A stretch of 64,000 nt of DNA from Ruminococcus sp. (GTDB lineage: Bacteria > Bacillota > Clostridia > Oscillospirales > Acutalibacteraceae), in the NCBI GenBank assembly GCA_017410265.1, contig JAFQRC010000005.1:248001-312000 (forward strand), in the 5' to 3' direction. The position numbers and the translations under genes were made by a program. Each line of letters begins with the position of its first letter. The first letter of the stretch is position 1. The notes under the pieces were generated by a model. That model was not told the origin of the DNA, searched no databases, and saw only the letters and a program-made list of their open reading frames with translations. Of this stretch, positions 1 to 64,000 are shown in pieces.

Positions 1-565
1 CGAATGTGATACCATAAACCTGCTTACGTTCAACAGGAGCAGGTACATAGTCAGGGTCAATTTTTACGATATTGTAGCTACCCTTACGCTTTGATTTAAG
101 AATTTCTAAAGCTTCAGCATCGTAGCCAGGAGCGATAATACCGTCAGATACTTCTCTAGCAATCATTTTTGCTGTAGTAACATCACAAACATCAGAAAGT
201 GCTACCCAGTCGCCAAATGAACACATACGGTCAGTACCTCTTGCTCTAGCATAAGCACAAGCAAGCGGTGAATCATCAAGACCTTCGATATCATCAACAA
301 AGCAAGCTTTCTTTAATGTATCAGAGAGCTTGATACCAACAGCAGCTGAAGTTGGACTAACATGCTTAAATGATGTTACAGCAGGCATATTAAGAGCTTC
401 TTTGAGCTCTTTTACCAGCTGCCAAGCGTTAAATGCATCAAGGAAATTGATATATCCAGGTCTGCCGTTTAAAATCTCGATAGGAAGTTCACTACCGTCT
501 TCCATAAAAATCTTAGATGGTTTCTGGTTAGGATTACAACCATATTTTAATTCAAATTCAGTCAT
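1..565 (-). CDS. purH: AICAR transformylase (stand-alone PurH transformylase domain), 3' end off window
   Basis: The gene starts at the ATG at 565 and runs off the left edge, so only about 188 N-terminal residues are visible (beginning [16 protein letters not shown]). The visible part resembles the AICAR transformylase half of PurH: the NPNQ start, a [12 protein letters not shown] stretch (the family's substrate-binding Lys-His) and the [10 protein letters not shown] region. It has no MGS-like IMP cyclohydrolase domain in front. It would formylate AICAR to FAICAR with 10-formyl-tetrahydrofolate. It follows the IMP cyclohydrolase gene by 13 bases and is the last visible gene of the leftward purine operon, so the two activities of normal bifunctional PurH are separate genes here. 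The family call is firm; the full length cannot be seen. Confidence 0.9.
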
Positions 566-578
566 AGCTTTCTCCTTA

Positions 579-1295
579 TCACACATTTTTGTTGATTATA
601 ATCTCTGTAACATCTGTGCCATCAAGTGGAACACATCTAACAAACAGTGATACTTTATTGTCTTCGTTTAAGTTTGACCAGCAAAGGTCAGCAAGTTCCT
701 CAGCTGTATTTGGAAGTGTTACTTCCTCAGGTTCTCCATAGAAAGAAGGAATCGGGTTACCATCACATTTATATGTATGAATAAAGTGACCAATACCGCT
801 CATTGGCTTGTAGGAATAGTAATAGCGGTTGCAAGCTTCAGGATTGCCGTTTGCACTCTTCAAAATAGAAAGCTTGTATGAAAAATCAGCGTTAGAAAAA
901 TCATACTCTACAACACCTGAAATACGAGGTGTGAAGTTAGGAGCGTCAGGCTCAAATTCACGGGTAGTAAGTGCATCTTCAAAGGTTTTTCCGTCCTTTA
1001 AGAAGTCATATATAGTATTTGTCTGGTCACCATTTGTGATGATATCTGTATTGCCTAGTTTTAAATAAGGATTATAGATAATAAGACTAGGATCTTCAAG
1101 CTTAGATTCATCAAATGCCTTTGTACGCATACCGCAATCAAACTTTTCAAAAATACGGTTACGGCTATTTTCACTACGACCCATGATAAAATAAGCAAAC
1201 ATAGCAGACTTACCATCAGCGGATTTACCCATAACAATGCCGCGACCAGGATATGTATTTTCAGAAAGAAGTGTTTTTAAATCAAATAATGCCAT
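579..1295 (-). CDS. purO: IMP cyclohydrolase (PurO-like family)
   Basis: A protein of about 238 residues resembling the stand-alone IMP cyclohydrolase family (PF07826), which closes the purine ring of FAICAR to give IMP. Seen are the family-like N-terminus ([17 protein letters not shown]), the [13 protein letters not shown] segment and a C-terminal half with a [18 protein letters not shown] stretch. The ATG at 1295 (MALFDLK) is preferred over one at 1307, because the AAGGA ribosome site directly abuts the upstream ATG. It sits between purN and the transformylase gene, which fits the last step of the pathway. The family is otherwise best known from archaea. The exact activity is inferred from family and context. 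Confidence 0.85.
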
Positions 1296-1310
1296 ACTAT
1301 TTACCATTCC

Positions 1311-1916
1311 TTAACTAATAAGATTTTTAGAAACCTGCTCAACTGCAGCAGGTAAAATTTTCCACTCTGCAAGTCGCATAACACGCTTTTGCAAAGTCTC
1401 GGGAGTATCATCGTCTTTGATGTAAACAGCTTTCTGGAGAATAATCTCTCCACCGTCAGGAATTTCGTTCACAAAATGAACTGTTGCACCAGTAACCTTC
1501 ACGCCTTTCTCTAAAGCGGCTTCGTGAACCTTTAGTCCATAAAAGCCTTTACCGCAGAAAGACGGAATCAAACTAGGGTGTACATTGATGATTCTGTTAC
1601 TATAGCGACTAGTAAAAGTTTCGCTTAAAATAGACATAAAGCCCGCTAGTACAATCAAATCAATATTGTATTCCTTAAGTTTTGAAATGATCTTTTCTTC
1701 AAAATCAAGCTGAGAAGAACAATCTTTCTTTAAGACAACGGCTGTATCAATGTCAGCTTTCTTAGCTCTTTGAAGCGCGTAAGCTGTGCTGTTGTTGGAA
1801 ATAACAAGCTTGATTTCTCCGCTTTCTATGATACCTTTTTTCTGTGCATTTATAAGTGCCTGTAGGTTTGTGCCACCGCCCGAAACCAGAACGGCTATTT
1901 TAGCCTTTTTAGACAT
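1311..1916 (-). CDS. purN: Phosphoribosylglycinamide formyltransferase (folate-dependent)
   Basis: A 201-residue GAR transformylase that adds the formyl group from 10-formyl-tetrahydrofolate to GAR. The N-terminal Rossmann-type start (IAVLVSGGGTNLQAL), the INVHPSLIP motif with its catalytic His and the GATVHFVNEIPDGG motif with the catalytic Asp are all present. The length is normal for PurN. The start has an AAAGGAG site upstream. It lies in the leftward purine operon between purM (24 bases upstream) and IMP cyclohydrolase. Confidence 0.95.
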   Translation of the reverse strand: MSKKAKIAVLVSGGGTNLQALINAQKKGIIESGEIKLVISNNSTAYALQRAKKADIDTAVVLKKDCSSQLDFEEKIISKLKEYNIDLIVLAGFMSILSETFTSRYSNRIINVHPSLIPSFCGKGFYGLKVHEAALEKGVKVTGATVHFVNEIPDGGEIILQKAVYIKDDDTPETLQKRVMRLAEWKILPAAVEQVSKNLIS

Positions 1917-1940
1917 GTGATACTCCTTTATACAAGAGAT

Positions 1941-2981
1941 TTATTCAATGATAATTTTATTGTCAGACTTAATAATCTCGCCAATAATATAAGCATCTTC
2001 ACCCTGATTTTTCAATATCTCGAGAGCTTTTTCAGCATCTTCTTTAGATACAACAATGCTCATACCAACACCCATATTAAAGGTATTGAACATATCGCGC
2101 TCACTGATATTACCGGTTTTAGCAAGAAGCTCAAAAATCGGAAGAACCTTTATTGAATCACGCTGAATCTTTGCACCAAGACCATCAGGAATACTACGAG
2201 GAATATTCTCGTAGAAACCGCCACCTGTGATGTGAGAAATACCTTTGACCTTAACCTGCTCAAGAAGTGCTAAAACAGATTTTACATAAATCTTAGTAGG
2301 TGTTAAAAGAGTTTCACCGATTGACTTACCGCCAAGTTCAGCTATCGGAGTGGTTAAGTCAGCATTTTCTACGTCAAAAACTTTTCTGACAAGTGAAAAA
2401 CCGTTTGAATGAACACCGCTGGACGCAAGTGCGATAACAACATCGCCTTCAGTCATAGTTTTATTGTCAATCATTTTCTTTTTATCAACGATACCAACAG
2501 CAAAACCTGCAAGGTCATAGTCTTCGAGAGGCATCAAACCCGGATGCTCAGCAGTTTCGCCTCCGATAAGAGCTGCACCTGACTGAACACATCCCTCAGC
2601 AACACCGCCAACGATGGTAGCGATTTTTTCAGGATAGTTTTTGCCACATGCAATATAGTCGAGAAAAAAGAGAGGTTTTGCTCCGCAACAGATAATATCA
2701 TTAACACACATTGCAACAGCATCGATACCGATAGTGTCGTGTTTATCCAAAAGAATAGCAAGCTTAACTTTCGTGCCGCAACCATCTGTACCTGAAACAA
2801 GTACAGGCTCTTCAATATCAGTAGGAAGACCAAAGCAACCGCCAAAACCACCTACATCATCAAGGCAACCTTCGTTGCGTGTGCGATTTATATGTGCTTT
2901 CATCAGCTCGACTGATTTATAACCGGCTGTGATATCAACACCGGCAGCTGCGTAGCTGTCAGATTTAGACTGTATATTCAT
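1941..2981 (-). CDS. purM: Phosphoribosylformylglycinamidine cyclo-ligase (AIR synthase)
   Basis: AIR synthase of about 346 residues, converting FGAM and ATP to AIR. Typical motifs are YAAAGVDITAG near the N-terminus, SGTDGCGTKVKLA, the DAVAMCVNDI ATP-binding region, GGETAEHPG and HITGGGF. The ATG at 2981 (MNIQSKSDSYAA) has a GGAAAGGA site. An in-frame upstream ATG at 3023 lies inside purF and is unlikely. It follows purF by five bases. Confidence 0.95.
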   Translation of the reverse strand: MNIQSKSDSYAAAGVDITAGYKSVELMKAHINRTRNEGCLDDVGGFGGCFGLPTDIEEPVLVSGTDGCGTKVKLAILLDKHDTIGIDAVAMCVNDIICCGAKPLFFLDYIACGKNYPEKIATIVGGVAEGCVQSGAALIGGETAEHPGLMPLEDYDLAGFAVGIVDKKKMIDNKTMTEGDVVIALASSGVHSNGFSLVRKVFDVENADLTTPIAELGGKSIGETLLTPTKIYVKSVLALLEQVKVKGISHITGGGFYENIPRSIPDGLGAKIQRDSIKVLPIFELLAKTGNISERDMFNTFNMGVGMSIVVSKEDAEKALEILKNQGEDAYIIGEIIKSDNKIIIE

Positions 2982-2986
2982 AGTAA

Positions 2987-4411
2987 TTATTCCTTTCCGC
3001 TCCAACAATAGGTACAAAGACAATCCTCAGGTAGACCTATAGCCTGAATAATACCTTCCAGACTCTGGAATTCAAGCGAAGCTAGATTTAATTGCTGACA
3101 TATGATATCTCTGAGTTTTTTGCCTCTCTCTGTATTTGCATCTGAGTACTCTTCGATATATTTTTCGCCCTCTTCTCCTTCAAGATCATAAATAACCTTT
3201 CTGGCGATTAAATCCATATCGTTATTAGCTCTTGAGAAGTTCAGGAATTTACATCTGTACATAATCGGAGGGCAAGCAGAACGCATATGTACTTCTTTAG
3301 CGCCATTTTCGTAGAGAAAATCAACTGTCCCCTTGAGCTGTGTACCACGCACAATAGAGTCATCAACAAACAAAAGCTTTTTGTAACTAATAAGATCATG
3401 TACAGGTATCTGCTTCATTTTTGCTACCATATTTCTGATAGACTGATTAGAAGGCATAAAGCTGCGCGCCCAAGTTGGAGTATATTTAATAAAAGGTCTA
3501 GCAAAAGTTATGCCACATTCAGTAGAATATCCGATAGCGTGAGGTGTGCCTGAGTCTGGAACACCACAGATGTAGTCAATATCCCCGAGCTTACCGTTCT
3601 TCTTGTCATTCTGTGCCATAATTCTGCCATTGATATATCTCATAACTTCGACGTTAACGCCCTCATAAGTTGAGTTAGGGTATCCGTAATAGCTCCACAA
3701 AAAAGAACAGAAACGCATTTTTTCTCTCGGCGGCGAAAGAACTTCCATTTTATCTGGTGATAACTCTACAATTTCGCCAGGACCGAGCTCTTTTTCATCT
3801 ATGTATCCGAGTTTCTGATATGCGAACGATTCAAAAGACACACTGTACCCATCATCGTTCTTTCCAATGAGCAAAGGCAGCCTACCCATTTTATCACGAG
3901 CAGCAATAATACTACCATCATCTTTCAAAATAATGATAGAAGCTGTGCCATCGATAATATCGTGAGCATACTTGATGCCCTCTACAAAACTGTCTTTGAG
4001 ATTGATAATAGCAGCTAAAAGTTCAGCCCAGTTAACGGCACCACCCGTCATAGCATCAAAGTGAGCACAGCCATTATTTATACACAAATCAATCAATTCA
4101 TCTGAATTATTGATAATACCGACCATGCAGATAGCGTAAACGCCGAGCTTTGAACGAATAAGCATCGGCTGTGGCGTACTGTTGCTGATGCAACCAATTG
4201 CTGAGGTACCGTGCATATCATCTAATACATGCTCAAACTTAGCTCTAAACGGGTTGTTTTCAATATTATGAATAACTCTTTGTAAGCCGATTTCCTTGTC
4301 AAAAGCAGCCATACCGCCTCTGCGTGTGCCTAAATGAGAATGGTAATCGATGCCAAAGAACACCTCTGGGATACAATTATTTTTTGAGGTAATTCCAAAA
4401 AATCCACCCAT
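2987..4411 (-). CDS. purF: PurF-like amidophosphoribosyltransferase with a degenerate glutaminase domain
   Basis: A 474-residue PurF homologue for the first committed step of purine synthesis. The C-terminal phosphoribosyltransferase domain is intact, with the PRPP loop LLFVDDSIVRGTQ and a CTYCWSGK ending like the Fe-S cysteines of Bacillus-type PurF. The N-terminal glutaminase domain is abnormal. It begins MGGFFGIT where canonical PurF begins with a Cys nucleophile (MCGI-type). The usual GHxRYST and HNGN glutamine-binding motifs appear as GCISNST and VGIINN. It therefore probably cannot hydrolyse glutamine; use of free ammonia or another glutaminase is inference. It sits between purC and purM in the operon and has an AAAGGAGTATTTCG leader. 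Confidence 0.85.
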   Translation of the reverse strand: MGGFFGITSKNNCIPEVFFGIDYHSHLGTRRGGMAAFDKEIGLQRVIHNIENNPFRAKFEHVLDDMHGTSAIGCISNSTPQPMLIRSKLGVYAICMVGIINNSDELIDLCINNGCAHFDAMTGGAVNWAELLAAIINLKDSFVEGIKYAHDIIDGTASIIILKDDGSIIAARDKMGRLPLLIGKNDDGYSVSFESFAYQKLGYIDEKELGPGEIVELSPDKMEVLSPPREKMRFCSFLWSYYGYPNSTYEGVNVEVMRYINGRIMAQNDKKNGKLGDIDYICGVPDSGTPHAIGYSTECGITFARPFIKYTPTWARSFMPSNQSIRNMVAKMKQIPVHDLISYKKLLFVDDSIVRGTQLKGTVDFLYENGAKEVHMRSACPPIMYRCKFLNFSRANNDMDLIARKVIYDLEGEEGEKYIEEYSDANTERGKKLRDIICQQLNLASLEFQSLEGIIQAIGLPEDCLCTYCWSGKE

Positions 4412-4450
4412 CGAAATACTCCTTTATAGTTATTGAGTAAACTTTATAAA

Positions 4451-5137
4451 TTAAGCAAAGAAAAGCTTAGAGAGAGTCATTGGATCAATGTACTCGCCAT
4501 CTTTATAAACACGCATATTACCTGAAGCGATTTCGTCAATAAGCATAACCTTACCCTCAGGGTCATAACCGAATTCAAATTTAATATCGTAAAGAACGAG
4601 GTCTTTTTCTTTGAGGTCATCAGCAACGATTCTTGTGATTTTCTGAGTCATTGCCTTCATATCTTCATACTGTTCATCTGTCATAACACCTAAAGCAACA
4701 AGAGCATCTTTAGTTACAAGCGGATCGCCCTTGGCATCATCTTTAAATGTCATCTCAACATACTCAGGAAGATCAGCACCATCTTCAATATAATCACCGT
4801 AACGACGGATAAAGCTACCCACAGCCTTATGACGGCAAATAACCTCTAAACCCTTACCAAACACCTTTGCTGGAAGAACTTCCATTGTTGTGTCGTCAAG
4901 GTTAGCACTGACATAGTGTGTTCTGATACCTGCTGCATTAATCTTCTCAAAGAAATAAATAGACATGCGTAAATTAACATCACCGACTCCGTCAATTGTA
5001 AGACCTACAGAATTTTCGCCCGGATCAAAAACGCCGTCTTTACCAGTGCAATCGTCTTTAAATTTCAAAAGGCAGTTGCCGTTTTCGAGTGAATAAACAT
5101 TCTTTGTTTTTCCTGTGTAGATAAGCTTCTTTTCCAT
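4451..5137 (-). CDS. purC: SAICAR synthetase
   Basis: A 228-residue SAICAR synthetase that joins CAIR and aspartate with ATP. It shows the usual N-terminus ([12 protein letters not shown]), the [11 protein letters not shown] region, [14 protein letters not shown] and the active-site segment [12 protein letters not shown] followed by [11 protein letters not shown]. The length is typical for the bacterial enzyme. An AAGGAGATATTATT site precedes the ATG. It is the second gene of the leftward purine operon, directly after purE. Confidence 0.95.
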
Positions 5138-5167
5138 AATAATATCTCCTTTTTATGTAAATATAAA

Positions 5168-5656
5168 TTACAAACTGTTTTGTATCTTAGCGTCTTTTTC
5201 AAGAACGACTTTCGCATCATTTATACGCTTTTGATTAAGTTTATCAGCAAGTTCATTATCCTCGACAGCTATAATCTGAGCTGCTAATAAAGCCGCGTTT
5301 GCTCCACCGTTTATTGCAACTGTAGCAACAGGAATTCCCGTAGGCATCATAACAGTTGAAAGTAAAGCATCCATACCGTCTAATACGGAAGATTTACAAG
5401 GAATTCCAATAACAGGCAAGGTGGTATTAGCAGCAATAGCTCCAGCAAGATGAGCAGCCATCCCTGCTGCACAAATAAGAACACCAAAGCCGTTTTCTCT
5501 CGCTGTAACTGCAAAATCTCTGGCTTCGACAGGAGTTCTGTGTGCAGAATAAATATGCACTTCATACGGAATTTCCAGTTGTTTTAATACTGAAGTAGCT
5601 TTTTCGATAATAGGCAGGTCACTATCACTGCCCATGATGATTCCAACTTTTTTCAT
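5168..5656 (-). CDS. purE: N5-carboxyaminoimidazole ribonucleotide mutase, class I PurE
   Basis: PurE of about 162 residues, converting N5-CAIR to CAIR. Motifs are [19 protein letters not shown] and [10 protein letters not shown], the last typical of class I enzymes. Two adjacent ATGs (5659 and 5656) follow AGGAGGTTT. The second, six bases from the ribosome site, is preferred. No purK, which normally partners class I PurE, is visible. It is the first gene after the ZTP riboswitch and its terminator, so its expression should follow the riboswitch. Confidence 0.93.
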
Positions 5657-5670
5657 CATAAACCTCCTAA

Positions 5671-5709
5671 AAAATATACAAGGGCACACAACAATAAAGT
5701 CGTGTGCCC
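5671..5709 (-). terminator. Intrinsic terminator overlapping the ZTP aptamer
   Basis: On the minus strand an 11-bp stem (GGGCACACGAC paired with GTTGTGTGCCC, one G-U, loop TTTATT, 5682-5709) is followed by a TTGTATATTTTTT tract. The 5' arm contains the final conserved GGGC of the aptamer, so ligand binding and terminator folding should be mutually exclusive. This is the usual design of a ligand-ON switch. Confidence 0.9.
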
Positions 5710-5785
5710 AGACGGTCGGCAAAATTGCTTTATTTCATACTCCTTTGTGGTGCTCCACTAATTCCGTCAGTTATATGAAAGCAAT
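5700..5785 (-). promoter_or_regulatory. ZTP (pfl) riboswitch controlling the purine operon
   Basis: On the minus strand the leader contains the conserved blocks of the pfl/ZTP aptamer in order. These are an AACTGACGGAA block, a small GTGG-AGCA-CCAC hairpin, an AGGAGTATGAAAT linker, and the 3' block TTTGCCGACCGTCTGGGC, whose first CGTC pairs with the GACG. ZTP riboswitches sense the AICAR derivatives ZMP/ZTP that build up when 10-formyl-tetrahydrofolate is low. The location is between the promoter and purE, with an overlapping terminator. Confidence 0.93.
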
Positions 5786-5800
5786 AAAAAATACACTAAA

Positions 5801-5830
5801 AATGTACCATTATGTCGCACCTTTTGTCAA
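5801..5830 (-). promoter_or_regulatory. Promoter of the purine operon
   Basis: Minus-strand TTGACA (5825-5830) is followed after 18 bases by TACATT (5801-5806), upstream of the riboswitch. The -35 box sits inside an imperfect inverted repeat (GCGCCTT-GACAA-AAGGTGC), which could be an operator. The operator idea is only inference. Confidence 0.65.
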
Positions 5831-5855
5831 GGCGCACACTAACTAAATTTTTTAT

Positions 5856-6275
5856 TTAAATATCAGCTTTTGTTTCACAATATAGGCAACGGTATACCTT
5901 ATTATCCTTATCGGTCAGCTCAAAGATGTGTTCAATTTCCTGTTCAACAGAAGTGATACATCTTGGATTCTTACATTTAATAACATTTTTGAGCTTCTGG
6001 GGCATATCTATAGACATCTTTTCAACTAAAACGCCATCTTTGATGAGATTGATAGTAGCTTTAGGGTCAACAAAACCAACTACATCAAAGTTAATCGGGT
6101 GTTTTGAGTCGATTTTGATAATATCCTTCTTCCCCATCTTCCCGCTATTTACATTCTTAATAATTGCAACAGGACAATCAAGGTTATCAAGACCTAATAA
6201 ATTGTAAAGTCTGAATGCAAGACCTGCAGTAATGTGGTCTATAACAATACCATTCTGAATAGCATCTACTTTCAT
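5856..6275 (-). CDS. pyrI: Aspartate carbamoyltransferase regulatory chain
   Basis: A 139-residue PyrI, the allosteric subunit that assembles with PyrB. The N-terminal nucleotide-binding domain ([17 protein letters not shown]) is followed by a C-terminal zinc site formed by CKNPRC and a later CLYC. Its ATG overlaps the pyrB stop by four bases, suggesting translational coupling for a stoichiometric complex. It is the last gene of the pyrimidine operon. No clear terminator separates it from the purine promoter. Confidence 0.95.
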
Positions 6276-7192
6276 CTTGCAGCCTCCTCAAGTAATTTAA
6301 GGATAAGAGCCATACGCATATATTTACCATTTAGAACCTGCTTGAAATAACATGCACGCGGGTCACTATCAACAGCAACGCTGATTTCGTTAACTCTTGG
6401 TAGCGGATGCATAATACAAAGGTCGCTCTTTGCGTTAGCAAGCTTAGGCAAATCCAAAATATAGCTATCTTTAAGTCTTAAATAATCTTCTTCGTTGAAG
6501 AAACGCTCTCTCTGAACTCGGGTCATATATAAAACATCGAGCTGTGGCATAACTTCTTCGAGATTTGTGGTCTGAATATAGGGTATGTCGTTAGCTTGCA
6601 GGACATTTTTCTTTACATAGCTAGGAACTTTTAGTTCTTCAGGAGAAATAAGTACAACTTTTATCCCTGAATATCTCGAAAGTGCGTTAATCAGTGAATG
6701 GACTGTTCTGCCGAACTTCAAGTCACCGCAAAAACCGACTGTTAGGTTATCAAAACCACCCTTTTCTCTGTAGATAGTGAGCAAATCAGCCAGAGTCTGA
6801 GTCGGGTGATTGTGACCACCATCACCAGCATTGATAACCGGTATAGTTGCATTTTGAGCTGCTACAAAAGGTGCTCCTTCCTTTGGGTGACGCATCGCAA
6901 TAATATCAGCATAACAGCTGATTGTCTTTGCAGTATCAGCTACGCTCTCACCTTTAGCGGCAGAAGAACTGTTTGCTTCAGAAAATCCGATTACATTACC
7001 GCCGAGTTCATACATAGCAGCTTCAAAGCTAAGACGTGTACGAGTTGAAGGTTCGAAAAATAAAGTAGCTAGCTTCTTACCTTTGCACTTTTGAGAATAT
7101 TTATCAGGATTGTCGATGATGTCGCATGCGGTAGCGATCATCTCATTAATTTCCTGAGGAGTAAGGTCAATTATATCTATGAGGCTTCTCAT
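6272..7192 (-). CDS. pyrB: Aspartate carbamoyltransferase catalytic chain
   Basis: The catalytic subunit (306 residues) that forms N-carbamoyl-aspartate. The carbamoyl-phosphate site [12 protein letters not shown], the [11 protein letters not shown] motif and the C-terminal [10 protein letters not shown] motif are present. The start [10 protein letters not shown] at 7192 is one base downstream of the pyrE stop. A more upstream ATG lies inside pyrE and is less likely. A paired pyrI shows that this is the regulated holoenzyme type. Confidence 0.95.
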
Positions 7193-7193
7193 A

Positions 7194-7832
7194 TTATTCA
7201 CCTGCGTTAATCCAACTTTCATCTGATGGGTTATTTCTGAAAGAAATAAGCTTTACTATATCTTCATTCTTAATATAGCCTTCTTCAGCAGCAACTTCAG
7301 CAATTACATCGAAATTTGTGAGAGAAATATTCTTAACTTGAGCAGCAGCGAGTCTGTCTAAACCTTTCTGCATACCATAAGTAAAGATGCTTACGATACC
7401 GAGCACCTCAGCGCCCGCTTCTCTGAGTACATTTACAACCTCAATAACAGAACCGCCTGTTGAGATAAGATCCTCAACAACAACAACTTTCTGACCCTTT
7501 TCAAGCTTTCCTTCAATCTGATTCTGTCTGCCGTGGTCCTTAGCTCCTGAACGAACATAACCCATAGGCATATCGAGCAGATGAGCAGTAATAGCAGCAT
7601 GAGCAATACCTGCAGTTGAAGTACCCATAAGCACTTCAGCGTCAGGATAGTTTTCGTTAATAAGAGTAGCAAGACCGTTTTCAACATCGTTTCTTACTTC
7701 AGGTGCAGTAAGAGTCAAACGGTTATCACAATAAACAGGGCTCTTGATACCTGAAGCCCAAGTAAAAGGCTCTTCAGGTCTGAAAAATACGGCTTTAATC
7801 TTAAGTAAATCTTTAGCAATCAATTTCTGCAT
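7194..7832 (-). CDS. pyrE: Orotate phosphoribosyltransferase
   Basis: A 212-residue PyrE that joins orotate to PRPP to give OMP. It has the PRPP loop [13 protein letters not shown] and the family-typical [16 protein letters not shown] segment near the N-terminus. It is separated from pyrF by 18 bases and from pyrB by one base. Length and motifs are normal. Confidence 0.95.
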
Positions 7833-7850
7833 ATCTATATCTCCTTTTAA

Positions 7851-8549
7851 TTAGTCAACAAATTCAGCTACGCAACGATTATATGCTGCAACAGGGTCTT
7901 CTGCCGCAGTGATAGGACGACCGACAACAATGTAATCAGAGCCGATTTCCTTAGCCTGAGCAGGAGTCATAACACGCTTCTGGTCGCCGATATCGCCGTC
8001 AGCGAATCTGACACCAGGAGTAACTGTTAAGAACTTTTCGCCACATGTATCGTGAACCTTCTGTGCTTCAAGCGGTGAGCATACAACACCATCAAGTCCT
8101 GCTTTCTTAGCGTTAGCAGCATAGTGCATAACAACCTTATCGATAGGGTCTTTGATAAGCAAGTCTTCTTCCATGCTCTGCTGGTCGGTTGAGGTAAGCT
8201 GAGTCACAGCTATGAGCAGTGGTCTTGTACCATCAGGTCTTGTTAAACCCTCTAATGCACCTTCCATCATACGACATGTACCACCAGCGTGAAGGTTAGT
8301 CATATCAACATCAAGGTTAGAAAGTACAGCCATTGACTTTTTTACAGTGTTAGGAATATCGTGGAGCTTCAAATCAAGGAAGATTTTGTGACCACGCTTT
8401 TTGATTTCCTTTACAATCTGTGGACCTTCAGCATAGAAAAGCTCCATACCGATTTTTACAAATGGTTTTCTCTCCGTGAATTTGTCAAGAAAGCTGAATA
8501 CAGCCTCAGCACTTGAAAAGTCACATGCTACAATTACATCTCTACCCAT
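7851..8549 (-). CDS. pyrF: Orotidine 5'-phosphate decarboxylase
   Basis: A 232-residue type 1 OMP decarboxylase producing UMP. The catalytic Lys/Asp signature is visible as FLDLKLHDIPNTV. The phosphate-binding TPGVRF and IVVGRPIT segments close the barrel. The ATG shares a base with the pyrD stop (TAATG), indicating tight coupling to pyrD. Confidence 0.95.
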   Translation of the reverse strand: MGRDVIVACDFSSAEAVFSFLDKFTERKPFVKIGMELFYAEGPQIVKEIKKRGHKIFLDLKLHDIPNTVKKSMAVLSNLDVDMTNLHAGGTCRMMEGALEGLTRPDGTRPLLIAVTQLTSTDQQSMEEDLLIKDPIDKVVMHYAANAKKAGLDGVVCSPLEAQKVHDTCGEKFLTVTPGVRFADGDIGDQKRVMTPAQAKEIGSDYIVVGRPITAAEDPVAAYNRCVAEFVD

Positions 8550-9460
8550 TACTTAACTTCTCCTATAATGTCTTTTAAATTATCTATGTTGTATTTATCC
8601 ATTACCTGTGGTAATTTTTCTATTATATCCTTACAGATGTAAGGGTCTACAAGGTTAGCTGCACCAATCTGCACAGCTGTAGCACCTGCAAGCATCATCT
8701 CAATAACATCTTCAGCAGATGAAACACCACCCATACCGATTACAGGGATATTTACAGCATTTGCTACCTGATAAACCATTCTGAGTGCTACAGGGAAAAT
8801 CGCGGGGCCTGAGAAACCACCCATTTTGTTTGCGATAACAGGCTTTTTAGTCTTCAGGTCAATACGCATACCAAGCATTGTGTTTATAAGACTTATTGCA
8901 TCTGCTCCTGCTTTTTCAACAGCTTTAGCGATAGCAACTATATCAGTCACATTCGGTGAAAGCTTAACGATGACTGGTTTTCTAACAGCTTCTTTAACCG
9001 CTTTTGTAATAACAGCCGCGTTTTCAGGCGAAGTACCGAAAGCTATACCGCCACCGTGAACATTAGGACAGCTGATATTAACCTCAATCCAGCCAACCTG
9101 CTCTTCTTTATCAAGCATTCTGGCTGTGTATACATACTCTTCGACTGAAAAACCGCCTACATTAGCCATTACTTTTTTATCAAAACATTTTTTAAGCTTT
9201 GGCAATTCTTCAGAAACAACCTTTTCAACACCGGGATTTTGAAGTCCGACAGCGTTAATCATACCGCTGTAACACTCAGCGATACGAGGAGTCGGATTAC
9301 CAAACCGAGGGTCTTTAGTAGTGCCTTTGAATGAAAATGTTCCTAAGATATTTATATCATAAAGGTCAGCGTACTCATAACCATAGCCGAAAGTACCGCT
9401 AGCAGGGATAATCGGGTTATCAAGCTCTATTCCACAGAGCGAAACATTTAATCTTCCCAT
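8549..9460 (-). CDS. pyrD: Dihydroorotate dehydrogenase, class 1B catalytic subunit
   Basis: A 303-residue FMN-containing PyrD that oxidises dihydroorotate, passing electrons to PyrK. It has the class 1B active-site Cys in VNISCPNVHGGG, the LINTMLGMRID substrate segment and the FMN-phosphate region IGMGGVSSAEDV. The ATG at 9460 follows AGGAGGAGATATT. It overlaps the end of pyrK by 13 bases. The presence of pyrK supports NAD-linked class 1B rather than fumarate-linked class 1A. Confidence 0.95.
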   Translation of the reverse strand: MGRLNVSLCGIELDNPIIPASGTFGYGYEYADLYDINILGTFSFKGTTKDPRFGNPTPRIAECYSGMINAVGLQNPGVEKVVSEELPKLKKCFDKKVMANVGGFSVEEYVYTARMLDKEEQVGWIEVNISCPNVHGGGIAFGTSPENAAVITKAVKEAVRKPVIVKLSPNVTDIVAIAKAVEKAGADAISLINTMLGMRIDLKTKKPVIANKMGGFSGPAIFPVALRMVYQVANAVNIPVIGMGGVSSAEDVIEMMLAGATAVQIGAANLVDPYICKDIIEKLPQVMDKYNIDNLKDIIGEVK

Positions 9461-10182
9461 AATATCTCCTCCTTTAACATCACAGGGCCGTCTTTGCATA
9501 TACGCTTGTAGCCTGTGAGAGTCTTGCACGAACAACCCATGCATGCTCCAAAACCACAACCCATACGCTCTTCAAAGCTCATCTGACCTGAAGTGTCGGT
9601 AGCTCTATAAACAGCTTTGAGCATCGGCTCAGGACCACAGGTGAAGAAATGGTCATAGCTTTCAGGAAGAGCGTCGGTTACAAAACCTTTGATACCATAA
9701 CTGCCGTCAACGGTAGTTACTTTTACATCTGCACCAAGAGCTTTGAAATCTTCTTCACAGAAAATCTCTTCTTTTGTGTTAAAGCCTAAAACTACGGATA
9801 CCTTTTTACCTTCATTTATAAGAGTCTTTGCAAGCATATAAAGCGGGGGTACACCAACGCCACCACCTAAAAGCACAGCGTGCTCTTTGCATAGCGAGGT
9901 ATCGTAACCATTGCCAAGTCCTGTGAGAACATCGAGCTTCTCTCCTACTTTCATTGTTGACATCTGCTCAGTTCCGTGACCAACGACTTTATAAATAACA
10001 GTAACACTGTCATCATCTCTATCAAAAACCGATATTGGTCTGCGAAGATAGAGTCCGTCGAGCTTAATGTTTATAAACTGACCTGATGTAGTGATGTCAG
10101 AAACATCTCCGACCAGCTTCATTCTGAAAACATTTGATGTTAGCGCAGAATTTTCTGCGATTGTAAAAATACCTTGTTTCAT
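9448..10182 (-). CDS. pyrK: Dihydroorotate dehydrogenase electron-transfer subunit
   Basis: A 244-residue flavo-iron-sulfur protein that carries electrons from PyrD to NAD. It has an FAD-binding barrel (YLRRPISVFD), an NAD-binding region (LLGGGVGVPPLY) and C-terminal cysteines for a 2Fe-2S cluster (CGFGACMGCSC and a later Cys in YKRICKDGPV). Its 3' end overlaps pyrD, as expected for tightly paired subunits. Confidence 0.95.
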   Translation of the reverse strand: MKQGIFTIAENSALTSNVFRMKLVGDVSDITTSGQFINIKLDGLYLRRPISVFDRDDDSVTVIYKVVGHGTEQMSTMKVGEKLDVLTGLGNGYDTSLCKEHAVLLGGGVGVPPLYMLAKTLINEGKKVSVVLGFNTKEEIFCEEDFKALGADVKVTTVDGSYGIKGFVTDALPESYDHFFTCGPEPMLKAVYRATDTSGQMSFEERMGCGFGACMGCSCKTLTGYKRICKDGPVMLKEEILWED

Positions 10183-10191
10183 TATTTCACC

Positions 10192-13100
10192 TTATTTAGC
10201 ATCAATAGTAGAAACTTTTATAGTAATTTCCTCGAGTACATCAAGAAGAATTTTAACTGTATCAAGTGAAGTGTAGAGAGCAACACCGTTTTCAACAGCG
10301 CAACGGCGGATAACAGAGCCGTCATCGTTGTGATTACCGCTCATAACTGCACGGGTGTTGATTACACAGCTCACATAACCAGCGCGGATAGAATCGAGAA
10401 TTTCGTCACAACCTTCGCTGATTTTACCTCTGATTTTTGTGCGGATACCATTGTTTCTGAGGAATGTAGCAGTGCCGATAGTAGCCTCGATATTAAAACC
10501 GATATCGTAGAAACGCTTTACGAGTGGAAGAGCCTCCTCCTTATCCTCATCAGCAAGTGTAACAAGTACAGTACCGTAGTTCTGGATGTTTATACCACCT
10601 GCGATAAGAGCCTTGCACATAGCACGGTGAAGCTTGTCATCATAACCGATAGCTTCACCCGTTGATTTCATTTCAGGTGAAAGATAAGCATCCAAACCTT
10701 TAATCTTATTGAATGAGAACACAGGAACCTTAACATAGAAGCGGTCTTTCTCTTTCGGATAAAGGTCAAAAATTCCAAGCTCCTTGAGGCTCATACCTAA
10801 AATAACCTCAGTTGCGATATCAGCGAGCGAATAGCCTGTAGCCTTCGACAAGAAAGGAACAGTTCTTGATGAACGAGGGTTAACCTCAATGATATATACA
10901 TCATCTTTTTCATCAACAATAAACTGAATGTTGTATAGTCCCTTAATACCGATTCCAAGACCAAGCATCTTTGTATATCTTAAGATTGTGCCCTTTACTT
11001 TATCAGAAATGCTGTATGCAGGATAAACACTTATTGAGTCACCGCTATGGATACCTGTACGCTCAACGAGCTCCATGATACCAGGTACAAAAACATCTCT
11101 GCCATCGCAGATAGCGTCAACTTCAACTTCTTTTCCCTGAAGATATTTATCAACAAGAACAGGTTTGTCCTCATCAATTTCAACGGCAGTCTTCAAATAC
11201 TGTCTGAGCTGTTCGTCATTTGCGACAATCTGCATTGCTCGACCACCGAGTACAAAACTAGGACGAACGAGTACAGGATAGCCAATTTCTTTAGCTGCAT
11301 TAATACCGTCTTCGATGTTAGTGACAGCTACACCCTGTGGTTGCGGTATGTTAAGTTCCTTGAGAATCTTCTCAAACGAACCTCTGTCTTCAGCTCTATC
11401 GATAGCTTCGCAGTCAGTACCGATAATTTTGACGCCTCTCTTCATAAGCGGGTCAGCAAGGTTGATAGCTGTCTGACCACCCAAAGATACAATAACTCCC
11501 TCAGGTTTCTCAAACTCGATGATGTTCATTACATCTTCTGGGGTGAGTGGCTCAAAATAGAGTTTATCAGCAGTTGTATAGTCAGTTGATACTGTTTCAG
11601 GGTTGTTGTTGATAATGATAGCTTCGTAGCCTGAACGCTTGATAGTTGTTACAGCGTGAACAGTAGAGTAGTCGAACTCAACACCCTGACCGATACGGAT
11701 AGGACCTGCACCAAGCACTACAATTTTCTTTTTATCTGTAAGAATTGATGCGTTTTCATCAGTGTATGAAGAATAGAAGTATGGAATATAAGCGTTTGTA
11801 TGGCAGGTATCAACCATTCTGAATACTGGGAACATATTGTTCTCTTTTCTAAGGTTATATACAGAAAGCTCATCGCAATTCCAGAGCATAGCGATATATT
11901 TATCAGAAAAGCCCATAACCTTTGCTTCTTTCAAAACATCAAGGTTGTTTGCATTTTCTTTGAGCTTATTCTCCATTTCAACGATTCTCTTGAAAGATTC
12001 AAGGAAGTATGGGGTGATTTTTGTGATATCGTGAATAGCTTCAATAGTTTCTCCGCGTCTTAAAAGCTCACAGATAGCAAAGATGTTATCGTCCTTAAAG
12101 TTCTTGATGTAAGCGTAAAGCTCTTCATTTGAATAAGAGCTGAACTTAGCCATATAGAAGTGGCAAACACCGATTTCAAGTGAACGAACAGATTTAAGCA
12201 GACACTCCTCAAGATTAGAGCCGATGCCCATAACCTCACCAGTCGCTTTCATCTGAGTATCAAGAGTGTTGTTCGCGGTAGTAAATTTATCAAACGGGAA
12301 TCTCGGGAGTTTTGCTACGATATAGTCAAGTCTTGGCTCGAAAGAAGCGTTAGTGTTTGCAATTTTTATATCTCTTAAAGGCATACCAAGAGCGATTTTA
12401 GCAGTAACTCTAGCAATCGGATAACCTGAAGCTTTTGATGCGAGTGCTGAAGAACGGGACACTCGTGGGTTAACCTCTATGAGGAAGTATTCACTAGAGT
12501 GAGGATTGAGTGCAAACTGAACATTACAGCCACCCTCAATTTTAAGCTCACGGATAATCTTGATTGCACTATCGTTGAGCATCTTCAAATCATGGTCATT
12601 GAGCGTGAGAATCGGAGCAACAACCATAGAGTCACCTGTATGAACACCGACAGGGTCGATGTTTTCCATACCACAGATGGTGATAGCAGTATCTTCAGAA
12701 TCACGCATAACTTCGAACTCGATTTCCTTGTAGCCCTTAACGCTCTTTTCAATAAGCACCTGGTGCACTGGAGAAAGCTTGAATGCGTTTATACCGATGT
12801 CAACAAGGTCCTGTTCATTATATGCAAAGCCGCCACCAGTACCGCCCAGAGTGAAAGCAGGACGAAGTACAACAGGGTAGCCAATACGCTCAGCGGCAGC
12901 TTTAGCTTCATCAAGATTATATGTGATTTCAGATGGAATAACAGGTTCGCCGATAGATTCGCAAAGCTGTTTAAACATATCTCTGTCTTCAGCTCGCTCG
13001 ATACTCTCAGAGCTAGTACCTAAAAGTTCAACACCGCACTCTTTGAGTACGCCTTTTTTCTCAAGCTGCATAGCAAGGTTAAGACCGGTCTGTCCACCAA

Positions 13101-13368
13101 TACCCGGAACAATTGCGTCAGGTCTTTCGTGACGAAGAATTTTCGCAACATACTCAAGTGTAAGCGGCTCCATATAAACTTTATCGGCGATTGTGGTGTC
13201 TGTCATAATGGTAGCAGGGTTAGAGTTAACAAGCACTACCTCGTAGCCTTCTTCCTTTAACGCAAGACACGCCTGTGTGCCTGCATAGTCAAACTCAGCA
13301 GCCTGACCAATAACGATAGGACCTGAGCCGATAATCAATACTTTCTTAATGTCTGTTCTCTTTGCCAT
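10192..13368 (-). CDS. carB: Carbamoyl-phosphate synthase large subunit
   Basis: A 1058-residue synthetase with the two homologous ATP-grasp halves of CarB (GSGPIVIGQAAEFDY near residue 15 and GAGPIRIGQGVEFDY near 560) and a C-terminal MGS-like allosteric domain. It makes carbamoyl phosphate for pyrB from bicarbonate, ATP and ammonia. The glutaminase partner carA is not adjacent: pyrC is next upstream and pyrK next downstream. CarA must be elsewhere or outside the window. The ATG follows TAGGAGAAAATT. Confidence 0.96.
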   Translation of the reverse strand: MAKRTDIKKVLIIGSGPIVIGQAAEFDYAGTQACLALKEEGYEVVLVNSNPATIMTDTTIADKVYMEPLTLEYVAKILRHERPDAIVPGIGGQTGLNLAMQLEKKGVLKECGVELLGTSSESIERAEDRDMFKQLCESIGEPVIPSEITYNLDEAKAAAERIGYPVVLRPAFTLGGTGGGFAYNEQDLVDIGINAFKLSPVHQVLIEKSVKGYKEIEFEVMRDSEDTAITICGMENIDPVGVHTGDSMVVAPILTLNDHDLKMLNDSAIKIIRELKIEGGCNVQFALNPHSSEYFLIEVNPRVSRSSALASKASGYPIARVTAKIALGMPLRDIKIANTNASFEPRLDYIVAKLPRFPFDKFTTANNTLDTQMKATGEVMGIGSNLEECLLKSVRSLEIGVCHFYMAKFSSYSNEELYAYIKNFKDDNIFAICELLRRGETIEAIHDITKITPYFLESFKRIVEMENKLKENANNLDVLKEAKVMGFSDKYIAMLWNCDELSVYNLRKENNMFPVFRMVDTCHTNAYIPYFYSSYTDENASILTDKKKIVVLGAGPIRIGQGVEFDYSTVHAVTTIKRSGYEAIIINNNPETVSTDYTTADKLYFEPLTPEDVMNIIEFEKPEGVIVSLGGQTAINLADPLMKRGVKIIGTDCEAIDRAEDRGSFEKILKELNIPQPQGVAVTNIEDGINAAKEIGYPVLVRPSFVLGGRAMQIVANDEQLRQYLKTAVEIDEDKPVLVDKYLQGKEVEVDAICDGRDVFVPGIMELVERTGIHSGDSISVYPAYSISDKVKGTILRYTKMLGLGIGIKGLYNIQFIVDEKDDVYIIEVNPRSSRTVPFLSKATGYSLADIATEVILGMSLKELGIFDLYPKEKDRFYVKVPVFSFNKIKGLDAYLSPEMKSTGEAIGYDDKLHRAMCKALIAGGINIQNYGTVLVTLADEDKEEALPLVKRFYDIGFNIEATIGTATFLRNNGIRTKIRGKISEGCDEILDSIRAGYVSCVINTRAVMSGNHNDDGSVIRRCAVENGVALYTSLDTVKILLDVLEEITIKVSTIDAK

Positions 13369-13415
13369 AATTTTCTCCTAACTAGCCGTAAACGGCGCAT
13401 ATTTATCGAAAAGGT

Positions 13416-14624
13416 TTATCCTTTATATACAATTTTACCATTGTGCACAGTAGCTACACATCTAGAAAAAAGTTCCTCTCCCTCAAACGGAGTAGTTTTG
13501 CCCATTGATAGAAACTCATCAGGGTCAACAGTGAATTTTTCGTTCAAATCCCAGACCGTGAAATCACAATTAGATGGAATATTAAATCTAGTTCTCGGGT
13601 TGTAGCTAAAAAGCTCAACAGCTTTTTCAATGGAAATAACACCCGTTCTGATAAAATGTGTGTAAATTACAGGAAATGCCGTTTCGAGCCCCACGATACC
13701 AAACGCACTCTTTTCGAGTCCCTTAGACTTTTCTTCAGCAGAATGTGGAGCGTGGTCGGTAGCTATCATATCAATAGTGCCGTCAACGATACCCTCAATC
13801 AAAGCGAGCTTGTCTTCTTTTGAGCGAAGAGGCGGATTCATCTTGAACTTTCCGTCTTCCTGTAGGTCGCTGTCATCAAGAACTAAATAATGAGGTCCAG
13901 TTTCACAGGTTATATCAACACCTCTTAATTTAGCCTCTCTGATAAGCTGAACGCTTTCTTTAGTAGAAATGTGACACACATGATACGGACAACCGGTCTT
14001 TTCGACGAGTTCAATATCTCGCTCTATCTGCGCCCACTCACTTTCACTGCATATACCACGATGATTATGTGCTTTAGCATAATCTCCGTCGTGAATGTAA
14101 CCGCCTTTTAACAGCTCGTTGACTTCGCAGTGAGCAACAATCATTTTGTTTAGCAGCTTAGCTTTTTTCATTGCTTCTTCCATCATCAGGTCAGATTGCA
14201 CACCGCGACCATCATCAGAAAAAGCGATAACATCATTTGAAATACCCTCCATATCAGACAAGCTCTCACCAATCTGTCCTACTGTTATTGAGCCGTAAGG
14301 GTAAACATCAATCACGGCGTCAGACTTGATTTTATCAAGCTGAGCCCTGAGGTTTTCGACACTGTCAGGGACAGGATTTAAGTTCGGCATAGTGCACACA
14401 GCGGTATATCCGCCTCTCGCTGCACACATTGAACCGCTCTTAATTGTCTCTTTATAAGAAAATCCCGGCTCACGAAAATGCACATGCACATCGCAAAAGC
14501 CGGGTAAAATTGTGAAATTAGAATTATTAAATTCGGCAAAAGCGCCACCGTCCGACAAGCAAGTCTGCATGTCAGAAACAAAAGAGGAAGATCCGATAAC
14601 ATTCGCTTTGATAAATTTATCCAT
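13416..14624 (-). CDS. pyrC: Dihydroorotase
   Basis: A 402-residue dihydroorotase closing carbamoyl-aspartate to dihydroorotate. It shows the metal-binding DVHVHFREPG motif, the metal-binding His in VAHCE and CHIS, the TCETGPHYL segment and the ATDHAPHS motif with the catalytic Asp. The ATG at 14624 follows AGGAGGAATGTGTT, while the more upstream in-frame ATG lies inside the terminator leader. It is the first gene of the pyrimidine operon, directly behind the attenuator. Confidence 0.95.
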   Translation of the reverse strand: MDKFIKANVIGSSSFVSDMQTCLSDGGAFAEFNNSNFTILPGFCDVHVHFREPGFSYKETIKSGSMCAARGGYTAVCTMPNLNPVPDSVENLRAQLDKIKSDAVIDVYPYGSITVGQIGESLSDMEGISNDVIAFSDDGRGVQSDLMMEEAMKKAKLLNKMIVAHCEVNELLKGGYIHDGDYAKAHNHRGICSESEWAQIERDIELVEKTGCPYHVCHISTKESVQLIREAKLRGVDITCETGPHYLVLDDSDLQEDGKFKMNPPLRSKEDKLALIEGIVDGTIDMIATDHAPHSAEEKSKGLEKSAFGIVGLETAFPVIYTHFIRTGVISIEKAVELFSYNPRTRFNIPSNCDFTVWDLNEKFTVDPDEFLSMGKTTPFEGEELFSRCVATVHNGKIVYKG

Positions 14625-14640
14625 AACACATTCCTCCTGA

Positions 14641-14674
14641 AATATAAAAAGCCTTACACAATACGGTAAGGCTT
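14641..14674 (-). terminator. Attenuator terminator of the pyr operon
   Basis: On the minus strand AAGCCTTAC pairs with GTAAGGCTT (14649-14674) and is followed by TTTTTATATT, just before the pyrC ribosome site. Its 5' arm (TTCAAGCCTTACCG) can alternatively pair with the upstream CGGTAAG-TTTGA, giving an antiterminator. It therefore belongs to an attenuation system. Confidence 0.9.
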
Positions 14675-14728
14675 GAATTACGCAAAAACAGAACACATAT
14701 ACTATGTGTCCGAAATACATATTAATCA

Positions 14729-14763
14729 AATCTTACCGATCTCTCTGTATCGCTTTAAAGATT
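14729..14763 (-). promoter_or_regulatory. PyrR-type binding hairpin (anti-antiterminator)
   Basis: On the minus strand an AATCTT-AAGATT stem encloses GAT-ACAGAGAG-ATC, matching the CAGAGAG loop of PyrR-binding RNA. Its 3' side (CGGTAAG...TTTGA) is complementary to the 5' arm of the downstream terminator. Binding of PyrR-UMP would hold this hairpin, free the terminator arm and stop transcription. The pyrR gene itself is not in the window. Confidence 0.8.
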
Positions 14764-14769
14764 TTCTTT

Positions 14770-14798
14770 ATTATATCACTACAATAAAAAAGTGTCAA
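14770..14798 (-). promoter_or_regulatory. Consensus promoter of the pyr operon
   Basis: Minus-strand TTGACA (14793-14798), 17-base spacer, TATAAT (14770-14775): a perfect housekeeping sigma-factor promoter. Transcription should start about seven bases on, right at the foot of the PyrR hairpin. Confidence 0.93.
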
Positions 14799-14948
14799 CA
14801 AATTCGGCTCGATTTTTATCAGATTCGTCCCTTTTTTCTAAAACATATAAATATACCAAACGACATCGATAAACATTGTATAATATAACAACATATAAGT
14901 TCTTTTTCGGAAAATAGCTCTATATATTGCGATATATATTATATGTAA

Positions 14949-15974
14949 TTACAAAATATTTATAAGTGCATCTACATCTTCCTTGGTTGTTGCCCACGAG
15001 GAGGCAAATCTCACGACAGTTTTACTATCAGAAAGCTTTTCCCAGAAACCGACAGCAACCTTTTCTTTGAGCTTACTATACTTATCATCAGTTAAAGTTA
15101 CGAAAATCTGATTAGTAACAGTTTCGATGAAAAACTCATAACCTTTTTCAATAAATGCATGTCTCATCATATCAGCCATATCTATAGCATGCTTACTTAT
15201 TCTATAGTACAATCCATCAGTAAACAGAGTATCAAACTGTACACCTAGTAAACGACCTTTTGCTAATAGTGCACCGTGCTGCTTGATTTGAGTAAAGAAA
15301 TGTCTTGGTGCATTATTATGAGTAAAAACAACAGCTTCTCCGCAGAGTGCACCAACCTTAGTGCCTCCGATATAAAAAGCATCACAAATATCAGCAATAT
15401 CTTTCAAAGTTACATCTGTACCGCAGCTCATCAGACCGTAACCAAGTCGCGCTCCATCGAGATAGAGTTTCAAACCATAATCTTTACAGACATTAGAAAG
15501 TGCATTTAGTTCTTCTAAAGAATAAAGCGTGCCATACTCAGTAGGATGAGAAATATATACCATACCCGGAAAAACTGTGTGTTCATGATTTTCGTCAGCG
15601 TTAAACACTGACATATAGTTTTTTATTTGTTCAGCATTTATTTTTCCGTATTCATTTTTCAGCGTAATAACCTTATGACCTGTGAATTCGATAGCTCCTG
15701 CTTCATGTGAAAAAACATGTCCACTATCAGCACAGATAACTCCTTCATACGGAGCAAGCATTGTATCAATAACCAACTGATTAGTCTGAGTCCCACCGCT
15801 AAGGAGAAAAATTTCAGCATCCTCTCTCCCGCACTCAGCTTTTATCTTAGCTTTTGCTGACTCGCAGTATTTATCAAATCCGTAGCCTGTAAGAGGTTCA
15901 AGATTAGTTTTCACCAGCTTATTCAGAATTTCAGGATGAGCTCCCTGGATATAATCACTTTCAAACGACAGCAT
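14949..15974 (-). CDS. Threonine aldolase-like PLP enzyme
   Basis: A 341-residue fold-type I PLP enzyme of the beta-eliminating lyase / low-specificity threonine aldolase family, which cleaves threonine to glycine and acetaldehyde. Visible are LSGGTQTNQLV, the DSGHVFSHEAGA segment, LYLDGARLGYG and the PLP Lys in YIGGTKVGALCGEA. The ATG at 15974 has an AGAGGTGTTATT leader. It has its own promoter, divergent from the histidine operon. No terminator is obvious in the AT-rich 130 bases between it and the pyr promoter. The precise amino-acid substrate is not determined by sequence alone. Confidence 0.85.
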   Translation of the reverse strand: MLSFESDYIQGAHPEILNKLVKTNLEPLTGYGFDKYCESAKAKIKAECGREDAEIFLLSGGTQTNQLVIDTMLAPYEGVICADSGHVFSHEAGAIEFTGHKVITLKNEYGKINAEQIKNYMSVFNADENHEHTVFPGMVYISHPTEYGTLYSLEELNALSNVCKDYGLKLYLDGARLGYGLMSCGTDVTLKDIADICDAFYIGGTKVGALCGEAVVFTHNNAPRHFFTQIKQHGALLAKGRLLGVQFDTLFTDGLYYRISKHAIDMADMMRHAFIEKGYEFFIETVTNQIFVTLTDDKYSKLKEKVAVGFWEKLSDSKTVVRFASSWATTKEDVDALINIL

Positions 15975-16002
15975 AATAACACCTCTTTTTCGATATGTTA
16001 AC

Positions 16003-16031
16003 ATTATATTGTATATATTTAACAAATGCAA
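16003..16031 (-). promoter_or_regulatory. Promoter of the threonine aldolase-like gene
   Basis: Minus-strand TTGCAT (16026-16031), 17-base spacer, TATAAT (16003-16008). It is divergent from the his promoter, with 30 bases between their -35 boxes. Confidence 0.8.
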
Positions 16032-16061
16032 ATTATATCGTTAATTTATTCAAAAACCGCC

Positions 16062-16090
16062 TTGACTTTATCACGCTAAAGTGCTATTAT
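16062..16090 (+). promoter_or_regulatory. Promoter and likely operator of the his operon
   Basis: TTGACT (16062-16067), 17-base spacer, TATTAT (16085-16090). An inverted repeat ACTTTA-TCACGC-TAAAGT (16065-16082) fills the spacer, so a protein bound there would block RNA polymerase. The first gene is a TrpR-like regulator, the obvious candidate to bind. The leader is only about 25 bases, leaving no room for a T-box. Confidence 0.8.
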
Positions 16091-16121
16091 AGTAAAACAT
16101 TGAATTTGTGAGGTAATACAT

Positions 16122-16415
16122 ATGAAATATCGTTGCGAATCTGTTGACAGGTTGTTCAAAGCTGTTTTAAACTTAGAAAATATTGAGGAATGCTACGAAT
16201 TCTTCGATGATATATGCACAATTAAAGAAATTCAGGATATGGCTCAGAGGCTTGATACCGCTATACTACTCAGTGAAGGCTACAGTTATCAGAAGATAAC
16301 CGAGCGAGTTGATGTAAGTACTGCAACTATTGGCAGAGTCAGCAAATGCCTCAACTACGGAAGCGGTGGCTACAAGAAGGCTATCAGCAAACTAAATACA
16401 CAGGAGGCAAAGTGA
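16122..16415 (+). CDS. yerC: YerC/YecD-type TrpR-family regulator, probable histidine repressor
   Basis: A 97-residue all-helical protein of the TrpR-like YerC/YecD family. The C-terminal half has the helix-turn-helix (EGYSYQKITERVDVSTATIG followed by RVSKCL). Family members have been linked to control of histidine genes in Firmicutes. Being first in the his operon behind a palindrome-containing promoter, it is probably autoregulatory and histidine-responsive; that is inference. The stop codon overlaps the hisZ ATG (TGATG). Confidence 0.85.
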   Translation: MKYRCESVDRLFKAVLNLENIEECYEFFDDICTIKEIQDMAQRLDTAILLSEGYSYQKITERVDVSTATIGRVSKCLNYGSGGYKKAISKLNTQEAK

Positions 16416-17509
16416 TGAACAAAAACGAAATGAATCTAAATTTTAACGAAGAGGTTGTGTTTAAGCTTCGCTCATTGTTTGAGAAATACGGCTTTTCACA
16501 ATATAAAATGAACAAGTTTGAGGAATACGACCTGTATGCCAGAAATAAGGACTTTCTTATTTCTGACAGCGTCATTACTTTTACTGATACAAACGGAAAG
16601 CTTATGGCTTTAAAACCCGATGTAACACTTTCAATAATAAAAAACACTGACGACTTACCTACTACTCTACAAAAAGTATACTATAACGAAAATGTCTATC
16701 GCATAGCAAAAGGTACAAACACTTTCAAAGAAATTATGCAGGTTGGTCTTGAGTGTTTCGGCGACATTGACAGCTATAGAATCAGCGAAGTAATCACCTT
16801 AGCATGCAAAAGTCTCACAAGCATTTCTGATGCTAGTGTGCTGGATATTTCACACCTTGGTATTATTAATGGTGTTTGTGACAGCTTCAATATCCCGTCT
16901 TACGCTAAAAAGGAAATCTTCAAATATATCAGCGAAAAAAACACTCATGAGCTGAACTCTCTATGTAATAAGCTCGATTTAAACGAGGAAAATGCTGAAA
17001 CACTCAAAGCTCTCGCTTCAATTTCAGGCAAGGCCGACATGGTTATCCCCTATTTATGTGAGCTTTTAGATGGAATTATCGATAAAGAATTGCTTTCAGA
17101 TTTCAACAATATACTGAACTCGCTCAACGATGAAATCAAAGAGATGGTAAGAATTGACTTTTCAGTTGTGTCGGATACTCATTTTTACAACGCGATTGTA
17201 TTCAAAGGCTTCATAAACGGTGTGCCTGTGAGCGTACTTTCAGGCGGACAGTATGATAAGCTTCTGCAGAAAATGAAAAGAAAGTCTGGAGCTATCGGTT
17301 TCGCAGTATATCTCGATGCTCTCGACAGACTAGTAGAAGTCAAGAAAGAATATGATGTTGACACTGTTATAGTATATGATAACAATACAGATTTAGCTGT
17401 ACTCAGTAATAAAGTACAGGAAATCCAGAAAAATGGTCAGAGTGTATTTGCGTGCAAGGTTATTCCAAGCGAGCTAAAATACAGAGAACTACTAAAACTT
17501 ACAGATTGA
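16415..17509 (+). CDS. hisZ: ATP phosphoribosyltransferase regulatory subunit
   Basis: A 364-residue protein related to the catalytic core of histidyl-tRNA synthetase but without the anticodon domain, as in HisZ. Seen are the tRNA-synthetase-like motif 2 region (KPDVTLSIIKN...KVYYNENVYR), the QVGLECFG motif and a late LSGGQYDKLL segment. It forms the active, histidine-sensitive ATP phosphoribosyltransferase with the short HisG next to it. The ATG at 16415 follows AGGAGGCAAAGTG and overlaps the regulator's stop codon. Confidence 0.92.
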   Translation: MNKNEMNLNFNEEVVFKLRSLFEKYGFSQYKMNKFEEYDLYARNKDFLISDSVITFTDTNGKLMALKPDVTLSIIKNTDDLPTTLQKVYYNENVYRIAKGTNTFKEIMQVGLECFGDIDSYRISEVITLACKSLTSISDASVLDISHLGIINGVCDSFNIPSYAKKEIFKYISEKNTHELNSLCNKLDLNEENAETLKALASISGKADMVIPYLCELLDGIIDKELLSDFNNILNSLNDEIKEMVRIDFSVVSDTHFYNAIVFKGFINGVPVSVLSGGQYDKLLQKMKRKSGAIGFAVYLDALDRLVEVKKEYDVDTVIVYDNNTDLAVLSNKVQEIQKNGQSVFACKVIPSELKYRELLKLTD

Positions 17510-17522
17510 GAGGTGGATATAA

Positions 17523-18155
17523 ATGAAAACGATGCTTAATGTAGCATTACCAAAAGGCAGACTGGGCGAAAAAGTATATGCTATGTTTGAAAAATCAGGT
17601 TTTGAATGTCCATCTATCAAAGAAAATAACAGAAAACTTATTTTTGAAAACGAAGAAATCGGTGTCAGATATTTCTGGGTTAAACCATCCGATGTTGCAA
17701 TTTATGTTGAAAGAGGAGCTGCAGATATCGGTGTTGCAGGAAAAGACATTCTTCTCGAATACACTCCTGATGTGTATGAGCTGCTTGACCTGAACTTAGG
17801 CAAATGTAAAATGGCTGTAGCTGCTAAAGCTGATTTTCGCGATGATAAACAGAGAACACTGAAAGTTGCTACAAAATTCACTAATATTGCACAGCAGCAT
17901 TATCTCTCCAAAGGCAGAGATATCGATATCATTCACCTTAACGGTTCAATAGAAATTGCTCCTATTTTAGGTTTATCTGATGTTATTGTTGACATAGTCG
18001 AAACCGGAACTACACTCAAAGAAAACAATCTCGAGGTTAAAGAGACGATTGTTCCAATCAGTGCTCGACTTATATCTAATAAGACAAGCTACAAATTCAA
18101 GTCGGAGCTGATAAATAAAATCGTCACAGAGATTTCAGCTTTATTGGAGGCATAA
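17523..18155 (+). CDS. hisG: ATP phosphoribosyltransferase, short catalytic form
   Basis: A 210-residue short-form HisG, lacking the C-terminal ACT-like domain and thus dependent on HisZ. It carries the LPKGRLGEKV start, the GAADIGVAGKDIL region and the C-terminal PRPP motif DVIVDIVETGTTLK. It performs the first step of histidine synthesis. An AGAGGTGGATATAA site precedes the start. Confidence 0.95.
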   Translation: MKTMLNVALPKGRLGEKVYAMFEKSGFECPSIKENNRKLIFENEEIGVRYFWVKPSDVAIYVERGAADIGVAGKDILLEYTPDVYELLDLNLGKCKMAVAAKADFRDDKQRTLKVATKFTNIAQQHYLSKGRDIDIIHLNGSIEIAPILGLSDVIVDIVETGTTLKENNLEVKETIVPISARLISNKTSYKFKSELINKIVTEISALLEA

Positions 18156-18156
18156 A

Positions 18157-19431
18157 ATGATTAAAATCTTAAAATACAGCGAAGTTGAAAGTAACGAGAT
18201 TTTCAGCAGAGCAGAAAGCTCAATGAATGTTGAGGAAATTGTCGCTGATATTATCTATAATGTCAGAAAAAACGGCGACAAAGCGTTGTTTGAGTACTGC
18301 GAAAAGTTTGACAAAGCAAAACTTGATACTTTGCTTGTAAGTGAAGATGAAATTAATGAGGCTGTTTCGTTAGTTGAGCCTAAATTCTTAGAGGTTTTAG
18401 AAAAAGCTGCGAAGAATATTCGTAAATTTCACAAAAAACAAGTCAGAAACAGCTTTATTATTAACGATGAAAACGGTATAGTTATCGGTCAAAAAGTCAT
18501 TCCAGTTGACAGAGCAGGTCTTTATGTACCGGGTGGCACAGCTGCTTATCCGTCAACCGTACTAATGGATTCTATCCCTGCTAAAATCGCAGGTTGTAAA
18601 GAAGTTGTTATGGTTACTCCGCCTAATAAAGAAGGAAAGGTTAATCCTGTTATTCTCGCTGCTGCAAAGGTAGCAGGTGTTGATAAAATCTTCAAGGTCG
18701 GTGGAGCTCAGGCTGTTACAGCATTAGCTTACGGTACAGAAAGTGTACCGAAGGTTGACAAAATTGTCGGACCGGGTAATGCTTTTGTAGCTGAAGCTAA
18801 AAAACAAGTTTTCGGTCAGGTTTCGATTGATATGATTGCGGGACCGAGTGAAATCCTTATTGTCTCTGATGGTAAAACAAATCCAAAACACGCTGCTGCA
18901 GATTTGCTATCTCAGGCAGAACATGATAAAATGGCTAGTGCTGTGCTTGTTACAGATTCTATGGATTTAGCACTTAATGTTCAAAAAGAACTCGAAGTGC
19001 AGATTCCACAGCTTTTAAGAGCAGAAATTGCCAGAGAGTCAATTGACAATAACGGTAAAATTATCGTAGCTGACGATTTATCACAAGCTATAGAGATTTC
19101 AAACGAAATCGCTCCTGAGCACTTAGAGCTTTGTGTTGATAATCCTTTTGATTATCTTGACAGCATCCGTCACGCCGGTTCAATTTTCATGGGCAGAAAC
19201 TGTCCAGAGGCTCTCGGCGATTACTTTGCTGGACCTAACCACACTCTCCCAACCTCAGGAACAGCAAAGTTTTCAAGCCCGCTGTCTGTAGATGATTTTG
19301 TAAAGAAAACACAGTATACATACTACACTAAAGATGCGCTCAAAAAGGTTGCTGAAGATGTTGCTTTCTTTGCTACAAAGGAAGGTTTGACAGCTCACGC
19401 AAAAAGCGCTGTTATCCGTACGGAGGAATAA
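18157..19431 (+). CDS. hisD: Histidinol dehydrogenase
   Basis: A 424-residue zinc enzyme for the final two oxidations to histidine. It has the VPGGTAAYPSTVLM segment, KIVGPGNAFVAEAKK, the EIAPEHLEL catalytic Glu-His and the GPNHTLPTSGTA metal-binding region. It begins one base after the hisG stop codon. Confidence 0.95.
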   Translation: MIKILKYSEVESNEIFSRAESSMNVEEIVADIIYNVRKNGDKALFEYCEKFDKAKLDTLLVSEDEINEAVSLVEPKFLEVLEKAAKNIRKFHKKQVRNSFIINDENGIVIGQKVIPVDRAGLYVPGGTAAYPSTVLMDSIPAKIAGCKEVVMVTPPNKEGKVNPVILAAAKVAGVDKIFKVGGAQAVTALAYGTESVPKVDKIVGPGNAFVAEAKKQVFGQVSIDMIAGPSEILIVSDGKTNPKHAAADLLSQAEHDKMASAVLVTDSMDLALNVQKELEVQIPQLLRAEIARESIDNNGKIIVADDLSQAIEISNEIAPEHLELCVDNPFDYLDSIRHAGSIFMGRNCPEALGDYFAGPNHTLPTSGTAKFSSPLSVDDFVKKTQYTYYTKDALKKVAEDVAFFATKEGLTAHAKSAVIRTEE

Positions 19432-19433
19432 GA

Positions 19434-20498
19434 TTGAGCCGTTTTTTCTCAGAAAAATATAAGAACCTTGAGCCGTACACCCCCGGTGAACAGCCAAAGG
19501 ATAATCAATACGTAAAACTAAATACGAACGAATCACCATTCCCACCTACTCCAACAGCTGTGCAGTATATTGCTCAAGCATCAAAAAGTCTGCAACTTTA
19601 TTCTGACCCAGAGTGCAGAGAGCTTGTTGAAATCGCTTCAAAAAGATTCGGTGTTAATAAAGATGAAATCATCTTCACAAATGGTTCTGACGAGGTATTA
19701 AACTTTGCATTCATGGCATTTTGTGATAAGAACACACCGGCTATTTTCCCTGATATAACATACGGTTTTTATAGCGTTTTCGCACAAATCAATAACATTC
19801 CTTACAGAGAAATTGAGCTTAATGAAGATTTCACTATTTGCGTTGATGACTATAAAAATGTTAAAGGAACTGTATTTATTGCAAATCCAAATGCTCCAAC
19901 AGGTATTGCTCTTACTATAAAAGAAATCGAAGAGATTGTTAGAAGCAATCCTGATAACATCGTTGTTATCGACGAAGCGTATGTCGACTTTGGTGCTGAA
20001 AGTGTCGTACAGCTTACTAAAAAGTACGATAATCTTCTTGTTACACAAACTTTTTCAAAGTCACGCTCATTAGCAGGTGGTAGACTTGGTTTTGGTATTG
20101 GTAACAAAGCACTAATTCAGGATTTGAACACTATCAAGTATTCAACAAATCCGTATAATGTTAACTCGCTGACTATGGCGGCAGGTATAGGCACATTGAT
20201 TGATGATTCTTACTCAATGGAGAATTGTCAGAAAATTATTGAAACCCGTGAAATGACGGCTTTAAAACTCAAAGAACTAGGATTTACTATGACAGATTCG
20301 AGTGCGAATTTTATTTTTGCTAAACACGATGTAGTAAATGGCAAAGATATTTACTTAAAACTCAAAGAAAAAGGCGTTTTAGTTCGTCATTTTGATAAAG
20401 AAAAGCTCAGAGATTACAACAGAATCACAGTGGGTAGCGATTACCAGATGCAGATACTAATCGATAAACTAAAGGAAGTATTGGAGGAGTTACAATGA
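19434..20498 (+). CDS. hisC: Histidinol-phosphate aminotransferase
   Basis: A 354-residue fold-type I aminotransferase. The PLP Lys is in TFSKSRSLAGGRLG, the NPNAPTG motif binds PLP/substrate, and FTNGSDEVLN precedes it. The start is a TTG at 19434, seven bases after a GGAGG site; no ATG fits as well. Its end overlaps hisB by four bases (ATGA). Confidence 0.94.
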   Translation: MSRFFSEKYKNLEPYTPGEQPKDNQYVKLNTNESPFPPTPTAVQYIAQASKSLQLYSDPECRELVEIASKRFGVNKDEIIFTNGSDEVLNFAFMAFCDKNTPAIFPDITYGFYSVFAQINNIPYREIELNEDFTICVDDYKNVKGTVFIANPNAPTGIALTIKEIEEIVRSNPDNIVVIDEAYVDFGAESVVQLTKKYDNLLVTQTFSKSRSLAGGRLGFGIGNKALIQDLNTIKYSTNPYNVNSLTMAAGIGTLIDDSYSMENCQKIIETREMTALKLKELGFTMTDSSANFIFAKHDVVNGKDIYLKLKEKGVLVRHFDKEKLRDYNRITVGSDYQMQILIDKLKEVLEELQ

Positions 20499-21082
20499 GA
20501 ACTTCAACTATAAACAGAAAAACTGCCGAAACTGATATTAAACTCACCGTAAACCTTGATGGTAGTGGTGAAAGTAACATCGATTCAGGTTGCGGTTTTC
20601 TAGACCATATGCTGACCTTGTTTGCTAAGCACGGCAGATTCGACCTTGACCTGAAATGCATCGGTGACACCGATGTTGACGACCATCACACTGTTGAAGA
20701 TATCGGTATTTCCTTAGGCCTTGCGTTCAATGAGGCGCTGGGAAATAAAAAAGGTGTGTCGCGTTATGGATATATGATTTTACCTATGGACGAAACTCTG
20801 ATTCTTTCTGCTGTTGATTTTTCAGGAAGAGCGTTTTTAAACTATGATTTAAAAATACCTACTGAAAAGGTAGGTAATTTCGATACTGAACTAGTTGAAG
20901 AATTCTGGCTCGGGTTTATCAGAAACGCTAACTGCACTCTTCATATCAAACAGCTAGATGGCACAAACTCTCACCACATAATCGAGGGTGCATTCAAATC
21001 TGTTGCAAGAAGCATGAAAGAAGCGGTAAAAATCGACGCTAAATTCGCTGATGAAATTTTATCCACAAAAGGTGTTTTATAA
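20495..21082 (+). CDS. hisB: Imidazoleglycerol-phosphate dehydratase
   Basis: A 195-residue manganese-dependent dehydratase, the stand-alone form without a phosphatase domain. Metal-binding repeats are visible as GFLDHML...DDHHTVEDIG and TNSHHIIEGAFKSVAR. Histidinol phosphate is dephosphorylated by the separate PHP protein at the operon end. It overlaps hisC by four bases and shares a base with hisH. Confidence 0.95.
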   Translation: MRTSTINRKTAETDIKLTVNLDGSGESNIDSGCGFLDHMLTLFAKHGRFDLDLKCIGDTDVDDHHTVEDIGISLGLAFNEALGNKKGVSRYGYMILPMDETLILSAVDFSGRAFLNYDLKIPTEKVGNFDTELVEEFWLGFIRNANCTLHIKQLDGTNSHHIIEGAFKSVARSMKEAVKIDAKFADEILSTKGVL

Positions 21083-21711
21083 TGGTTGCAATTGTTGATT
21101 ACGGAGTAGGAAATTTATTTTCACTGAAAAGCTCACTTGCTGCAATAGGCGCTGATGTAACTGTTACATCCAATAAAGATGAGCTTGAGAAAGCTGACCA
21201 GATTATTCTCCCCGGTGTCGGTGCTTTTGAAGATGCTGCTAAAAAGCTGAAAGATTCAGGCTTAGACAAGACAATAAAAGATTTAGTTAATAACGGAAAG
21301 CCTTTGATGGGAATCTGTTTAGGTATGCAGTTGCTTTTTGATAAAAGCTATGAATACGGTGAGCACGAAGGACTCGGACTTATAAAAGGTGTTGTAAAAC
21401 CAATCAAAGATGATGTATCTGTTGAATATAAGATTCCTCACATAGGCTGGAATCCTCTAAAATTTAAAGGTGCGGTTTCCCCTATTTTTAAATATATCAA
21501 TGACAGTGATTGCGTTTATTTTGTACACTCATTTTATGCAAAAGAATGCGATAATTCTGTTATCGCTACAGCTGAATACGGTGCAGAACTCACTGCTGCT
21601 GTAGCTTCTAAAAACATCTTTGGCTGTCAGTTTCACCCTGAAAAGAGTGGGACTGTAGGTCTTAATATTCTCAAAGCCTTTGTAGAAATCAAGGAGGGCG
21701 ACATATGCTGA
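21082..21711 (+). CDS. hisH: Imidazole glycerol phosphate synthase, glutaminase subunit
   Basis: A 209-residue class I glutamine amidotransferase. The nucleophile Cys is in MGICLGMQLLFD and the catalytic His-Glu pair is in FGCQFHPEKSG. It supplies ammonia to HisF. It overlaps the end of hisB and the start of hisA. Confidence 0.95.
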   Translation: MVAIVDYGVGNLFSLKSSLAAIGADVTVTSNKDELEKADQIILPGVGAFEDAAKKLKDSGLDKTIKDLVNNGKPLMGICLGMQLLFDKSYEYGEHEGLGLIKGVVKPIKDDVSVEYKIPHIGWNPLKFKGAVSPIFKYINDSDCVYFVHSFYAKECDNSVIATAEYGAELTAAVASKNIFGCQFHPEKSGTVGLNILKAFVEIKEGDIC

Positions 21712-22418
21712 TTTATCCAGCGATTGATTTATATGATAAAAAAGCAGTTCGACTTTTTAAAGGCGACTATGCACAGATGACTATATATAATGATAATCCT
21801 ATAGAAGTTGCTGAAGACTTCAAAAATTGCGGTGCTACACACATTCACCTTGTTGATTTAGAAGGCGCAAAAGCTGGCACTACACCTAATTTTGATGTTG
21901 TTAAGAATATAAAGGAAAGTACAGGTCTTTTTTGTGAAATCGGTGGTGGTATCCGCAGTATGGATACTATTGATAAGTACATCAGTGCAGGAATTGACAG
22001 AGTAATTCTAGGCACAGCAGCTGTTACAAACGAAGGTTTTGTAGAAGAAGCTGTTAATAAATACGGTGATAAAATCGCTGTTGGTGTCGACATCAAAGAT
22101 GGCTTTGTTGCTATCAAAGGCTGGACAGAAAAGTCAACTTCAGATGCTTTTGATTTCTGTGAAAAAATGCAGAATATCGGCGTAAAAACCATTATTTGCA
22201 CCGATATTTCCAAAGACGGTGCAATGCAAGGCACTAATCATGAATTGTACAGAAATCTCAGCGAAAAATTCAATATCAATATAACTGCATCAGGCGGTGT
22301 ATCAAGTATAAAAGATATAGAAAAACTCAGAGTACTAGATATCTACGGTGCGATTATCGGTAAAGCTTACTATACAGGTGCAATTGACTTAACAAAAGCA
22401 ATCGAGGTGGCGAAATGA
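21705..22418 (+). CDS. hisA: ProFAR isomerase
   Basis: A 237-residue TIM barrel that opens the ribose ring of ProFAR to give PRFAR. Catalytic Asp residues are in PAIDLYDKKAVRLFKGDY near the start and in CTDISKDGAMQG. The half-barrel repeats GGIRS and SGGVSS are visible. It overlaps hisH and hisF by seven and four bases. Confidence 0.95.
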   Translation: MLIYPAIDLYDKKAVRLFKGDYAQMTIYNDNPIEVAEDFKNCGATHIHLVDLEGAKAGTTPNFDVVKNIKESTGLFCEIGGGIRSMDTIDKYISAGIDRVILGTAAVTNEGFVEEAVNKYGDKIAVGVDIKDGFVAIKGWTEKSTSDAFDFCEKMQNIGVKTIICTDISKDGAMQGTNHELYRNLSEKFNINITASGGVSSIKDIEKLRVLDIYGAIIGKAYYTGAIDLTKAIEVAK

Positions 22419-23176
22419 TTACTAAGCGAATTATTCCGTGTCTTGATGTAAAAGACGGCAGAGTTGTGAAGGGAGTTAACTTTCAAGGACTTTCTGATGT
22501 ATCCTCCCCTATCACTCTTGCTAAGTACTATAGCGAATGCGGTGCAGATGAGCTTGTGTTTTATGATATTACAGCTTCATCAGACGGCAGAAAGCTGTTC
22601 ACAGACATCTTATGCGAAACCGCAAAATCAGTTTTTATACCACTTACTGTCGGTGGTGGAATAAACACCGTAGCTGACTTTGACAGAGTGTTAAAATGTG
22701 GAGCCGATAAAGTGTCAGTAAATTCGGGAGCTATCAGAAACCCTGATTTAATCTACGAGGCTGCTAAGCTTTACGGTGACCAGTGTGTTGTCATTTCAGC
22801 TGATGTAAAGAGAGTTGACGGTGTTTTCAGAGTCTTTTCAAAAGGTGGCAGAGAAAATACAGGTATGGAAGCTATCGAGTGGATTAAGCGTTGTGTAGGT
22901 AATGGAGCTGGTGAAGTTGTTTTAAACTCTATAGATACCGACGGCGTTAAGAAAGGTTTTGACCTTGAGATGTTAGATGCAGTATGTAACGCAGTTTCGG
23001 TGCCTGTTATTGCCTCAGGCGGTGCAGGAAAAATCGAGGACTTTATCACGCTGTTCAATACATTACCGAAGGTTGATGCCGGTCTGGCTGCTTCTATCTT
23101 CCACTTTGGAGAGGTCAAAATAACCGATTTGAAAGAAAAAATGGCTAATGCAGGCATTCCTACCCGAATATCATAA
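22415..23176 (+). CDS. hisF: Imidazole glycerol phosphate synthase, cyclase subunit
   Basis: A 253-residue TIM barrel cyclase. Active-site Asp residues are in [15 protein letters not shown] and [14 protein letters not shown], and the phosphate-binding loops are GGGINT and SGGAGK. It uses ammonia from HisH to make IGP and releases AICAR, which feeds the purine pathway encoded in the same window. Confidence 0.95.
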
Positions 23177-23190
23177 TAAGGAGAATAAAA

Positions 23191-23838
23191 ATGATTGATA
23201 TAGAAAAACTTAAGTTTGACGAAAAAGGGCTTATCCCTGCTATAGTTGTTGATGCAGTTACTAAGAAAGTTCTCACTTTAGCATATATGAACAAAGAAAG
23301 TCTTCAGATTTCGATAGAGAAAGAACTGACCTGTTTTTTCAGCCGTTCAAGGCAGGAACTCTGGCTCAAAGGTGAAACTAGCGGTAACTTCCAGCACATC
23401 GTTTCTATTACAGCTGATTGTGACAATGATGCTTTGGTTGTAATGGTTGAGCCTGACGGTCCAGCGTGTCATTTAGGCACAACCTCCTGTTTTAACAACG
23501 AGGTTTTCCAGAGCAATGAGCGTCACGAGTTTTCTTACAACGGTTTAATGGAGCTTATAAAAGGTAGAAAAACCGATCAAAAAGAAGGTTCATATACAAC
23601 TTACCTGTTTCAAAAGGGTGTTGATAAAATGCTGAAGAAAATCGGTGAAGAATGCACTGAAGTTATTATTGCTGCTAAGGCAGAAGATAGAAAAGAAACA
23701 ATCTACGAAATCGCCGACCTTGCCTATCATGTGATGGTACTGATGATTGAACAGGGAATTTCTCTAGAAGATATTCACAAAGAGCTTGCTTCTCGCCATG
23801 TTATTGACCACAAGGTTAAACAGGAGAAAATGACATAA
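23191..23838 (+). CDS. hisIE: Bifunctional phosphoribosyl-AMP cyclohydrolase / phosphoribosyl-ATP pyrophosphatase
   Basis: A 215-residue fusion. The N-terminal half is HisI, with [16 protein letters not shown] and a zinc-binding [11 protein letters not shown] and CHLGTTSC. The C-terminal half is HisE, with the metal-binding helix [15 protein letters not shown] and [12 protein letters not shown]. It performs steps two and three of the pathway. The start has an AAGGAGAATAAAA site, and its stop codon shares a base with the next ATG. Confidence 0.95.
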
Positions 23839-24587
23839 TGCAAAACTTCGATTTACATATCCACTCAACATACAGTGACGGTAAGGATAGTTTAGAGGAT
23901 ATTGTTTTAGCTGCAATTGGTATGGGTCTATCAAAGATTGGTTTTTCTGACCACTCCTATACCCCGTTTGATGAGAGCTACTGCATCAGTATAGAAGACA
24001 TACCACGATATATTGATGAGATTTCTGTGCTAAAAGAAAAGTATAAGGATAAAATCACGATTCTTTCAGGCATTGAGCAGGACTTCTTTTCAACTGAAAA
24101 TACTGACAAGTTTGACTATGTCATCGGTTCTGTTCACTATATCAAAGTTGATGATGGCTTCGTTCCTGTTGATGAAACTAAAGAAATACTGCTCAAAGCT
24201 AGTGAGCAATATTTCCAAGGTGATATATACAAGCTGATCGATAGTTATTATGATACAGTTGCAGATGTAGTTGACAAAACAAATGCTGATATTATCGGTC
24301 ATATTGATTTGATAACAAAGTTCAACGAGAATGGTATTTTATTTAATGAGGGTAATTGCAGATATATTAAAGCTTATCAAAAAGCGTGCGATAAACTCCT
24401 CGCTTCAAATAAAGTGTTCGAAATCAACACCGGAGCGATATCACGTGGATATAAAAAAAGCCCTTACCCTTCGTCTGATATCTATGAATATCTGAAGAGT
24501 AAAGGAGCAAAATTTATCTTATCAAGTGATAGTCACAGCACAGACACAATTTGCTACAATTTTGATAAATATAGTAACTTAGTATAA
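23838..24587 (+). CDS. hisK: Histidinol-phosphatase, PHP family
   Basis: A 249-residue PHP-domain phosphatase. Metal-binding motifs are in order: DLHIHSTYSDG, FSDHS, SGIEQDF, GSVHY, GHIDL and SSDSHS. This is the HisK/HisJ type that replaces the phosphatase half of proteobacterial HisB. It completes the pathway in this operon. The gene ends at a bidirectional terminator. Confidence 0.93.
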   Translation: MQNFDLHIHSTYSDGKDSLEDIVLAAIGMGLSKIGFSDHSYTPFDESYCISIEDIPRYIDEISVLKEKYKDKITILSGIEQDFFSTENTDKFDYVIGSVHYIKVDDGFVPVDETKEILLKASEQYFQGDIYKLIDSYYDTVADVVDKTNADIIGHIDLITKFNENGILFNEGNCRYIKAYQKACDKLLASNKVFEINTGAISRGYKKSPYPSSDIYEYLKSKGAKFILSSDSHSTDTICYNFDKYSNLV

Positions 24588-24617
24588 AAGCGACAAGGAA
24601 ATTTCCTTGTCGCTTTT
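24586..24617. terminator. Bidirectional intrinsic terminator (his operon / amylase)
   Basis: A perfect 32-base palindrome built on AAAAGCGACAAGGAAA and its complement. It gives a T tract on either strand and sits between the convergent hisK and amylase genes. Confidence 0.93.
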
Positions 24618-24632
24618 AATTATGCGTAAGAC

Positions 24633-27600
24633 TTAATCTGTATGATACTTTTCTCCACCCTTTGGTGTTAAGTATCCGACATTACCTGTTGAGTCTAGCG
24701 CGTTTAAGCCGAAGCTATAGTTCTGATAATTCTTAAGATCAAGTGTAACAGTATTTGCTGTTGTGCTTGTAACCACAGTTTCTTTTCCGTTTTCATCGAA
24801 GTATGAAACCCACACTTTTGTTGCTCCTGTGTCACTAGGCCAAGAAAGTGTCACTGTGTCTTCGTCAACAGGAGTGAAGGTGATGAAGTTGCTGTCTGAG
24901 TAGAGCATTCTTGCACCAGCACCTATGTAGTTGACGGTTCCCTGACTGCCTGTTTCTTCGTCATTGTACAGTGCAACTACTGAGAAGAAGTAGTACTTAG
25001 AAGGTTCTCTCCACTTGAATGTATAGGTTGTATCAGTTGTTTCTGCCCATGTTGTCCACTTTGACAGGTCAGATGTGCTCTTTGTGGTAGTTGAGTAGAT
25101 TACCCAGTATTTCACTGCGTTTTCAAACGCAGGCCAACTGATAGTAGCCGTTGTTGAAGTCACACCTGTCACAACGGTTGTAATTACATCGCCCGTAGTT
25201 GTTGTTACCGCGATGTCAGGACAAGCATCTTTTTCACCCAATGCTAACAAGCCGTTTGAAAGTATCGCTGGTACAACCTTGAAGTAGTAGGTTGTTTCAG
25301 CCTGAAGATGCTTTACTGTGTAGCTGAGCTCTGTAGTTGCGTCGTATACATAGAAAGGACCGTTTTCTTCAAACGCTTTGTAAATCCAATATTTCTGTGC
25401 GCCTTCTACTGCTTCCCAACTAAGCTCTGCAGAGGTTGTAGACGGAGTAGCTTTGAGTGTATCTACTACAACAGGCTCGAGGGTTGTGAATTCTACTACA
25501 TCAGCTTTTGATAAACTCATAGTTGAGCCGTCCGATAAAGTTGCTACGACCTTAACCTGATATGTTGTACTACCTAAAAGACTGCCGACAGTTACCTTAG
25601 TGGCTGTATTTGAAGTGTAAACACCCCAGGAATTAGCACTTTCGTTATATTTATAAACCCAGTATTTTGTCGCACCGTCCACTGCGTCCCAGGTAAGAAC
25701 TGCGTTTGATGCCGCAGGAGTTGCTATAATGTTTTCAACCTTAGTTGGAGCCACGGTTACTTCTTCGGTTGGAGCCTCTGTTTCTTCAACTGTCTTAGGA
25801 ATAACTGTAAAGTAGTAATATGACCAAGATGAATTACCTTCAGGTCGGAAATATAATGTACAGTTGCCAGCCTTTGACGAACCGATAGAATAGTTTTCAC
25901 CTGAGCTGTTGTACCATCTTGTGTAGTCTGTACCATCGAATTTTACAACCTTGATTTCATCACCATTTTTAAAGGTGTAGTCAAGCATATATTCGCCAGA
26001 ATTACCGGGATTTTCACTCAGTTTTCTGTCTTCGGACAACGAAGAGACTCCCCAGCAATCCTTACCGTTCAATGTACCTACGAGATAATATCCTGAAGAC
26101 AAGCCTGAAGTTGTAGGTGCATCTGTATTGACAGCGGTAGGAGCTTCGGTTTCAATCTGAGTTGGAGTCTCAGTTGCTTCTTCAGTAGGTAAAGGTTCTA
26201 CTTCCTTTGCCTCATAATCAACAGAAATCTTCAGTGTTTCAGTATTCAAAGTGAATGTATAAGAACCACCTGAAGCGTTCAATGTACAACTTTCCGAATC
26301 GTTTTTGCACATTCTCCAGCCATTGCCCGCTGTTGTATCCTGGATAGTGCCAGGATTGCCAAACCAATCATCATTTTTTAACATCTTAAATGTATAGGTG
26401 CCCGCAGGTAAATCAACCTGTGTGACCGCTTGATTATAATCAGTGTAAACAAACGGATTAGCTGAAGTATCCCAATTATTAAATGTACCAACAAGCTGAG
26501 CGTCAGTTTCTGAACCAATAACCGATTTATCAATGATAGACCATGTACCACTCGAAGTATCCCATCCATCAGCTATCATAAAATAATTGTGGTTGTTGGA
26601 TATACCCATGTCACCTGTCTGGTTCCAGATGTTATCCCAGTTATTTGAAGATGTTGAAGGATTCATTCTAGCGAAAATACATTCAGTCCAGATACCATTT
26701 GGAAGCTTTGCCTCATAAATACCATCGCCGTCAGAATCGCTGAAACTTACCCACGAATTACTTGATCCGTTCCATACATAAACCGCAAATCTGGCATTAT
26801 CAGATTTCCAGTTATCAGACGGTTTGAAATATAGTGTGCCTTGTACACCTGTATTATAACCATAGAAGTATCCATCTTTATAGATTGATGTATATGCGTT
26901 GAATGAGTGCCCTCCTGAAGACGGAGTCTGGTTGCCGTTGCCATCATTAAATACAACCTTTGAGGTCTCAAATCCATTTGGTACATCTATATAGTACAAT
27001 CCCAGAGAACTGTCATAAGCCATTTCAGTACCCGGCCAGCTCTTGACTTTATCTCCATCAGAATTATAAATATATGCGTAAACCTGACTCCAGTTTTTGC
27101 TCGAATTATTAAAATACATCTTGAGGTCAGTGTCTGGATGGAGCTTTTTATATGTATTGACGACAGAGTCAGTTGTAGTACCACCACTGGCTGTAACAAC
27201 CATATCTACACTCTCTCCATATTCAACACCACAACCTACGGACACAACATCACCATAAGTATAATTCTGAGAGTATTCATCGCCTATAGTATATGTACCG
27301 CCTGTAGCTTCGTTATACTTCAATGTAACATCAAGAGTATCACCTCTGAAAGCCTGTGAACTCTTATCTACATCAACAGTAGACGGATAGCTATACACTA
27401 CTGCAATACCCGAGCTGCCTATCTCGCCACTGATAGTACCATTAGAAACTGAGAAATGGTTACCAGTGATAGCGTCAGTGTAAATACCATCCCACATCTG
27501 GTGCGCAGGAACAGAAACGGAAGTTGAACCCCCTGTTGCATTTACAAGTACAACACCGGTATTGCCACGTTCGTTATACACGATATTTCCTGATGACGCG

Positions 27601-28844
27601 AGGTACTCAGAATGACCCGCAAAGTAGTTCTTAAACTTATTGATGGCTTTAACTTCTTTATCAGCCCAGGCAGTAATATCGCCATCGCCGAGCATTGTAG
27701 TTTCATTATTTTCAGGGCGAGCGAGATATAAACCGCAAACCTGAGCTCTAGAGCCAACGATAGCCCATGTTTTCTTCATATTTTCATTAGAAATCCAGAT
27801 AGAATTATTATCGGCATAATATGTATCGTGCGACTCGTTCCACTGAACAGCTTTATCAGGAGCAGCACCGTTGCTGATACCTGCAATACAAGCACCGGAG
27901 GCATTACCGCTTGCAATAGCATCTCTAATGGTGTTACCTGTATTGTTATCGGTTACGCTCATATAATCAGTATAAGCAGTAACACTGAGGCCACCACCCG
28001 GAGAGCCAAGAAGTTCACCATAGTAGTAAGGAGTTATTCCTCTGGTTTGTTGTGCGTGATATGTAGCAGTGCCAAGAACATTTGGCCAAAAATCAGATGA
28101 TGTACCATAAGCATCCGAAGGAGTTTCGATATGCTTAGCAGCATCAAATCTAAAGCCATCAGCACCTGCATCTATACACTCTTTCAGAAATCCGATAGCA
28201 TAGCTCTGTACTTTAGAATTACTTGTATTTAAATCAGGGAAACCACTAAGACAGTTATGAGTAACATCATATCTATCTTCCCAGTTTGAACAATTCCATG
28301 TAATGGAATACCAACAGCTAGAATCATCTCTGAGGTCACTTGAAATCTGACTGTTAATTGTATTCTCCGTTGAGTCATTAGCCATATGGTTAAATACAGT
28401 GTCTACGATAACTTTGACTCCGTATTTGTGGGCTTCAGCACACATAGCTTCAAACTGAGATTTTGTACCAAGAGCGTTCCATGAATTCTGTTCGATATTG
28501 AAGCTTATCGGCTGATAATAAACCCAAGCTGAATTCTGGACACTACTCCAAGATTCTCTTGTCGATTCTTTAGAAGACTGAATCGGAGATGTCTGAATAG
28601 CAGTAAACCCCTGACTAGCGATAAGCTGCATATTCTTTCGGATGTTGTCAAAAGACCAGTTCCAACAATGCAGAATCTGACCATACTGAACATTATCTAC
28701 AAGGCCATAATTAAGATTTGTGGCTGATGTAGATACAACAGAATCGGTCGCAGCTTCAGCATTGAGTGATGTGAAGTCGCCCGCAACAATGCAGGACAAC
28801 AAAACACATGTAGTTAGTGCTAAAGAAAGGATTCTCTTAAACAT
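24633..28844 (-). CDS. Secreted multidomain GH13 alpha-amylase with starch-binding modules
   Basis: A 1403-residue exported enzyme. A signal peptide (MFKRILSLALTTCVLL, cleavage near AEAA, residue 31) is followed by a GH13 barrel at about 45-400. The likely nucleophile is D234 (GFRFDAAKH), the acid/base E277 (YYYGELLG) and the stabiliser D340 (WNESHDTYY). After a beta domain come a CBM26-like module (about 575-665), a second beta-sandwich with aromatic residues (about 680-770) and a LVGTFNNWD module (about 775-875). A Thr/Pro/Glu linker, a further GYYLVGTLNG module (about 905-1005), another linker and four Fn3-like repeats (about 1025-1390) complete it. It should hydrolyse starch outside the cell. 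No dockerin or sortase signal is seen. An AAAGGAG site precedes the ATG. Confidence 0.9.
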   Translation of the reverse strand: MFKRILSLALTTCVLLSCIVAGDFTSLNAEAATDSVVSTSATNLNYGLVDNVQYGQILHCWNWSFDNIRKNMQLIASQGFTAIQTSPIQSSKESTRESWSSVQNSAWVYYQPISFNIEQNSWNALGTKSQFEAMCAEAHKYGVKVIVDTVFNHMANDSTENTINSQISSDLRDDSSCWYSITWNCSNWEDRYDVTHNCLSGFPDLNTSNSKVQSYAIGFLKECIDAGADGFRFDAAKHIETPSDAYGTSSDFWPNVLGTATYHAQQTRGITPYYYGELLGSPGGGLSVTAYTDYMSVTDNNTGNTIRDAIASGNASGACIAGISNGAAPDKAVQWNESHDTYYADNNSIWISNENMKKTWAIVGSRAQVCGLYLARPENNETTMLGDGDITAWADKEVKAINKFKNYFAGHSEYLASSGNIVYNERGNTGVVLVNATGGSTSVSVPAHQMWDGIYTDAITGNHFSVSNGTISGEIGSSGIAVVYSYPSTVDVDKSSQAFRGDTLDVTLKYNEATGGTYTIGDEYSQNYTYGDVVSVGCGVEYGESVDMVVTASGGTTTDSVVNTYKKLHPDTDLKMYFNNSSKNWSQVYAYIYNSDGDKVKSWPGTEMAYDSSLGLYYIDVPNGFETSKVVFNDGNGNQTPSSGGHSFNAYTSIYKDGYFYGYNTGVQGTLYFKPSDNWKSDNARFAVYVWNGSSNSWVSFSDSDGDGIYEAKLPNGIWTECIFARMNPSTSSNNWDNIWNQTGDMGISNNHNYFMIADGWDTSSGTWSIIDKSVIGSETDAQLVGTFNNWDTSANPFVYTDYNQAVTQVDLPAGTYTFKMLKNDDWFGNPGTIQDTTAGNGWRMCKNDSESCTLNASGGSYTFTLNTETLKISVDYEAKEVEPLPTEEATETPTQIETEAPTAVNTDAPTTSGLSSGYYLVGTLNGKDCWGVSSLSEDRKLSENPGNSGEYMLDYTFKNGDEIKVVKFDGTDYTRWYNSSGENYSIGSSKAGNCTLYFRPEGNSSWSYYYFTVIPKTVEETEAPTEEVTVAPTKVENIIATPAASNAVLTWDAVDGATKYWVYKYNESANSWGVYTSNTATKVTVGSLLGSTTYQVKVVATLSDGSTMSLSKADVVEFTTLEPVVVDTLKATPSTTSAELSWEAVEGAQKYWIYKAFEENGPFYVYDATTELSYTVKHLQAETTYYFKVVPAILSNGLLALGEKDACPDIAVTTTTGDVITTVVTGVTSTTATISWPAFENAVKYWVIYSTTTKSTSDLSKWTTWAETTDTTYTFKWREPSKYYFFSVVALYNDEETGSQGTVNYIGAGARMLYSDSNFITFTPVDEDTVTLSWPSDTGATKVWVSYFDENGKETVVTSTTANTVTLDLKNYQNYSFGLNALDSTGNVGYLTPKGGEKYHTD

Positions 28845-28893
28845 AAAAATTCTCCTTTAAACAAGTGTAATTAATACAAACCTTTACATGTTG

Positions 28894-28923
28894 ATTGTAC
28901 AACAAATTCGAACAAAACTTCAA
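28894..28923 (-). promoter_or_regulatory. Probable promoter of the amylase gene
   Basis: Minus-strand TTGAAG (28918-28923), 18-base spacer, TACAAT (28894-28899). The -10 box lies in an inverted repeat TGTTG-TACAAT-CAACA (28889-28904), a possible operator. Confidence 0.5.
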
Positions 28924-29001
28924 CGGATATAAGCACTAAACTTTACTATGCTTTGTTGTGCAAAATAGCTAAGAAAGAGGAACTGATTTGTAATTCAGGA
29001 T

Positions 29002-29036
29002 AAAAAAAGACAAGGATGTTAAAAAACATCCTTGTC
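29002..29036 (-). terminator. Intrinsic terminator of the SPFH operon
   Basis: On the minus strand GACAAGGATGTT pairs with AACATCCTTGTC (29009-29036) and is followed by TTTTTTTA. It lies 16 bases after the stop of the SPFH gene. Confidence 0.92.
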
Positions 29037-29051
29037 AAAATATTAGAATAA

Positions 29052-30395
29052 TCAAGTTTTATCGTTATCATCAAAAAGATCGCCACATTCAGGACAGAAC
29101 TTAGGTGGGTTGTGTGGATCATCAGGGGTCCATCCGCATTTATCACACTTATAAAGCGGAGCGCCTTCAGGTTTTTTGGCACCGCACTGCTGACAGAACT
29201 TACCCTGATTCACTGAACCGCACGAACAAGTCCAGCCATTAGCTTCAGGTTTTTTAGCACCACATTCAGGACAGAAGTTGCCGCTTGCTGTTGCGCCACA
29301 AGCACACTTCCAACCGCCAGCCTGAGGCTGTGCCTGTTGCTGTACAGGTTGCTGAGCCTGCTGTTGCTGTTGCATCATCATTCCCTGATTATAGAAGCCC
29401 TGTGCTGCATTAAATCCACCGCCGTTAGCGTTCATTGCCATGCCCATACCGATGAATCCGTTCATTGCTCCTGACTCGTTAGCTGCAGCTGCTTCCATAG
29501 CGTTTGCAGTAGCATCTGTCATTCGACCAGCCATCATAAATGGATTTGAGCCCATTGTTGCGGCATCTTCCATCCGGTTGATCTTCTTCATATCCTCTTC
29601 TGTAAGAGTGATTGGGTTAAGAGCGATTGACTGAACTTTGATACCTCTGCCCTCGCTCCATCTGCTCTTTAACGCTTCGTTTACTGCATCTTTGAGTTCG
29701 AGTGTGTGTGCAGGAATCTGTGCAGGTCTAAGCTCTTTTTCTGAAAGCACTGCAAAAGCAGGCTGTAAAGCATCAATAAACTCTGTCTTGAGCTGATTAT
29801 CAATCTCGTCACGAGTGAATTCCTGTGATACATTACCGCATACTTCTGTATAGAAAAGAAGTGGGTCTGTAATTTTATATGAGTAGATACCGTTACATCT
29901 TACCTGAACAGTTCTTCTCATATTTATATTCTTATTTACTACATCAAACATAAATGGGTTCGGAGTACCGAACTTGTTGTCCATAATTTCCTTTGTGTTG
30001 AAGTAGTAAACTCTCTGATCCTTACCGGTATCTCCGCCATAAGCAAAACGCTTACCGATAGTTTTAAAAGTCTGTTTTAAGCTCTCTCCAAGACTACCAG
30101 CGAAAATACTAGGCTCTGTTGAGCTATCGTATGTAAACTCACCAGGTTCAGCACAAACCTCAACGATTTTGCCCTGCTCTACGATAATCATACACTGACC
30201 ATCGGCTACTGCTATTCCTGAACCGTTGGAAATGATGTTATCATTACCCTTTGTGTTTGAAGAACGACCGGTAATCTGCTTCTGTCCCCTACGCATAAGA
30301 ACATCTTTAGGAAGTGCGTCGCAGTAGAAAAATTCCTTCCACTGATCAGCTAATACTCCGCCGACTGCTCCTATACCCGCTTTAATAAGTCCCAT
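29052..30395 (-). CDS. SPFH-domain protein with C-terminal zinc ribbons (YdjI-like)
   Basis: A 447-residue cytoplasmic protein. The N-terminal two thirds match the SPFH/band-7-like 'virion core' family typified by Bacillus YdjI (MGLIKAGIGAVGGVLADQWK start). A Gln/Met/Ala-rich hinge (about 325-350) leads to three tandem zinc-ribbon motifs with CxC/CxxC pairs (CACGA...CPECG, CSCGS...CQQCG, CDKCG...CPECG). YdjI is known as part of a membrane-stress complex with PspA-like proteins; the role here is inferred from that. It is downstream of a small membrane protein gene and ends at a strong terminator. The ATG has a GAGGAGATTTTAAT site. Confidence 0.8.
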   Translation of the reverse strand: MGLIKAGIGAVGGVLADQWKEFFYCDALPKDVLMRRGQKQITGRSSNTKGNDNIISNGSGIAVADGQCMIIVEQGKIVEVCAEPGEFTYDSSTEPSIFAGSLGESLKQTFKTIGKRFAYGGDTGKDQRVYYFNTKEIMDNKFGTPNPFMFDVVNKNINMRRTVQVRCNGIYSYKITDPLLFYTEVCGNVSQEFTRDEIDNQLKTEFIDALQPAFAVLSEKELRPAQIPAHTLELKDAVNEALKSRWSEGRGIKVQSIALNPITLTEEDMKKINRMEDAATMGSNPFMMAGRMTDATANAMEAAAANESGAMNGFIGMGMAMNANGGGFNAAQGFYNQGMMMQQQQQAQQPVQQQAQPQAGGWKCACGATASGNFCPECGAKKPEANGWTCSCGSVNQGKFCQQCGAKKPEGAPLYKCDKCGWTPDDPHNPPKFCPECGDLFDDNDKT

Positions 30396-30442
30396 ATTAA
30401 AATCTCCTCTCGATTTAATTGTTTTATAAATTTATCACAAGC

Positions 30443-30724
30443 CTATTTCTGATAAGGCTCATACTTTCCTGATGAATAAGGATTTTTATTTTCCTTTGGT
30501 TTATCTGAATCAGAGCTACTCTTATTCGCCCATCTGAATATCAGCATCCAGATAATCAGATACAATATCCATAGAGAAAAGGTAAGAACAGCCCACCAAA
30601 TAGAAATATTAAGTAAAAAATGCAGAATAAGTAAAACCGCAAAAGGAATAAGCCCCTCAAGGTTAAGTAGCATATTAATAAGCAGACACATTAAGAAACT
30701 ACCTGTACGCTTAGTTCTTCTCAA
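30443..30724 (-). CDS. Small membrane protein
   Basis: About 93 residues with a basic N-terminus, two or three hydrophobic segments (about 9-62) and a polar tail (NKSSSDSDKPKENKN). The start is uncertain: a TTG at 30724 gives the basic N-terminus, while an ATG at 30688 has a weak AGG upstream. It follows a good promoter and precedes the SPFH gene by 47 bases, so they are probably cotranscribed. The family is not recognised. A membrane anchor or partner for the SPFH protein is a guess from context. Confidence 0.6.
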   Translation of the reverse strand: MRRTKRTGSFLMCLLINMLLNLEGLIPFAVLLILHFLLNISIWWAVLTFSLWILYLIIWMLIFRWANKSSSDSDKPKENKNPYSSGKYEPYQK

Positions 30725-30753
30725 ACAAACACATCCATACTCAATATATGGTT

Positions 30754-30782
30754 ATTATAACACAATAATCTTTATTTGTCAC
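30754..30782 (-). promoter_or_regulatory. Promoter of the membrane protein / SPFH operon
   Basis: Minus-strand GTGACA (30777-30782), 17-base spacer, TATAAT (30754-30759), about 30 bases before the first gene. Confidence 0.75.
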
Positions 30783-30810
30783 TAGTATATTTATATGCTA
30801 TAAGAATAAC

Positions 30811-30842
30811 AAAAAAGCTGACAGATAAAACCTGTCAGCTTT
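30811..30842 (-). terminator. Intrinsic terminator, probably native to guaA
   Basis: On the minus strand AAAGCTGACAG pairs with CTGTCAGCTTT (30814-30842), followed by TTTTTTG. It stands just downstream of a guaA-like 3' end at the prophage border. It now also ends leftward transcription from the prophage. Confidence 0.9.
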
Positions 30843-30853
30843 GTACATATAAA

Positions 30854-30867
30854 TTATTCCCACTCTT
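30854..30867. other. Putative prophage attachment site (guaA 3' end)
   Basis: On the minus strand the bases read GAGTGGGAATAA, encoding E-W-E-stop, the near-invariant C-terminus of GMP synthase, immediately followed by a terminator. Upstream the sequence changes at once to GC-rich phage DNA instead of guaA coding sequence. The 3' end of guaA is a known integration hotspot. The exact core length cannot be set without the other junction. Confidence 0.65.
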
Positions 30868-30879
30868 TCGTAGCGGGTT

Positions 30880-30921
30880 GGCACGAGGTTTTGTGTCGTG
30901 TTTTCTGGTGCATTTCGTGCC
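30880..30921. repeat. Inverted repeat next to the attachment site
   Basis: GGCACGA and TCGTGCC arms are separated by 28 bases, 14-55 bases inside the prophage border. Two 9-base direct repeats GTTACGCTT follow at 30968-30976 and 30979-30987. Their position suits recombinase or excisionase arm sites, but that is inference. The 100 bases between the border and the ribbon-helix-helix gene hold no gene that I see. Confidence 0.4.
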
Positions 30922-30968
30922 TCTATTATCTCTATTGTCTCTGGTGGTTTCGGCTTGCGATTTTTCTG

Positions 30969-31190
30969 TTACGCTTTTGTTACGCTTCCGTCTTCGTCAA
31001 CGTCCACGCCTTTGCTCTGAAGCAAAGCCACCGCTGCTTCGTTGTAAAAATCCGACCGGCTGTATGCGGTTTCGGTCTCCTCGCTGTGCTTCTCGACGTA
31101 GTCGTCGATGAGGTCAAGCATACCGACGGGAATGTGTACCGTGACCGGTACGCGCCTGGTCTTGTTCTTCATGGGTCTTCCGTATGCCAT
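30969..31190 (-). CDS. Ribbon-helix-helix DNA-binding protein
   Basis: A 73-residue protein with a basic start (MAYGRPMKNKTRRVPVTVHI) in which the PVTVHIP strand and following helices (GMLDLIDDYVEKH, YSRSDFYNEAAVALLQ) fit the CopG/Arc ribbon-helix-helix fold. A GGAGGAGATCGCA leader precedes the ATG. It is the last gene of the accessory operon and nearest to the attachment site, so it may regulate that operon or excision; the target is unknown. Confidence 0.75.
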   Translation of the reverse strand: MAYGRPMKNKTRRVPVTVHIPVGMLDLIDDYVEKHSEETETAYSRSDFYNEAAVALLQSKGVDVDEDGSVTKA

Positions 31191-31269
31191 TGCGATCTCC
31201 TCCTTTTCAGCCGTTGGTTTATTATATCACTTTTCGGCTGTTTTTTCAATGGGTTTCTCGATAGTCGAG

Positions 31270-31285
31270 CGTTTCACGTGGAACA
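31270..31285. other. parS-like ParB-binding site
   Basis: The 16 bases CGTTTCACGTGGAACA match the chromosomal parS consensus TGTTNCACGTGNAACA at all specified positions except the first. It lies between two accessory genes. No parB is visible in the window. Confidence 0.5.
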
Positions 31286-31303
31286 TCTCGCTTTGCGGGA
31301 TTT

Positions 31304-31525
31304 CTACCAGTTCTGGTGGCGCAGCTCCTTCAGGATCACCAGGAGCGTCCCTTCGACGCGGCATCTGAAGTATGCCTTGTCGCGGTCGCCCAGGGCATCC
31401 TTGAGGGGACCTTCGAGCGGTAGGTGGGTGGGCGGTATGGTTCCGCATTTGCTATAAACGAGCGCCGGTGCTCCTTCGGGGAAGATGGGGCGCTGCACTT
31501 TAACCTTGTACGTTGGCTGTTTCAT
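31304..31525 (-). CDS. Hypothetical phage protein
   Basis: A 73-residue protein starting MKQPTYKVKVQRP, behind an AAAGGAG site that lies inside the end of the preceding gene (26-base overlap). It is rich in basic residues and ends HQNW. No family is recognised. It belongs to the leftward accessory operon by spacing. Confidence 0.55.
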   Translation of the reverse strand: MKQPTYKVKVQRPIFPEGAPALVYSKCGTIPPTHLPLEGPLKDALGDRDKAYFRCRVEGTLLVILKELRHQNW

Positions 31526-31925
31526 TGGCTTCTGACTCCTTTCTTTTTGGGCACCACTTTGGAGAGCACCTGGTAAAGGTGGCGACGCATCCGAGCGACC
31601 GGCATTTGCCTTCGGCGGTGCAATATGCGTAGTATTGTTTGAGGGGTTTCTTTCCAGCGGTCATGTCTGCTTTATCCGCATAGAGAAGGTTTTCGCAGGC
31701 GTTCTTTTTGTCGTAAACGCTGCCGCATAGGTGCGTCCTGGTGTATTTGTCTTTTGTACTTTCTTTCCGGACTTCGATTTTAACGATTATGTCTTCGGCT
31801 CTGAAGACGTTCTCGGTCGAAAGCTGGCGCTTGGTGGCTTCGAGTTCGCCTTCGAAGGTACCCTCCAGGGTGTAAGCCAGGAGCTCGCGTCCGTCCGGGG
31901 CGTAGAAAACTACCCACTCTTTCAT
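31500..31925 (-). CDS. Cys-rich hypothetical phage protein
   Basis: A 141-residue protein starting MKEWVVFYAPDGRELLAYTL. The C-terminal half carries a run of cysteines (HLCGSVY, ACENLL, AYCTAEGKC, GCVATFTRC, KWCPKRK), suggesting a metal-binding fold. The ATG overlaps the previous stop (ATGA) and has a GGAGGTGGAAGA site. The family is not recognised. Confidence 0.65.
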   Translation of the reverse strand: MKEWVVFYAPDGRELLAYTLEGTFEGELEATKRQLSTENVFRAEDIIVKIEVRKESTKDKYTRTHLCGSVYDKKNACENLLYADKADMTAGKKPLKQYYAYCTAEGKCRSLGCVATFTRCSPKWCPKRKESEANETANVQG

Positions 31926-32383
31926 TCTTCCACCTCCAGCTCTCTTCCGCATACCGAGCAGAATTTTCTCGGCAGCTCTCTCTTTCCGAAGCGATCCTGA
32001 CTGATGACCTTGATCTCGCTCGCGGTCATGCTCTGGTCTCCGAATTCGTCGGTCTGCATTTTGCACCAATGGCAGCCTTTGTCCTTCTTTTCTGCTTCGT
32101 CCTCAAAGACGGCGAGGGTTTGGCACACCTGGGTGATGAAGGGGCAGTCCTTCTTCTTGCATCCCATTCCGGAGCATGGCTCTTTGAAGCACTCCGGGAA
32201 ATAAGGGGTTCCGATGTCGCTGTAGGCGGTCAGTCTGCCTTCGGTCTGTTTTTGCCCTATTTTCAGGGCGGCTTTGATGGTCTCCCACGCCTGGGCGATC
32301 GGGAGGTGCTCCATGTCCACCATCTTGTTGTTCGACGGTGGGATCGTGCTATCGAGCACGGTTATTGCTTGCTTGAGGTTCAT
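31922..32383 (-). CDS. Cys-rich hypothetical phage protein with zinc-finger-like C-terminus
   Basis: A 153-residue protein beginning MNLKQAITVLDSTIPPSN. Cys clusters CFKEPCSGMGCKKKDC and CHWC precede a terminal CSVCG pair, a common zinc-ribbon ending in phage proteins. The ATG overlaps the radical-SAM stop by four bases and both neighbours by ATGA junctions, so the three are translationally coupled. The function is unknown. Confidence 0.65.
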   Translation of the reverse strand: MNLKQAITVLDSTIPPSNNKMVDMEHLPIAQAWETIKAALKIGQKQTEGRLTAYSDIGTPYFPECFKEPCSGMGCKKKDCPFITQVCQTLAVFEDEAEKKDKGCHWCKMQTDEFGDQSMTASEIKVISQDRFGKRELPRKFCSVCGRELEVEE

Positions 32384-33246
32384 TTGTCTGTCTCCTTCCA
32401 TATTTCTTTGACCTTCGTGGCGACAATTATCGGTCGGCACCATTCACGCTGGAATTTGCGCCACTCTTCGTCGACGTTTCCGTTTTTGTCTCTGTAAAGC
32501 ATGGCGTATGGCATGAAGCCAGCCTTGATGGTATCGTTCAGGCGCTTTTCGGCTTTCTCGAATGTGTCGCCTCGGTATCCGACCAGCACGTAGCTGCAGA
32601 GCGTGTGGCTCGCTCTGGTGAAGCCTGCCTCCTGGAATATTCGCCCTGCCTGCAGAAGCGGCTCGTAGTCGTCTGGGGTGTCGTAGGCGCAGTATAGTCG
32701 CTTGGTACCGGCTTCCTTCATGAGCTGCGCTTGCCACGGTTGCACCTGCGCGGGTTCGATTCCTCCGGTGAAGATCGGGCGTTCCGGCTGTCGCTTCAAC
32801 ATCTCGATCACCGCTCTGAAGTGCTCCGGCGACGTTGCCAGTATATTGTCGTCGAGAATATTCCATCCGTCTGTGATGGGCAGTTCGATGATGCGTCCTT
32901 TGGCGGCTTCGTAAACGCTGCAGAACCAGCAATGATTCGGGCACCCTCTGCTGGTGAAGGTGTATCCCTTCTTGATGTAAAGTCCGGGTGTGAAGGTGGG
33001 CGACATTCTGTCTCCGTATGCCGGTCCTCCGACGCGAACCGGAACGCCAGCCTTTTCCCATTTCTTTGCGAGTTCCTCGGCTTTGGGTATGTCGTAGGTA
33101 AAGGTAACGCTCACGTGGACCTCATCGAAGCCTCCCAGCTCCAGCTGCTTCCTGGTTGGCGCTTTGGTGGTTGTCATCGGATCGTCAGGGGTTGCCTTTG
33201 TCCTGCGCGGAAAGACGCGCAGGATCTCTTTTCCGTTTACGTTCAT
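32380..33246 (-). CDS. Radical-SAM protein of unknown function
   Basis: A 288-residue protein with the radical-SAM cluster motif CPNHCWFC (CxxxCxxC) at about residue 101. It follows a region (DEVHVSVTFTYDIPKAEELA, then VGGPAYGDR) like the N-terminal Rossmann part of B12-binding radical-SAM enzymes but shortened. A barrel with IFTGGIEPA and SYVLVGYRGD follows. It would cleave SAM to make a radical; the substrate is unknown. It lies between a 58-residue gene and a Cys-rich gene, and one gene from the PP-loop ATPase. Confidence 0.85.
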   Translation of the reverse strand: MNVNGKEILRVFPRRTKATPDDPMTTTKAPTRKQLELGGFDEVHVSVTFTYDIPKAEELAKKWEKAGVPVRVGGPAYGDRMSPTFTPGLYIKKGYTFTSRGCPNHCWFCSVYEAAKGRIIELPITDGWNILDDNILATSPEHFRAVIEMLKRQPERPIFTGGIEPAQVQPWQAQLMKEAGTKRLYCAYDTPDDYEPLLQAGRIFQEAGFTRASHTLCSYVLVGYRGDTFEKAEKRLNDTIKAGFMPYAMLYRDKNGNVDEEWRKFQREWCRPIIVATKVKEIWKETDK

Positions 33247-33419
33247 GCTGTTGCCTCCTTCGGTCTGGTGAGTGTGTACGTGCGGCCGTCTTCGTCGTGT
33301 ATCTCGACGTGGCTCACGGTGTCGGCTACGGCGCCGGCGATTCGGCTTGCTGCTACGAGAATGCTTGCGGGGATCTTTTCCCCTTCCTTGAGGGGAATGG
33401 TTAGGATCATCTGCTTCAT
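33243..33419 (-). CDS. Small hypothetical phage protein
   Basis: A 58-residue protein starting MKQMILTIPLKEGEKIPA at the ATG at 33419, nine bases after GGAGG. It ends in an ATGA overlap with the radical-SAM gene. Predicted beta-rich with a DEDGRTYTLTR hairpin. No family is recognised, but coupling on both sides supports a real gene. Confidence 0.6.
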   Translation of the reverse strand: MKQMILTIPLKEGEKIPASILVAASRIAGAVADTVSHVEIHDEDGRTYTLTRPKEATA

Positions 33420-33420
33420 G

Positions 33421-34212
33421 TTATAAGTCCTCCATAAAATCAAATAATGAGAGCTGCATCGCTGCCGCTTCTTGGTTTGCTATCTCTTGGTCTACTCGCG
33501 CGGTTACTTCTTCGAGCGTCTTCCCCCATTTGAAGCCGCGCGATACCACATTTTGCTCCTGATTTAATTTTTCAAGCTCTGCCCATAGTTCTGGGTGGTA
33601 TTGCCTGGTGTGAGCGAATTCTGCCCATTTCTGATTTGGGCAGAACCAGCACCCGCCACGCTTGCTAAATTCATAAATCGGCGAGAGTAGGTTGTATTCT
33701 TTGCAGAGGTCGTGTGCCATTTGTTCGGTATATCCATACCTCTGAAGAAGCGAGACCTTGTTGGTTCCTTCGAGCTTTGCCAGGCGCTCCGGTTCGTCGA
33801 TCGCGATTCCTACGTACTGGGTTATCTCGCTATCCTCGAATTGTTTGTAATAGTCGCCGATCGGGCGTGTCTTGAGGGTTCTGTTTGCTGCGCACCGCCC
33901 CCCCAGGAGCCAGCCTGCGTATTTTCCTTTGCGTTCCGGTATGTCGGTTTCTTCTATTACGTGGTAGAAAAGGGATAGGTAGTCTTTGCTTCCGCGAATG
34001 ATTTCCGTTTCGTACCCCCAGCTCTTGAAAAGGGGAATGGCTACGTTGTGTACCCACTCCATGTGCTCCGGGAGTTCTCCGCTGATTCCTCTTTTGAGGT
34101 CAAACATAACTTCTGACATGACGATCCGGCTCGGCGGCAGGTTATGCAGGTGGTCGAGGATAATGCCTGCCGTGCTGTCTTTGCCGCCGCTCCAGGAATG
34201 AAAGTAAAGCAC
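33421..34212 (-). CDS. PP-loop ATPase of the PAPS reductase / adenine nucleotide alpha-hydrolase family
   Basis: A 263-residue protein with the PP-loop SWSGGKDSTAG at residues 6-16, which binds ATP or adenylated substrate. A GGRCAANRTLKTRPI stretch and a later GGCWFCPNQ (CxxC) are typical of phage-borne PAPS-reductase-like proteins rather than assimilatory CysH. Such proteins adenylate or thiolate substrates. The role here is unknown. The neighbouring radical-SAM gene suggests a two-enzyme modification cassette; that is inference. Confidence 0.8.
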   Translation of the reverse strand: MLYFHSWSGGKDSTAGIILDHLHNLPPSRIVMSEVMFDLKRGISGELPEHMEWVHNVAIPLFKSWGYETEIIRGSKDYLSLFYHVIEETDIPERKGKYAGWLLGGRCAANRTLKTRPIGDYYKQFEDSEITQYVGIAIDEPERLAKLEGTNKVSLLQRYGYTEQMAHDLCKEYNLLSPIYEFSKRGGCWFCPNQKWAEFAHTRQYHPELWAELEKLNQEQNVVSRGFKWGKTLEEVTARVDQEIANQEAAAMQLSLFDFMEDL

Positions 34213-34227
34213 GGCGTACCTCCTCTC

Positions 34228-34605
34228 TTAATATCCGTAATGTACGACGTGAAGTTCGTCCCATTGCTCCGGGTTTATGGCTTTGAGTGCCGCCAGAATG
34301 GGTGGTACTCTTCGGTAGTTCATCTCGGCTCCTTTTGTCTCCAGCCATTGAATTACCTCTCGTATGTCCGCCTCTTTCATCACGGCTCCGTATTTGTCTT
34401 CTTTGGTGGAATGGTCGCCGTCTTCTATAAACAGTTCGAAGTCGATTTCCTTTTTGAAGAGGGATCGCCATCCGTTTGTGCTTCCCATGCAGGAAAGGTT
34501 GAAAACGCACAGAATTTCGGCGTAGTATACCTTTCCGCAGTTTTTGTCTGTCTTGTTGGTTTCTCTGTGGGCGTTTGCGATTATAACCTTGCTTTCGTAT
34601 GACAT
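34228..34605 (-). CDS. Hypothetical phage protein
   Basis: A 125-residue protein beginning MSYESKVIIANAHRETNKTD. It is soluble, mixed alpha/beta, with two Cys near the N-terminus and Tyr/Trp-rich ends (WDELHVVHYGY). Its ATG shares a base with the stop of the previous gene. No family is recognised. It is second in the accessory operon. Confidence 0.65.
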   Translation of the reverse strand: MSYESKVIIANAHRETNKTDKNCGKVYYAEILCVFNLSCMGSTNGWRSLFKKEIDFELFIEDGDHSTKEDKYGAVMKEADIREVIQWLETKGAEMNYRRVPPILAALKAINPEQWDELHVVHYGY

Positions 34606-34925
34606 TATTTTTCCTCCTTTTTAACGAACGTTTTTGTAAGGATTTCCGCTACCTCGACAGCCTGGTTCAGCGCGTCAACCATCTTCCTGATTTCCTCTGG
34701 CGAAAGGGCACCGTAGGATGTAGTCTGTATCTCGAAGCCTTGAATGCCGGCGCCGTATCCGTCCCTGCAGTAAATGGTAGGGAGGTAGTCGTCTCTCTTT
34801 TCTCTTACGCTGATGTTGGTGGATCCGTCTTTGTAGTACACGACTTTGACTTCGTAGTCTGCGATTTCGTATTTTTCGAGTTTTCTGTCCTCGATGGTTT
34901 TGGTTTCTACGAGTGTGAGTTTCAT
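34605..34925 (-). CDS. Hypothetical phage protein, first gene of the accessory operon
   Basis: A 106-residue protein starting MKLTLVETKTIEDRKLEKYE at the ATG at 34925, behind CGGAGGAATCAAC. It has alternating charged beta-strand-like segments and a helical C-terminus (LSPEEIRKMVDALNQAVEVA). No family is recognised. The 176 bases between it and the promoter form a GC-rich leader with several small hairpins and one possible 19-codon ORF that I cannot assign. Confidence 0.65.
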   Translation of the reverse strand: MKLTLVETKTIEDRKLEKYEIADYEVKVVYYKDGSTNISVREKRDDYLPTIYCRDGYGAGIQGFEIQTTSYGALSPEEIRKMVDALNQAVEVAEILTKTFVKKEEK

Positions 34926-35101
34926 GTTGATTCCTCCGTGTTCTGTTTTTTGGTGTATCCCGGAGGGGAAGGCGCCGAGGTTACCTTTCGCAGCCGTTAC
35001 CGTCCGCCGGCTTTCCCGGTGCTCTGACCGCTTCCGCCCGACTTGCACTGTCGCATTCTGTTTTATCCTCGGAGGCTCTTCCTCTCTCGGTTTACGAGAA
35101 C

Positions 35102-35130
35102 ATTATAAACCACCATCGGTTTATTGTCAA
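35102..35130 (-). promoter_or_regulatory. Consensus promoter with embedded operator for the accessory operon
   Basis: Minus-strand TTGACA (35125-35130), 17-base spacer, TATAAT (35102-35107). The spacer is filled by a perfect 7-bp inverted repeat ATAAACC-GATGGT-GGTTTAT (35105-35124). It starts right after the terminator of the lysis genes. This suggests a repressor-controlled unit separate from the late operon. Confidence 0.9.
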
Positions 35131-35133
35131 GAG

Positions 35134-35180
35134 AAAAATGCCAAAAATACTACACAAAGAAGATGTGCGTATTTCTGGCA
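35134..35180 (-). terminator. Terminator at the end of the late (tail/lysis) operon
   Basis: On the minus strand an imperfect long hairpin (TGCCAgAAATACgCACA paired with TGTGtAGTATTTtTGGCA, 35139-35180) is followed by TTTTTC. It lies between the holin gene and the next promoter. Confidence 0.8.
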
Positions 35181-35208
35181 CTTTTCAACAAATTAGAGGG
35201 ACGGGAGG

Positions 35209-35248
35209 GGCGGAGGCTCACTCCCCCTTAGACCCCCTCCCCTCCGCC
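35209..35248. repeat. GC-rich inverted repeat with G-rich loop
   Basis: GGCGGAGG and CCTCCGCC arms enclose a loop. On the minus strand the loop holds runs of four, five and five G's. It could fold as a hairpin or a G-quadruplex in the transcript after the holin gene. It lacks a T tract, so it is not itself a terminator. The rest of 35,181-35,304 holds no gene that I see. Confidence 0.6.
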
Positions 35249-35304
35249 AGTATATCACGGGGTTACCGATTTGTCAATAACTTTTTCTCAATTTCCGAGA
35301 ATTT

Positions 35305-35724
35305 TTATTCCGTGATGAGTTCGCCGGTGAGGATGGCTGTGTTTTTCTGGTCCCTGACCTCCGCCTCGATCTTGGTTGCGAGGTAGTTCGTCAAGTCTCC
35401 GTATGCTTTGGCGAGGTAGTTCTTCGCCTCGGCGCTCATAATTTCCATAGCCTTGCTCATCGCCTTGTTGAATGCTTCCTTCTGGTTCTCTGTCGAGAAG
35501 GCTCCGCTGTTCTTCAGGTTGTCCACGTAGGTCTGGCTGGTGAACGTTACCGCCGTTGTGACCGCGTCGGCTGCTTCCTTGATATAAGAAGCTGCGAGCT
35601 CGTTGTTGGTTTTTGCGGCTGCCTGGTTGCTCTTCTGCTTGAGGAAGCTGCAGAGGTACGAAGTGATGACCGGAACGGCCGCGATGATTACTGCCTGGAG
35701 CAGTACGAGAATGAATTCTTTCAT
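35305..35724 (-). CDS. Phage holin, LLH-like
   Basis: A 139-residue protein with one N-terminal transmembrane helix (FILVLLQAVIIAAVPVITSYL) and a long Ala/Lys-rich helical tail, matching the layout of LLH-family holins. It would form membrane lesions that let the endolysin reach the wall. It is last in the late operon and overlaps the 60-residue gene by four bases. A GAAAGGAAACCACACC leader precedes the ATG. Confidence 0.75.
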   Translation of the reverse strand: MKEFILVLLQAVIIAAVPVITSYLCSFLKQKSNQAAAKTNNELAASYIKEAADAVTTAVTFTSQTYVDNLKNSGAFSTENQKEAFNKAMSKAMEIMSAEAKNYLAKAYGDLTNYLATKIEAEVRDQKNTAILTGELITE

Positions 35725-35903
35725 GGTGTGGTTTCCTTTCGATTATTAGATTTAGCGGAGTGCCCCTCGCATGGGAAGGGGCACGTCTCGCATTCGTTTG
35801 GGTTGCATTTGGGTTCTCCGTCCTCCCTGCAGATGCTGACGATCCACACGACGGCGATCGCCAGCACTGCGATGAGCAGGAGGAGGTTCAGAAGGGCGCC
35901 CAT
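35721..35903 (-). CDS. Small membrane protein of the lysis cassette
   Basis: A 60-residue protein with one N-terminal transmembrane segment (LLNLLLLIAVLAIAVVWIV) and a Cys-rich tail (CNPNECETCPFPCEGH). It lies between endolysin and holin, overlapping the holin start. It may be a second holin, antiholin or spanin-like protein. The family is not recognised. Confidence 0.6.
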   Translation of the reverse strand: MGALLNLLLLIAVLAIAVVWIVSICREDGEPKCNPNECETCPFPCEGHSAKSNNRKETTP

Positions 35904-35905
35904 GC

Positions 35906-37513
35906 TTACGCCTTCGTGAAGGTTCCGGCATCTACCCAGCCATAAACCGTGGCGCCGGATCCGGAGACTCTCACAAGGTGGTAGGGGTGCTTCGATTTGC
36001 CCAGCTGGTAGATCTGGGTGATCTTCGCCTTGCCGCCCTTGCAGCTCTTCGCTGCGGTGCTGTTTGCGCTGGTGTAGTGCTTGTTGCCGTTATAAATAAC
36101 GGTGTCGCCGACCTTCGGAGTCCACGCGGCCGCCTGGGTGGTTGACGCGCCTTTGATGTCGGCTTCGTCTACCCATCCGTAAACGGTGGAGCCGCCTCCG
36201 CTGACCGCTACCAGATGATACGGGTGCTTGCCGTTGTATGTAGCGGTTACCTTCGCCTTGCCGGGTTTGCAAGCAGGACCACTCGCTGCGTTCGCGCTGG
36301 CGTAGTGTTTTGTGCCGGTGAATTCTACGATGTCGCCGACTTTAATCTTGCCGCTGGTGTTGGTGCTCGGCTTCGTGGTGGCTGTCGTGGAGGTTCCGGC
36401 GTTCACGCTTTCGCTGGCGCCGGTGTAGGAAACATACGGCAGCTTGCCGTGCTTCGTCCAGTTGCGGCGGCTGTAGCCGCTCTTGGTGCAGTTGCAAGCG
36501 GTAATCTGTACGCAGTTCTTCCACGCCGGTGTGCATTCAACGGCAAGACCGCCGCCGATGTAGATGCCGATGTGTCCCTTGCACCATACCGCTTCGCCGA
36601 CCTCGATTTTGGAGAAGTCGGTGCTCACGTCCTTGCAGACGCCGATCATGCTGTCGGCGCCGATGTCAGGCACGCCGTTGCTTGCGTACTTGGCGCCGCC
36701 GTAGTTCTTCGTGGCGTCGCCGTTCCATCCCCAGAGCAGTCCCTTGATGAGGCAGACGCAGTCAAAGCCGAAGTATCCCTTGCCGATCAGCTTCCTGAAG
36801 GTCGCCTGCTTGGCTGCTGTGTACCAGCTGGGGTACTGTCTGGTCTTTCCTGCGATGACGCTCTCGGTGACCGGTGCTCCGAAGACGCCCCACATATAAA
36901 TGGTCTTGTAGTTCAGCGCCACGTCCTTCGCTTTAGCGGCGAGCTGGGCGCCGGTGGTGATTTTGGTTGACATAGGGGTTTCCTCCTTCTTTGCGGGTTT
37001 CGCGTATTTGTCGTAGTATTTCTGTCCGTAGGAGGCTCTGGCGTTCTGGACGCTGGTGCCCTGGTTTGCCGGACGTTCGTACTTGAGCAGGACTGCATTC
37101 GACGCCACGAGGACGCTGGTTGCAGTCTTCAGGGTCTGGAGGACGGATGCGTATCCGCTTTTCAGCTCTTTGATTAAGAAGGAGAGCTGCATCTCCAGGT
37201 CGCCGATGGACTTGCCCGCGCTCTTTGCGAAGTCAAGCAGATTCTGCTTGCGCGACCAGTATGTCCATTGTGCCAAGCCGTAGCCGGCGCAGTCCTTCAC
37301 AAAGTTGCAGTACGTTCCGTTGTCCACGGCTGCGGTGTACTCGGCATCTGTCATGCCGAGCTTCTTCTCGTAGGTGTTCTGAAGGTTCGTCGGACGGAGC
37401 GCCGATTCTGCGTAAAGGTTACCCATTAAGCCGGCGGCGCCGAAGTCGTTCAGACCGTTGTCTTTGAGAAAATTCCAGATTTTCTCTTCGGTTGTGGTGC
37501 CTTTGAGTGCCAT
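35906..37513 (-). CDS. Endolysin: tail-lysozyme-type N-terminus, Cys/His amidase-like domain and two SH3-like wall-binding repeats
   Basis: A 535-residue lysin. Residues about 8-165 resemble the phage tail lysozyme family (WNFLKDNGLNDFGAAGLMGN, GYGLAQWT). Residues about 180-370 form an NlpC/P60 or CHAP-like papain fold with Cys in GYFGFDCVCLIKG and His in KGHIGIYIGGG. Two C-terminal repeats of about 70 residues (each with KVGD-hairpin, HYxSAN, GKAKxT, HPYHLV and VYGWVD) are probable wall-binding modules. One copy also ends the hub protein at 52847. It should cut glycan and peptide bonds. GGAGGAATAAACA precedes the ATG. Confidence 0.85.
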   Translation of the reverse strand: MALKGTTTEEKIWNFLKDNGLNDFGAAGLMGNLYAESALRPTNLQNTYEKKLGMTDAEYTAAVDNGTYCNFVKDCAGYGLAQWTYWSRKQNLLDFAKSAGKSIGDLEMQLSFLIKELKSGYASVLQTLKTATSVLVASNAVLLKYERPANQGTSVQNARASYGQKYYDKYAKPAKKEETPMSTKITTGAQLAAKAKDVALNYKTIYMWGVFGAPVTESVIAGKTRQYPSWYTAAKQATFRKLIGKGYFGFDCVCLIKGLLWGWNGDATKNYGGAKYASNGVPDIGADSMIGVCKDVSTDFSKIEVGEAVWCKGHIGIYIGGGLAVECTPAWKNCVQITACNCTKSGYSRRNWTKHGKLPYVSYTGASESVNAGTSTTATTKPSTNTSGKIKVGDIVEFTGTKHYASANAASGPACKPGKAKVTATYNGKHPYHLVAVSGGGSTVYGWVDEADIKGASTTQAAAWTPKVGDTVIYNGNKHYTSANSTAAKSCKGGKAKITQIYQLGKSKHPYHLVRVSGSGATVYGWVDAGTFTKA

Positions 37514-37516
37514 TGT

Positions 37517-37870
37517 TTATTCCTCCGTTTCGTTTGCCGCGTCCTCGCGCTTCTCCATGTGGTCTCGGTCTTCGAGTTCCCACTTGCGCTCTTTGTTGCG
37601 TTCCTTCGCGGTCTTGATCCATGCCATCATGCCGCACTCGCCGCCCAGGGCGGCAAATACGCAGGTGACCAGGGTGTCGGGTATCATTCCGGTCTCTTTG
37701 AAGAGAGCGATCATCTCGATGGTGAACGCCAGGAGCGCCACCGCGACGATCACCAGAATGACGTCCATCGTTCTGATGTGTTTCGGTTGTTTTGCAGCCT
37801 TCGCTTTCGCCCTGGCTCGCTTTTTACGGCGGAGCCAGAGCGTCAGCTTGCTGCGCTTCTTTCTTGCCAT
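37517..37870 (-). CDS. Membrane protein of the lysis region, possible holin
   Basis: A 117-residue protein with a very basic N-terminus (about 30 residues), two hydrophobic segments (MDVILVIVAVALLAFTIEMIAL and LVTCVFAALGGECGMMAWI) and a charged C-terminal tail. Topology and position just upstream of the endolysin suggest a holin. The family is not recognised. AAGGAGGCGCGCTTC precedes the ATG. Confidence 0.6.
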   Translation of the reverse strand: MARKKRSKLTLWLRRKKRARAKAKAAKQPKHIRTMDVILVIVAVALLAFTIEMIALFKETGMIPDTLVTCVFAALGGECGMMAWIKTAKERNKERKWELEDRDHMEKREDAANETEE

Positions 37871-37884
37871 GAAGCGCGCCTCCT

Positions 37885-38229
37885 TTACTCGTAGAGAGCA
37901 TGGACGCCCTGCTTTGCCAGGAAGTCCTTCTGCTCATGCTTTACTTTGGTGGCGTACTCCAGGGCAGCGTGCATATCGCCGTTGCAGTGGGCGTCGGGGA
38001 TCCGCTGCACGGCTCTGGCTGTTGCCTCACCGAGAGCGATCGCGGCGCTGGTGCCTTTAATCAGGAAGAGCTCGTTTTGCTCGCGAGCTGCCTCGCGTTC
38101 TTCTTCTCGCTTTTCCCGCTTCTCGATCTTGCGCTTCAGCTGCCATACACAGAAGCCGGTGAAGGCAGTCGGAAGACCGAAGGCTGCGGCGACGATCGCT
38201 ATCAATTCTCCGACGGATAATTCAAGCAT
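37885..38229 (-). CDS. Single-pass membrane protein, hypothetical
   Basis: A 114-residue protein with one N-terminal transmembrane helix (LIAIVAAAFGLPTAFTGFCVW) followed by a charged coiled-coil stretch (KRKIEKREKREEEREAAREQ). The ATG at 38229 has an AAAGGAGACGACC site; an upstream ATG lies in the previous gene. It overlaps that gene by eight bases. Layout resembles small phage holin-associated proteins; unassigned. Confidence 0.6.
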   Translation of the reverse strand: MLELSVGELIAIVAAAFGLPTAFTGFCVWQLKRKIEKREKREEEREAAREQNELFLIKGTSAAIALGEATARAVQRIPDAHCNGDMHAALEYATKVKHEQKDFLAKQGVHALYE

Positions 38230-38449
38230 GGTCGTCTCCTTTCCTGCAGCCGGTGTTGTGGTACGGACGGAGCCCGACTTCGAGAAGGTCGAGCTCCGTG
38301 TCAACGGGTACACGCTTATCTGCAAATTGTTTCTTCGTCTCCGCGTCCACGGTTTTCATTTGCTCAATGAAGAGCGCCTGCTCGCGGATGATGCGGGACT
38401 GTGCTTCCGTGACCGCACAGAGGCGGTCGATGAGTTCGAGTGGGTTCAT
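38222..38449 (-). CDS. Hypothetical phage protein
   Basis: A 75-residue, mostly helical protein (ELIDRLCAVTEAQSRIIREQ) with a short polar C-terminus. It overlaps the next gene and lies in the block between DGR and lysis genes. No family is recognised. Confidence 0.55.
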   Translation of the reverse strand: MNPLELIDRLCAVTEAQSRIIREQALFIEQMKTVDAETKKQFADKRVPVDTELDLLEVGLRPYHNTGCRKGDDHA

Positions 38450-38479
38450 TGCCTCATGTGCTCCTTTCGTGGTGGTTTT

Positions 38480-38611
38480 TTACTCGGCTGCCAGTTCGCC
38501 CATGCCGCTGTCAACCAGGAGCTCTTTGACCTGGTCCTTCAGCAAGCGAGGAACCTGCGCGAATGTCTTCTTACCCAGCATGATCTGCTGTGCCCATAAC
38601 ATTGCCATCAT
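38480..38611 (-). CDS. XkdX/CD1375-like small phage protein
   Basis: A 43-residue protein starting at the ATG at 38611, eight bases after GGAGG. The sequence MLWAQQIMLGKKTFAQVPRL then LLKDQVKELLVDSG has the typical pattern of the short XkdX/CD1375 family found just after tail fibre genes in Firmicutes phages. A longer in-frame start at 38662 is unlikely. The function of the family is unknown. Confidence 0.7.
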   Translation of the reverse strand: MMAMLWAQQIMLGKKTFAQVPRLLKDQVKELLVDSGMGELAAE

Positions 38612-38654
38612 TGCTTCGCCCTCCTTTCCGTATAAAATTCGGAATATTAAACGC

Positions 38655-39125
38655 CTAATCATAGACGACCTCCGACATTTCGAGCAGGCACCCCATGAGG
38701 AATTCGTTCGTCATGGTCTGCTCTTCGAGCGCTGCTTCCAGCTGCGTGATCTTGCGCCTCATCTCTTCGGGCGTCATCACGGGTTCTGTGGGTGTTTCCT
38801 CGGTGCCTTCTTCGGGATCCGGCTCGACCGGTGTTTCCGGTTCTTCCGGTTCCACGACCTCGAAGCCGTCATCGAGCTGCTGGCGGATCGTGATGTATTC
38901 CTCTTCGGTAATCTCCACGGCTTCCACCGTCTCGTATTCGCCGGCGCCTGCAGGCACGGGGTTGAGCCAGGGAACGCGCCACACGTGCGCCTGGTCTGTT
39001 GACTGGATGAATTGAGCGTCCTCGGCATCGCAGCCGATGAGGATGCGGTTCTTCTCCTGCCATTTCAGCCAGACGAAGTTCGCGTCTATGACGGTTCCGT
39101 TGGCTATGACTTTGTAGTATTTCAT
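38655..39125 (-). CDS. Hypothetical tail-associated protein
   Basis: A 156-residue protein. The N-terminal half (MKYYKVIANGTVIDANFVWLK) looks like the domain found in small proteins next to phage tail fibres. A Glu/Pro/Thr-rich linker (about 93-117) and a helical C-terminus (MRRKITQLEAALEEQTM) follow. Its ATG overlaps the reverse transcriptase stop by four bases, so it is translated from the DGR transcript. The function is unknown. Confidence 0.6.
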   Translation of the reverse strand: MKYYKVIANGTVIDANFVWLKWQEKNRILIGCDAEDAQFIQSTDQAHVWRVPWLNPVPAGAGEYETVEAVEITEEEYITIRQQLDDGFEVVEPEEPETPVEPDPEEGTEETPTEPVMTPEEMRRKITQLEAALEEQTMTNEFLMGCLLEMSEVVYD

Positions 39126-40339
39126 GCTATCAGACCTCCTGTTCTGTATCGGTTAAATAAGCGGTTGTAAAGGATGAGCATTGCCTTCCTGGTGCGGTAG
39201 CTGTGCGCGATGGTTTTGGCATTTCCGAACCACGACTTGAAGGAGTTGAAGGCGTCGTCGCGGGTCATCAGACCGGCGTCCACCAGCTTGCGGAATTTCT
39301 TCAGCTTGCGCCGCATCCGGACGATGCCAGACTTCGCCATCCGTTTGATGATTCTGCCGGTCTCGGTCACGGTGTATCGAACCTTCAGGAACGTGAAGCC
39401 TCGCGTCGCTTTTACGATGCGGGTCTTCTTTTCGTTCAGCTTCAGTCCGAGTTTGGCGCATAGTCTCCTGATGCTTATCAGAAGCCTTCGCAGGTAGTCC
39501 TTGTCAGCGTGTAGGATATTGCCGTCGTCCATGTAGCGGATGTAGTGCCGGACGCTCGCTTTGTCTTTGATGGAGTGGTCGAGCTTGTTCGGTACCACCA
39601 GCGCCATGTCTTGCGAGATCTGGCTGCCGAGGGTTGCTCCGCAGGCTCTGTCGGCTTGCAGTTCCGCCATGAGCCTCGCCTTCTCGCTTTCGTCGGTCAG
39701 GATGGATATATCCTGCTCCTGGTACATTTTGATGAAGTACATCGTCAATGCCTGAAGCCTTTCGTCCTGACCTGCCTCTGCCAGCTTTTCTCTGCAGAGG
39801 CTGTGCCTTATGCTGTCGAAGAAGCCGGTAAAATCATAAACCAGAGCGTAGAAGTCGCTCCCGCTTTGTCTGACCTGGTCTTCGATGTGGCGCACGATTC
39901 GGCGCCGGGCGTGGCTGACGCCCTTTCCTTTGGTGCTCGCTGGGTTGTCATAAATAAGGGACGGCTGGGTTAGCGGGGTTATCGAGCTGTCGCACAATGC
40001 CCCCTGGATCACTCGGCTGTCGATCATTATGGCGTGGATGTTTCGCTTCTTGCCGCGTTCGCAGATCGTCATCTGCTTGATGGTGCGGTTGACGTCGAGC
40101 CGTCCTGCCCATAGGCTGTCTTTGGCTCTTTTCATTTTGACTGGTGCGTGGGCGATGTAGCTCTGAACGCTGCCTTTCCACTCCACATCCTTCCGGCGCC
40201 TCTGAAGCGAGCGAAGAAGCGCCTGCATAGTGATTACGTTCGTGAAGGTTCCGTGCTGCTCGATCTGCGCCTTGCGCTTCTCAGCTTTCCTTGCCTTATC
40301 ACGAGCGATTCGTGCTTGAATTCTTTCTTGATTGGTCAT
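39122..40339 (-). CDS. Reverse transcriptase of a diversity-generating retroelement
   Basis: A 405-residue reverse transcriptase. Catalytic Asp residues are in ALVYDFTGFFDSI (D169) and YIRYMDDGNIL (D271-D272). Motif 4 reads TLGSQISQ (236-243), the LGSQ-x-SQ form typical of DGR enzymes rather than the QGxxxSP of group II intron and retroviral enzymes. There is no maturase or endonuclease domain. It would copy the template-repeat RNA with errors at adenines. The start at 40339 (MTNQERIQARI) has only a weak GAAGG upstream. Template repeat, accessory protein and variable repeat all lie directly upstream. Confidence 0.95.
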   Translation of the reverse strand: MTNQERIQARIARDKARKAEKRKAQIEQHGTFTNVITMQALLRSLQRRRKDVEWKGSVQSYIAHAPVKMKRAKDSLWAGRLDVNRTIKQMTICERGKKRNIHAIMIDSRVIQGALCDSSITPLTQPSLIYDNPASTKGKGVSHARRRIVRHIEDQVRQSGSDFYALVYDFTGFFDSIRHSLCREKLAEAGQDERLQALTMYFIKMYQEQDISILTDESEKARLMAELQADRACGATLGSQISQDMALVVPNKLDHSIKDKASVRHYIRYMDDGNILHADKDYLRRLLISIRRLCAKLGLKLNEKKTRIVKATRGFTFLKVRYTVTETGRIIKRMAKSGIVRMRRKLKKFRKLVDAGLMTRDDAFNSFKSWFGNAKTIAHSYRTRKAMLILYNRLFNRYRTGGLIA

Positions 40340-40637
40340 AGTGATGAAGTGTCGCCTTCGCCCGTCCCGGCTGGTATAGTCGCCTCCGATCGGAGTTGCC
40401 TCCGGTTTTTGGTTCTCCGCCGTTCTGCCGGGTAAGCGGTACCGGGAATGAAACAAGAGGGGACGGTTGCCCTCTTGCCATGCAAGAAGCGTCCTCCCGA
40501 CCGCACCAGGGACACCGGCGTGGTGTACCGCCCTTAAATCAGAGCGGTCATGTATTTACCAGGCTGTCGCCTGGAGGGTTGCGTTCTCCTTCTCATAATT
40601 TTGATTATTTCACCCTCATACCTGGTTACTGTAATTA
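40340..40637 (-). ncRNA. Structured DGR spacer RNA between template repeat and reverse transcriptase
   Basis: About 300 bases without a credible gene. Several perfect stems are visible: CCAGGC-TGTC-GCCTGG (40559-40574), CAAGAGGG-N8-CCCTCTTG (40454-40477), and the 12-base palindrome CTCCGATCGGAG (40384-40395). In studied DGRs the segment after the template repeat is needed to prime cDNA synthesis. The same role here is inferred from position. Confidence 0.6.
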
Positions 40638-40778
40638 TGAAAATCGAGGGCAGACGCCATTGCTGTTGGACGCGTTGTTGCCGTTCGTGTTCGCGTTGCC
40701 GTTGTTGTTCACATTGCTGAAGTTCGTCGCGTTCGTGACTGCCGCGCCGCGAAGCCAGAAGTTGTTCGCTGCAAACCA
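40638..40778 (-). repeat. DGR template repeat (TR)
   Basis: About 141 bases matching the 3' end of the 2039-residue tail gene. Read on the minus strand in the target frame it holds 15 AAC/AAT codons (for example NNF, NVNNNGNANTNGNN), the adenine-rich design that gives maximal variation. Twelve of 13 differences from the variable repeat within 40645-40778 are at adenines; the other is a G. It lies between the accessory protein and the reverse transcriptase. Confidence 0.95.
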
Positions 40779-40807
40779 TTGACAGAACGCCACCCGGTAT
40801 CTCCTTT

Positions 40808-41602
40808 CTACCGGAGGTCTTTGTATCGGGCGCGGTCCGCCTTCTTCATTCCCTCCAGAAGTTTCAGCTCTTCGTCGAGGAGACCTGCCCAGTCGTCCAT
40901 CGTCTTTTCGCTGTAGTCCATGATGTTCCAAAGAGCCAGGAGCGGTCTCTGCATAGCGTTGAGGCTATCTATTGCCGCCTGAATGTAGCGCTCGCGCCGT
41001 TCTGCATCCGCCCTGGTCTCCGGTATTTTGTGGTTCGCAAGGACGACCGAGCAGAGGGCGGTGTCGATGTAGTCCGCTATTTTTCCGCTCAAGAAGTCCT
41101 TACAATGATTCGGTGCGTGACCGATTTTCTCGTAGGTATATTTGTGAAGCTCCGCCATCTTCTGAAGGAACGCGAGCCTCTGTATTTTGCGTTTGGGCAG
41201 CGCTACGATCATCGGTTGCACCTCCTCTCTCTTGGTTACTCCGTAAATCAGAGCGATCTCCCGGTTGAGCATATCCGCCCATTGCTTCGCGCTGTCCTCG
41301 TTGACGTCGAGGATATTCCAGAGCGCGAGGAGCGGCTTCTGAAGGGAAACGATCGCGCGGAGTGCCTCGGTGAAGAGGGCGCTCCTTTGCTTGCTTCCGT
41401 TCGCCGACTTCGAGTTCTGCTCGTTGGCGAGAATGACGGCGGTGTATGCTCGGTTGGTTGGGTCGTAGATTTTCGGGTATATGAATTTTCGATACCGCAT
41501 CGGCACGGAGTTGAGCCGGTCGCTGGTGTGCCGGACTATGATCCCCATTTGCCTTTCAAATTCGCTGAATGCGGTCTTTCTCTTGCTCCGTAATACCGAC
41601 AT
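40808..41602 (-). CDS. avd: Avd-like DGR accessory protein, tandem duplicated
   Basis: A 264-residue, all-helical, basic protein. Two halves resemble each other: LQKPLLALWNILDVNEDSAK (about 90) and MQRPLLALWNIMDYSEKTMD (about 220). Each half has the length of one Avd four-helix bundle (about 120 residues). In known DGRs Avd forms a positively charged pentamer that binds the reverse transcriptase and template RNA. Here two bundles seem fused. It lies between variable and template repeats, as avd does, and starts after AAAGGAGAAACC. Confidence 0.82.
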   Translation of the reverse strand: MSVLRSKRKTAFSEFERQMGIIVRHTSDRLNSVPMRYRKFIYPKIYDPTNRAYTAVILANEQNSKSANGSKQRSALFTEALRAIVSLQKPLLALWNILDVNEDSAKQWADMLNREIALIYGVTKREEVQPMIVALPKRKIQRLAFLQKMAELHKYTYEKIGHAPNHCKDFLSGKIADYIDTALCSVVLANHKIPETRADAERRERYIQAAIDSLNAMQRPLLALWNIMDYSEKTMDDWAGLLDEELKLLEGMKKADRARYKDLR

Positions 41603-41624
41603 GGTTTCTCCTTTCTTCCCGGTT

Positions 41625-41651
41625 ATCTGCCCCGACTTATGCGGGGCAGAT
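41625..41651. repeat. Hairpin/cruciform just downstream of the variable repeat
   Basis: A perfect 10-bp stem (ATCTGCCCCG with CGGGGCAGAT, 7-base loop) begins about 24 bases past the stop codon of the variable protein. Similar cruciforms after the variable repeat support target recognition in phage DGRs. There is no T tract, so it is not a normal terminator. Confidence 0.75.
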
Positions 41652-41674
41652 GTTCAGGATTGCGGCTGCGCCTT

Positions 41675-44600
41675 TTAGATTGAGAAGCGAGGGCAGACGC
41701 CAGCGCTGTTGGACGCGTTGTAGCCGTGCGTGTTCGCGCTGCCGCCGTTGCTCACATAGCTGAAGTGCGTCGCGTATGTGACTGCCGCGCCGCGAAGCCA
41801 GAAGTAGTTCGCTGCAAACCACTCGCCGTTGCGGCGGATGTAGCCTCTGCTGGATTCTGAAGTGTTGATCCAGAGGTCGCCTTCCTTGACGTTGTTCGCC
41901 GCGTTGGTTGTCGGGTCGGTTCCGGATGTGAATATCGAGTATCCGTCCGGAAGCGCCACGCCTCTGAATTTGATTCTGGATGTGTTGTTCGTGAAGAATG
42001 TCACCCAGTTGCCTTCGTAGACCCACGGCTCTGCTGTGGTGCTGTAAACCTCCGCGTAGGACGGTACCCAGAGGTACGCGTCTGCAGCTTCGATTTCGTG
42101 GTTGGTGCCGTCGACGTAGCAGTTGTAGTTGATTTTGCATTGCTTCATCATCTGGCGCCATACTTCAGGGAATGCCTTATAAAGGCGATTCTGCAGCCAT
42201 GCGAAGAGAGGCATATTGTCGAAACCTCCGGCGTTGCTGTTGGTCGTGTTCATCTGCTTGGTGCGCTCCAGGAGGCTCGCGCAGATGAAGTCCACGCTGG
42301 TCGGCTGTACGCTGTTGGCTGTCAGCTTGTAATTGCCGAAGCCGCCCACCTCGAAGAGGTAGGTCTCACGCGGCCAGCTCACAATGTTGCGGCAGTCCGT
42401 GTCGCCGAGGTCTCCGTGCCAGATGCGGCAGGAGTGGATCGTGCCCTTTGCGTAGTCGCCAATGTAGCCGGCGTCCGTCTTGGTGGCGCCGAGTACGAGC
42501 GTGCAGTCGCTCTGGGTGTCGATGGTCTTTGTCAGTTCTTTGAATTCCGGAGCGTCGGTGTACGCCTTCGAGGAGTAAACCTTGACGTTTCTGCTTCCGG
42601 CTTCGTGTCTGATGACCATAATCTCGCGGTAGGTTGTCGCGCCGCTGTTGTAGGTATTGGTGCTCCATTGTACGGAAGGTCCGCCTGAATACTTGAGCTT
42701 GAAGCCCATGTATCCGTCTTCCTGCATACAGCAGATCATTGTCTGGTCTGCGGTCGTGTCGCTGAAGGTTACGTCTGCGACTACCGTCCAGGCTTCGCCG
42801 ATGCCGTTCTTCAGGAGCTGGATCCCGGTGTCGACGTAGTTGGTACCGTCGAGCTTCAGCTCGTTCGCTACGTCTGTGAAGGGGATGTTGCTGTACTCCG
42901 GTGCGAAGCCGAAGGTTACCGGCACTCTGTCCTTCAGGGAGAAGTAGTCGAAGCTCTTTCCGCTCTTCGATACGGCGTAAATCTGCGCCGGTGTCATGCT
43001 GCCGATGTCGGTTCCTGCGTTCGGAAGTTCGCCGCGCTGCCATACTGCCCAGACGTCGAGGTCGCCGGTGATGAAGCCGGTGCTCTTATCCCATCCCTCG
43101 AAGAGGTAATAAACGAATTGTCCCTCTTCGTCGGTTCTTTCGGGCGTCTCGCCTGCGTAGATGGCTTCAGAGCCGTAATCTACGACCTGGGTGTCCATAA
43201 CGATGCCGACCTGGGAAATCCAGCGCACGGTGTACTGGCGAGGCGTCTCGCTGTAGGTTGCGGTGAGCGTTCTCGGTGCGATAATTGCAGAGAGGTCGCT
43301 GTCCCATCCGTCGTATGTGTAAACGGTGGAGACGCTGCTCTCGCGCGTCGGTGTCGGGATGGTTCCTGCAGTTACCGGGTCCGCGACGTCGTTTCCTCGG
43401 TCGACGTACTCGCTGTGGAGCACGGTGCCGTCCCAGTTGACGAATGTCACCAGGTACTGCTGCACGAGGGTCTCGTAGCTGATCGCAAGGTCTGACCACG
43501 CGGTTCTGTATGCGGTGAGTTTTGACTGCCTCATGATCGGCACGTAAACGGCGCCGGTCAATACGGACTGCTCCAGGTTGTGGTCTGCTTCGTCCAGACC
43601 CTTAATCGCAACGAGGCGGTCGAGGATCGTGGTATCGGGAAGCGTCCAGTTGATTCCGAGGATACGGATTCTGGTCAGTCCGGTGGCTCTCTCGATGAAG
43701 TCGAGGGTGTCAATGGTCGGGCAGTCTTCGATTCTTGCTGTGCGGAGCGCGTCGTAGGATGCGAATGTGAGGCTCTGGAGGTTCTTCAGGGCGATCGCGG
43801 AGACGCTGCTGACTGCGGGTACTTCTGCCGTCTGGATCTTGCCTCCGGGCGCAAACGATACGCCGGTGATTCCGGATCCGTTCGCCTTCAAAATGAGAAG
43901 GGCGTCGCAGCCGGTAAGGTCGAGCGTCTGTACCAGATTCGGCAGGTTCTGAATGTCGAGGGTTTCCAGGAGCACATTATTGCCCAGACCGATGGTCGTG
44001 GCGTTGGTGTTGCTGTATCCCTCGGCGCCGTCGCCAATCTTCAGGTGGCGAAGTTTTACGGCGCTGGCGATGTTGAAGTAGCCGATGTAAAGGGGCGCCA
44101 GGTCGCCGACGTCTGAAACCATCGAAGCCGTGTAGATGTAGATTTCGGTGTCGTTCAGGGTGTCGATCGGGCACTTCAATTCGTAGGACTGTCCGCGCTT
44201 CGCTCTCACACTTACGATTCCAGAGCCGGACTGCAGCGTGATGTACATATCGGCGTATGGCGTGATTGTTATCAGGTCGCTTGGCGCTACGCCGCCCCAG
44301 TTGGTCGGGGTGTATGCGCGGAAGGTGATTGTGTCGGAGGTCGCCTTTGAGCCTCTGTATTTGGAGGCGATGTATTTCTCCTGGTAAATCTCAAACTGGC
44401 GCCTCTGGTCTGCTTTGGTGCCGTAGAGCATTTCGAGGTATGCTTCGGTTCCGCTGTTGGTGTACGGGCGGATGTATTTCTTCCACATATCCTCAATGAC
44501 CAGCGCTTCCGGTCTTGGCGACTGGTGCGCTGTGAATTTCGCGAGAATTCTCTCGGCGTTCCATGCGCCCTTTGATTCCAGCGTCAAGAAGAGGCTGCGG

Positions 44601-47600
44601 AGGTCGTCGTAGAAGAAGTCCCTCACGTTGCACCAGAGCACGCTGGAGGACGCGTTGAAGACGTCCTTTGTGCCGATGGTGTCGGTGTCTTCCATACCGT
44701 AGGAAAGCGTCAAGCCGCCCTCGTTGTCGTTGCCGTCGGCGGTGTCGTTGTCGTAGTCCTTCGTGAAGTCCCAATGGATACCGTCGTCGGTGGAGACGAA
44801 GACGTTCTTTGCGCGGTTATCAACCATCGCGTGACGCTCTGTGAAGAGGTAATGGTAAAGGGCGGAGTCCTTGATGAAGTAGTCCTCGAATTCTGCCACG
44901 AATTTCGCGCCACGGTATTCCGCCGTGTCGTGCGTGTAGGTCTTTCCGCCGTAGGTTTTGCTTTCGGGAAGTGCCGCGTCAGTCGCTGCGGTTCTGTCGG
45001 TTGAAACCACCCAGGAGAGGACTCTCTGCCATGCAGCTTTGTGCTCTGTGGTCGGGTTCTTCGGGTATCTGAATTCAAACGATCCTTCTCCGTCCCATGT
45101 CTCGGTGGAGAGGTCGTCGCTCTTCCATAGGCAGGGGTTGTTGGTGTTGTTGCTGATTTCAACACATGACTGCAGCGCGTTGTCCTGCTGTCCGAATACG
45201 GCGAAGTTCTTCTTTGAGTTGTTCATATCGCCGCATCCGTAGAGAACGGTCGCTCCTGCCGGTACTGTGATGGATCCCATCTGTGCCGCCTCGGTGCCGG
45301 TGTTGTGGAAGAATACGACGCAGGGGTGTCCCTCGACGGTGTCTCTGACCTTCGGGTTCGCCGCTCTTGCTGGGTTGATGTACGGCTGGAATTCGTTGTA
45401 TTCGTCCGCCATGACGACGTTGTTTGCGTTCTCCGAAGAGGCGACATTGAGCTTGATGTTGAAATAATTCACGCCGATGCTCTTGTCGGTCATGGAGTAT
45501 TTGTCTCCGGTGGTTCCATCTCCGAAAACGAAGGCGGCCGTGGTTACCTCGCCTGCGTCGTCCTCGATTGCCTCAAATTCGAGGTCGAGGTTCAGCGCCG
45601 CTTCTCCGTACTGTGCGGAGGAGGTACCTTGAGCCTTCATCGTAACGTTGGCGCCGGTGAATTTGTGCTTTACGCCTCCGGCTTTCATGACGTGGTCGAC
45701 CGTGCAGGTGACTTCGTCTGTCTTTGCCGTTGTCATCTTCGGGGCGTGTACCGTAATCACGCGGAGGTTCGGACTTGCGTCGATGAGCTTTTGGATATCG
45801 ATATCTCCGTTGGAGTCGTAGATGTTGTTGCGGTTGTATCGCGCCAGCATCTCTTCGGCGTCCGGAGCGTCCGCCATCCAGTTTTCGTGGATTTCGAGGC
45901 GGGTCAGGTCGTTCTCGTAAGCCTTCACGCGGTAAATATGGACGTCGCAGTCGTTGGATCCGATTCGGAGCAGCTGCGGATTATCCTGGGTGAAGTTGTC
46001 GTTGTCGGCGTAAATTGCCACCTTCGAGGGAATGCCTTCAAGCCAGATCATCATTACGCGGTCGCCGCCATCGGGTTCGATGTTGATGTCCATTTCGATG
46101 ATGCTGTCCTCGCAGTACGGTACGTCCATTTCGGTGAGCTGCGATCTTACGGTCGCTCTCTGCGCCTGGAGTTTGACGCCGATGTTGTCTGCGAAGCACG
46201 AGAGAATTTGTGCGTCGTAGTTTCGGCAGTTGGTTGCCTTGAAAATGAATTTCAGCTCCTTGCCGGTTCTCATGGCGTCGTCTGCAAAGAGGGACTTGTC
46301 GGCTTCGACGTAGGTGCCGCATTTTACACAGAAGTATGTGTTGCCGTCGGCGTCGGTTTTGAAGCCGCCGTTCGACCAGTCGAAATTGTCGGAGAAGGTC
46401 AGCGGGTGGTTCGTGCCGGCGCCGTCCTTGTATCCGAATTCCTCGCGGTCGGTATCGTTGTTGGTGTGCCCTGCAGGGTTAAGGTCAAATACGAGACCGG
46501 TGGTCACCGGTTCCACGCTGATTCCGATGTCCTCGACTTCGAGGGTTATCGTCTTGACGACGTCTCCGCAGGTGATGGTGAGGTTCTTTGTGCCCGGTGT
46601 GTCGGGTTTGTAGCTCCAGGTCTGGCGCGTTCTGTCGACGGTCAGGTTGGATACGACTTCGCCGTCCACCTTGAGGGTGATGTCAGCTGTCAGGCTCGCC
46701 GGGTTGTAGACGATGTATGGGATTGAGACGGTTGTGTACTGCTTCGCTTTCCCTGCGTAGCTGCAGGCAATGATCGGCGTGGAGTTTCCTTCCTCCGCCC
46801 AGATTACGTCGTATTCCAGAGTGTTGCTGGTTACGGCGACGCCGTCCACCGTGGCTGTGGCGTAAACCTTCAGCCTATGGGCGCCATGGCTCTGTCCGGG
46901 GATGCTCTGTGTCTGCTGTCTGTTGGAAGCGGTCACGGTGGCTGTTGCTACCTCTGTGCCGTCAATCTCAAAGTGGATCAGCTTCTCGATGTTGTTGCCG
47001 ATCGGCGTGTATCTGAAGAGGACGTCTCCGTTGTAGATTGCCGCGTCGTCAAAGCTCGCGCTCAAAGAGAGAGCGATGGCGCTGATTGTCCACGTCTTCG
47101 TGCCGTAGTTGTCGTCTTCGTCCGTCACCTTGACCTTGACCTTGTTGGTGCCTTCGGTGAGGTACGGTCCTACATTGATGGTGTGGCTTCCTTGCTCGAT
47201 GTTCTTCTGAATGACCGTCGAGCCGTTGATGGAAAGCTCAAGCGTACCGCTGCTGTTGGTGAATTCGCCGCCGCTGTCGTAATCGTAAAAACTGAAGATG
47301 ATATTCACATCCTCGCCATGTGCGACGGTAATTGCTGACGCTCCGGTGAGGTTCTCCAGTTTTACAACGGTGCCGGAGGAGCTTCCGCCGCCTCCGCCTC
47401 CGCCAATGAAGCAAGGATCCACGACGTCCTCGCCTTCCATCTGAATGTGAAGGTATCCGGTTTCCTGGTTGTAGGTGACGCTGTCAAAGGCGAGACCGCC
47501 GCTCTCGATGGCGATATCTGCCGACGTGTCGTCCCAGAACGTGATCCTGATGCCGGTGTCGATCGGGTCGACGCTCTTGACCAGGTTCGAGTACATTTCC

Positions 47601-47794
47601 TCGATGCCAGCTTCGGTCTGCATTCCTTCGTGGATCCCGGCGTCTTTCAATGCCTGGATGAATGCTGCAAGCGTGGCTCTGCGAAGGCTTTCCTTCGTTT
47701 TGCCGCCGACCGTTTCCGGCTGGGTGATGAGTACGCTGGCGCTATTTCTGACGTTTTCCGTACTCTGTTTTTCGGTTATCTTGGTTGTTGCCAT
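41675..47794 (-). CDS. DGR-diversified tail receptor-binding protein (2039 residues)
   Basis: A giant tail protein directly after the tail fibre gene. Rough layout: N-terminal segment and Gly-rich turn (residues 1-135), Ig-like beta domains (140-430), a concanavalin/LamG-like domain (440-650), and a region like CotH proteins (715-1130, with AQGTSSAQYGEAALNLDLEF). Then come a leucine-rich stretch (1280-1400), two InlB-type B repeats (1455-1580), a second LamG-like domain (1645-1820) and a C-terminal C-type-lectin/DUF6273-like domain (1840-2039) with LWVPSYAEVY and FWLRGAAV. The last 48 residues are encoded by the variable repeat, where template Asn codons have become Tyr, His, Ser, Gly or Ala. 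It should bind host surface ligands. GGAGGTAAAGT precedes the ATG. Confidence 0.88.
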   Translation of the reverse strand: MATTKITEKQSTENVRNSASVLITQPETVGGKTKESLRRATLAAFIQALKDAGIHEGMQTEAGIEEMYSNLVKSVDPIDTGIRITFWDDTSADIAIESGGLAFDSVTYNQETGYLHIQMEGEDVVDPCFIGGGGGGGSSSGTVVKLENLTGASAITVAHGEDVNIIFSFYDYDSGGEFTNSSGTLELSINGSTVIQKNIEQGSHTINVGPYLTEGTNKVKVKVTDEDDNYGTKTWTISAIALSLSASFDDAAIYNGDVLFRYTPIGNNIEKLIHFEIDGTEVATATVTASNRQQTQSIPGQSHGAHRLKVYATATVDGVAVTSNTLEYDVIWAEEGNSTPIIACSYAGKAKQYTTVSIPYIVYNPASLTADITLKVDGEVVSNLTVDRTRQTWSYKPDTPGTKNLTITCGDVVKTITLEVEDIGISVEPVTTGLVFDLNPAGHTNNDTDREEFGYKDGAGTNHPLTFSDNFDWSNGGFKTDADGNTYFCVKCGTYVEADKSLFADDAMRTGKELKFIFKATNCRNYDAQILSCFADNIGVKLQAQRATVRSQLTEMDVPYCEDSIIEMDINIEPDGGDRVMMIWLEGIPSKVAIYADNDNFTQDNPQLLRIGSNDCDVHIYRVKAYENDLTRLEIHENWMADAPDAEEMLARYNRNNIYDSNGDIDIQKLIDASPNLRVITVHAPKMTTAKTDEVTCTVDHVMKAGGVKHKFTGANVTMKAQGTSSAQYGEAALNLDLEFEAIEDDAGEVTTAAFVFGDGTTGDKYSMTDKSIGVNYFNIKLNVASSENANNVVMADEYNEFQPYINPARAANPKVRDTVEGHPCVVFFHNTGTEAAQMGSITVPAGATVLYGCGDMNNSKKNFAVFGQQDNALQSCVEISNNTNNPCLWKSDDLSTETWDGEGSFEFRYPKNPTTEHKAAWQRVLSWVVSTDRTAATDAALPESKTYGGKTYTHDTAEYRGAKFVAEFEDYFIKDSALYHYLFTERHAMVDNRAKNVFVSTDDGIHWDFTKDYDNDTADGNDNEGGLTLSYGMEDTDTIGTKDVFNASSSVLWCNVRDFFYDDLRSLFLTLESKGAWNAERILAKFTAHQSPRPEALVIEDMWKKYIRPYTNSGTEAYLEMLYGTKADQRRQFEIYQEKYIASKYRGSKATSDTITFRAYTPTNWGGVAPSDLITITPYADMYITLQSGSGIVSVRAKRGQSYELKCPIDTLNDTEIYIYTASMVSDVGDLAPLYIGYFNIASAVKLRHLKIGDGAEGYSNTNATTIGLGNNVLLETLDIQNLPNLVQTLDLTGCDALLILKANGSGITGVSFAPGGKIQTAEVPAVSSVSAIALKNLQSLTFASYDALRTARIEDCPTIDTLDFIERATGLTRIRILGINWTLPDTTILDRLVAIKGLDEADHNLEQSVLTGAVYVPIMRQSKLTAYRTAWSDLAISYETLVQQYLVTFVNWDGTVLHSEYVDRGNDVADPVTAGTIPTPTRESSVSTVYTYDGWDSDLSAIIAPRTLTATYSETPRQYTVRWISQVGIVMDTQVVDYGSEAIYAGETPERTDEEGQFVYYLFEGWDKSTGFITGDLDVWAVWQRGELPNAGTDIGSMTPAQIYAVSKSGKSFDYFSLKDRVPVTFGFAPEYSNIPFTDVANELKLDGTNYVDTGIQLLKNGIGEAWTVVADVTFSDTTADQTMICCMQEDGYMGFKLKYSGGPSVQWSTNTYNSGATTYREIMVIRHEAGSRNVKVYSSKAYTDAPEFKELTKTIDTQSDCTLVLGATKTDAGYIGDYAKGTIHSCRIWHGDLGDTDCRNIVSWPRETYLFEVGGFGNYKLTANSVQPTSVDFICASLLERTKQMNTTNSNAGGFDNMPLFAWLQNRLYKAFPEVWRQMMKQCKINYNCYVDGTNHEIEAADAYLWVPSYAEVYSTTAEPWVYEGNWVTFFTNNTSRIKFRGVALPDGYSIFTSGTDPTTNAANNVKEGDLWINTSESSRGYIRRNGEWFAANYFWLRGAAVTYATHFSYVSNGGSANTHGYNASNSAGVCPRFSI
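41681..41821 (-). repeat. DGR variable repeat (VR)
   Basis: About 141 bases aligned without gaps to the template repeat at a constant offset of 1043 bases. It encodes the C-terminus of the tail protein. The 3' end (CCTCGCTTCTCA against CCTCGATTTTCA in the template) differs at two bases, as expected for IMH versus IMH-star sequences that set the direction of transfer. The match stops at the codon for the Trp of EWFAAN. Confidence 0.95.
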
Positions 47795-47805
47795 ACTTTA
47801 CCTCC

Positions 47806-50106
47806 TTATCTGAATGCGATGTAGCGGTAAGTTTCGCCGCTCTTGTTGGTCGCGATCTTGTTTGAGGAGCTGTAGTTCACGTAGAAGCCGTTCGTGGTGA
47901 TGAGCAGCGCCGTGTGGGTGTTGCTCCACGTGGTTTCATGCGCAGACGATGTGCAGCTCCTGGTTCTCAAGCCGTAGGTGCCCACGGCAAGACCGCCGCA
48001 GACGCCATCGACGTCGTCGCCGACCATGCCTCTGCCGTTGCAAAGGAAGACCGCCGAAGGCGTAAAGTCAAGCGAGATCAGGCGCTTGGTGGATCCGTTT
48101 CCGCTGTAAACACCGAAAACCGGAGCGCCGAAGTAAGAGCCGAGCTGTTCTGCCAGGGCACTCATGCTGGTGCAGCCGGTACCGCCTCTGGAAGCTCCAA
48201 GAACGCCCTCGGTGAGGTCGTTTGTGGAGTGCTGGTGTGCTTCTTCTGCCGCCTTGATCTTCTTCGGGGTTATGCTGTGCGGATTTTCTGCCTTCAGGTG
48301 AAGGATGAGGTTGTTGATCGCTCTCTTCACTTTGCCCATGAAGGTCGCCATTTTTTCTCCCGGTGTGGGTTCCTCAAGCGTTGTAGCGATGGTGTAAGTG
48401 ATCGCCATGTCTGCCGGTGCCACGTTCTCGACGTTGCCGAGACCGATCTGCTCTGCGTTTACACCGTGAGGATTGGAGAAGTCGCGCTTGTGCTCCTCCA
48501 GGCTTTTCTTCGTGGCGTATACAGAGCCTTCGCCGATCGTAGCGGTTACTTCCTCGGCATCGCCTACCATTACGAGAATGGTCAGGGAGACCTCGATTGT
48601 CTTGCCGCAGTCGTTTGCCGGGATGAATTCGTCAAGTTCTCCAGCGTGGCAGTATGCGTAGAGCAGCTCGTTTCCGTCTGCGTCCTCTGCGAAGACGCCG
48701 GTCTCTGCCCAGTTAAAGCCTGCGACCACTTCGCTGTTGTTGAAGGATCCGGCAAGGCTGACATAGTTCGAGCCTCTCTCGATGCTCTCGATCGGAATTG
48801 TGACCATCGGGTTCACCAGGTCTACGAGCGCGTCCTGCGTTGCCGGTTGAGAGACGCTGCAGGTGATGGTGCTGTAGTTCTGATTCCATTGGGTTCCGGT
48901 GTATTCGTAGAGCACGTCTTCCGCTGTGCTGTACCACCAGTCCCCGGCGTTTGGTTCGAGGGGTGCTACCGGGTCGTATGTGAACGGTTTTTCCTCGTTT
49001 TGCATCCAGCCGGTGGAGAATTCCTTCAGCTCTGCAGCTTCGGTGTCGTACCAGAGGTCGCCATCGTAGGCTCTTGCCGGCGCGGTCCCGCTGTAGGTGA
49101 AGTTGTCCTCGGTGTCGTTCAGCCAGAGCATTCCGTAAACCTTCAGGATGGATGCTGCGGTGTCGAACCACCACTCGCCGGCTTCAGGGGTTGTCGGCGC
49201 TGCGCTTCCGTATGTGAAGACGGTCGCGTTGTCCGGAACCCAGCCGGTACCATAAACGTGGAGCGATGTGTCGTACCACCAGTCGCCCTGGTTCGGTACT
49301 TCCGGAGCGACGTTTCCGTATGTGAACGGGTGATCGTCGTCCTGCCATCCGAGCGCATATTCCTTCAGGCTGTCCGTTGTGGTGTCGTACCACCAGTCGC
49401 CGAGCGCCGGTGCCTCCGGTGCTGTCCCTGCGTAGGTGAATGCCTGGGCGTCTGCCGCCCACTCGGTGCCGTTGTGTTTCATCAGCACGTTGTTGGTGGA
49501 GTCGTACCAGTAGTCGCCTTCTGCAGCTGCTTCGGGTGCCGTGTCTGCGATGGTGAGGTTTACGCCCTCTTTTGCGCCCCACAGAGCCGCGCAGACCTTG
49601 AGCTGGGTGTTTGCTTGGTCGTACCAGTAATCGCCCGCTGACGGCGATTCTGGGGCGTCCTGGGCGCAAGAAATGACGACGTCTGCCTCTTCGTTCCATT
49701 TGTTTCCGAATGCGTAGAGGATTTCGTTCGCCGTGTCATACCAGCGGTCGCCGTTTTCTGCTTCAGGAGGCGGTGTGGTTGAGCACGTGATGTTTGCCGA
49801 TTCGATTGCCCAGCCTTCTCCGAAGTAGTAGAGGGTGTTGTTCGTGGTGTTGTACCAGAGGTCATTTTCGGACGGCTCCTCCGGGGCGGTTTCGCCGACC
49901 GTGATGGTTCTGCCGCTGGTGCCCCACGTCTCCTTGTACTCGTAGAGGATCTCGTTCTCTGTGTCGTACCAGAAGTCACCGGCAGACGGACTGTCCGGCG
50001 CGGTTCCGTTGCCGATTTTTATTTTGGTGAAGTTCAGGGGACTGCCGGAAAGCGCGGAAATAAGCAGACCCCTACCTGCGTCTGTGAGTTGAGGTATTAA
50101 GCTCAT
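47806..50106 (-). CDS. Tail fibre with an inserted repeat array
   Basis: A 766-residue fibre. Residues 1-34 (LTDAGRGLLISALSGSPLNF then TKIKIGNG) and about 425-560 (DLVNPMVTIPIESI, NWAETGVFAEDADGNELLYA) together make the usual N-terminal phage fibre domain. Between them lie about ten repeats of 36-40 residues. The remainder has an HKRDFSNPHGVNAEQIGLGN collar motif, a helical region and a beta-rich tip (VFLCNGRGMVGDD...RYIAFR). It attaches to the baseplate beside the DGR target protein. AAGGAGGCAAAC precedes the ATG; the start overlaps the previous stop by four bases. Confidence 0.85.
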   Translation of the reverse strand: MSLIPQLTDAGRGLLISALSGSPLNFTKIKIGNGTAPDSPSAGDFWYDTENEILYEYKETWGTSGRTITVGETAPEEPSENDLWYNTTNNTLYYFGEGWAIESANITCSTTPPPEAENGDRWYDTANEILYAFGNKWNEEADVVISCAQDAPESPSAGDYWYDQANTQLKVCAALWGAKEGVNLTIADTAPEAAAEGDYWYDSTNNVLMKHNGTEWAADAQAFTYAGTAPEAPALGDWWYDTTTDSLKEYALGWQDDDHPFTYGNVAPEVPNQGDWWYDTSLHVYGTGWVPDNATVFTYGSAAPTTPEAGEWWFDTAASILKVYGMLWLNDTEDNFTYSGTAPARAYDGDLWYDTEAAELKEFSTGWMQNEEKPFTYDPVAPLEPNAGDWWYSTAEDVLYEYTGTQWNQNYSTITCSVSQPATQDALVDLVNPMVTIPIESIERGSNYVSLAGSFNNSEVVAGFNWAETGVFAEDADGNELLYAYCHAGELDEFIPANDCGKTIEVSLTILVMVGDAEEVTATIGEGSVYATKKSLEEHKRDFSNPHGVNAEQIGLGNVENVAPADMAITYTIATTLEEPTPGEKMATFMGKVKRAINNLILHLKAENPHSITPKKIKAAEEAHQHSTNDLTEGVLGASRGGTGCTSMSALAEQLGSYFGAPVFGVYSGNGSTKRLISLDFTPSAVFLCNGRGMVGDDVDGVCGGLAVGTYGLRTRSCTSSAHETTWSNTHTALLITTNGFYVNYSSSNKIATNKSGETYRYIAFR
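48860..50005 (-). repeat. Array of about ten WYDT repeats in the tail fibre
   Basis: Each unit is 36-40 residues with the pattern TAPExPxxGDxWYDTxxxxL-(x)n-W. Examples begin TAPDSPSAGDFWYDTENEIL, TAPEAPALGDWWYDTTTDSL and TAPARAYDGDLWYDTEAAEL. The copies are diverged, so this is an old domain array. A related GDLWINT unit precedes the variable repeat in the neighbouring protein. Confidence 0.85.
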
Positions 50107-50774
50107 GTTTGCCTCCTTTCGTCGTCAATAAAGACGTTCATATTTTCATCCGCCAGCGTGTTGCCGAGTTCGTCAACAAGCCATACGACGTCTGAAACGC
50201 CTCTATCGTCGTACTCCGTGATCGCCACCGTCTTCATTTCGTGGACGGCGGCCGCGAAGTACATGGAGAGCGTGCCCTTGCGAGGCAGCTCGATGGAATA
50301 TGCGAGGTGGGAAGGCTTCACGGTGTTGATCTTCTTGATGACCGCGATGTAGTCCACGGTCGAGGTTCCTTCTTCGATGGAAACCTTGAAGGTATAGTTG
50401 CCGTTGTCTTCGTCCACCGTCACCGGTCTTCCGGTGAGCGCTTCCAGAATATCCTCCAGGGTGGCTGGGGTGAGCGGTTGCTTGCGTCCGCGCTTCGCAA
50501 TGACCGCCGCGCGTCTGGTTTCGAGGTCTTTGGTTTCGTCAACCTCAAGACCGTAGCGCTGTTCCCAGTATCTGATGCCCCAGGTGCATTGTTCGAGGAA
50601 GCATTGCTGGCGGAGGCTCTCTACGAGCTGCCGTGCCTGATCCATTTCGAGACCCATGACCTCGTAGAGCCACTTGCCGACGTATGACTTCTCATAAATC
50701 GGCGAGACGCGGCTCATCATTCGTTTTGCGCTTTCGCTTTCCGGGAAGCGTTCGATATCAAAGTCTTTCTTCAT
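50103..50774 (-). CDS. YmfQ/XkdU-like baseplate protein (DUF2313)
   Basis: A 223-residue protein with the helical N-terminus MMSRVSPIYEKSYVGKWLYE and GIRYWEQRYGLEVDETK, characteristic of the XkdU/Mu gp48 family of baseplate wedge-tip proteins. It directly follows the baseplate J gene, as in PBSX, and precedes the fibre with an ATGA overlap. It probably connects baseplate to fibre. Confidence 0.88.
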   Translation of the reverse strand: MKKDFDIERFPESESAKRMMSRVSPIYEKSYVGKWLYEVMGLEMDQARQLVESLRQQCFLEQCTWGIRYWEQRYGLEVDETKDLETRRAAVIAKRGRKQPLTPATLEDILEALTGRPVTVDEDNGNYTFKVSIEEGTSTVDYIAVIKKINTVKPSHLAYSIELPRKGTLSMYFAAAVHEMKTVAITEYDDRGVSDVVWLVDELGNTLADENMNVFIDDERRQT

Positions 50775-50777
50775 GGA

Positions 50778-51926
50778 TTACACCTCCACGCTGCTGGTTA
50801 CGGTTGCGAATTGCCCGATGAGCTTCGGGTATTCATCCAGCGCGAGAGAGATGTTGTCGGTTCCTCCGTTGAGCGTCAGGTTGGCGTAGTCTGCTACGCC
50901 GTCGGTGCCGATAATAATCGAGCCGATTCGGTTTCGCTTGATGACTCCTTCCTTTTGCGCTGTCTCGAAGTAGTCCTTCAGGCTCTCTCCGATGTTTGCC
51001 ACGATGGCGGTGTAGTTTTCGCCGGTTGCGATGGTGAGATCGCAGGCGACGTTGACGTCCACCGTCGTCGGTGCGGTAATGGTTACCGTTGCTCCGATCG
51101 GCGCCAGTCTGGCGCGTCGGTTTTGCGGCGCCACGATGTGGTTTTCCACGTCGGTGATGATTTTCGGGTTTGCCGGCGTTCCGTTGGCGTCCATGACGAC
51201 GACCTTCACGGTGCCGGGTCCGTTCCATTCGGGTATGACGATAACGTCGCCCACGCCGTTGATCTCCTTCGCCCAGCGGATGTAGTCGTTGTCGCATCCT
51301 ACGAACGAGGCGTCTGATGCTTCGCAGATCTCGCCGATTCGGCTGCGGAGCGATTCGTCGTCCTCTTCAGCTGCGCCGCCGCTGGTGCTTTCCAGGTTGG
51401 TGATCTTCTCGATGCCGGAAATGGAAGGCGACACCATGATGATGATGGTGTCTGCTGCCACGTTTCCGATGGTTCCGGTTTCGCTTGCCAGGATGGGGAC
51501 GTCTGCCACGCCGTCGAGGCTTATGGTCGCCTCTTCTGTGGTGTAGAAGGTTATCGCAGCTGTGTCTCCGGATGCCGGGACTGCAAAAAGGAAGCCGTTC
51601 GGGATAACCGTTCCGGGTGAGCCGGTGATCTGCAGGGTTCCTGAAGCGTGGCTCGCTTCCTTTCTGGCGATTCCTACCGCCCTTGCGTGGTAGTCGAGGT
51701 AGATTCCGTAGGAGAACATATAATGCATGATTTTGGTGGTCTCCATCATGTGGAATTCGAGCAGCTCTGCTTTTTCCAGCGCTGTCGGCTTCGTGAAGTC
51801 CCACGGAAATCCGCCCTCGGTGTCGTCGATGTCGTCAGGGAGGTTATGCATCATTCGCGCGTGGATCGTCTCCGCGTCCTGACCTTCCAGCCAGGCAGGC
51901 GGGACGAATGTGTTGTTCTTTGCCAT
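50778..51926 (-). CDS. Baseplate J-like protein (XkdT)
   Basis: A 382-residue baseplate wedge protein. Typical features are the N-terminus AWLEGQDAETIHARMMHNLP, the TEGGFPWDFTKPTALEKAEL region, SESGTIGNVAADTI-type strands and the ETYSTEV-like region SSEEDDESLRSRIGE written here as AEEDDESLRSRI. It forms the sheath-proximal baseplate ring in contractile tails. GGAGGAAGC precedes the ATG. Confidence 0.92.
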   Translation of the reverse strand: MAKNNTFVPPAWLEGQDAETIHARMMHNLPDDIDDTEGGFPWDFTKPTALEKAELLEFHMMETTKIMHYMFSYGIYLDYHARAVGIARKEASHASGTLQITGSPGTVIPNGFLFAVPASGDTAAITFYTTEEATISLDGVADVPILASETGTIGNVAADTIIIMVSPSISGIEKITNLESTSGGAAEEDDESLRSRIGEICEASDASFVGCDNDYIRWAKEINGVGDVIVIPEWNGPGTVKVVVMDANGTPANPKIITDVENHIVAPQNRRARLAPIGATVTITAPTTVDVNVACDLTIATGENYTAIVANIGESLKDYFETAQKEGVIKRNRIGSIIIGTDGVADYANLTLNGGTDNISLALDEYPKLIGQFATVTSSVEV

Positions 51927-51938
51927 GCTTCTTCCTCC

Positions 51939-52388
51939 TTACGTTGAGAATGAGACGCTTATTGTCTCTTCCTCCCACTCCTTGCCCTTGATTGTGAATG
52001 CCAGGTAGAGGGCGTCTGCTCTCCAGCTGAATTCAAAACCTCGGACGTATTCGGTGTGGGTGTTGACCATCAGCGCCTCTGTGATGGTTTTTTCGAGTGC
52101 CGATTCCACGGCGGCGTGGTCGCCTTCTGCAAGTGCTGCCTCTTTTTCTGCACCGATGTCGGTGCTGTAAGCGAGGAAAGCGTCGCGCTCGGTCATTACT
52201 GCCTTGCGGCACCATTGCATATAGGCTTCTTTGCCGGTGGAGGCGGTCATCTTATGGGCACCATCAAGCCTGAAGTCGCCCTTGTCGTAGTCGAAGAATA
52301 CGCTCGGTTTGTACGTTCGCGTTTCGCTCTGCGTCGGCGCCGAGATCTCCGGCACGTCAAAGACGGGGAATAGGTTCTTTTCTGCCAT
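51939..52388 (-). CDS. XkdS-like baseplate protein (DUF2634)
   Basis: A 149-residue protein resembling DUF2634/XkdS, related to the gp25-like baseplate wedge component. Seen are KPSVFFDYDKGDFRLDGAHK near the N-terminus, QWCRKAVMTERDAFLAYSTD and a C-terminal SWRADALYLAFTIKG strand. Its place between the XkdR and XkdT homologues is conserved. Confidence 0.85.
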   Translation of the reverse strand: MAEKNLFPVFDVPEISAPTQSETRTYKPSVFFDYDKGDFRLDGAHKMTASTGKEAYMQWCRKAVMTERDAFLAYSTDIGAEKEAALAEGDHAAVESALEKTITEALMVNTHTEYVRGFEFSWRADALYLAFTIKGKEWEEETISVSFST

Positions 52389-52399
52389 GATTTCGCCTC

Positions 52400-52834
52400 C
52401 TATCCGATGTCAGTCGCCGGTCGGACACGCCCCACGACGATGGCGTCGTGCTGTACCCACGCCACCAGGACGCGGTCTCCAGGCTTGAGCCAGCGGAGCT
52501 TTTCGGGAATGAGGACGGTGTGGCTGTGGGTTCCGCTGCTTTCGTGCTCATGGGATCCGTCACCGCCTACGTGTCCTCCGTGGCTTCCGTTGTTGCCGTG
52601 GGTGTGTGCGCCGTTCTGGGTGGTTGTTGTGAGCTTCGTCCCGGTCTCTCCGAGGGTTAATTCTTCGAGAACGAGGTAGTCCGCTTTCGGGATCGGTATC
52701 GGGTATGTGTTGGTGAGGAGGCTGTAGTCCTTCTGGATTTCTCCGAAATCAAGCACGAGGGAGCTGTTTGCGTTTCGCTCGCCTTGCATTCTTCCGTGAA
52801 GTTCTCTTGCGAGTTTATTCATTCCTTCGTCCAT
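52400..52834 (-). CDS. XkdR-like baseplate/spike protein with a His-rich loop (DUF2577)
   Basis: A 144-residue protein of the DUF2577/XkdR type: N-terminal MNKLARELHGRMQGER and a C-terminal OB-like strand pair (LKPGDRVLVAWVQHDAIVVG). An unusual insertion at about 77-107 holds at least eight His residues in HTHGNNGSH, GGHVGG, SHEHE and THSHT. Such loops may bind metal, like the His-x-His iron apex of myophage spikes, but this is inference. Confidence 0.8.
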   Translation of the reverse strand: MDEGMNKLARELHGRMQGERNANSSLVLDFGEIQKDYSLLTNTYPIPIPKADYLVLEELTLGETGTKLTTTTQNGAHTHGNNGSHGGHVGGDGSHEHESSGTHSHTVLIPEKLRWLKPGDRVLVAWVQHDAIVVGRVRPATDIG

Positions 52835-52846
52835 GTCCTCGCCTCC

Positions 52847-54118
52847 TTAACTGAACGAGCCAGCATCTACCCAGCCGTAGACGTTACTGCTGCCGCCGAC
52901 GTTGTTATAAGCGCCGCCGATGAGGTGGTATGGGTGCTTGGCTCCTTTTGCTACGACGGTGATTTTTGCTTTGCCGCCGGTTCTGTTGCCGCCGCGCGGA
53001 CTTGCGTCCTGCGACGTGTAGTAGTGGTTTCCTCCGTTGAAGTTGACGATATCGCCGACCTTGTAGTCCTTCTTGGTGGTTGTGGATTGTACTGCGCCGC
53101 TGCCTTTGATGGCGTCTGCGTTGTATTTCACCAGTCCCATGCTCATGGACTTGTTGGAGGCGTTGTGCTGAATGGAAACGACAAGAGCGTACCCGGTGAA
53201 AACGCGGGCGGTCACCTTCACCTTGTCTCCTTTGCGGAGCCAGGGGATGTCGGGTGCTTTGAAGTTCATTGTCTCTTCCGGTTCGCCTTCTTCTTTGAGG
53301 ATCTCCTTTGCGGCAGCTGTGGCGGTCGCCAGGGAGTCGTCATCATCGCGGACGTAGATCTTCTGGCGCTTGCCGTACTCCGTCTTGCCGTTGATGATGG
53401 CTTCTACCGCTTGGCGGCCGTCGTCGTCTTCTGAAGCTACGACTTTTACGACCGTTACCATGTCCCCGGTGCTGATCTTATACTTGGTCAGTTCGAGGTT
53501 TTTTTCTTCCTCGAAGCAGTAAATGGTTGAGTTGCTGCCTTTCGGAACGACCGAGACCTTGCCTTTGTTGGCACGGATGATGCAGTCCGCTCCTCCGTGC
53601 TTATGGGCGGTCTCCAGAAGCTCCAGGGCGATGTCTGATAGGTATTCGTTCTTGAAGGTTGTCTTCGCGTGCGAGATGTCCGGTCCTTCGTACTTTTCCA
53701 CCGGGATTCCCCAGTCGTTGAATATTCCCATCAGGGCGGTTTTGGTGCCTACGCCTGCGCTGATGTATCGGTTGTCTTGCGATCCCTGCAGGTCGAATAA
53801 TTCGTCATAGCCGAGAAGGTCGAGGGCGTCTGACGTGCTGGAGCGCGTCGGCTGCCAGTCCGTGATTTTGCCTCTTGCTACCTCTTCGGATTTTCCGCCG
53901 TATTCGGCTTTTACGATGATGTAGCAGTTCGGCTTCGCCAGGCTCGACATTCTGCTGCCTTTGTGGACGACGTTGGCGAGGTTGAGGGAGACACGCTGCG
54001 CGAGTTCCCCCTCGTTTTCCTCCCAGCCGACGTCTGTTGAGGCTCCGGTGATATCCAGCTGTTCGCCGTTCTCACGGAGCAGATAGGTTTTGTATGCGAT
54101 TTTGCTGACGTCAATCAT
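52847..54118 (-). CDS. XkdQ-like tail hub protein with a C-terminal SH3-like module
   Basis: A 423-residue protein. Residues about 1-330 match the XkdQ/YqbQ hub family (SKIAYKTYLLRENGEQLDIT, GKITDWQPTRSSTSDALDLL, IPWLRKGDKVKVTARVF). The last 70 residues (YKVGDIVNFNGGNHYYTSQD, GKAKITVVAKGAKHPYHLIG, VYGWVDAGSF) are the same module found twice in the endolysin. The hub probably carries it to engage cell wall during injection. It lies between LysM (XkdP) and XkdR homologues. Confidence 0.85.
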   Translation of the reverse strand: MIDVSKIAYKTYLLRENGEQLDITGASTDVGWEENEGELAQRVSLNLANVVHKGSRMSSLAKPNCYIIVKAEYGGKSEEVARGKITDWQPTRSSTSDALDLLGYDELFDLQGSQDNRYISAGVGTKTALMGIFNDWGIPVEKYEGPDISHAKTTFKNEYLSDIALELLETAHKHGGADCIIRANKGKVSVVPKGSNSTIYCFEEEKNLELTKYKISTGDMVTVVKVVASEDDDGRQAVEAIINGKTEYGKRQKIYVRDDDDSLATATAAAKEILKEEGEPEETMNFKAPDIPWLRKGDKVKVTARVFTGYALVVSIQHNASNKSMSMGLVKYNADAIKGSGAVQSTTTKKDYKVGDIVNFNGGNHYYTSQDASPRGGNRTGGKAKITVVAKGAKHPYHLIGGAYNNVGGSSNVYGWVDAGSFS

Positions 54119-54133
54119 CCGTGCTGCACCTCC

Positions 54134-54820
54134 TTAATAAGGCAAGAGCAGAACCATTCCCGGTCTGATGAGGTTCGGGTTTGATCCTATCGTCTTTTTG
54201 TTCAGCGCGTAGATTTCCGTGTACTTGGCTCCGCTGCCGAGCTTCGCCTTCGCGATGTTCCAGAGACAGTCGCCCTTCTTGACCGTGTACGTCTTCGTCT
54301 GCTCCGATTTTGTCGGGGTGTTGGTAGAATTAGTCGTCGGTCTCGATCCGCTCGCTACGTTCGAATTCTGGGCGCTCTGGGTGGTCTGTGCTTCCGTGAT
54401 GGTGTAAACCGTCGCCGCTTTCGCCTCGATGAATTCTATCGTGTAGTCGTAATTGCCCACGCCGCCGGTCGGCTCGTAGGTGAAGGACTTCAGGTAGACG
54501 TTGGCGTATATCGGCGTCTCGGTAAGCATCAGCACCAGCTCCGTGCGGTTCGTTCTCCACTTCTCGATGCACGTGATCATCTCCTTCGGGGAATGGTAGA
54601 GCGCCGTCTTTACAAACGGCATCTGACGCATCGCCGGTCCGGGGAATGTTCCGCTCCATGAGAATGTGCGGAGTTTCTGTCCGCTCGGTATTTTAACTTC
54701 GCCGATGTTGATGAATTTGTAGGTGATGAAGTCGCTGTCTGCCTTCGCTTTCACCTTTTCCGGGAGGAGGCACCATGAAAGTCTCCAGCCGGTGTCTTTT
54801 TCGGTCAGGTATAAATCCAT
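54134..54820 (-). CDS. LysM-containing tail protein (XkdP-like)
   Basis: A 228-residue protein. The N-terminal part (DLYLTEKDTGWRLSWCLLPE) is typical of the XkdP family. A Ser/Thr-rich linker leads to a C-terminal LysM domain (KTYTVKKGDCLWNIAKAKLG, YALNKKTIGSNPNLIRPGMV). It lies between tape measure and hub and probably anchors the tail tip to peptidoglycan. Confidence 0.88.
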   Translation of the reverse strand: MDLYLTEKDTGWRLSWCLLPEKVKAKADSDFITYKFINIGEVKIPSGQKLRTFSWSGTFPGPAMRQMPFVKTALYHSPKEMITCIEKWRTNRTELVLMLTETPIYANVYLKSFTYEPTGGVGNYDYTIEFIEAKAATVYTITEAQTTQSAQNSNVASGSRPTTNSTNTPTKSEQTKTYTVKKGDCLWNIAKAKLGSGAKYTEIYALNKKTIGSNPNLIRPGMVLLLPY

Positions 54821-54823
54821 GCG

Positions 54824-57800
54824 TTACGCTCCTCCTTTCAAAGGCATATTTGCAAAGATTCGGGCGAGACGGTCTGCCATTTCGTCGCCGATGTCGTCCA
54901 CCATTTCGCGAATTCTCGACTTGATGATGGTTACGATGGTTTCTTCGTCCAGATCGTCGCCTTCGATTACAAATTCGGGGTTTACTTCGATGTTGATGTC
55001 GAAATGGTTGCCTCCGCCGGATCCGCTGAAGGTTGTCACCGGAATGTCTTCGGGGATGTCTCCCACGATTCCGCCTTCTGCGTAAGGTCTGACGCCGAGC
55101 TGTTCGCCGGCTCTCATCCAGAGGTCGAGTCCTCTTGCGCTCTTGCTGGGCGAAAGAGGAATAATTGCTTCGGGTCCGTCTTCTGCAACAAGTCCCACGT
55201 GCGGGGAGTGCATAATGCCGCCCCATGCGTGCTTGCCCTTCGCGTCGTTATAGCCGGCTCCGAAGAAGCCGCTCACTTTGTCCCATACGTCTCCGAACCA
55301 GTCGCCGATGCTGCTGAACCATCCGCTGATGGCTCCCCAGATGTTCGATGCCAGGGTCGGGATTGCCTCTGTGAATAATTTCTTCACGGCTTCCCATACG
55401 CTTGAGAAGAAGCCAGGGATTGTCTCCGTGAAAAACGGCACGATGTTGTTGTTCCAGATGTTGCTTGCCCATGTCGGGAGCGTCTCTGTGAAAAACGTCT
55501 TGATCGAGTTCCAGAGCGTTGAGAAAAAGGACGGGATGCTCTCCGTAAAGAAGGGCACAATATGGTTATTCCACGTATCCGATGCCCACGTCGGCAGGGT
55601 GTCCGTGAAAAATGTAGAGATTGAATTCCACAGTCCGCTGAAGAAGTTCGGAATGTCTTCGGTGAAGAACGGAACGATTGAGTTGTTCCATACATCCGAC
55701 GCCCAGGTGGGAAGGGTATCGGTGAAGAAGGTTCCGATGGCTTCAAAAATTCCGCCGAAGAATTCGGGGATGGTTTCTGTGAAAAATGGGACGATGTGGT
55801 TATTCCAGACGTCGCTTGCCCATGTCGGGAGCGTGTCGGAGAAGAACGTGCTGATTCCGTCCCAGAGGTCTCCGAAGAAGCCGGGGATTGTCTCGGTGAA
55901 GAATATCTCGATCTTACCGCAGGCGTAGCCTATGGCGTATGGCACGTCTTCCGTAAAGAAGGCGCCGATTCCTTCCCACATTTCGTCCCATTTCTCCGGG
56001 ATCGTCTCTGTGAAGAAGGTCGAGACCTTCTCCTTCAAGCCGCCCCACCAGGTCGGGATCGTGGTCGTGAAAAAGTTCGAGATTGCTCCCCAGAAGCTGT
56101 TCCAGCCTTTCGGGATGGTTTGCGTGAAGAATTTTCCGAGGTCTTCCTTGAAGAATTTCTTGGTGCCTTCCCACGCGTTGGAAAGCCAGCCGCCTTCGTC
56201 CGATCCGTCGGAGAGCGCCTTGCCTGCAGCGTCGCCGGTGAAAAGCGAAATAATTCCGCCGATACCCGCGCCGATGAGCGCTCCGGGTCCTGCACCCACG
56301 CCTCCGAAGAGAGCGCCGATGCCTGCGCCGATGCCTGCGCCTGCTCCGACCATTCCGGTCTTGGTTCCTGCCTTCCAGTATTCGTCTTTGGCTGCCTTCT
56401 TGTCGCCCTCTTTGCTCTTGCCGATGCCCTGGAATAGGTCAATAATTGCAGAGCCGAGACCGAGAACGCCGCCGATGATTCCGCCGACGGAAGCTCCACC
56501 GACTGCTGCGGCTCCTGCCGCCGTTGTGGCGCCACTTCCGAGCGATCCTGCAAAGCTGCCGAGGGTTCCGCCCAGTCCTCCCTGAACGGCGAGAAGGGTT
56601 CCGTCTGCGCCGATTACGGAAGAAGTCGAGCCGAGGGTCAGCAGTTTGCTCAACCAGCTACCTGCAGCTGTCAGTCCGGTTGCGGTGCCTCCTGCGGCCG
56701 CAGTTCCTCCTCCGAGGAGACCTGCGATCTTGGCTCCGCCGCTTCCGAGCAGTCCGGCGATGGTTTTTCCGCCGCCGAGAAGGAGACCGGTTCCTGCAGC
56801 TCCGCCTGCCAGAGAAGGCAGGAAGTTCTTCAGGGCAGTTCCTACGCCGCTGCCGCTGGCGTTGTTCACGGTCGCGCCGTAAACGTTGACCACGGTACCG
56901 TTGACGGTCGTGGTTGTGCTTGTTACCGTCATTGTGCCGAGGGTTGCGGTGTCAGCTGCAGAGGATCCGCCGCTGTCCTTTCTGAAGAGGGAGATCAGGT
57001 CGTTGAGCTTGCCGGCGATTCCGGTGATAAGGTTGAAGCCTACCACAGCGCCGATGCCTATCACGACTTCCTTGTTGTTGTCTGCCCATTCCTTCAATGC
57101 CTCGGTGATTTTTTCGGTGTCAAAGCCTTTCTTGAAGCCTTCGATGAACGCTCCGCCCACGCTGGTGCCGTCCTGAAGGGTTTTGTCCAGGTCGATTCCC
57201 AGGAGTGCGAGCAGTCCTACTGTAAATCCGGAGCCGATGGCTTCGCCGACTCCGTTCATTTTCTCCGCGAACCACGCCTTGCCGGTGCTTTCCCACCATT
57301 CGCTGAAAGGTTCCGCGATGATCTTGTTCCATGCGATTTTGACCTTTCCGAAAAAGTCCGCCTTTTTGAATTCGTCGCTACTGAATACTTGGCTCGCAAG
57401 GTCTCCGAATTCTTCGACCTTTGTTATTGCGCTGTCTATCCATTCTTCGAGTGTAGGGACGAATTCCTCGATCCACGTGCCGGCTCCTTCTGCTACTCGC
57501 GTGAGTATTTTCTCGATGCCGGGCATTTTGTCGTAGATCATTTTGTAGAGCTTGGTGAAGCCAGGGGTCAGTTTGTCGCCGATTGTTCCGCTGATCTGGT
57601 CCCATGCGTTTTTCATCTTGATGAGGTATCCAGTCGGGGTGCTTGCCATAGCTTCTGCCATGCCTTCCCAGTTTTCTTTGATGATGCTCTCGATTACAGC
57701 TACCTTCTCCATGTCGGTGCCAGTTTCGAGGATCTTCTTCTGGGCGTCGGTTACTTCGAAGCCTTTCTTCGTCATTGCGTCGTAGGCTCCGGTGGTCATC

Positions 57801-58468
57801 TTGGCGAGGTTGGTTGTGTAGTCGACGATGTCCTCTGTGGAGAGTTCGACGCCTCCGGACATACCGGCTGCGTAATCCGCCACAGTATCCATCATCCTGG
57901 TTATTGCATCGACATCCTCGAAGTACGTTGCAAGTTCTGCAGCGGCGCCGACCATTGCTTCGTCGGTGTACATGGTCGTCTTCTGCATCTCTGTTGCTTT
58001 AGCGTTAATCGCATCAATGCCTTTGCTGTCGATTCCCATATTCGAGGCGGAAACTTTCAGCTGCGACTGCATTCGTGCCATGTCTGCCGATGCTTGTAGT
58101 GCGTTCTTTACCGAAATTCCGGCGAGGACTGTCGAGACGGCTGTTGAAATGCCGAGCATATCGCCCAGGACGGATATCATCTTCTTGACGGGTGCCGTGA
58201 CTTTGTCTACGACGCTCATCGTGAAGCTCCACGCCCTGCCGGCGACGCCCCTGACGGTGGTTCCGATCTTACTCACGACGCTGGTCACTTTATCGACCGC
58301 TTCGATGGCGACCTGCCACTTCGTCTTGTTCATCTGATCGAGCCGCTTCTTGGTCTTCTCATTCTGCTTGTCGAATTTGTTCATCTTCTCCGTCGCCTTG
58401 CTGACGCCGGGGTCGGTTTTGTCTTCGACGTGAATGGGTATTTCGATTCGGAATGCTTCAGCTGCCAT
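54824..58468 (-). CDS. Tape measure protein
   Basis: A 1214-residue tape measure with an N-terminal coiled coil (about 20-60), a helical domain (about 60-400), a Gly/Ala-rich hydrophobic middle (about 500-730) and a repeated Phe/Trp-rich section (about 750-1070). It sets tail length and probably enters the cell at injection. Its ATG shares a base with the stop of the frameshifted chaperone (TAATG), the usual arrangement for chaperone and tape measure. Confidence 0.9.
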   Translation of the reverse strand: MAAEAFRIEIPIHVEDKTDPGVSKATEKMNKFDKQNEKTKKRLDQMNKTKWQVAIEAVDKVTSVVSKIGTTVRGVAGRAWSFTMSVVDKVTAPVKKMISVLGDMLGISTAVSTVLAGISVKNALQASADMARMQSQLKVSASNMGIDSKGIDAINAKATEMQKTTMYTDEAMVGAAAELATYFEDVDAITRMMDTVADYAAGMSGGVELSTEDIVDYTTNLAKMTTGAYDAMTKKGFEVTDAQKKILETGTDMEKVAVIESIIKENWEGMAEAMASTPTGYLIKMKNAWDQISGTIGDKLTPGFTKLYKMIYDKMPGIEKILTRVAEGAGTWIEEFVPTLEEWIDSAITKVEEFGDLASQVFSSDEFKKADFFGKVKIAWNKIIAEPFSEWWESTGKAWFAEKMNGVGEAIGSGFTVGLLALLGIDLDKTLQDGTSVGGAFIEGFKKGFDTEKITEALKEWADNNKEVVIGIGAVVGFNLITGIAGKLNDLISLFRKDSGGSSAADTATLGTMTVTSTTTTVNGTVVNVYGATVNNASGSGVGTALKNFLPSLAGGAAGTGLLLGGGKTIAGLLGSGGAKIAGLLGGGTAAAGGTATGLTAAGSWLSKLLTLGSTSSVIGADGTLLAVQGGLGGTLGSFAGSLGSGATTAAGAAAVGGASVGGIIGGVLGLGSAIIDLFQGIGKSKEGDKKAAKDEYWKAGTKTGMVGAGAGIGAGIGALFGGVGAGPGALIGAGIGGIISLFTGDAAGKALSDGSDEGGWLSNAWEGTKKFFKEDLGKFFTQTIPKGWNSFWGAISNFFTTTIPTWWGGLKEKVSTFFTETIPEKWDEMWEGIGAFFTEDVPYAIGYACGKIEIFFTETIPGFFGDLWDGISTFFSDTLPTWASDVWNNHIVPFFTETIPEFFGGIFEAIGTFFTDTLPTWASDVWNNSIVPFFTEDIPNFFSGLWNSISTFFTDTLPTWASDTWNNHIVPFFTESIPSFFSTLWNSIKTFFTETLPTWASNIWNNNIVPFFTETIPGFFSSVWEAVKKLFTEAIPTLASNIWGAISGWFSSIGDWFGDVWDKVSGFFGAGYNDAKGKHAWGGIMHSPHVGLVAEDGPEAIIPLSPSKSARGLDLWMRAGEQLGVRPYAEGGIVGDIPEDIPVTTFSGSGGGNHFDINIEVNPEFVIEGDDLDEETIVTIIKSRIREMVDDIGDEMADRLARIFANMPLKGGA
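55330..55940 (-). repeat. 42-residue repeats in the tape measure
   Basis: Four clear copies of a unit reading TLPTWASDVWNN-x-IVPFFTE-x-IPxFF, with more diverged copies on each side. The period is about 126 bases. Tape measure repeats of this sort scale with tail length. Confidence 0.85.
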
Positions 58469-59150
58469 TACGATTCCTCCTCTCCATGAAGCTTGTTATT
58501 TTCCGCTTCCACCTGGACTCTGGTGGATGCGAACATAAAGGCACGGACGCCGGGCGGTTTCGCCATCACTTCGTCCGGTGTTATCCCTTGCCTTTGAAAA
58601 ATGTGATGGAGAACCGTCGCCTTGCCTCCGGCCAGTATTAGTTTTTTGCGACTTCCTCAGCCATAGCGCTGTAGCCGCTGATGGTGTCGATCTTGTCGCA
58701 GACTGCGTCTTTTTCGCCAGCCTTGAGCACCTTGCCGATGAGTTCGGTTCCGTTGAGCACGTCGAGCTTCTTCCACGCTGCCTTGTTGTCCCAGACCTTC
58801 TCGCGGTCTTCCGGGATGGTTGCCTGGTAAATGAGGGCGTTGCGGTACATAGCGGTGTCGGTGTCTTCGGGGATCTTGATGCCGATCTGCTTGTTGCGGA
58901 TGTACTTGGTGTGGCGGTTCTTGCACTTGACGTACTCCTCTTCGGAGAGAGGTCTGATGCGGAATTTAATCAAAACGACGCCGTTTCTGGCGATCTCGAT
59001 GGGTACGATTTCGTCCTCATCGTTGATGTAGTCAGCTGCGGCAAGCAAGCCGCCGAGGATGTCGTCCTCGTAGGTTCTCATGATACCTTCGTTGGTTTCT
59101 TTGTCCATCTCGACTTCTTCGATGGCTGTGTTTTTCTTGGTTTCAGACAT
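58468..59150 (-). CDS. Frameshifted tail assembly chaperone (long form)
   Basis: A minus-one shift at the heptamer A-AAA-AAC (58641-58647), just before the zero-frame stop, would extend the 170-residue protein by 57 residues (beginning LILAGGKATVLHHIFQRQGI, ending HGEEES) to 227. The extension stops at 58468, exactly overlapping the tape measure ATG. The bases 58469-58637 otherwise hold no gene. Production of long and short chaperone forms by this shift is conserved in long-tailed phages. Confidence 0.85.
58638..59150 (-). CDS. Tail assembly chaperone (short form, XkdN-like)
   Basis: A 170-residue, acidic, helical protein (MSETKKNTAIEEVEMDKETN) resembling the XkdN-type chaperone that coats the tape measure during tail assembly. 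FRIRPLSEEEYVKCKNRHTK is a typical segment. The reading ends EEVAKN-stop directly at a slippery heptamer. AAAGGAGGACACGACC precedes the ATG. Confidence 0.88.
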   Translation of the reverse strand: MSETKKNTAIEEVEMDKETNEGIMRTYEDDILGGLLAAADYINDEDEIVPIEIARNGVVLIKFRIRPLSEEEYVKCKNRHTKYIRNKQIGIKIPEDTDTAMYRNALIYQATIPEDREKVWDNKAAWKKLDVLNGTELIGKVLKAGEKDAVCDKIDTISGYSAMAEEVAKN

Positions 59151-59173
59151 GGTCGTGTCCTCCTTTTCGTTAT

Positions 59174-59209
59174 AAAAAAATAAGCAGGGGCAGTTTTACC
59201 CGCCCCTGC
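59174..59209 (-). terminator. Internal intrinsic terminator after the tail tube gene
   Basis: On the minus strand GCAGGGGC pairs with GCCCCTGC (59184-59209) and is followed by TTATTTTTTT. It lies between the tube and chaperone genes, inside the late operon. It may lower transcription of downstream genes relative to sheath and tube, or be read through by an antiterminator. Confidence 0.85.
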
Positions 59210-59232
59210 CGGTTGTTATGGGGCGATTGTTA

Positions 59233-59691
59233 TCAATCTGCGGTGAGCAGCTTCTGGAGAGCAGGGGGTTCGTTTACGAAGAAGCTCCACGCTCTCTTGA
59301 GAATGTCTCCGACTGTGACGTTCTGAAGGTCGATAGTGCCGGAAGGTACGCAAGAACGGTAGTTCATGCGCTGCTCCGAGCCGTTTCTGCCCTTCATGAG
59401 CCCCTGGAAGTTCCAGCTCGGCATGGTACCTGCTTTCAAAGCGTTCATGAATTCGACGATGAATGCGTCGTCCTCGATGACGATCTGGGAGAAGGTAAGC
59501 GTTACGGAGTAAGCCTGGAAGGCTTCGTGCTCCTGCGCGTCGCCGAGCGGCTGGTATTTGGCGTTGGTTACGTTAACCTGCGCCTGGAAGCTCTCCACGG
59601 TCGCAAGCATCACGCCTGCGTCGTTGTAAAGAGCGCCGTCTTTGCCGGTCAATACCTTTCTGGTATCGATCGGTCCTCTCTGATTAAGCAT
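59233..59691 (-). CDS. Tail tube protein (XkdM-like)
   Basis: A 152-residue tube protein of the XkdM family: N-terminal RGPIDTRKVLTGKDGALYND, then FQAQVNVTNAKYQPLGDAQ and a C-terminal DILKRAWSFFVNEPP. It follows the sheath gene and would polymerise into the inner tail tube. The length is normal. GGGAGGACACCTAA precedes the ATG. Confidence 0.92.
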   Translation of the reverse strand: MLNQRGPIDTRKVLTGKDGALYNDAGVMLATVESFQAQVNVTNAKYQPLGDAQEHEAFQAYSVTLTFSQIVIEDDAFIVEFMNALKAGTMPSWNFQGLMKGRNGSEQRMNYRSCVPSGTIDLQNVTVGDILKRAWSFFVNEPPALQKLLTAD

Positions 59692-59709
59692 TTAGGTGTC
59701 CTCCCTTCG

Positions 59710-61128
59710 TTAATTTGCGGAGAAGCGGAAGCGGTAGGTCAGGTAGATCTTCTCGATGCTGTCGATGTCGTCTACCGCGATGACGAACCATGCGCTGTCG
59801 CCCTTCGCAGGATTTGCGCTGTCCTCGGTCATGATAGAGCCGGGAGCGAGCTTCTTTTCGGCGATCATGGTGTCGATTACCGACTGACCAGCTGCTACGA
59901 TAGCGGCTCTGCCGTCGGTGTCGTTGTTGATCTTACCGATGAGGGCGTCGGTGGTGTCGCCGATGCGCTGCATAAGCTCGAAGCGAGTCTTTACGCGGCG
60001 GATCTTCTTCCAGCCTTCGTCCTCGTTGCCAGAAGGAGTGATGAGGGTGTTGATGCCCTGCTCGATCCATACCTGGCCGCTACTGTTCTTTGTCAGAACG
60101 ATGCAGCCGGAGAGGAGCGCCTTCTCGATCTGCGTGTTGGTGAGGGTTTCCGCAAGGTCTGCGTAGCCGCTCACGACGTAGTGAGTTACGCTCTGGTTGG
60201 AAGGAACGGCCGCGATAATGCCGCCGATTCTGGCAGCGTTGATGTAGCCTTCCTTCTTGTTGCCGCTGGTGTCTTCGCCGCCGTTCAACACGTAGGAGAT
60301 CTTCGCGTCGTTGAAAGCTGCAGCGTGCTGCATTCTCACGTCGAGAGTGTTCTCGGTGCTGGACTTTTCGGAGAGGACAGTCGTAGGATACGCGCCTGCT
60401 GCGAAGGTTCTCTTGATGAAAGAGTGAACGACCGCGTGGACTGCGACGTCCTCGGTGTCTACGCAGAGCACGTTGTAGGTGTGAGGCTCCAGCGCGTTGA
60501 GGGCGGTGGAGTATGCCTCGGTGTTTACGGTCGGGTTAGTGCCGGCTGTGAACGCGGACTGCGTTACAGAGGCAAGAGAGCCGGATCCGTCGGCTACCTT
60601 CTGTGCTGTGAAGTTTTCGGAAGCTGCAAAAGCCGCAACAAGAGCAGCTGCTTCGCCGCCTTCGGCACCCTTTGCGAATTCGATCTTCTCAAATTCGGTA
60701 GTGCCGTCGTAGATGATGCATTCTCTCTTTGCGTCGTTTGTCAAGCTGTCTCTGATGCTGACGGTGAACGCGCGGTCGCCGACGTATTTAGCCGTGATCG
60801 TCACGGCGTCAGCTGCCTCGGCTGCGTTGTCCTTCAGCGTGATGGAGCCGTAGGTACCACCGGTACCGCAGCGGACGAAGTATCCCTTCGAGTTTCCTTC
60901 CTCGAACATTGCGCTGATGAGGTCTTCGGTCTGTCCCTTGCCGAAGACTGTCTTCACGTCTGTGCTCGGATCGAAAACTACCGCCTTGTTGAGCGGTCCC
61001 CAGTTGGCGCGAATTACGCCAGCTACGATTCCGTTGGTCGCACCTGCGGTGGGAATGCCGCCAGCATTTTCAAAGCGATGGTACTCGCCAGGGCGGACTT
61101 TGGTTTCTCCAATAGTGAAAGTTCCCAT
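59710..61128 (-). CDS. Tail sheath protein (XkdK-like)
   Basis: A 472-residue contractile tail sheath. The N-terminus (KVRPGEYHRFENAG, GIVAGVIRANWGPLNKAVVF) and C-terminal domain (KIRRVKTRFELMQRIGDTTD, GDSAWFVIAVDDIDSIEKIY) are typical of PBSX-type sheaths. This gene shows that the phage is a myophage. The order sheath, tube, chaperone, tape measure is conserved. Confidence 0.95.
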   Translation of the reverse strand: MGTFTIGETKVRPGEYHRFENAGGIPTAGATNGIVAGVIRANWGPLNKAVVFDPSTDVKTVFGKGQTEDLISAMFEEGNSKGYFVRCGTGGTYGSITLKDNAAEAADAVTITAKYVGDRAFTVSIRDSLTNDAKRECIIYDGTTEFEKIEFAKGAEGGEAAALVAAFAASENFTAQKVADGSGSLASVTQSAFTAGTNPTVNTEAYSTALNALEPHTYNVLCVDTEDVAVHAVVHSFIKRTFAAGAYPTTVLSEKSSTENTLDVRMQHAAAFNDAKISYVLNGGEDTSGNKKEGYINAARIGGIIAAVPSNQSVTHYVVSGYADLAETLTNTQIEKALLSGCIVLTKNSSGQVWIEQGINTLITPSGNEDEGWKKIRRVKTRFELMQRIGDTTDALIGKINNDTDGRAAIVAAGQSVIDTMIAEKKLAPGSIMTEDSANPAKGDSAWFVIAVDDIDSIEKIYLTYRFRFSAN

Positions 61129-61131
61129 AGG

Positions 61132-61335
61132 TTACTTGACCTCCTTCGATCTGAATTTGTTGATGATGGTTTTTGCTGCGCTCTTTGTGGTCTTCTTAAC
61201 GCCCGCCACACGCAGCGCTGCTGTTACGATATCGGGCGATATGGCTTCGCCGAAGACTGCGGAAGGGTTCGCCGCGAATTCCTCCACGGTGTATTCCGGT
61301 TCCTGGACGACTTCGGGTGTCTTTTTTGCTGCCAT
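61132..61335 (-). CDS. Small hypothetical phage protein upstream of sheath
   Basis: A 67-residue protein starting MAAKKTPEVVQEPEYTVEEF at 61335 behind GGAGGCGACTAAT. The C-terminus is basic (KKTTKSAAKTIINKFRSKEV). The segment YTVEEFAANPSAVF recalls small proteins found before phage sheath genes. The function is unknown. Confidence 0.65.
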   Translation of the reverse strand: MAAKKTPEVVQEPEYTVEEFAANPSAVFGEAISPDIVTAALRVAGVKKTTKSAAKTIINKFRSKEVK

Positions 61336-61336
61336 A

Positions 61337-62224
61337 TTAGTCGCCTCCTTTGGTTTGCTCCATGTTTGCGTTGTGCAATACATGGGGTAGTGGTTTCCTT
61401 CGCAAAAGTCCGAAGCGGACGCCGATCCGGAGCTGTCCTGCAGATGTGGCGTTGAGGGTGCTGTCTGCCGTCAGCGTTGTGATAAACATCGGGGACGTGT
61501 CGAGCATCGTTACCTCTCCGTTCAGCGCCAGCGCGTCTACGATGGCTCTGATCCAGGTGGTCTCCTCGCCTCCGGCGAAGACGTGACCTGCGATGACCGC
61601 GTCCATCCATGCGACGGTGTTGGTCTCTCGCTGGTTTCTGATGGTCTCCAGTCGGAAATAAAGCGCCGGCTTTTCTTCCGTCGGGACGGTCTCTGCCATG
61701 AGGTCGTCCTTGCCGATGACGGTGGCGCACGGTATCAGCTGTTTTGCGAAGTGGTTTATTGCCAGAATGGGGTCGGGATCCGTTGTGACCTGGGAAGGGA
61801 ACGCGAAAACGTCAAAGATGATCGTTGCACCTATGACGATTCCGTCGCCGCCTTCTCTGGGTGCGTCGAACGGTTCACTTCTTGCCCATGACAAAGCATA
61901 AGGGGGAGCGTCTTGCGGCTTTAGAAAAACGCCGCATAAGAGCTGGCGCACGATCGGCTCCAGTTCCTCCGGCGGCGTTATGCCTGCTTCTTCTGTGCTC
62001 CAGATGTTCAGGGTGAGGGAGCCGCTGGTTTTTCTCTCCGGGTTGTGCTGCAGATCCACGACGTAATCAATACGCGGGAATTGCAGGCGCCCTTTCCAGC
62101 CTTGTGCCTTGTCGTCCGGCGCACTCTGAAAGAATACCGCCGGGTTGCCGGCATATTTCGCCAGCTTCTTAATGAGGGAGGGGTGCTGTGTCAGTCGCTG
62201 GTAGATTAAGTCTTCAAGCGTCAT
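61337..62224 (-). CDS. Tail completion/terminator-region protein, hypothetical
   Basis: A 295-residue protein (MTLEDLIYQRLTQHPSLIKK start). It occupies the tail-terminator position between the gp10-like gene and the sheath. The N-terminal half fits a DUF3168-like tail completion fold by position and general features only. The C-terminal half has beta-strands such as LRIGVRFGLLRRKP. A GAGGGCGGAAACG site overlaps the preceding gene. Confidence 0.6.
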   Translation of the reverse strand: MTLEDLIYQRLTQHPSLIKKLAKYAGNPAVFFQSAPDDKAQGWKGRLQFPRIDYVVDLQHNPERKTSGSLTLNIWSTEEAGITPPEELEPIVRQLLCGVFLKPQDAPPYALSWARSEPFDAPREGGDGIVIGATIIFDVFAFPSQVTTDPDPILAINHFAKQLIPCATVIGKDDLMAETVPTEEKPALYFRLETIRNQRETNTVAWMDAVIAGHVFAGGEETTWIRAIVDALALNGEVTMLDTSPMFITTLTADSTLNATSAGQLRIGVRFGLLRRKPLPHVLHNANMEQTKGGD

Positions 62225-62495
62225 CGTTTCCGCCCTCCGTCTCCACGGTCTCCATATCGGCGCTGACCGAAAGCGTCCAGAGTCCTTCTGCGACCTCTGC
62301 GATCGGAATGACGAAGTAGTTCGTCACGTTCCCGATGTCAGGCACGTAAAGGACGCGGATTTCGTCCTCGGTCACGTTTGCTACGAGACCGTTGTGCGGC
62401 TTCTCCCAGGAGCGGTATTTCGCTCTGATGAAGTCGCCCTTCTGAACCTTCGCGCTGTTGAATGTCGGCGCGGTGGTGTTTGTGGTTATCGACAT
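62214..62495 (-). CDS. Hypothetical head-tail protein
   Basis: A 93-residue beta-rich protein starting MSITTNTTAPTFNSAKVQKG at 62495 behind GAGGAGGAAAGCC. KGDFIRAKYRSWEKPHNGLV suggests a small barrel. It overlaps the next gene by 11 bases. The family is not recognised. Confidence 0.6.
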   Translation of the reverse strand: MSITTNTTAPTFNSAKVQKGDFIRAKYRSWEKPHNGLVANVTEDEIRVLYVPDIGNVTNYFVIPIAEVAEGLWTLSVSADMETVETEGGNDDA

Positions 62496-62508
62496 GGCTT
62501 TCCTCCTC

Positions 62509-62949
62509 TCACTTTGTTTCGAGCTCTGCAAAAACCGAGACGACCTTCGGCTTGGCTGTCTCGATTATCTTGTCTTTGTACGGACGTGGTTTTATCTTTC
62601 CGCCCGGTGTGCCGGTATCGAGGTCTTCTGCGTAGGGCACGTCGGTGTATATACCGGCTGTATAGTTGCCCTTGCCGTCTCCCTCGGCTTTCATGCCCCA
62701 GCTCATGCGGAGCATTCCGGTCCGTACCGCCGGTGGCTCTCCCGGCGCCGATGCGGTGTAGTAGGTCTTGGTGTGCGGCTTTTTGTACCGCCTGCCGCTG
62801 CGCTGTCCTCGAAGGACTGTCAGGGCGGCATTGCGTAGGTGGTTGGAAGCTCTGACGGCGCACGATTTTGCCTTCGTGTTGGCGTCTCTCACGGCTTCCT
62901 TGATGCGATTCTGTACCGCCGCCTCTTGCTTACTCCAGTTGATTTCCAT
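62509..62949 (-). CDS. HK97 gp10-like tail-joining protein
   Basis: A 146-residue protein starting MEINWSKQEAAVQNRIKEAV. The central APGEPPAVRTGMLRMSWGMK and the late YAEDLDTGTPGGKIKPRPYK are typical of the HK97 gp10/minor tail family. It probably works at the head-tail junction. The ATG at 62949 is preferred to an upstream one inside the previous gene. Confidence 0.8.
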   Translation of the reverse strand: MEINWSKQEAAVQNRIKEAVRDANTKAKSCAVRASNHLRNAALTVLRGQRSGRRYKKPHTKTYYTASAPGEPPAVRTGMLRMSWGMKAEGDGKGNYTAGIYTDVPYAEDLDTGTPGGKIKPRPYKDKIIETAKPKVVSVFAELETK

Positions 62950-63289
62950 CGTGAGCGTCGCTCCTTTCCTCCGCGTAGTAAATTGCCCAGAGTCCCTGGT
63001 CGCCCGGATCGTCCACGCCTTGCACATAAAATGCGCGGTTTTGGAGTAGTAGCCGGTCGCCCTCTTTGGCTTTCGGTTTTCCTCGGTGGCTTATAACGTG
63101 GGTTATTGGGTGTCCCATCTGGTGGTATTTCAATTTCTCGCTGGGAGTGGCGCCGCACAGTATGGCGTGGATGTATTCGGGGTGCTCGGTATCGTAGGAA
63201 TTTGCCGCGCGTCCTCGGCTTGTCGTGCTTTCAGTCTTGCTTTCGACCACGAAATCCTTCCAGAGGTTTTCAGGTCTATGGTAAAACAC
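62930..63289 (-). CDS. Hypothetical head-tail adaptor protein
   Basis: A 119-residue protein. A GTG at 63289, eight bases after AGGAGG, is the best start, giving FYHRPENLWKDFVVESKTES. The middle (GATPSEKLKYHQMGHPITHV, KEGDRLLLQNRAFYVQGV) fits the phage head-tail adaptor/head closure type. It overlaps both neighbours by a few bases. Confidence 0.7.
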   Translation of the reverse strand: MFYHRPENLWKDFVVESKTESTTSRGRAANSYDTEHPEYIHAILCGATPSEKLKYHQMGHPITHVISHRGKPKAKEGDRLLLQNRAFYVQGVDDPGDQGLWAIYYAEERSDAHDGNQLE

Positions 63290-63716
63290 GACGGCCGCCT
63301 CCTTTCGCCTCCGTTCCTCCGGCGTTCGGGTTGTTGTGCATTCCTTCTGTGAAGTAATGACCACCGTTTATCGCCGCCGGGTTTGCGCTGGGAACGGTAG
63401 CCGCGCAGACCTCTTTCTTCAGCTGGTCGTACATCGCCTTCCAGTCGTCATATCTCTGGCGAAGGGAAAGGGAAAGCGGACCCACGTCGGTGTCCACCTC
63501 GTAAGAAAAGCGCCGCATGATGCTCTCGATGAGCGCCAGCTTCGCCTTTTTCCACTTGCCGGGGTATGCCTGGATGATGGCGTTGTACTCTTCGTCGGAA
63601 AGGGCGGACGTCTGCTCCATGCCCTCGACCATAATATCGCCGAGCTCGAAGCGCATCCTATCCTTTCCGCGTTCGCCGATTTTGGTGGCGTCGTATGAGT
63701 AGGTGTATCGTGCCAT
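63276..63716 (-). CDS. Head-tail connector-like phage protein
   Basis: A 146-residue protein (MARYTYSYDATKIGERGKDR) with a helical middle (GKWKKAKLALIESIMRRFSY, then LRQRYDDWKAMYDQLK) resembling head-tail connector proteins next to the capsid genes. Its start shares a base with the previous stop (TAATG). The Gly/Asn-rich C-terminal tail is low-complexity. Confidence 0.65.
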   Translation of the reverse strand: MARYTYSYDATKIGERGKDRMRFELGDIMVEGMEQTSALSDEEYNAIIQAYPGKWKKAKLALIESIMRRFSYEVDTDVGPLSLSLRQRYDDWKAMYDQLKKEVCAATVPSANPAAINGGHYFTEGMHNNPNAGGTEAKGGGRRVLP

Positions 63717-64000
63717 TACTCATCACCGCCGTCTGCGTCTCCCTCCGGGTTGGTACCGTCGGCGCCGTTCTGACCTTCAGGGTCTGTGGTGCCTTCCGGA
63801 TCCGTTTCCTCGTTGAGTTCTTTCGCTCTTGCCTTTGCGGCTGCCTTGACGGTCTTTCTGCTGTCGCAGGCGTCCATGATGATGAGAACGCTGTCGCTCT
63901 CGATCTCCTTGATCGCCTGAATGGCGTCGTCTGCGTTCATCTGCAGAAGCTCGACCGCCTTCACGATGTCCTCACCGCTCGCAGGAAGCTCCAGGACGCC
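63716..64000 (-). CDS. Phage structural-region protein, 5' end off window
   Basis: The frame is open to the right edge (GVLELPASGEDIVKAVELLQ onward), so the start lies beyond 64,000. The visible 94 residues have a helical section and an acidic low-complexity tail (TDPEGTTDPEGQNGADGTNP). A GTG at 63964 could be a start, but the open frame upstream argues against it. The family is not recognised. It is probably near the major capsid gene. Confidence 0.55.
   Translation of the reverse strand, partial: GVLELPASGEDIVKAVELLQMNADDAIQAIKEIESDSVLIIMDACDSRKTVKAAAKARAKELNEETDPEGTTDPEGQNGADGTNPEGDADGGDE

Follow-up and report, generated by a model that had tools for sequence, protein, structure and literature searches.

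A diversity-generating retroelement with a putative tandem-Avd accessory protein in a contractile-tail prophage of Ruminococcus sp.

The retroelement and its prophage

The window analyzed here, a 64,000-nucleotide stretch of a Ruminococcus sp. contig, holds a variable repeat (VR), an accessory gene, a template repeat (TR) and a reverse transcriptase (RT) in one unit, all on the minus strand, with reading frames as given in a first-pass annotation that had reported a complete diversity-generating retroelement (DGR). The features are as follows.

30854-30865, minus: prophage end, a 12-base copy of the guaA 3' end (GAGTGGGAATAA)
39122-40342, minus: DGR reverse transcriptase, 406 aa, with LGSQISQ and YMDD (PF00078, E 8e-18)
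40395-40643, minus: RT-2 RNA (RF03077), the structured TR-RT spacer (69.6 bits, gathering threshold 40)
40477-40494, minus: most conserved RT-2 core, GGACGCTTCTTGCATGGC
40638-40778, minus: template repeat, the copy adjoining the RT, with 39 adenines
40808-41602, minus: accessory gene (putative tandem Avd, 264 aa), between VR and TR
40811-41218, minus: C-terminal Avd-like domain, residues 129-264, the more conserved, matching the Avd profile and the bAvd fold
41219-41602, minus: N-terminal Avd-like domain, residues 1-128, less conserved
41625-41651, minus: target-site hairpin, 10-bp stem, loop CATAAGT, 29 nt beyond the VR
41681-41692, minus: IMH-like VR 3' end, with A-to-C and T-to-C relative to the template end
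41681-41821, minus: variable repeat (core of the earlier comparison, 41688-41821)
41675-47794, minus: DGR target, a tail-region protein of 2039 aa with the VR at its C-terminal end
within 41675-47794, minus: DUF6273 domain of the target, residues 1847-2039, ending in the VR (PF19789, E 4.7e-7)
47809-50106, minus: tail-fibre-like gene, upstream of the target
50106-50774, minus: Mu Gp48-like baseplate gene (domain match)
50781-51926, minus: Baseplate J gene (domain match)
60001-61128, minus: part of a tail sheath gene (PF04984, E 4e-17, read from L042:1-1128)

The prophage has guaA as its insertion site, at the 3' end of the gene, and its assignment to the contractile-tail type in the first-pass annotation is borne out by Phage_sheath_1, Baseplate_J and Mu Gp48 domains, together with an integrase at the attachment site. 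The prophage runs past the end of the window's contig and is divided between two contigs; guaA followed by the phage integrase (PF00589, E 7e-22) lies on the other (G000:C5). Based on the shared 12-base guaA end and GC content, we infer that the C4 and C5 contig ends belong to one prophage. A promoter scan returned 3, with 3.5 expected by chance. In the target, PF19789 is matched by 12/12 aligned members. The structure model of the target domain (pLDDT 43) is unusable, and a search against PDB sequences gave no meaningful relative; a lectin-type fold and a receptor role are presumed for this domain.

The [LIV]GxxxSQ and YxDD boxes mark DGR reverse transcriptases, and both are present in the 406-residue RT, which was rightly called DGR-type from the start. 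Its best match among solved structures is 8ub7 (E 2e-14), which we take to be the BPP-1 DGR RT; group II RTs score less well (E 3e-6). The mechanically called reading frame begins further upstream, with a TTG at 40456, and four relatives (L004, L005, L010 and L033) have FMDD in place of YMDD. The first-pass annotation had named grouping with retrons or group II introns as evidence that would speak against this assignment. The window RT scores under the cut-off with both the group II intron model NCBIfam TIGR04416 (67.9 of 300 bits) and St85 (28.7 of 235 bits), the sole retron model among the matches listed; this is a comparison of model scores, and the RT tree is made up of TR/VR-bearing loci and one defence-type RT outgroup, with no group II or retron rows. 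For antiviral DRT systems, the best of the four Drt models among the matches listed is Drt3a, at 43.4 of 200 bits. The genome's other RT (G000:C11, L002) was considered as a second DGR and rejected, being UG17-like with no RT-n RNA at its locus.

Adenine-specific differences between the repeats

In an ungapped alignment of the minus strand, the 134-bp cores of the two repeats (40645-40778 and 41688-41821) differ by 13 substitutions, 12 of which fall at adenines of the 40645-40778 copy. This recount agrees exactly with the first-pass figures, and the substitutions are not spread evenly over all bases, the pattern that had been named as contrary to a DGR. With adenine making up 37 of the 134 core bases, the bias is significant (p = 4.6e-7, hypergeometric). 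The sole non-adenine change in the core, G to A at 40734/41777, adjoins a mutated A. Over the full 141-bp repeat (40638-40778 / 41681-41821), the count rises to 15 substitutions, of which 13 are at A; the two beyond the core (A to C and T to C) lie in the repeat 3' end. Read in the frame of the target, the TR contains 13 AAC and 2 AAT codons. In a search of the whole genome for further VRs of this TR, only the TR and VR themselves match strongly, and the remaining matches are three short stretches with E values of at least 0.07.

The 3'-end A to C appears at the same place in all ten relatives compared (L003-L008, L010 and L013-L015, where L006 repeats L005 and L013 repeats L010), and it therefore looks like a fixed IMH/IMH* difference rather than a product of mutagenesis. 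The name IMH is used here by analogy with BPP-1.

The phage contig L003 (IMGVR 3300029705_002086), from a phage nearly identical to this prophage, carries a TR identical to that of the window (0/141 differences), whereas its VR differs from the window VR at 22/141 positions, 21 of them template adenines. An identical TR with unlike VRs points to mutagenic retrohoming in this lineage, in line with how the adenine bias had been read in the first-pass annotation. Likewise, the same template beside a differently altered tip suggests that cassettes of the L003/window kind have likely been active recently.

Alternatively, the DGR may be inactive in this lysogen and its VR a relic of some old event, a reading that we regard as improbable. 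In its favor, only 12/37 core adenines differ and the prophage lies on two contigs; moreover, the RT frame of L015 lacks about residues 14-152 although 22/23 of its VR changes are at adenines, and thus, not every cassette in the clade is intact. In the window, however, the RT, accessory and target frames are all intact, the hairpin and spacer fold have been kept under covariation, and inactivity must also be set against the L003 comparison.

The accessory protein, the hairpin and the spacer RNA

The first-pass annotation named the DGR parts correctly but missed three features of the cassette: the two-domain nature of the accessory protein, the hairpin beyond the VR and the RT-2 RNA in the spacer. 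With 264 residues in two homologous halves, the accessory protein departs from the one-domain (~130 aa) form of Avd, and both sequence and structure model indicate two Avd-like helical domains fused in tandem. The window protein itself matches the Avd profile PHROG 3206 weakly (E 7e-4, residues 139-264), while 49/52 aligned family members match it at E up to 0.01, with a best E of 2.8e-11. A second structure aligner finds a four-helix bundle like that of bAvd. Foldseek against the PDB gives nothing at E 0.001 or better (2gsc 0.19, 4dwl 1.9), and the bAvd fold match therefore comes from the second aligner. No Pfam family scores above its cut-off, and among PDB sequences there is neither an Avd chain nor any meaningful match.

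In the clade loci examined, the accessory gene occupies the avd slot beside the TR, so that position, profile and fold together place it in the DGR cassette. The 14 tandem-Avd DGRs placed on the tree form one RT clade. The homologue search took proteins 0.55 to 1.75 times the query length, which excluded single-domain Avds of <145 aa, and the uniform length of the homologues is thus partly set by the search. Single-domain accessory proteins from the same slot of other DGRs match both half-profiles of the tandem protein. A tblastn search of named phage genomes at E 1e-3 gave no Avd relatives, and a profile search found single-Avd genes in L044, L045 and L047 of the named-phage collection. Avd is structurally related to the 23S-rRNA-insert (S23/IVP) superfamily, and the accessory could in principle be another helical member of that superfamily with a different job. 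We consider this very unlikely in view of the Avd profile matches across the family, the position beside the TR and the single-domain accessories that match both halves.

Divergence within the accessory gene peaks at codons 45-132 relative to L003 and L014. DGR action was rejected as the cause, the changes being of all kinds with synonymous codons outnumbering others; recombination with a diverged allele is the likelier source of this pattern. None of the papers listed in a search for a tandem or fused Avd concerns DGRs by title, and the 2018 DGR survey or the BPP-1 particle-structure paper may already describe one; the main text of PMC8144416 (Roux 2021) does not use the term 'avd'.

Together with the IMH-like VR end, the window has the downstream hairpin expected of a DGR target site. 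Its loop folds as a C-G closed ATAA tetraloop with a bulged T, its folding z-score is -3.5, and its stem covaries among relatives. As a terminator it was rejected, being absent from the terminator scan and having no T run after the stem. The published DGR hairpin, as described in PMC3240598, is GC-rich, lies just past the VR and has a 4-nt GRNA loop, unlike the C-RTNA-G with bulged T of the window. The loop CRTNAGT was observed in tandem-Avd loci only. The deepest tandem-Avd member, L017, has CTTGC instead, and therefore, Avd fusion and loop change did not occur in one step. The loop classes (GNNA, CYYGY, CRTNAGT) were drawn up after the loops had been inspected; 11/76 loci surveyed have no perfect hairpin, and 14/65 hairpins fall in no class.

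The TR-RT spacer is a full-length member of RF03077 (1-222 of 222; 69.6 bits against a gathering threshold of 40). Compensatory change is seen in 32/64 pairs of the RT-2 fold and 0/500 shuffles are as covarying, with the scored fold coming from the same alignment. Full-length RT-2 matches begin only a few bases from where the TR ends and stop no more than about 70 bases from the RT start, with those of L005, L032 and L033 overlapping the RT by a few bases; L007 and L017 have partial matches only. A DNA-only search with a 19-base RT-2 motif sampled at least 133 stretches (111 distinct). Among the matches listed, a DGR-type RT lies within 1.5 kb downstream in 97/98 viral loci with room for one, and an A-biased repeat pair lies upstream in 63/68 loci. 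When 398 genomes from the phylum were searched for RT-2 with filters that miss weak hits, two matches came back: the window and, under the cut-off, a site in G326 that likewise has an AAC-rich stretch on one side and an RT on the other.

Rfam lists RT-2 as a gene/sRNA of unstated role, named for the neighbouring RT rather than classed as a DGR RNA, which would suit an independent small RNA or retron-like element whose place beside an RT is incidental. Three observations make this highly unlikely: full-length matches fill the interval from TR end to RT start, RTs and adenine-biased repeats flank the motif at the frequencies above, and the BPP-1 DGR RNA (Rfam Phage_DGR) shares the TTCTTGCATGGC core of the window spacer, likewise located between TR and RT. 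RT-2 is thus likely the structured spacer of the DGR template RNA, which would give this orphan family a role. None of the papers searched contains both 'diversity-generating retroelement' and 'RT-2 RNA', although the link may be in print in the original RT-2 paper.

Among known systems, the BPP-1 DGR (NC_005357; mtd-avd-TR-brt) shares with the window the order target-avd-TR-RT on one strand, the spacer core and a GC-rich hairpin just past the VR (PMC3240598). It differs in its one-domain Avd (bbp7, 3021-3407, 128 aa, versus 264 aa) and in a spacer RNA that belongs to Phage_DGR rather than RT-2. Roseburia phage Shimadzu (LR596903, L044) has the best-ranked RT among named phages (35.9%), baseplate genes like those of the window and an RT-2 RNA (144.9 bits) between TR and RT, but a single Avd of 136 aa and the hairpin loop CTCGT. 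The human faecal phage MT837512 (L045) similarly has RT-2 (170.1 bits) between TR and RT and an A-specific repeat pair, but a single Avd-like protein of 142 aa and a GTCA tetraloop. Closest are L003 (RT 99%, tandem Avd 92%) and a prophage of MAG RGIG7414 from water buffalo colon (L014; RT 95%, tandem Avd 92%), both with the loop and RT-2 of the window and both differing from it in VR sequence.

Proposed mechanism and implications

We conclude, with a probability of roughly 0.93, that a complete DGR with a tandem-Avd accessory likely diversifies the last ~47 codons of the 2039-residue tail protein of this contractile-tail prophage. Ordinary duplication followed by drift under biased mutation has nothing in its favor beyond the repeat itself and can be dismissed, as it is contradicted by identical TRs with unlike VRs and by 10 loci in which 181/183 substitutions (3' end excluded) fall at one base of one copy and change to all three other bases.

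By analogy with BPP-1, the tandem Avd and the RT would bind the TR transcript at its RT-2 fold, cDNA would be primed from that transcript with template adenines read as any base, and the cDNA would then be placed at the hairpin-marked end of the VR. The mutated domain would form the receptor-binding tip of the tail, and the outcome would be receptor switching.

The Avd of BPP-1 is a pentameric ring that binds RT and RNA. With two domains per chain, five Avd domains cannot close into a ring built from whole chains, and an even-numbered assembly is predicted for tandem-Avd proteins. A more speculative and, in our estimation, doubtful extension is that fused chains bar the five-fold ring of BPP-1, that one freed Avd domain diverged, and that after fusing the lineage adopted a different target address, with the RT-Avd-RNA particle reading the hairpin loop beyond the VR (GNNA, CYYGY or CRTNAGT) as a code particular to each lineage. 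The CTTGC loop of L017 weakens this idea because it separates fusion and loop change into more than one event. If true, such a code would prevent one DGR from writing into the target of another.

The system is of a known kind with new variant machinery, the DGR itself being one of many known. An Avd of two fused domains directly raises the question of stoichiometry in the RT-Avd-RNA particle, and the tandem protein offers natural material for asking which domain touches RT, RNA or target. The assignment of RT-2 to the DGR template RNA gives an orphan family a likely role, and its 19-base motif serves as a DNA handle for finding phage DGRs without a protein search. Finally, hairpin-loop class is linked to RT lineage, which hints at what may set the target of one DGR apart from that of another.

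Cassette architecture and variation at template adenines

The element in the window is a real and complete diversity-generating retroelement (DGR) of known kind. Its minus-strand order (target gene, accessory gene, template repeat (TR), spacer, reverse transcriptase (RT)) bears out the single leftward unit and the complete DGR called in the first-pass annotation; its parts are present and conserved:

47794-41675, minus strand, DGR target gene (reading frame)
41651-41625, minus strand, target-site hairpin, 10-bp stem with CATAAGT, 29 bases past the variable repeat (VR)
41602-40808, minus strand, accessory gene (reading frame)
40778-40638, minus strand, TR (repeat comparison)
40643-40395, minus strand, RT-2 RNA (RF03077), from the TR end towards the RT start; full-length match, 69.6 bits against a gathering score of 40
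40342-39122, minus strand, RT (reading frame), separated from the TR by the spacer

Realignment of the 134-bp repeat core reproduced exactly the earlier count of 13 substitutions, 12 of them at template adenines, which make up 37 of the 134 bases (p = 4.6e-7). The sole non-adenine change is G to A and adjoins a mutated adenine. The full 141-bp repeat holds 15 substitutions, the two extra ones (A to C and T to C) lying in its 3' end; because this A to C is present in all 10 relatives compared, two of which repeat others, it fits a fixed difference that separates the two repeat ends.

Alignment of the repeats in related genomes, as the annotation had proposed, gave the same bias. The near-identical phage contig L003 (IMGVR 3300029705_002086; 319 RT residues covered, 99% identical) shares the TR across all 141 bases, and its VR differs from that of the window at 22 positions, 21 of them at template adenines (p = 2e-13); the remaining one is the G-to-A change of the window itself. 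The two show 0 to 7 differences per 100 bases in target-gene DNA upstream of the VR and 18 in the central 100 bases of the VR. A third VR version occurs in L014, a water buffalo colon MAG (RGIG7414; RT 95%). Over 10 loci of the clade with a tandem accessory protein, 191 of 202 substitutions fall at template adenines, which account for 369 of the 1392 bases of the template, as do 181 of 183 without the last 12 bases (84 to G, 57 to T, 40 to C). This count excludes L006 and L013 (repeats the same as in L005 and L010), L009 (contig of L003), L010 and L015 (gapped alignments; 13/14 and 22/23 changes at adenines), L017 (17/20), and L011 and L012, in which the stretch examined is without a VR/TR pair.

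Two observations concern the RTs of these loci. That of L015 (L015:8002-8747) has the usual start, lacks about residues 14-152 and shifts frame, and the VR of this damaged cassette still carries its 22 of 23 changes at adenines. FMDD replaces YMDD as the catalytic box in the tandem-Avd DGRs L004, L005, L010 and L033.

The surroundings are those of a prophage. At 30 to 32 kb of the window GC climbs from roughly 0.39 to 0.56, and the left end of the prophage carries GAGTGGGAATAA, the end of guaA; guaA proper lies on contig C5, where a phage integrase comes next, in high-GC DNA. Phage genes, portal and terminase among them, continue along the window's contig until it ends. Since sheath, baseplate J and Gp48 are present, the tail is contractile, as first annotated. 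Across 31000-64000, prophage GC is 0.56 against 0.39 in the host, with strong AT skew, and the prophage is possibly a recent arrival from a different base composition. Directly after the RT lies a 156-aa gene (38655-39125), and a gene of similar start also follows the RT of L017. The host part holds a ZTP riboswitch (5699-5784), and the genome's second RT, L002 (G000:C11:6052-6651), is a UG17-class defence-type RT adjoining an integrase-like frame and a tRNA.

The RT-2 spacer and a motif census

The gathering score of RF03077 is reached in 12 of 14 tandem-Avd loci (in L007 over part of the model only), with L008 (38.1) and L017 (37.7) just under it. A fold predicted from 13 spacers, and scored on the same alignment from which it was derived, comprises 64 pairs, of which 32 show compensatory change. 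In it 94.8% of cells are paired, a share that falls to 83.1% for shuffles and to 39 to 45% after sliding, and 0 of 500 shuffles were as high on any measure. Two single-Avd phages also carry RF03077 between TR and RT, namely Roseburia phage Shimadzu (144.9 bits) and a human faecal phage (170.1 bits). The family was not found in the other RT loci scanned (L018, L019, L025, L026, L046, L047). In L026 (G030:C27), a DGR in which template adenines account for 26 of 29 TR/VR changes, RT-17 RNA (Rfam, 44.1 bits) lies between TR and RT, and RT-17 may be another RT-n family serving as a DGR spacer.

Exact matches to [CA]GGACGCTKCTTGCATGGC in IMG/VR, collected without a protein search, gave at least 133 stretches, at least 111 of them distinct. 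Five RTs of the study served as tblastn queries (E 1e-5). Among the matches listed, they placed a DGR-type RT no more than 1.5 kb downstream at 102 of 111 loci; where 600 bases or more are available on that side, the figure is 97 of 98, the exception being L091. An adenine-biased repeat pair, counted when at least 70% of substitutions fall at adenines of the downstream copy, occurs among the same matches in 76 of 111 loci; of the 68 loci that have 2 kb or more of upstream sequence, 63 contain one.

The tandem Avd and the target-site hairpin

In a 24-row RT tree, the 14 tandem-Avd rows group as a single clade (100/99), and the Avd fusion has one origin among them. Outside the clade, the Avd profile confirmed single accessory proteins in L019, L025, L041, L044, L045 and L047; accessory-sized frames in L018 and L046 gave no match to it, and in L026 an accessory frame was not seen between VR and TR. 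Among the census matches listed, 87 of 111 loci have an Avd-like frame, 79 with one half and 8 with both (seven whole, L051 cut). The window's RT is the best reference for all 8, and for a ninth locus, L099 (contig of L005), which ends before the accessory gene. The fusion leads to the prediction that each particle contains an even number of Avd domains.

Several features of the accessory region stand apart. Divergence from L003 and L014 peaks at 41200-41470 (accessory codons 45-132), where synonymous and non-synonymous changes are mixed and show no adenine bias; this peak in the N-terminal Avd domain likely reflects recombination. Eight RT-2 DGRs (L074, L077, L079, L082, L083, L117, L152, L162) have a VR-TR gap of more than 900 bases, with a single Avd-like domain or none seen in it. 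In L128, the Avd-like domain occupies residues 392-517 of a 525-residue frame, possibly a target-Avd fusion or a frame joined through a missing stop.

Folded as DNA, the hairpin closes its ATAA loop with a C-G pair and leaves a T bulged out (z -3.5). Its stem covaries across 12 clade members, in which 5 of 11 pairs changed on both sides and 98.3% of cells are paired, values reached by 0 of 500 shuffles on four measures and by 2 of 500 on a fifth. The loop reads C-R-T-N-A-G-T in the same 12; L032 and L036 bear it on imperfect stems, and L017, which branches deepest among the tandem-Avd members, lacks it and carries CTTGC on a stem of 7 bp. In a scan of loci from this study, listed duplicates excluded, CRTNAGT on a perfect stem of at least 7 was confined to tandem-Avd loci. 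For Bordetella phage BPP-1, the available part of PMC3240598 reports that stem structure and loop sequence both matter, with GRNA as the consensus loop.

Among the matches listed, 65 of 76 census loci with a VR have a perfect hairpin, with loops that fall into classes defined after they were seen: GNNA (20), CYYGY-like (27), CRTNAGT (4) and other (14). On an RT tree of 55 of these listed rows and 3 references, with 11 unclassed rows uncounted and some long branches unsure, 4 changes suffice for the three named classes; shuffles required 19.1, and 0 of 200 came as low. CRTNAGT forms a single clade, and GNNA and CYYGY take 3 to 4 changes apiece. Since relatedness alone clusters labels, this shows that loop classes descend with the RT lineage and does not imply recognition.

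Proposed mechanism and probable role of RT-2

By analogy with the BPP-1 particle, Avd and RT would bind the spacer of the TR transcript. Following BPP-1 further (PMC12875486, PMC3240598), cDNA would be primed at that spacer, template adenines would be misread during its synthesis, and the cDNA would take the place of the VR beside the hairpin. The DUF6273 tip probably binds the host surface, because the target gene comes after a tail-fibre-like gene.

Together, the tandem Avd, RT-2 spacer and CRTNAGT hairpin are a variant of the machinery, of which a description was not found in the literature searched, the likeliest sources lying outside that search. RF03077 appears in the available part of PMC11701678 only as a family with improved structure. 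Rfam assigns the BPP-1 spacer, which contains TTCTTGCATGGC, to Phage_DGR (RF03022, 104.7 bits); because of this and the census results, RT-2 most likely serves as the spacer portion of the template RNA across a large group of DGRs in phages, similar to the RNA of BPP-1.
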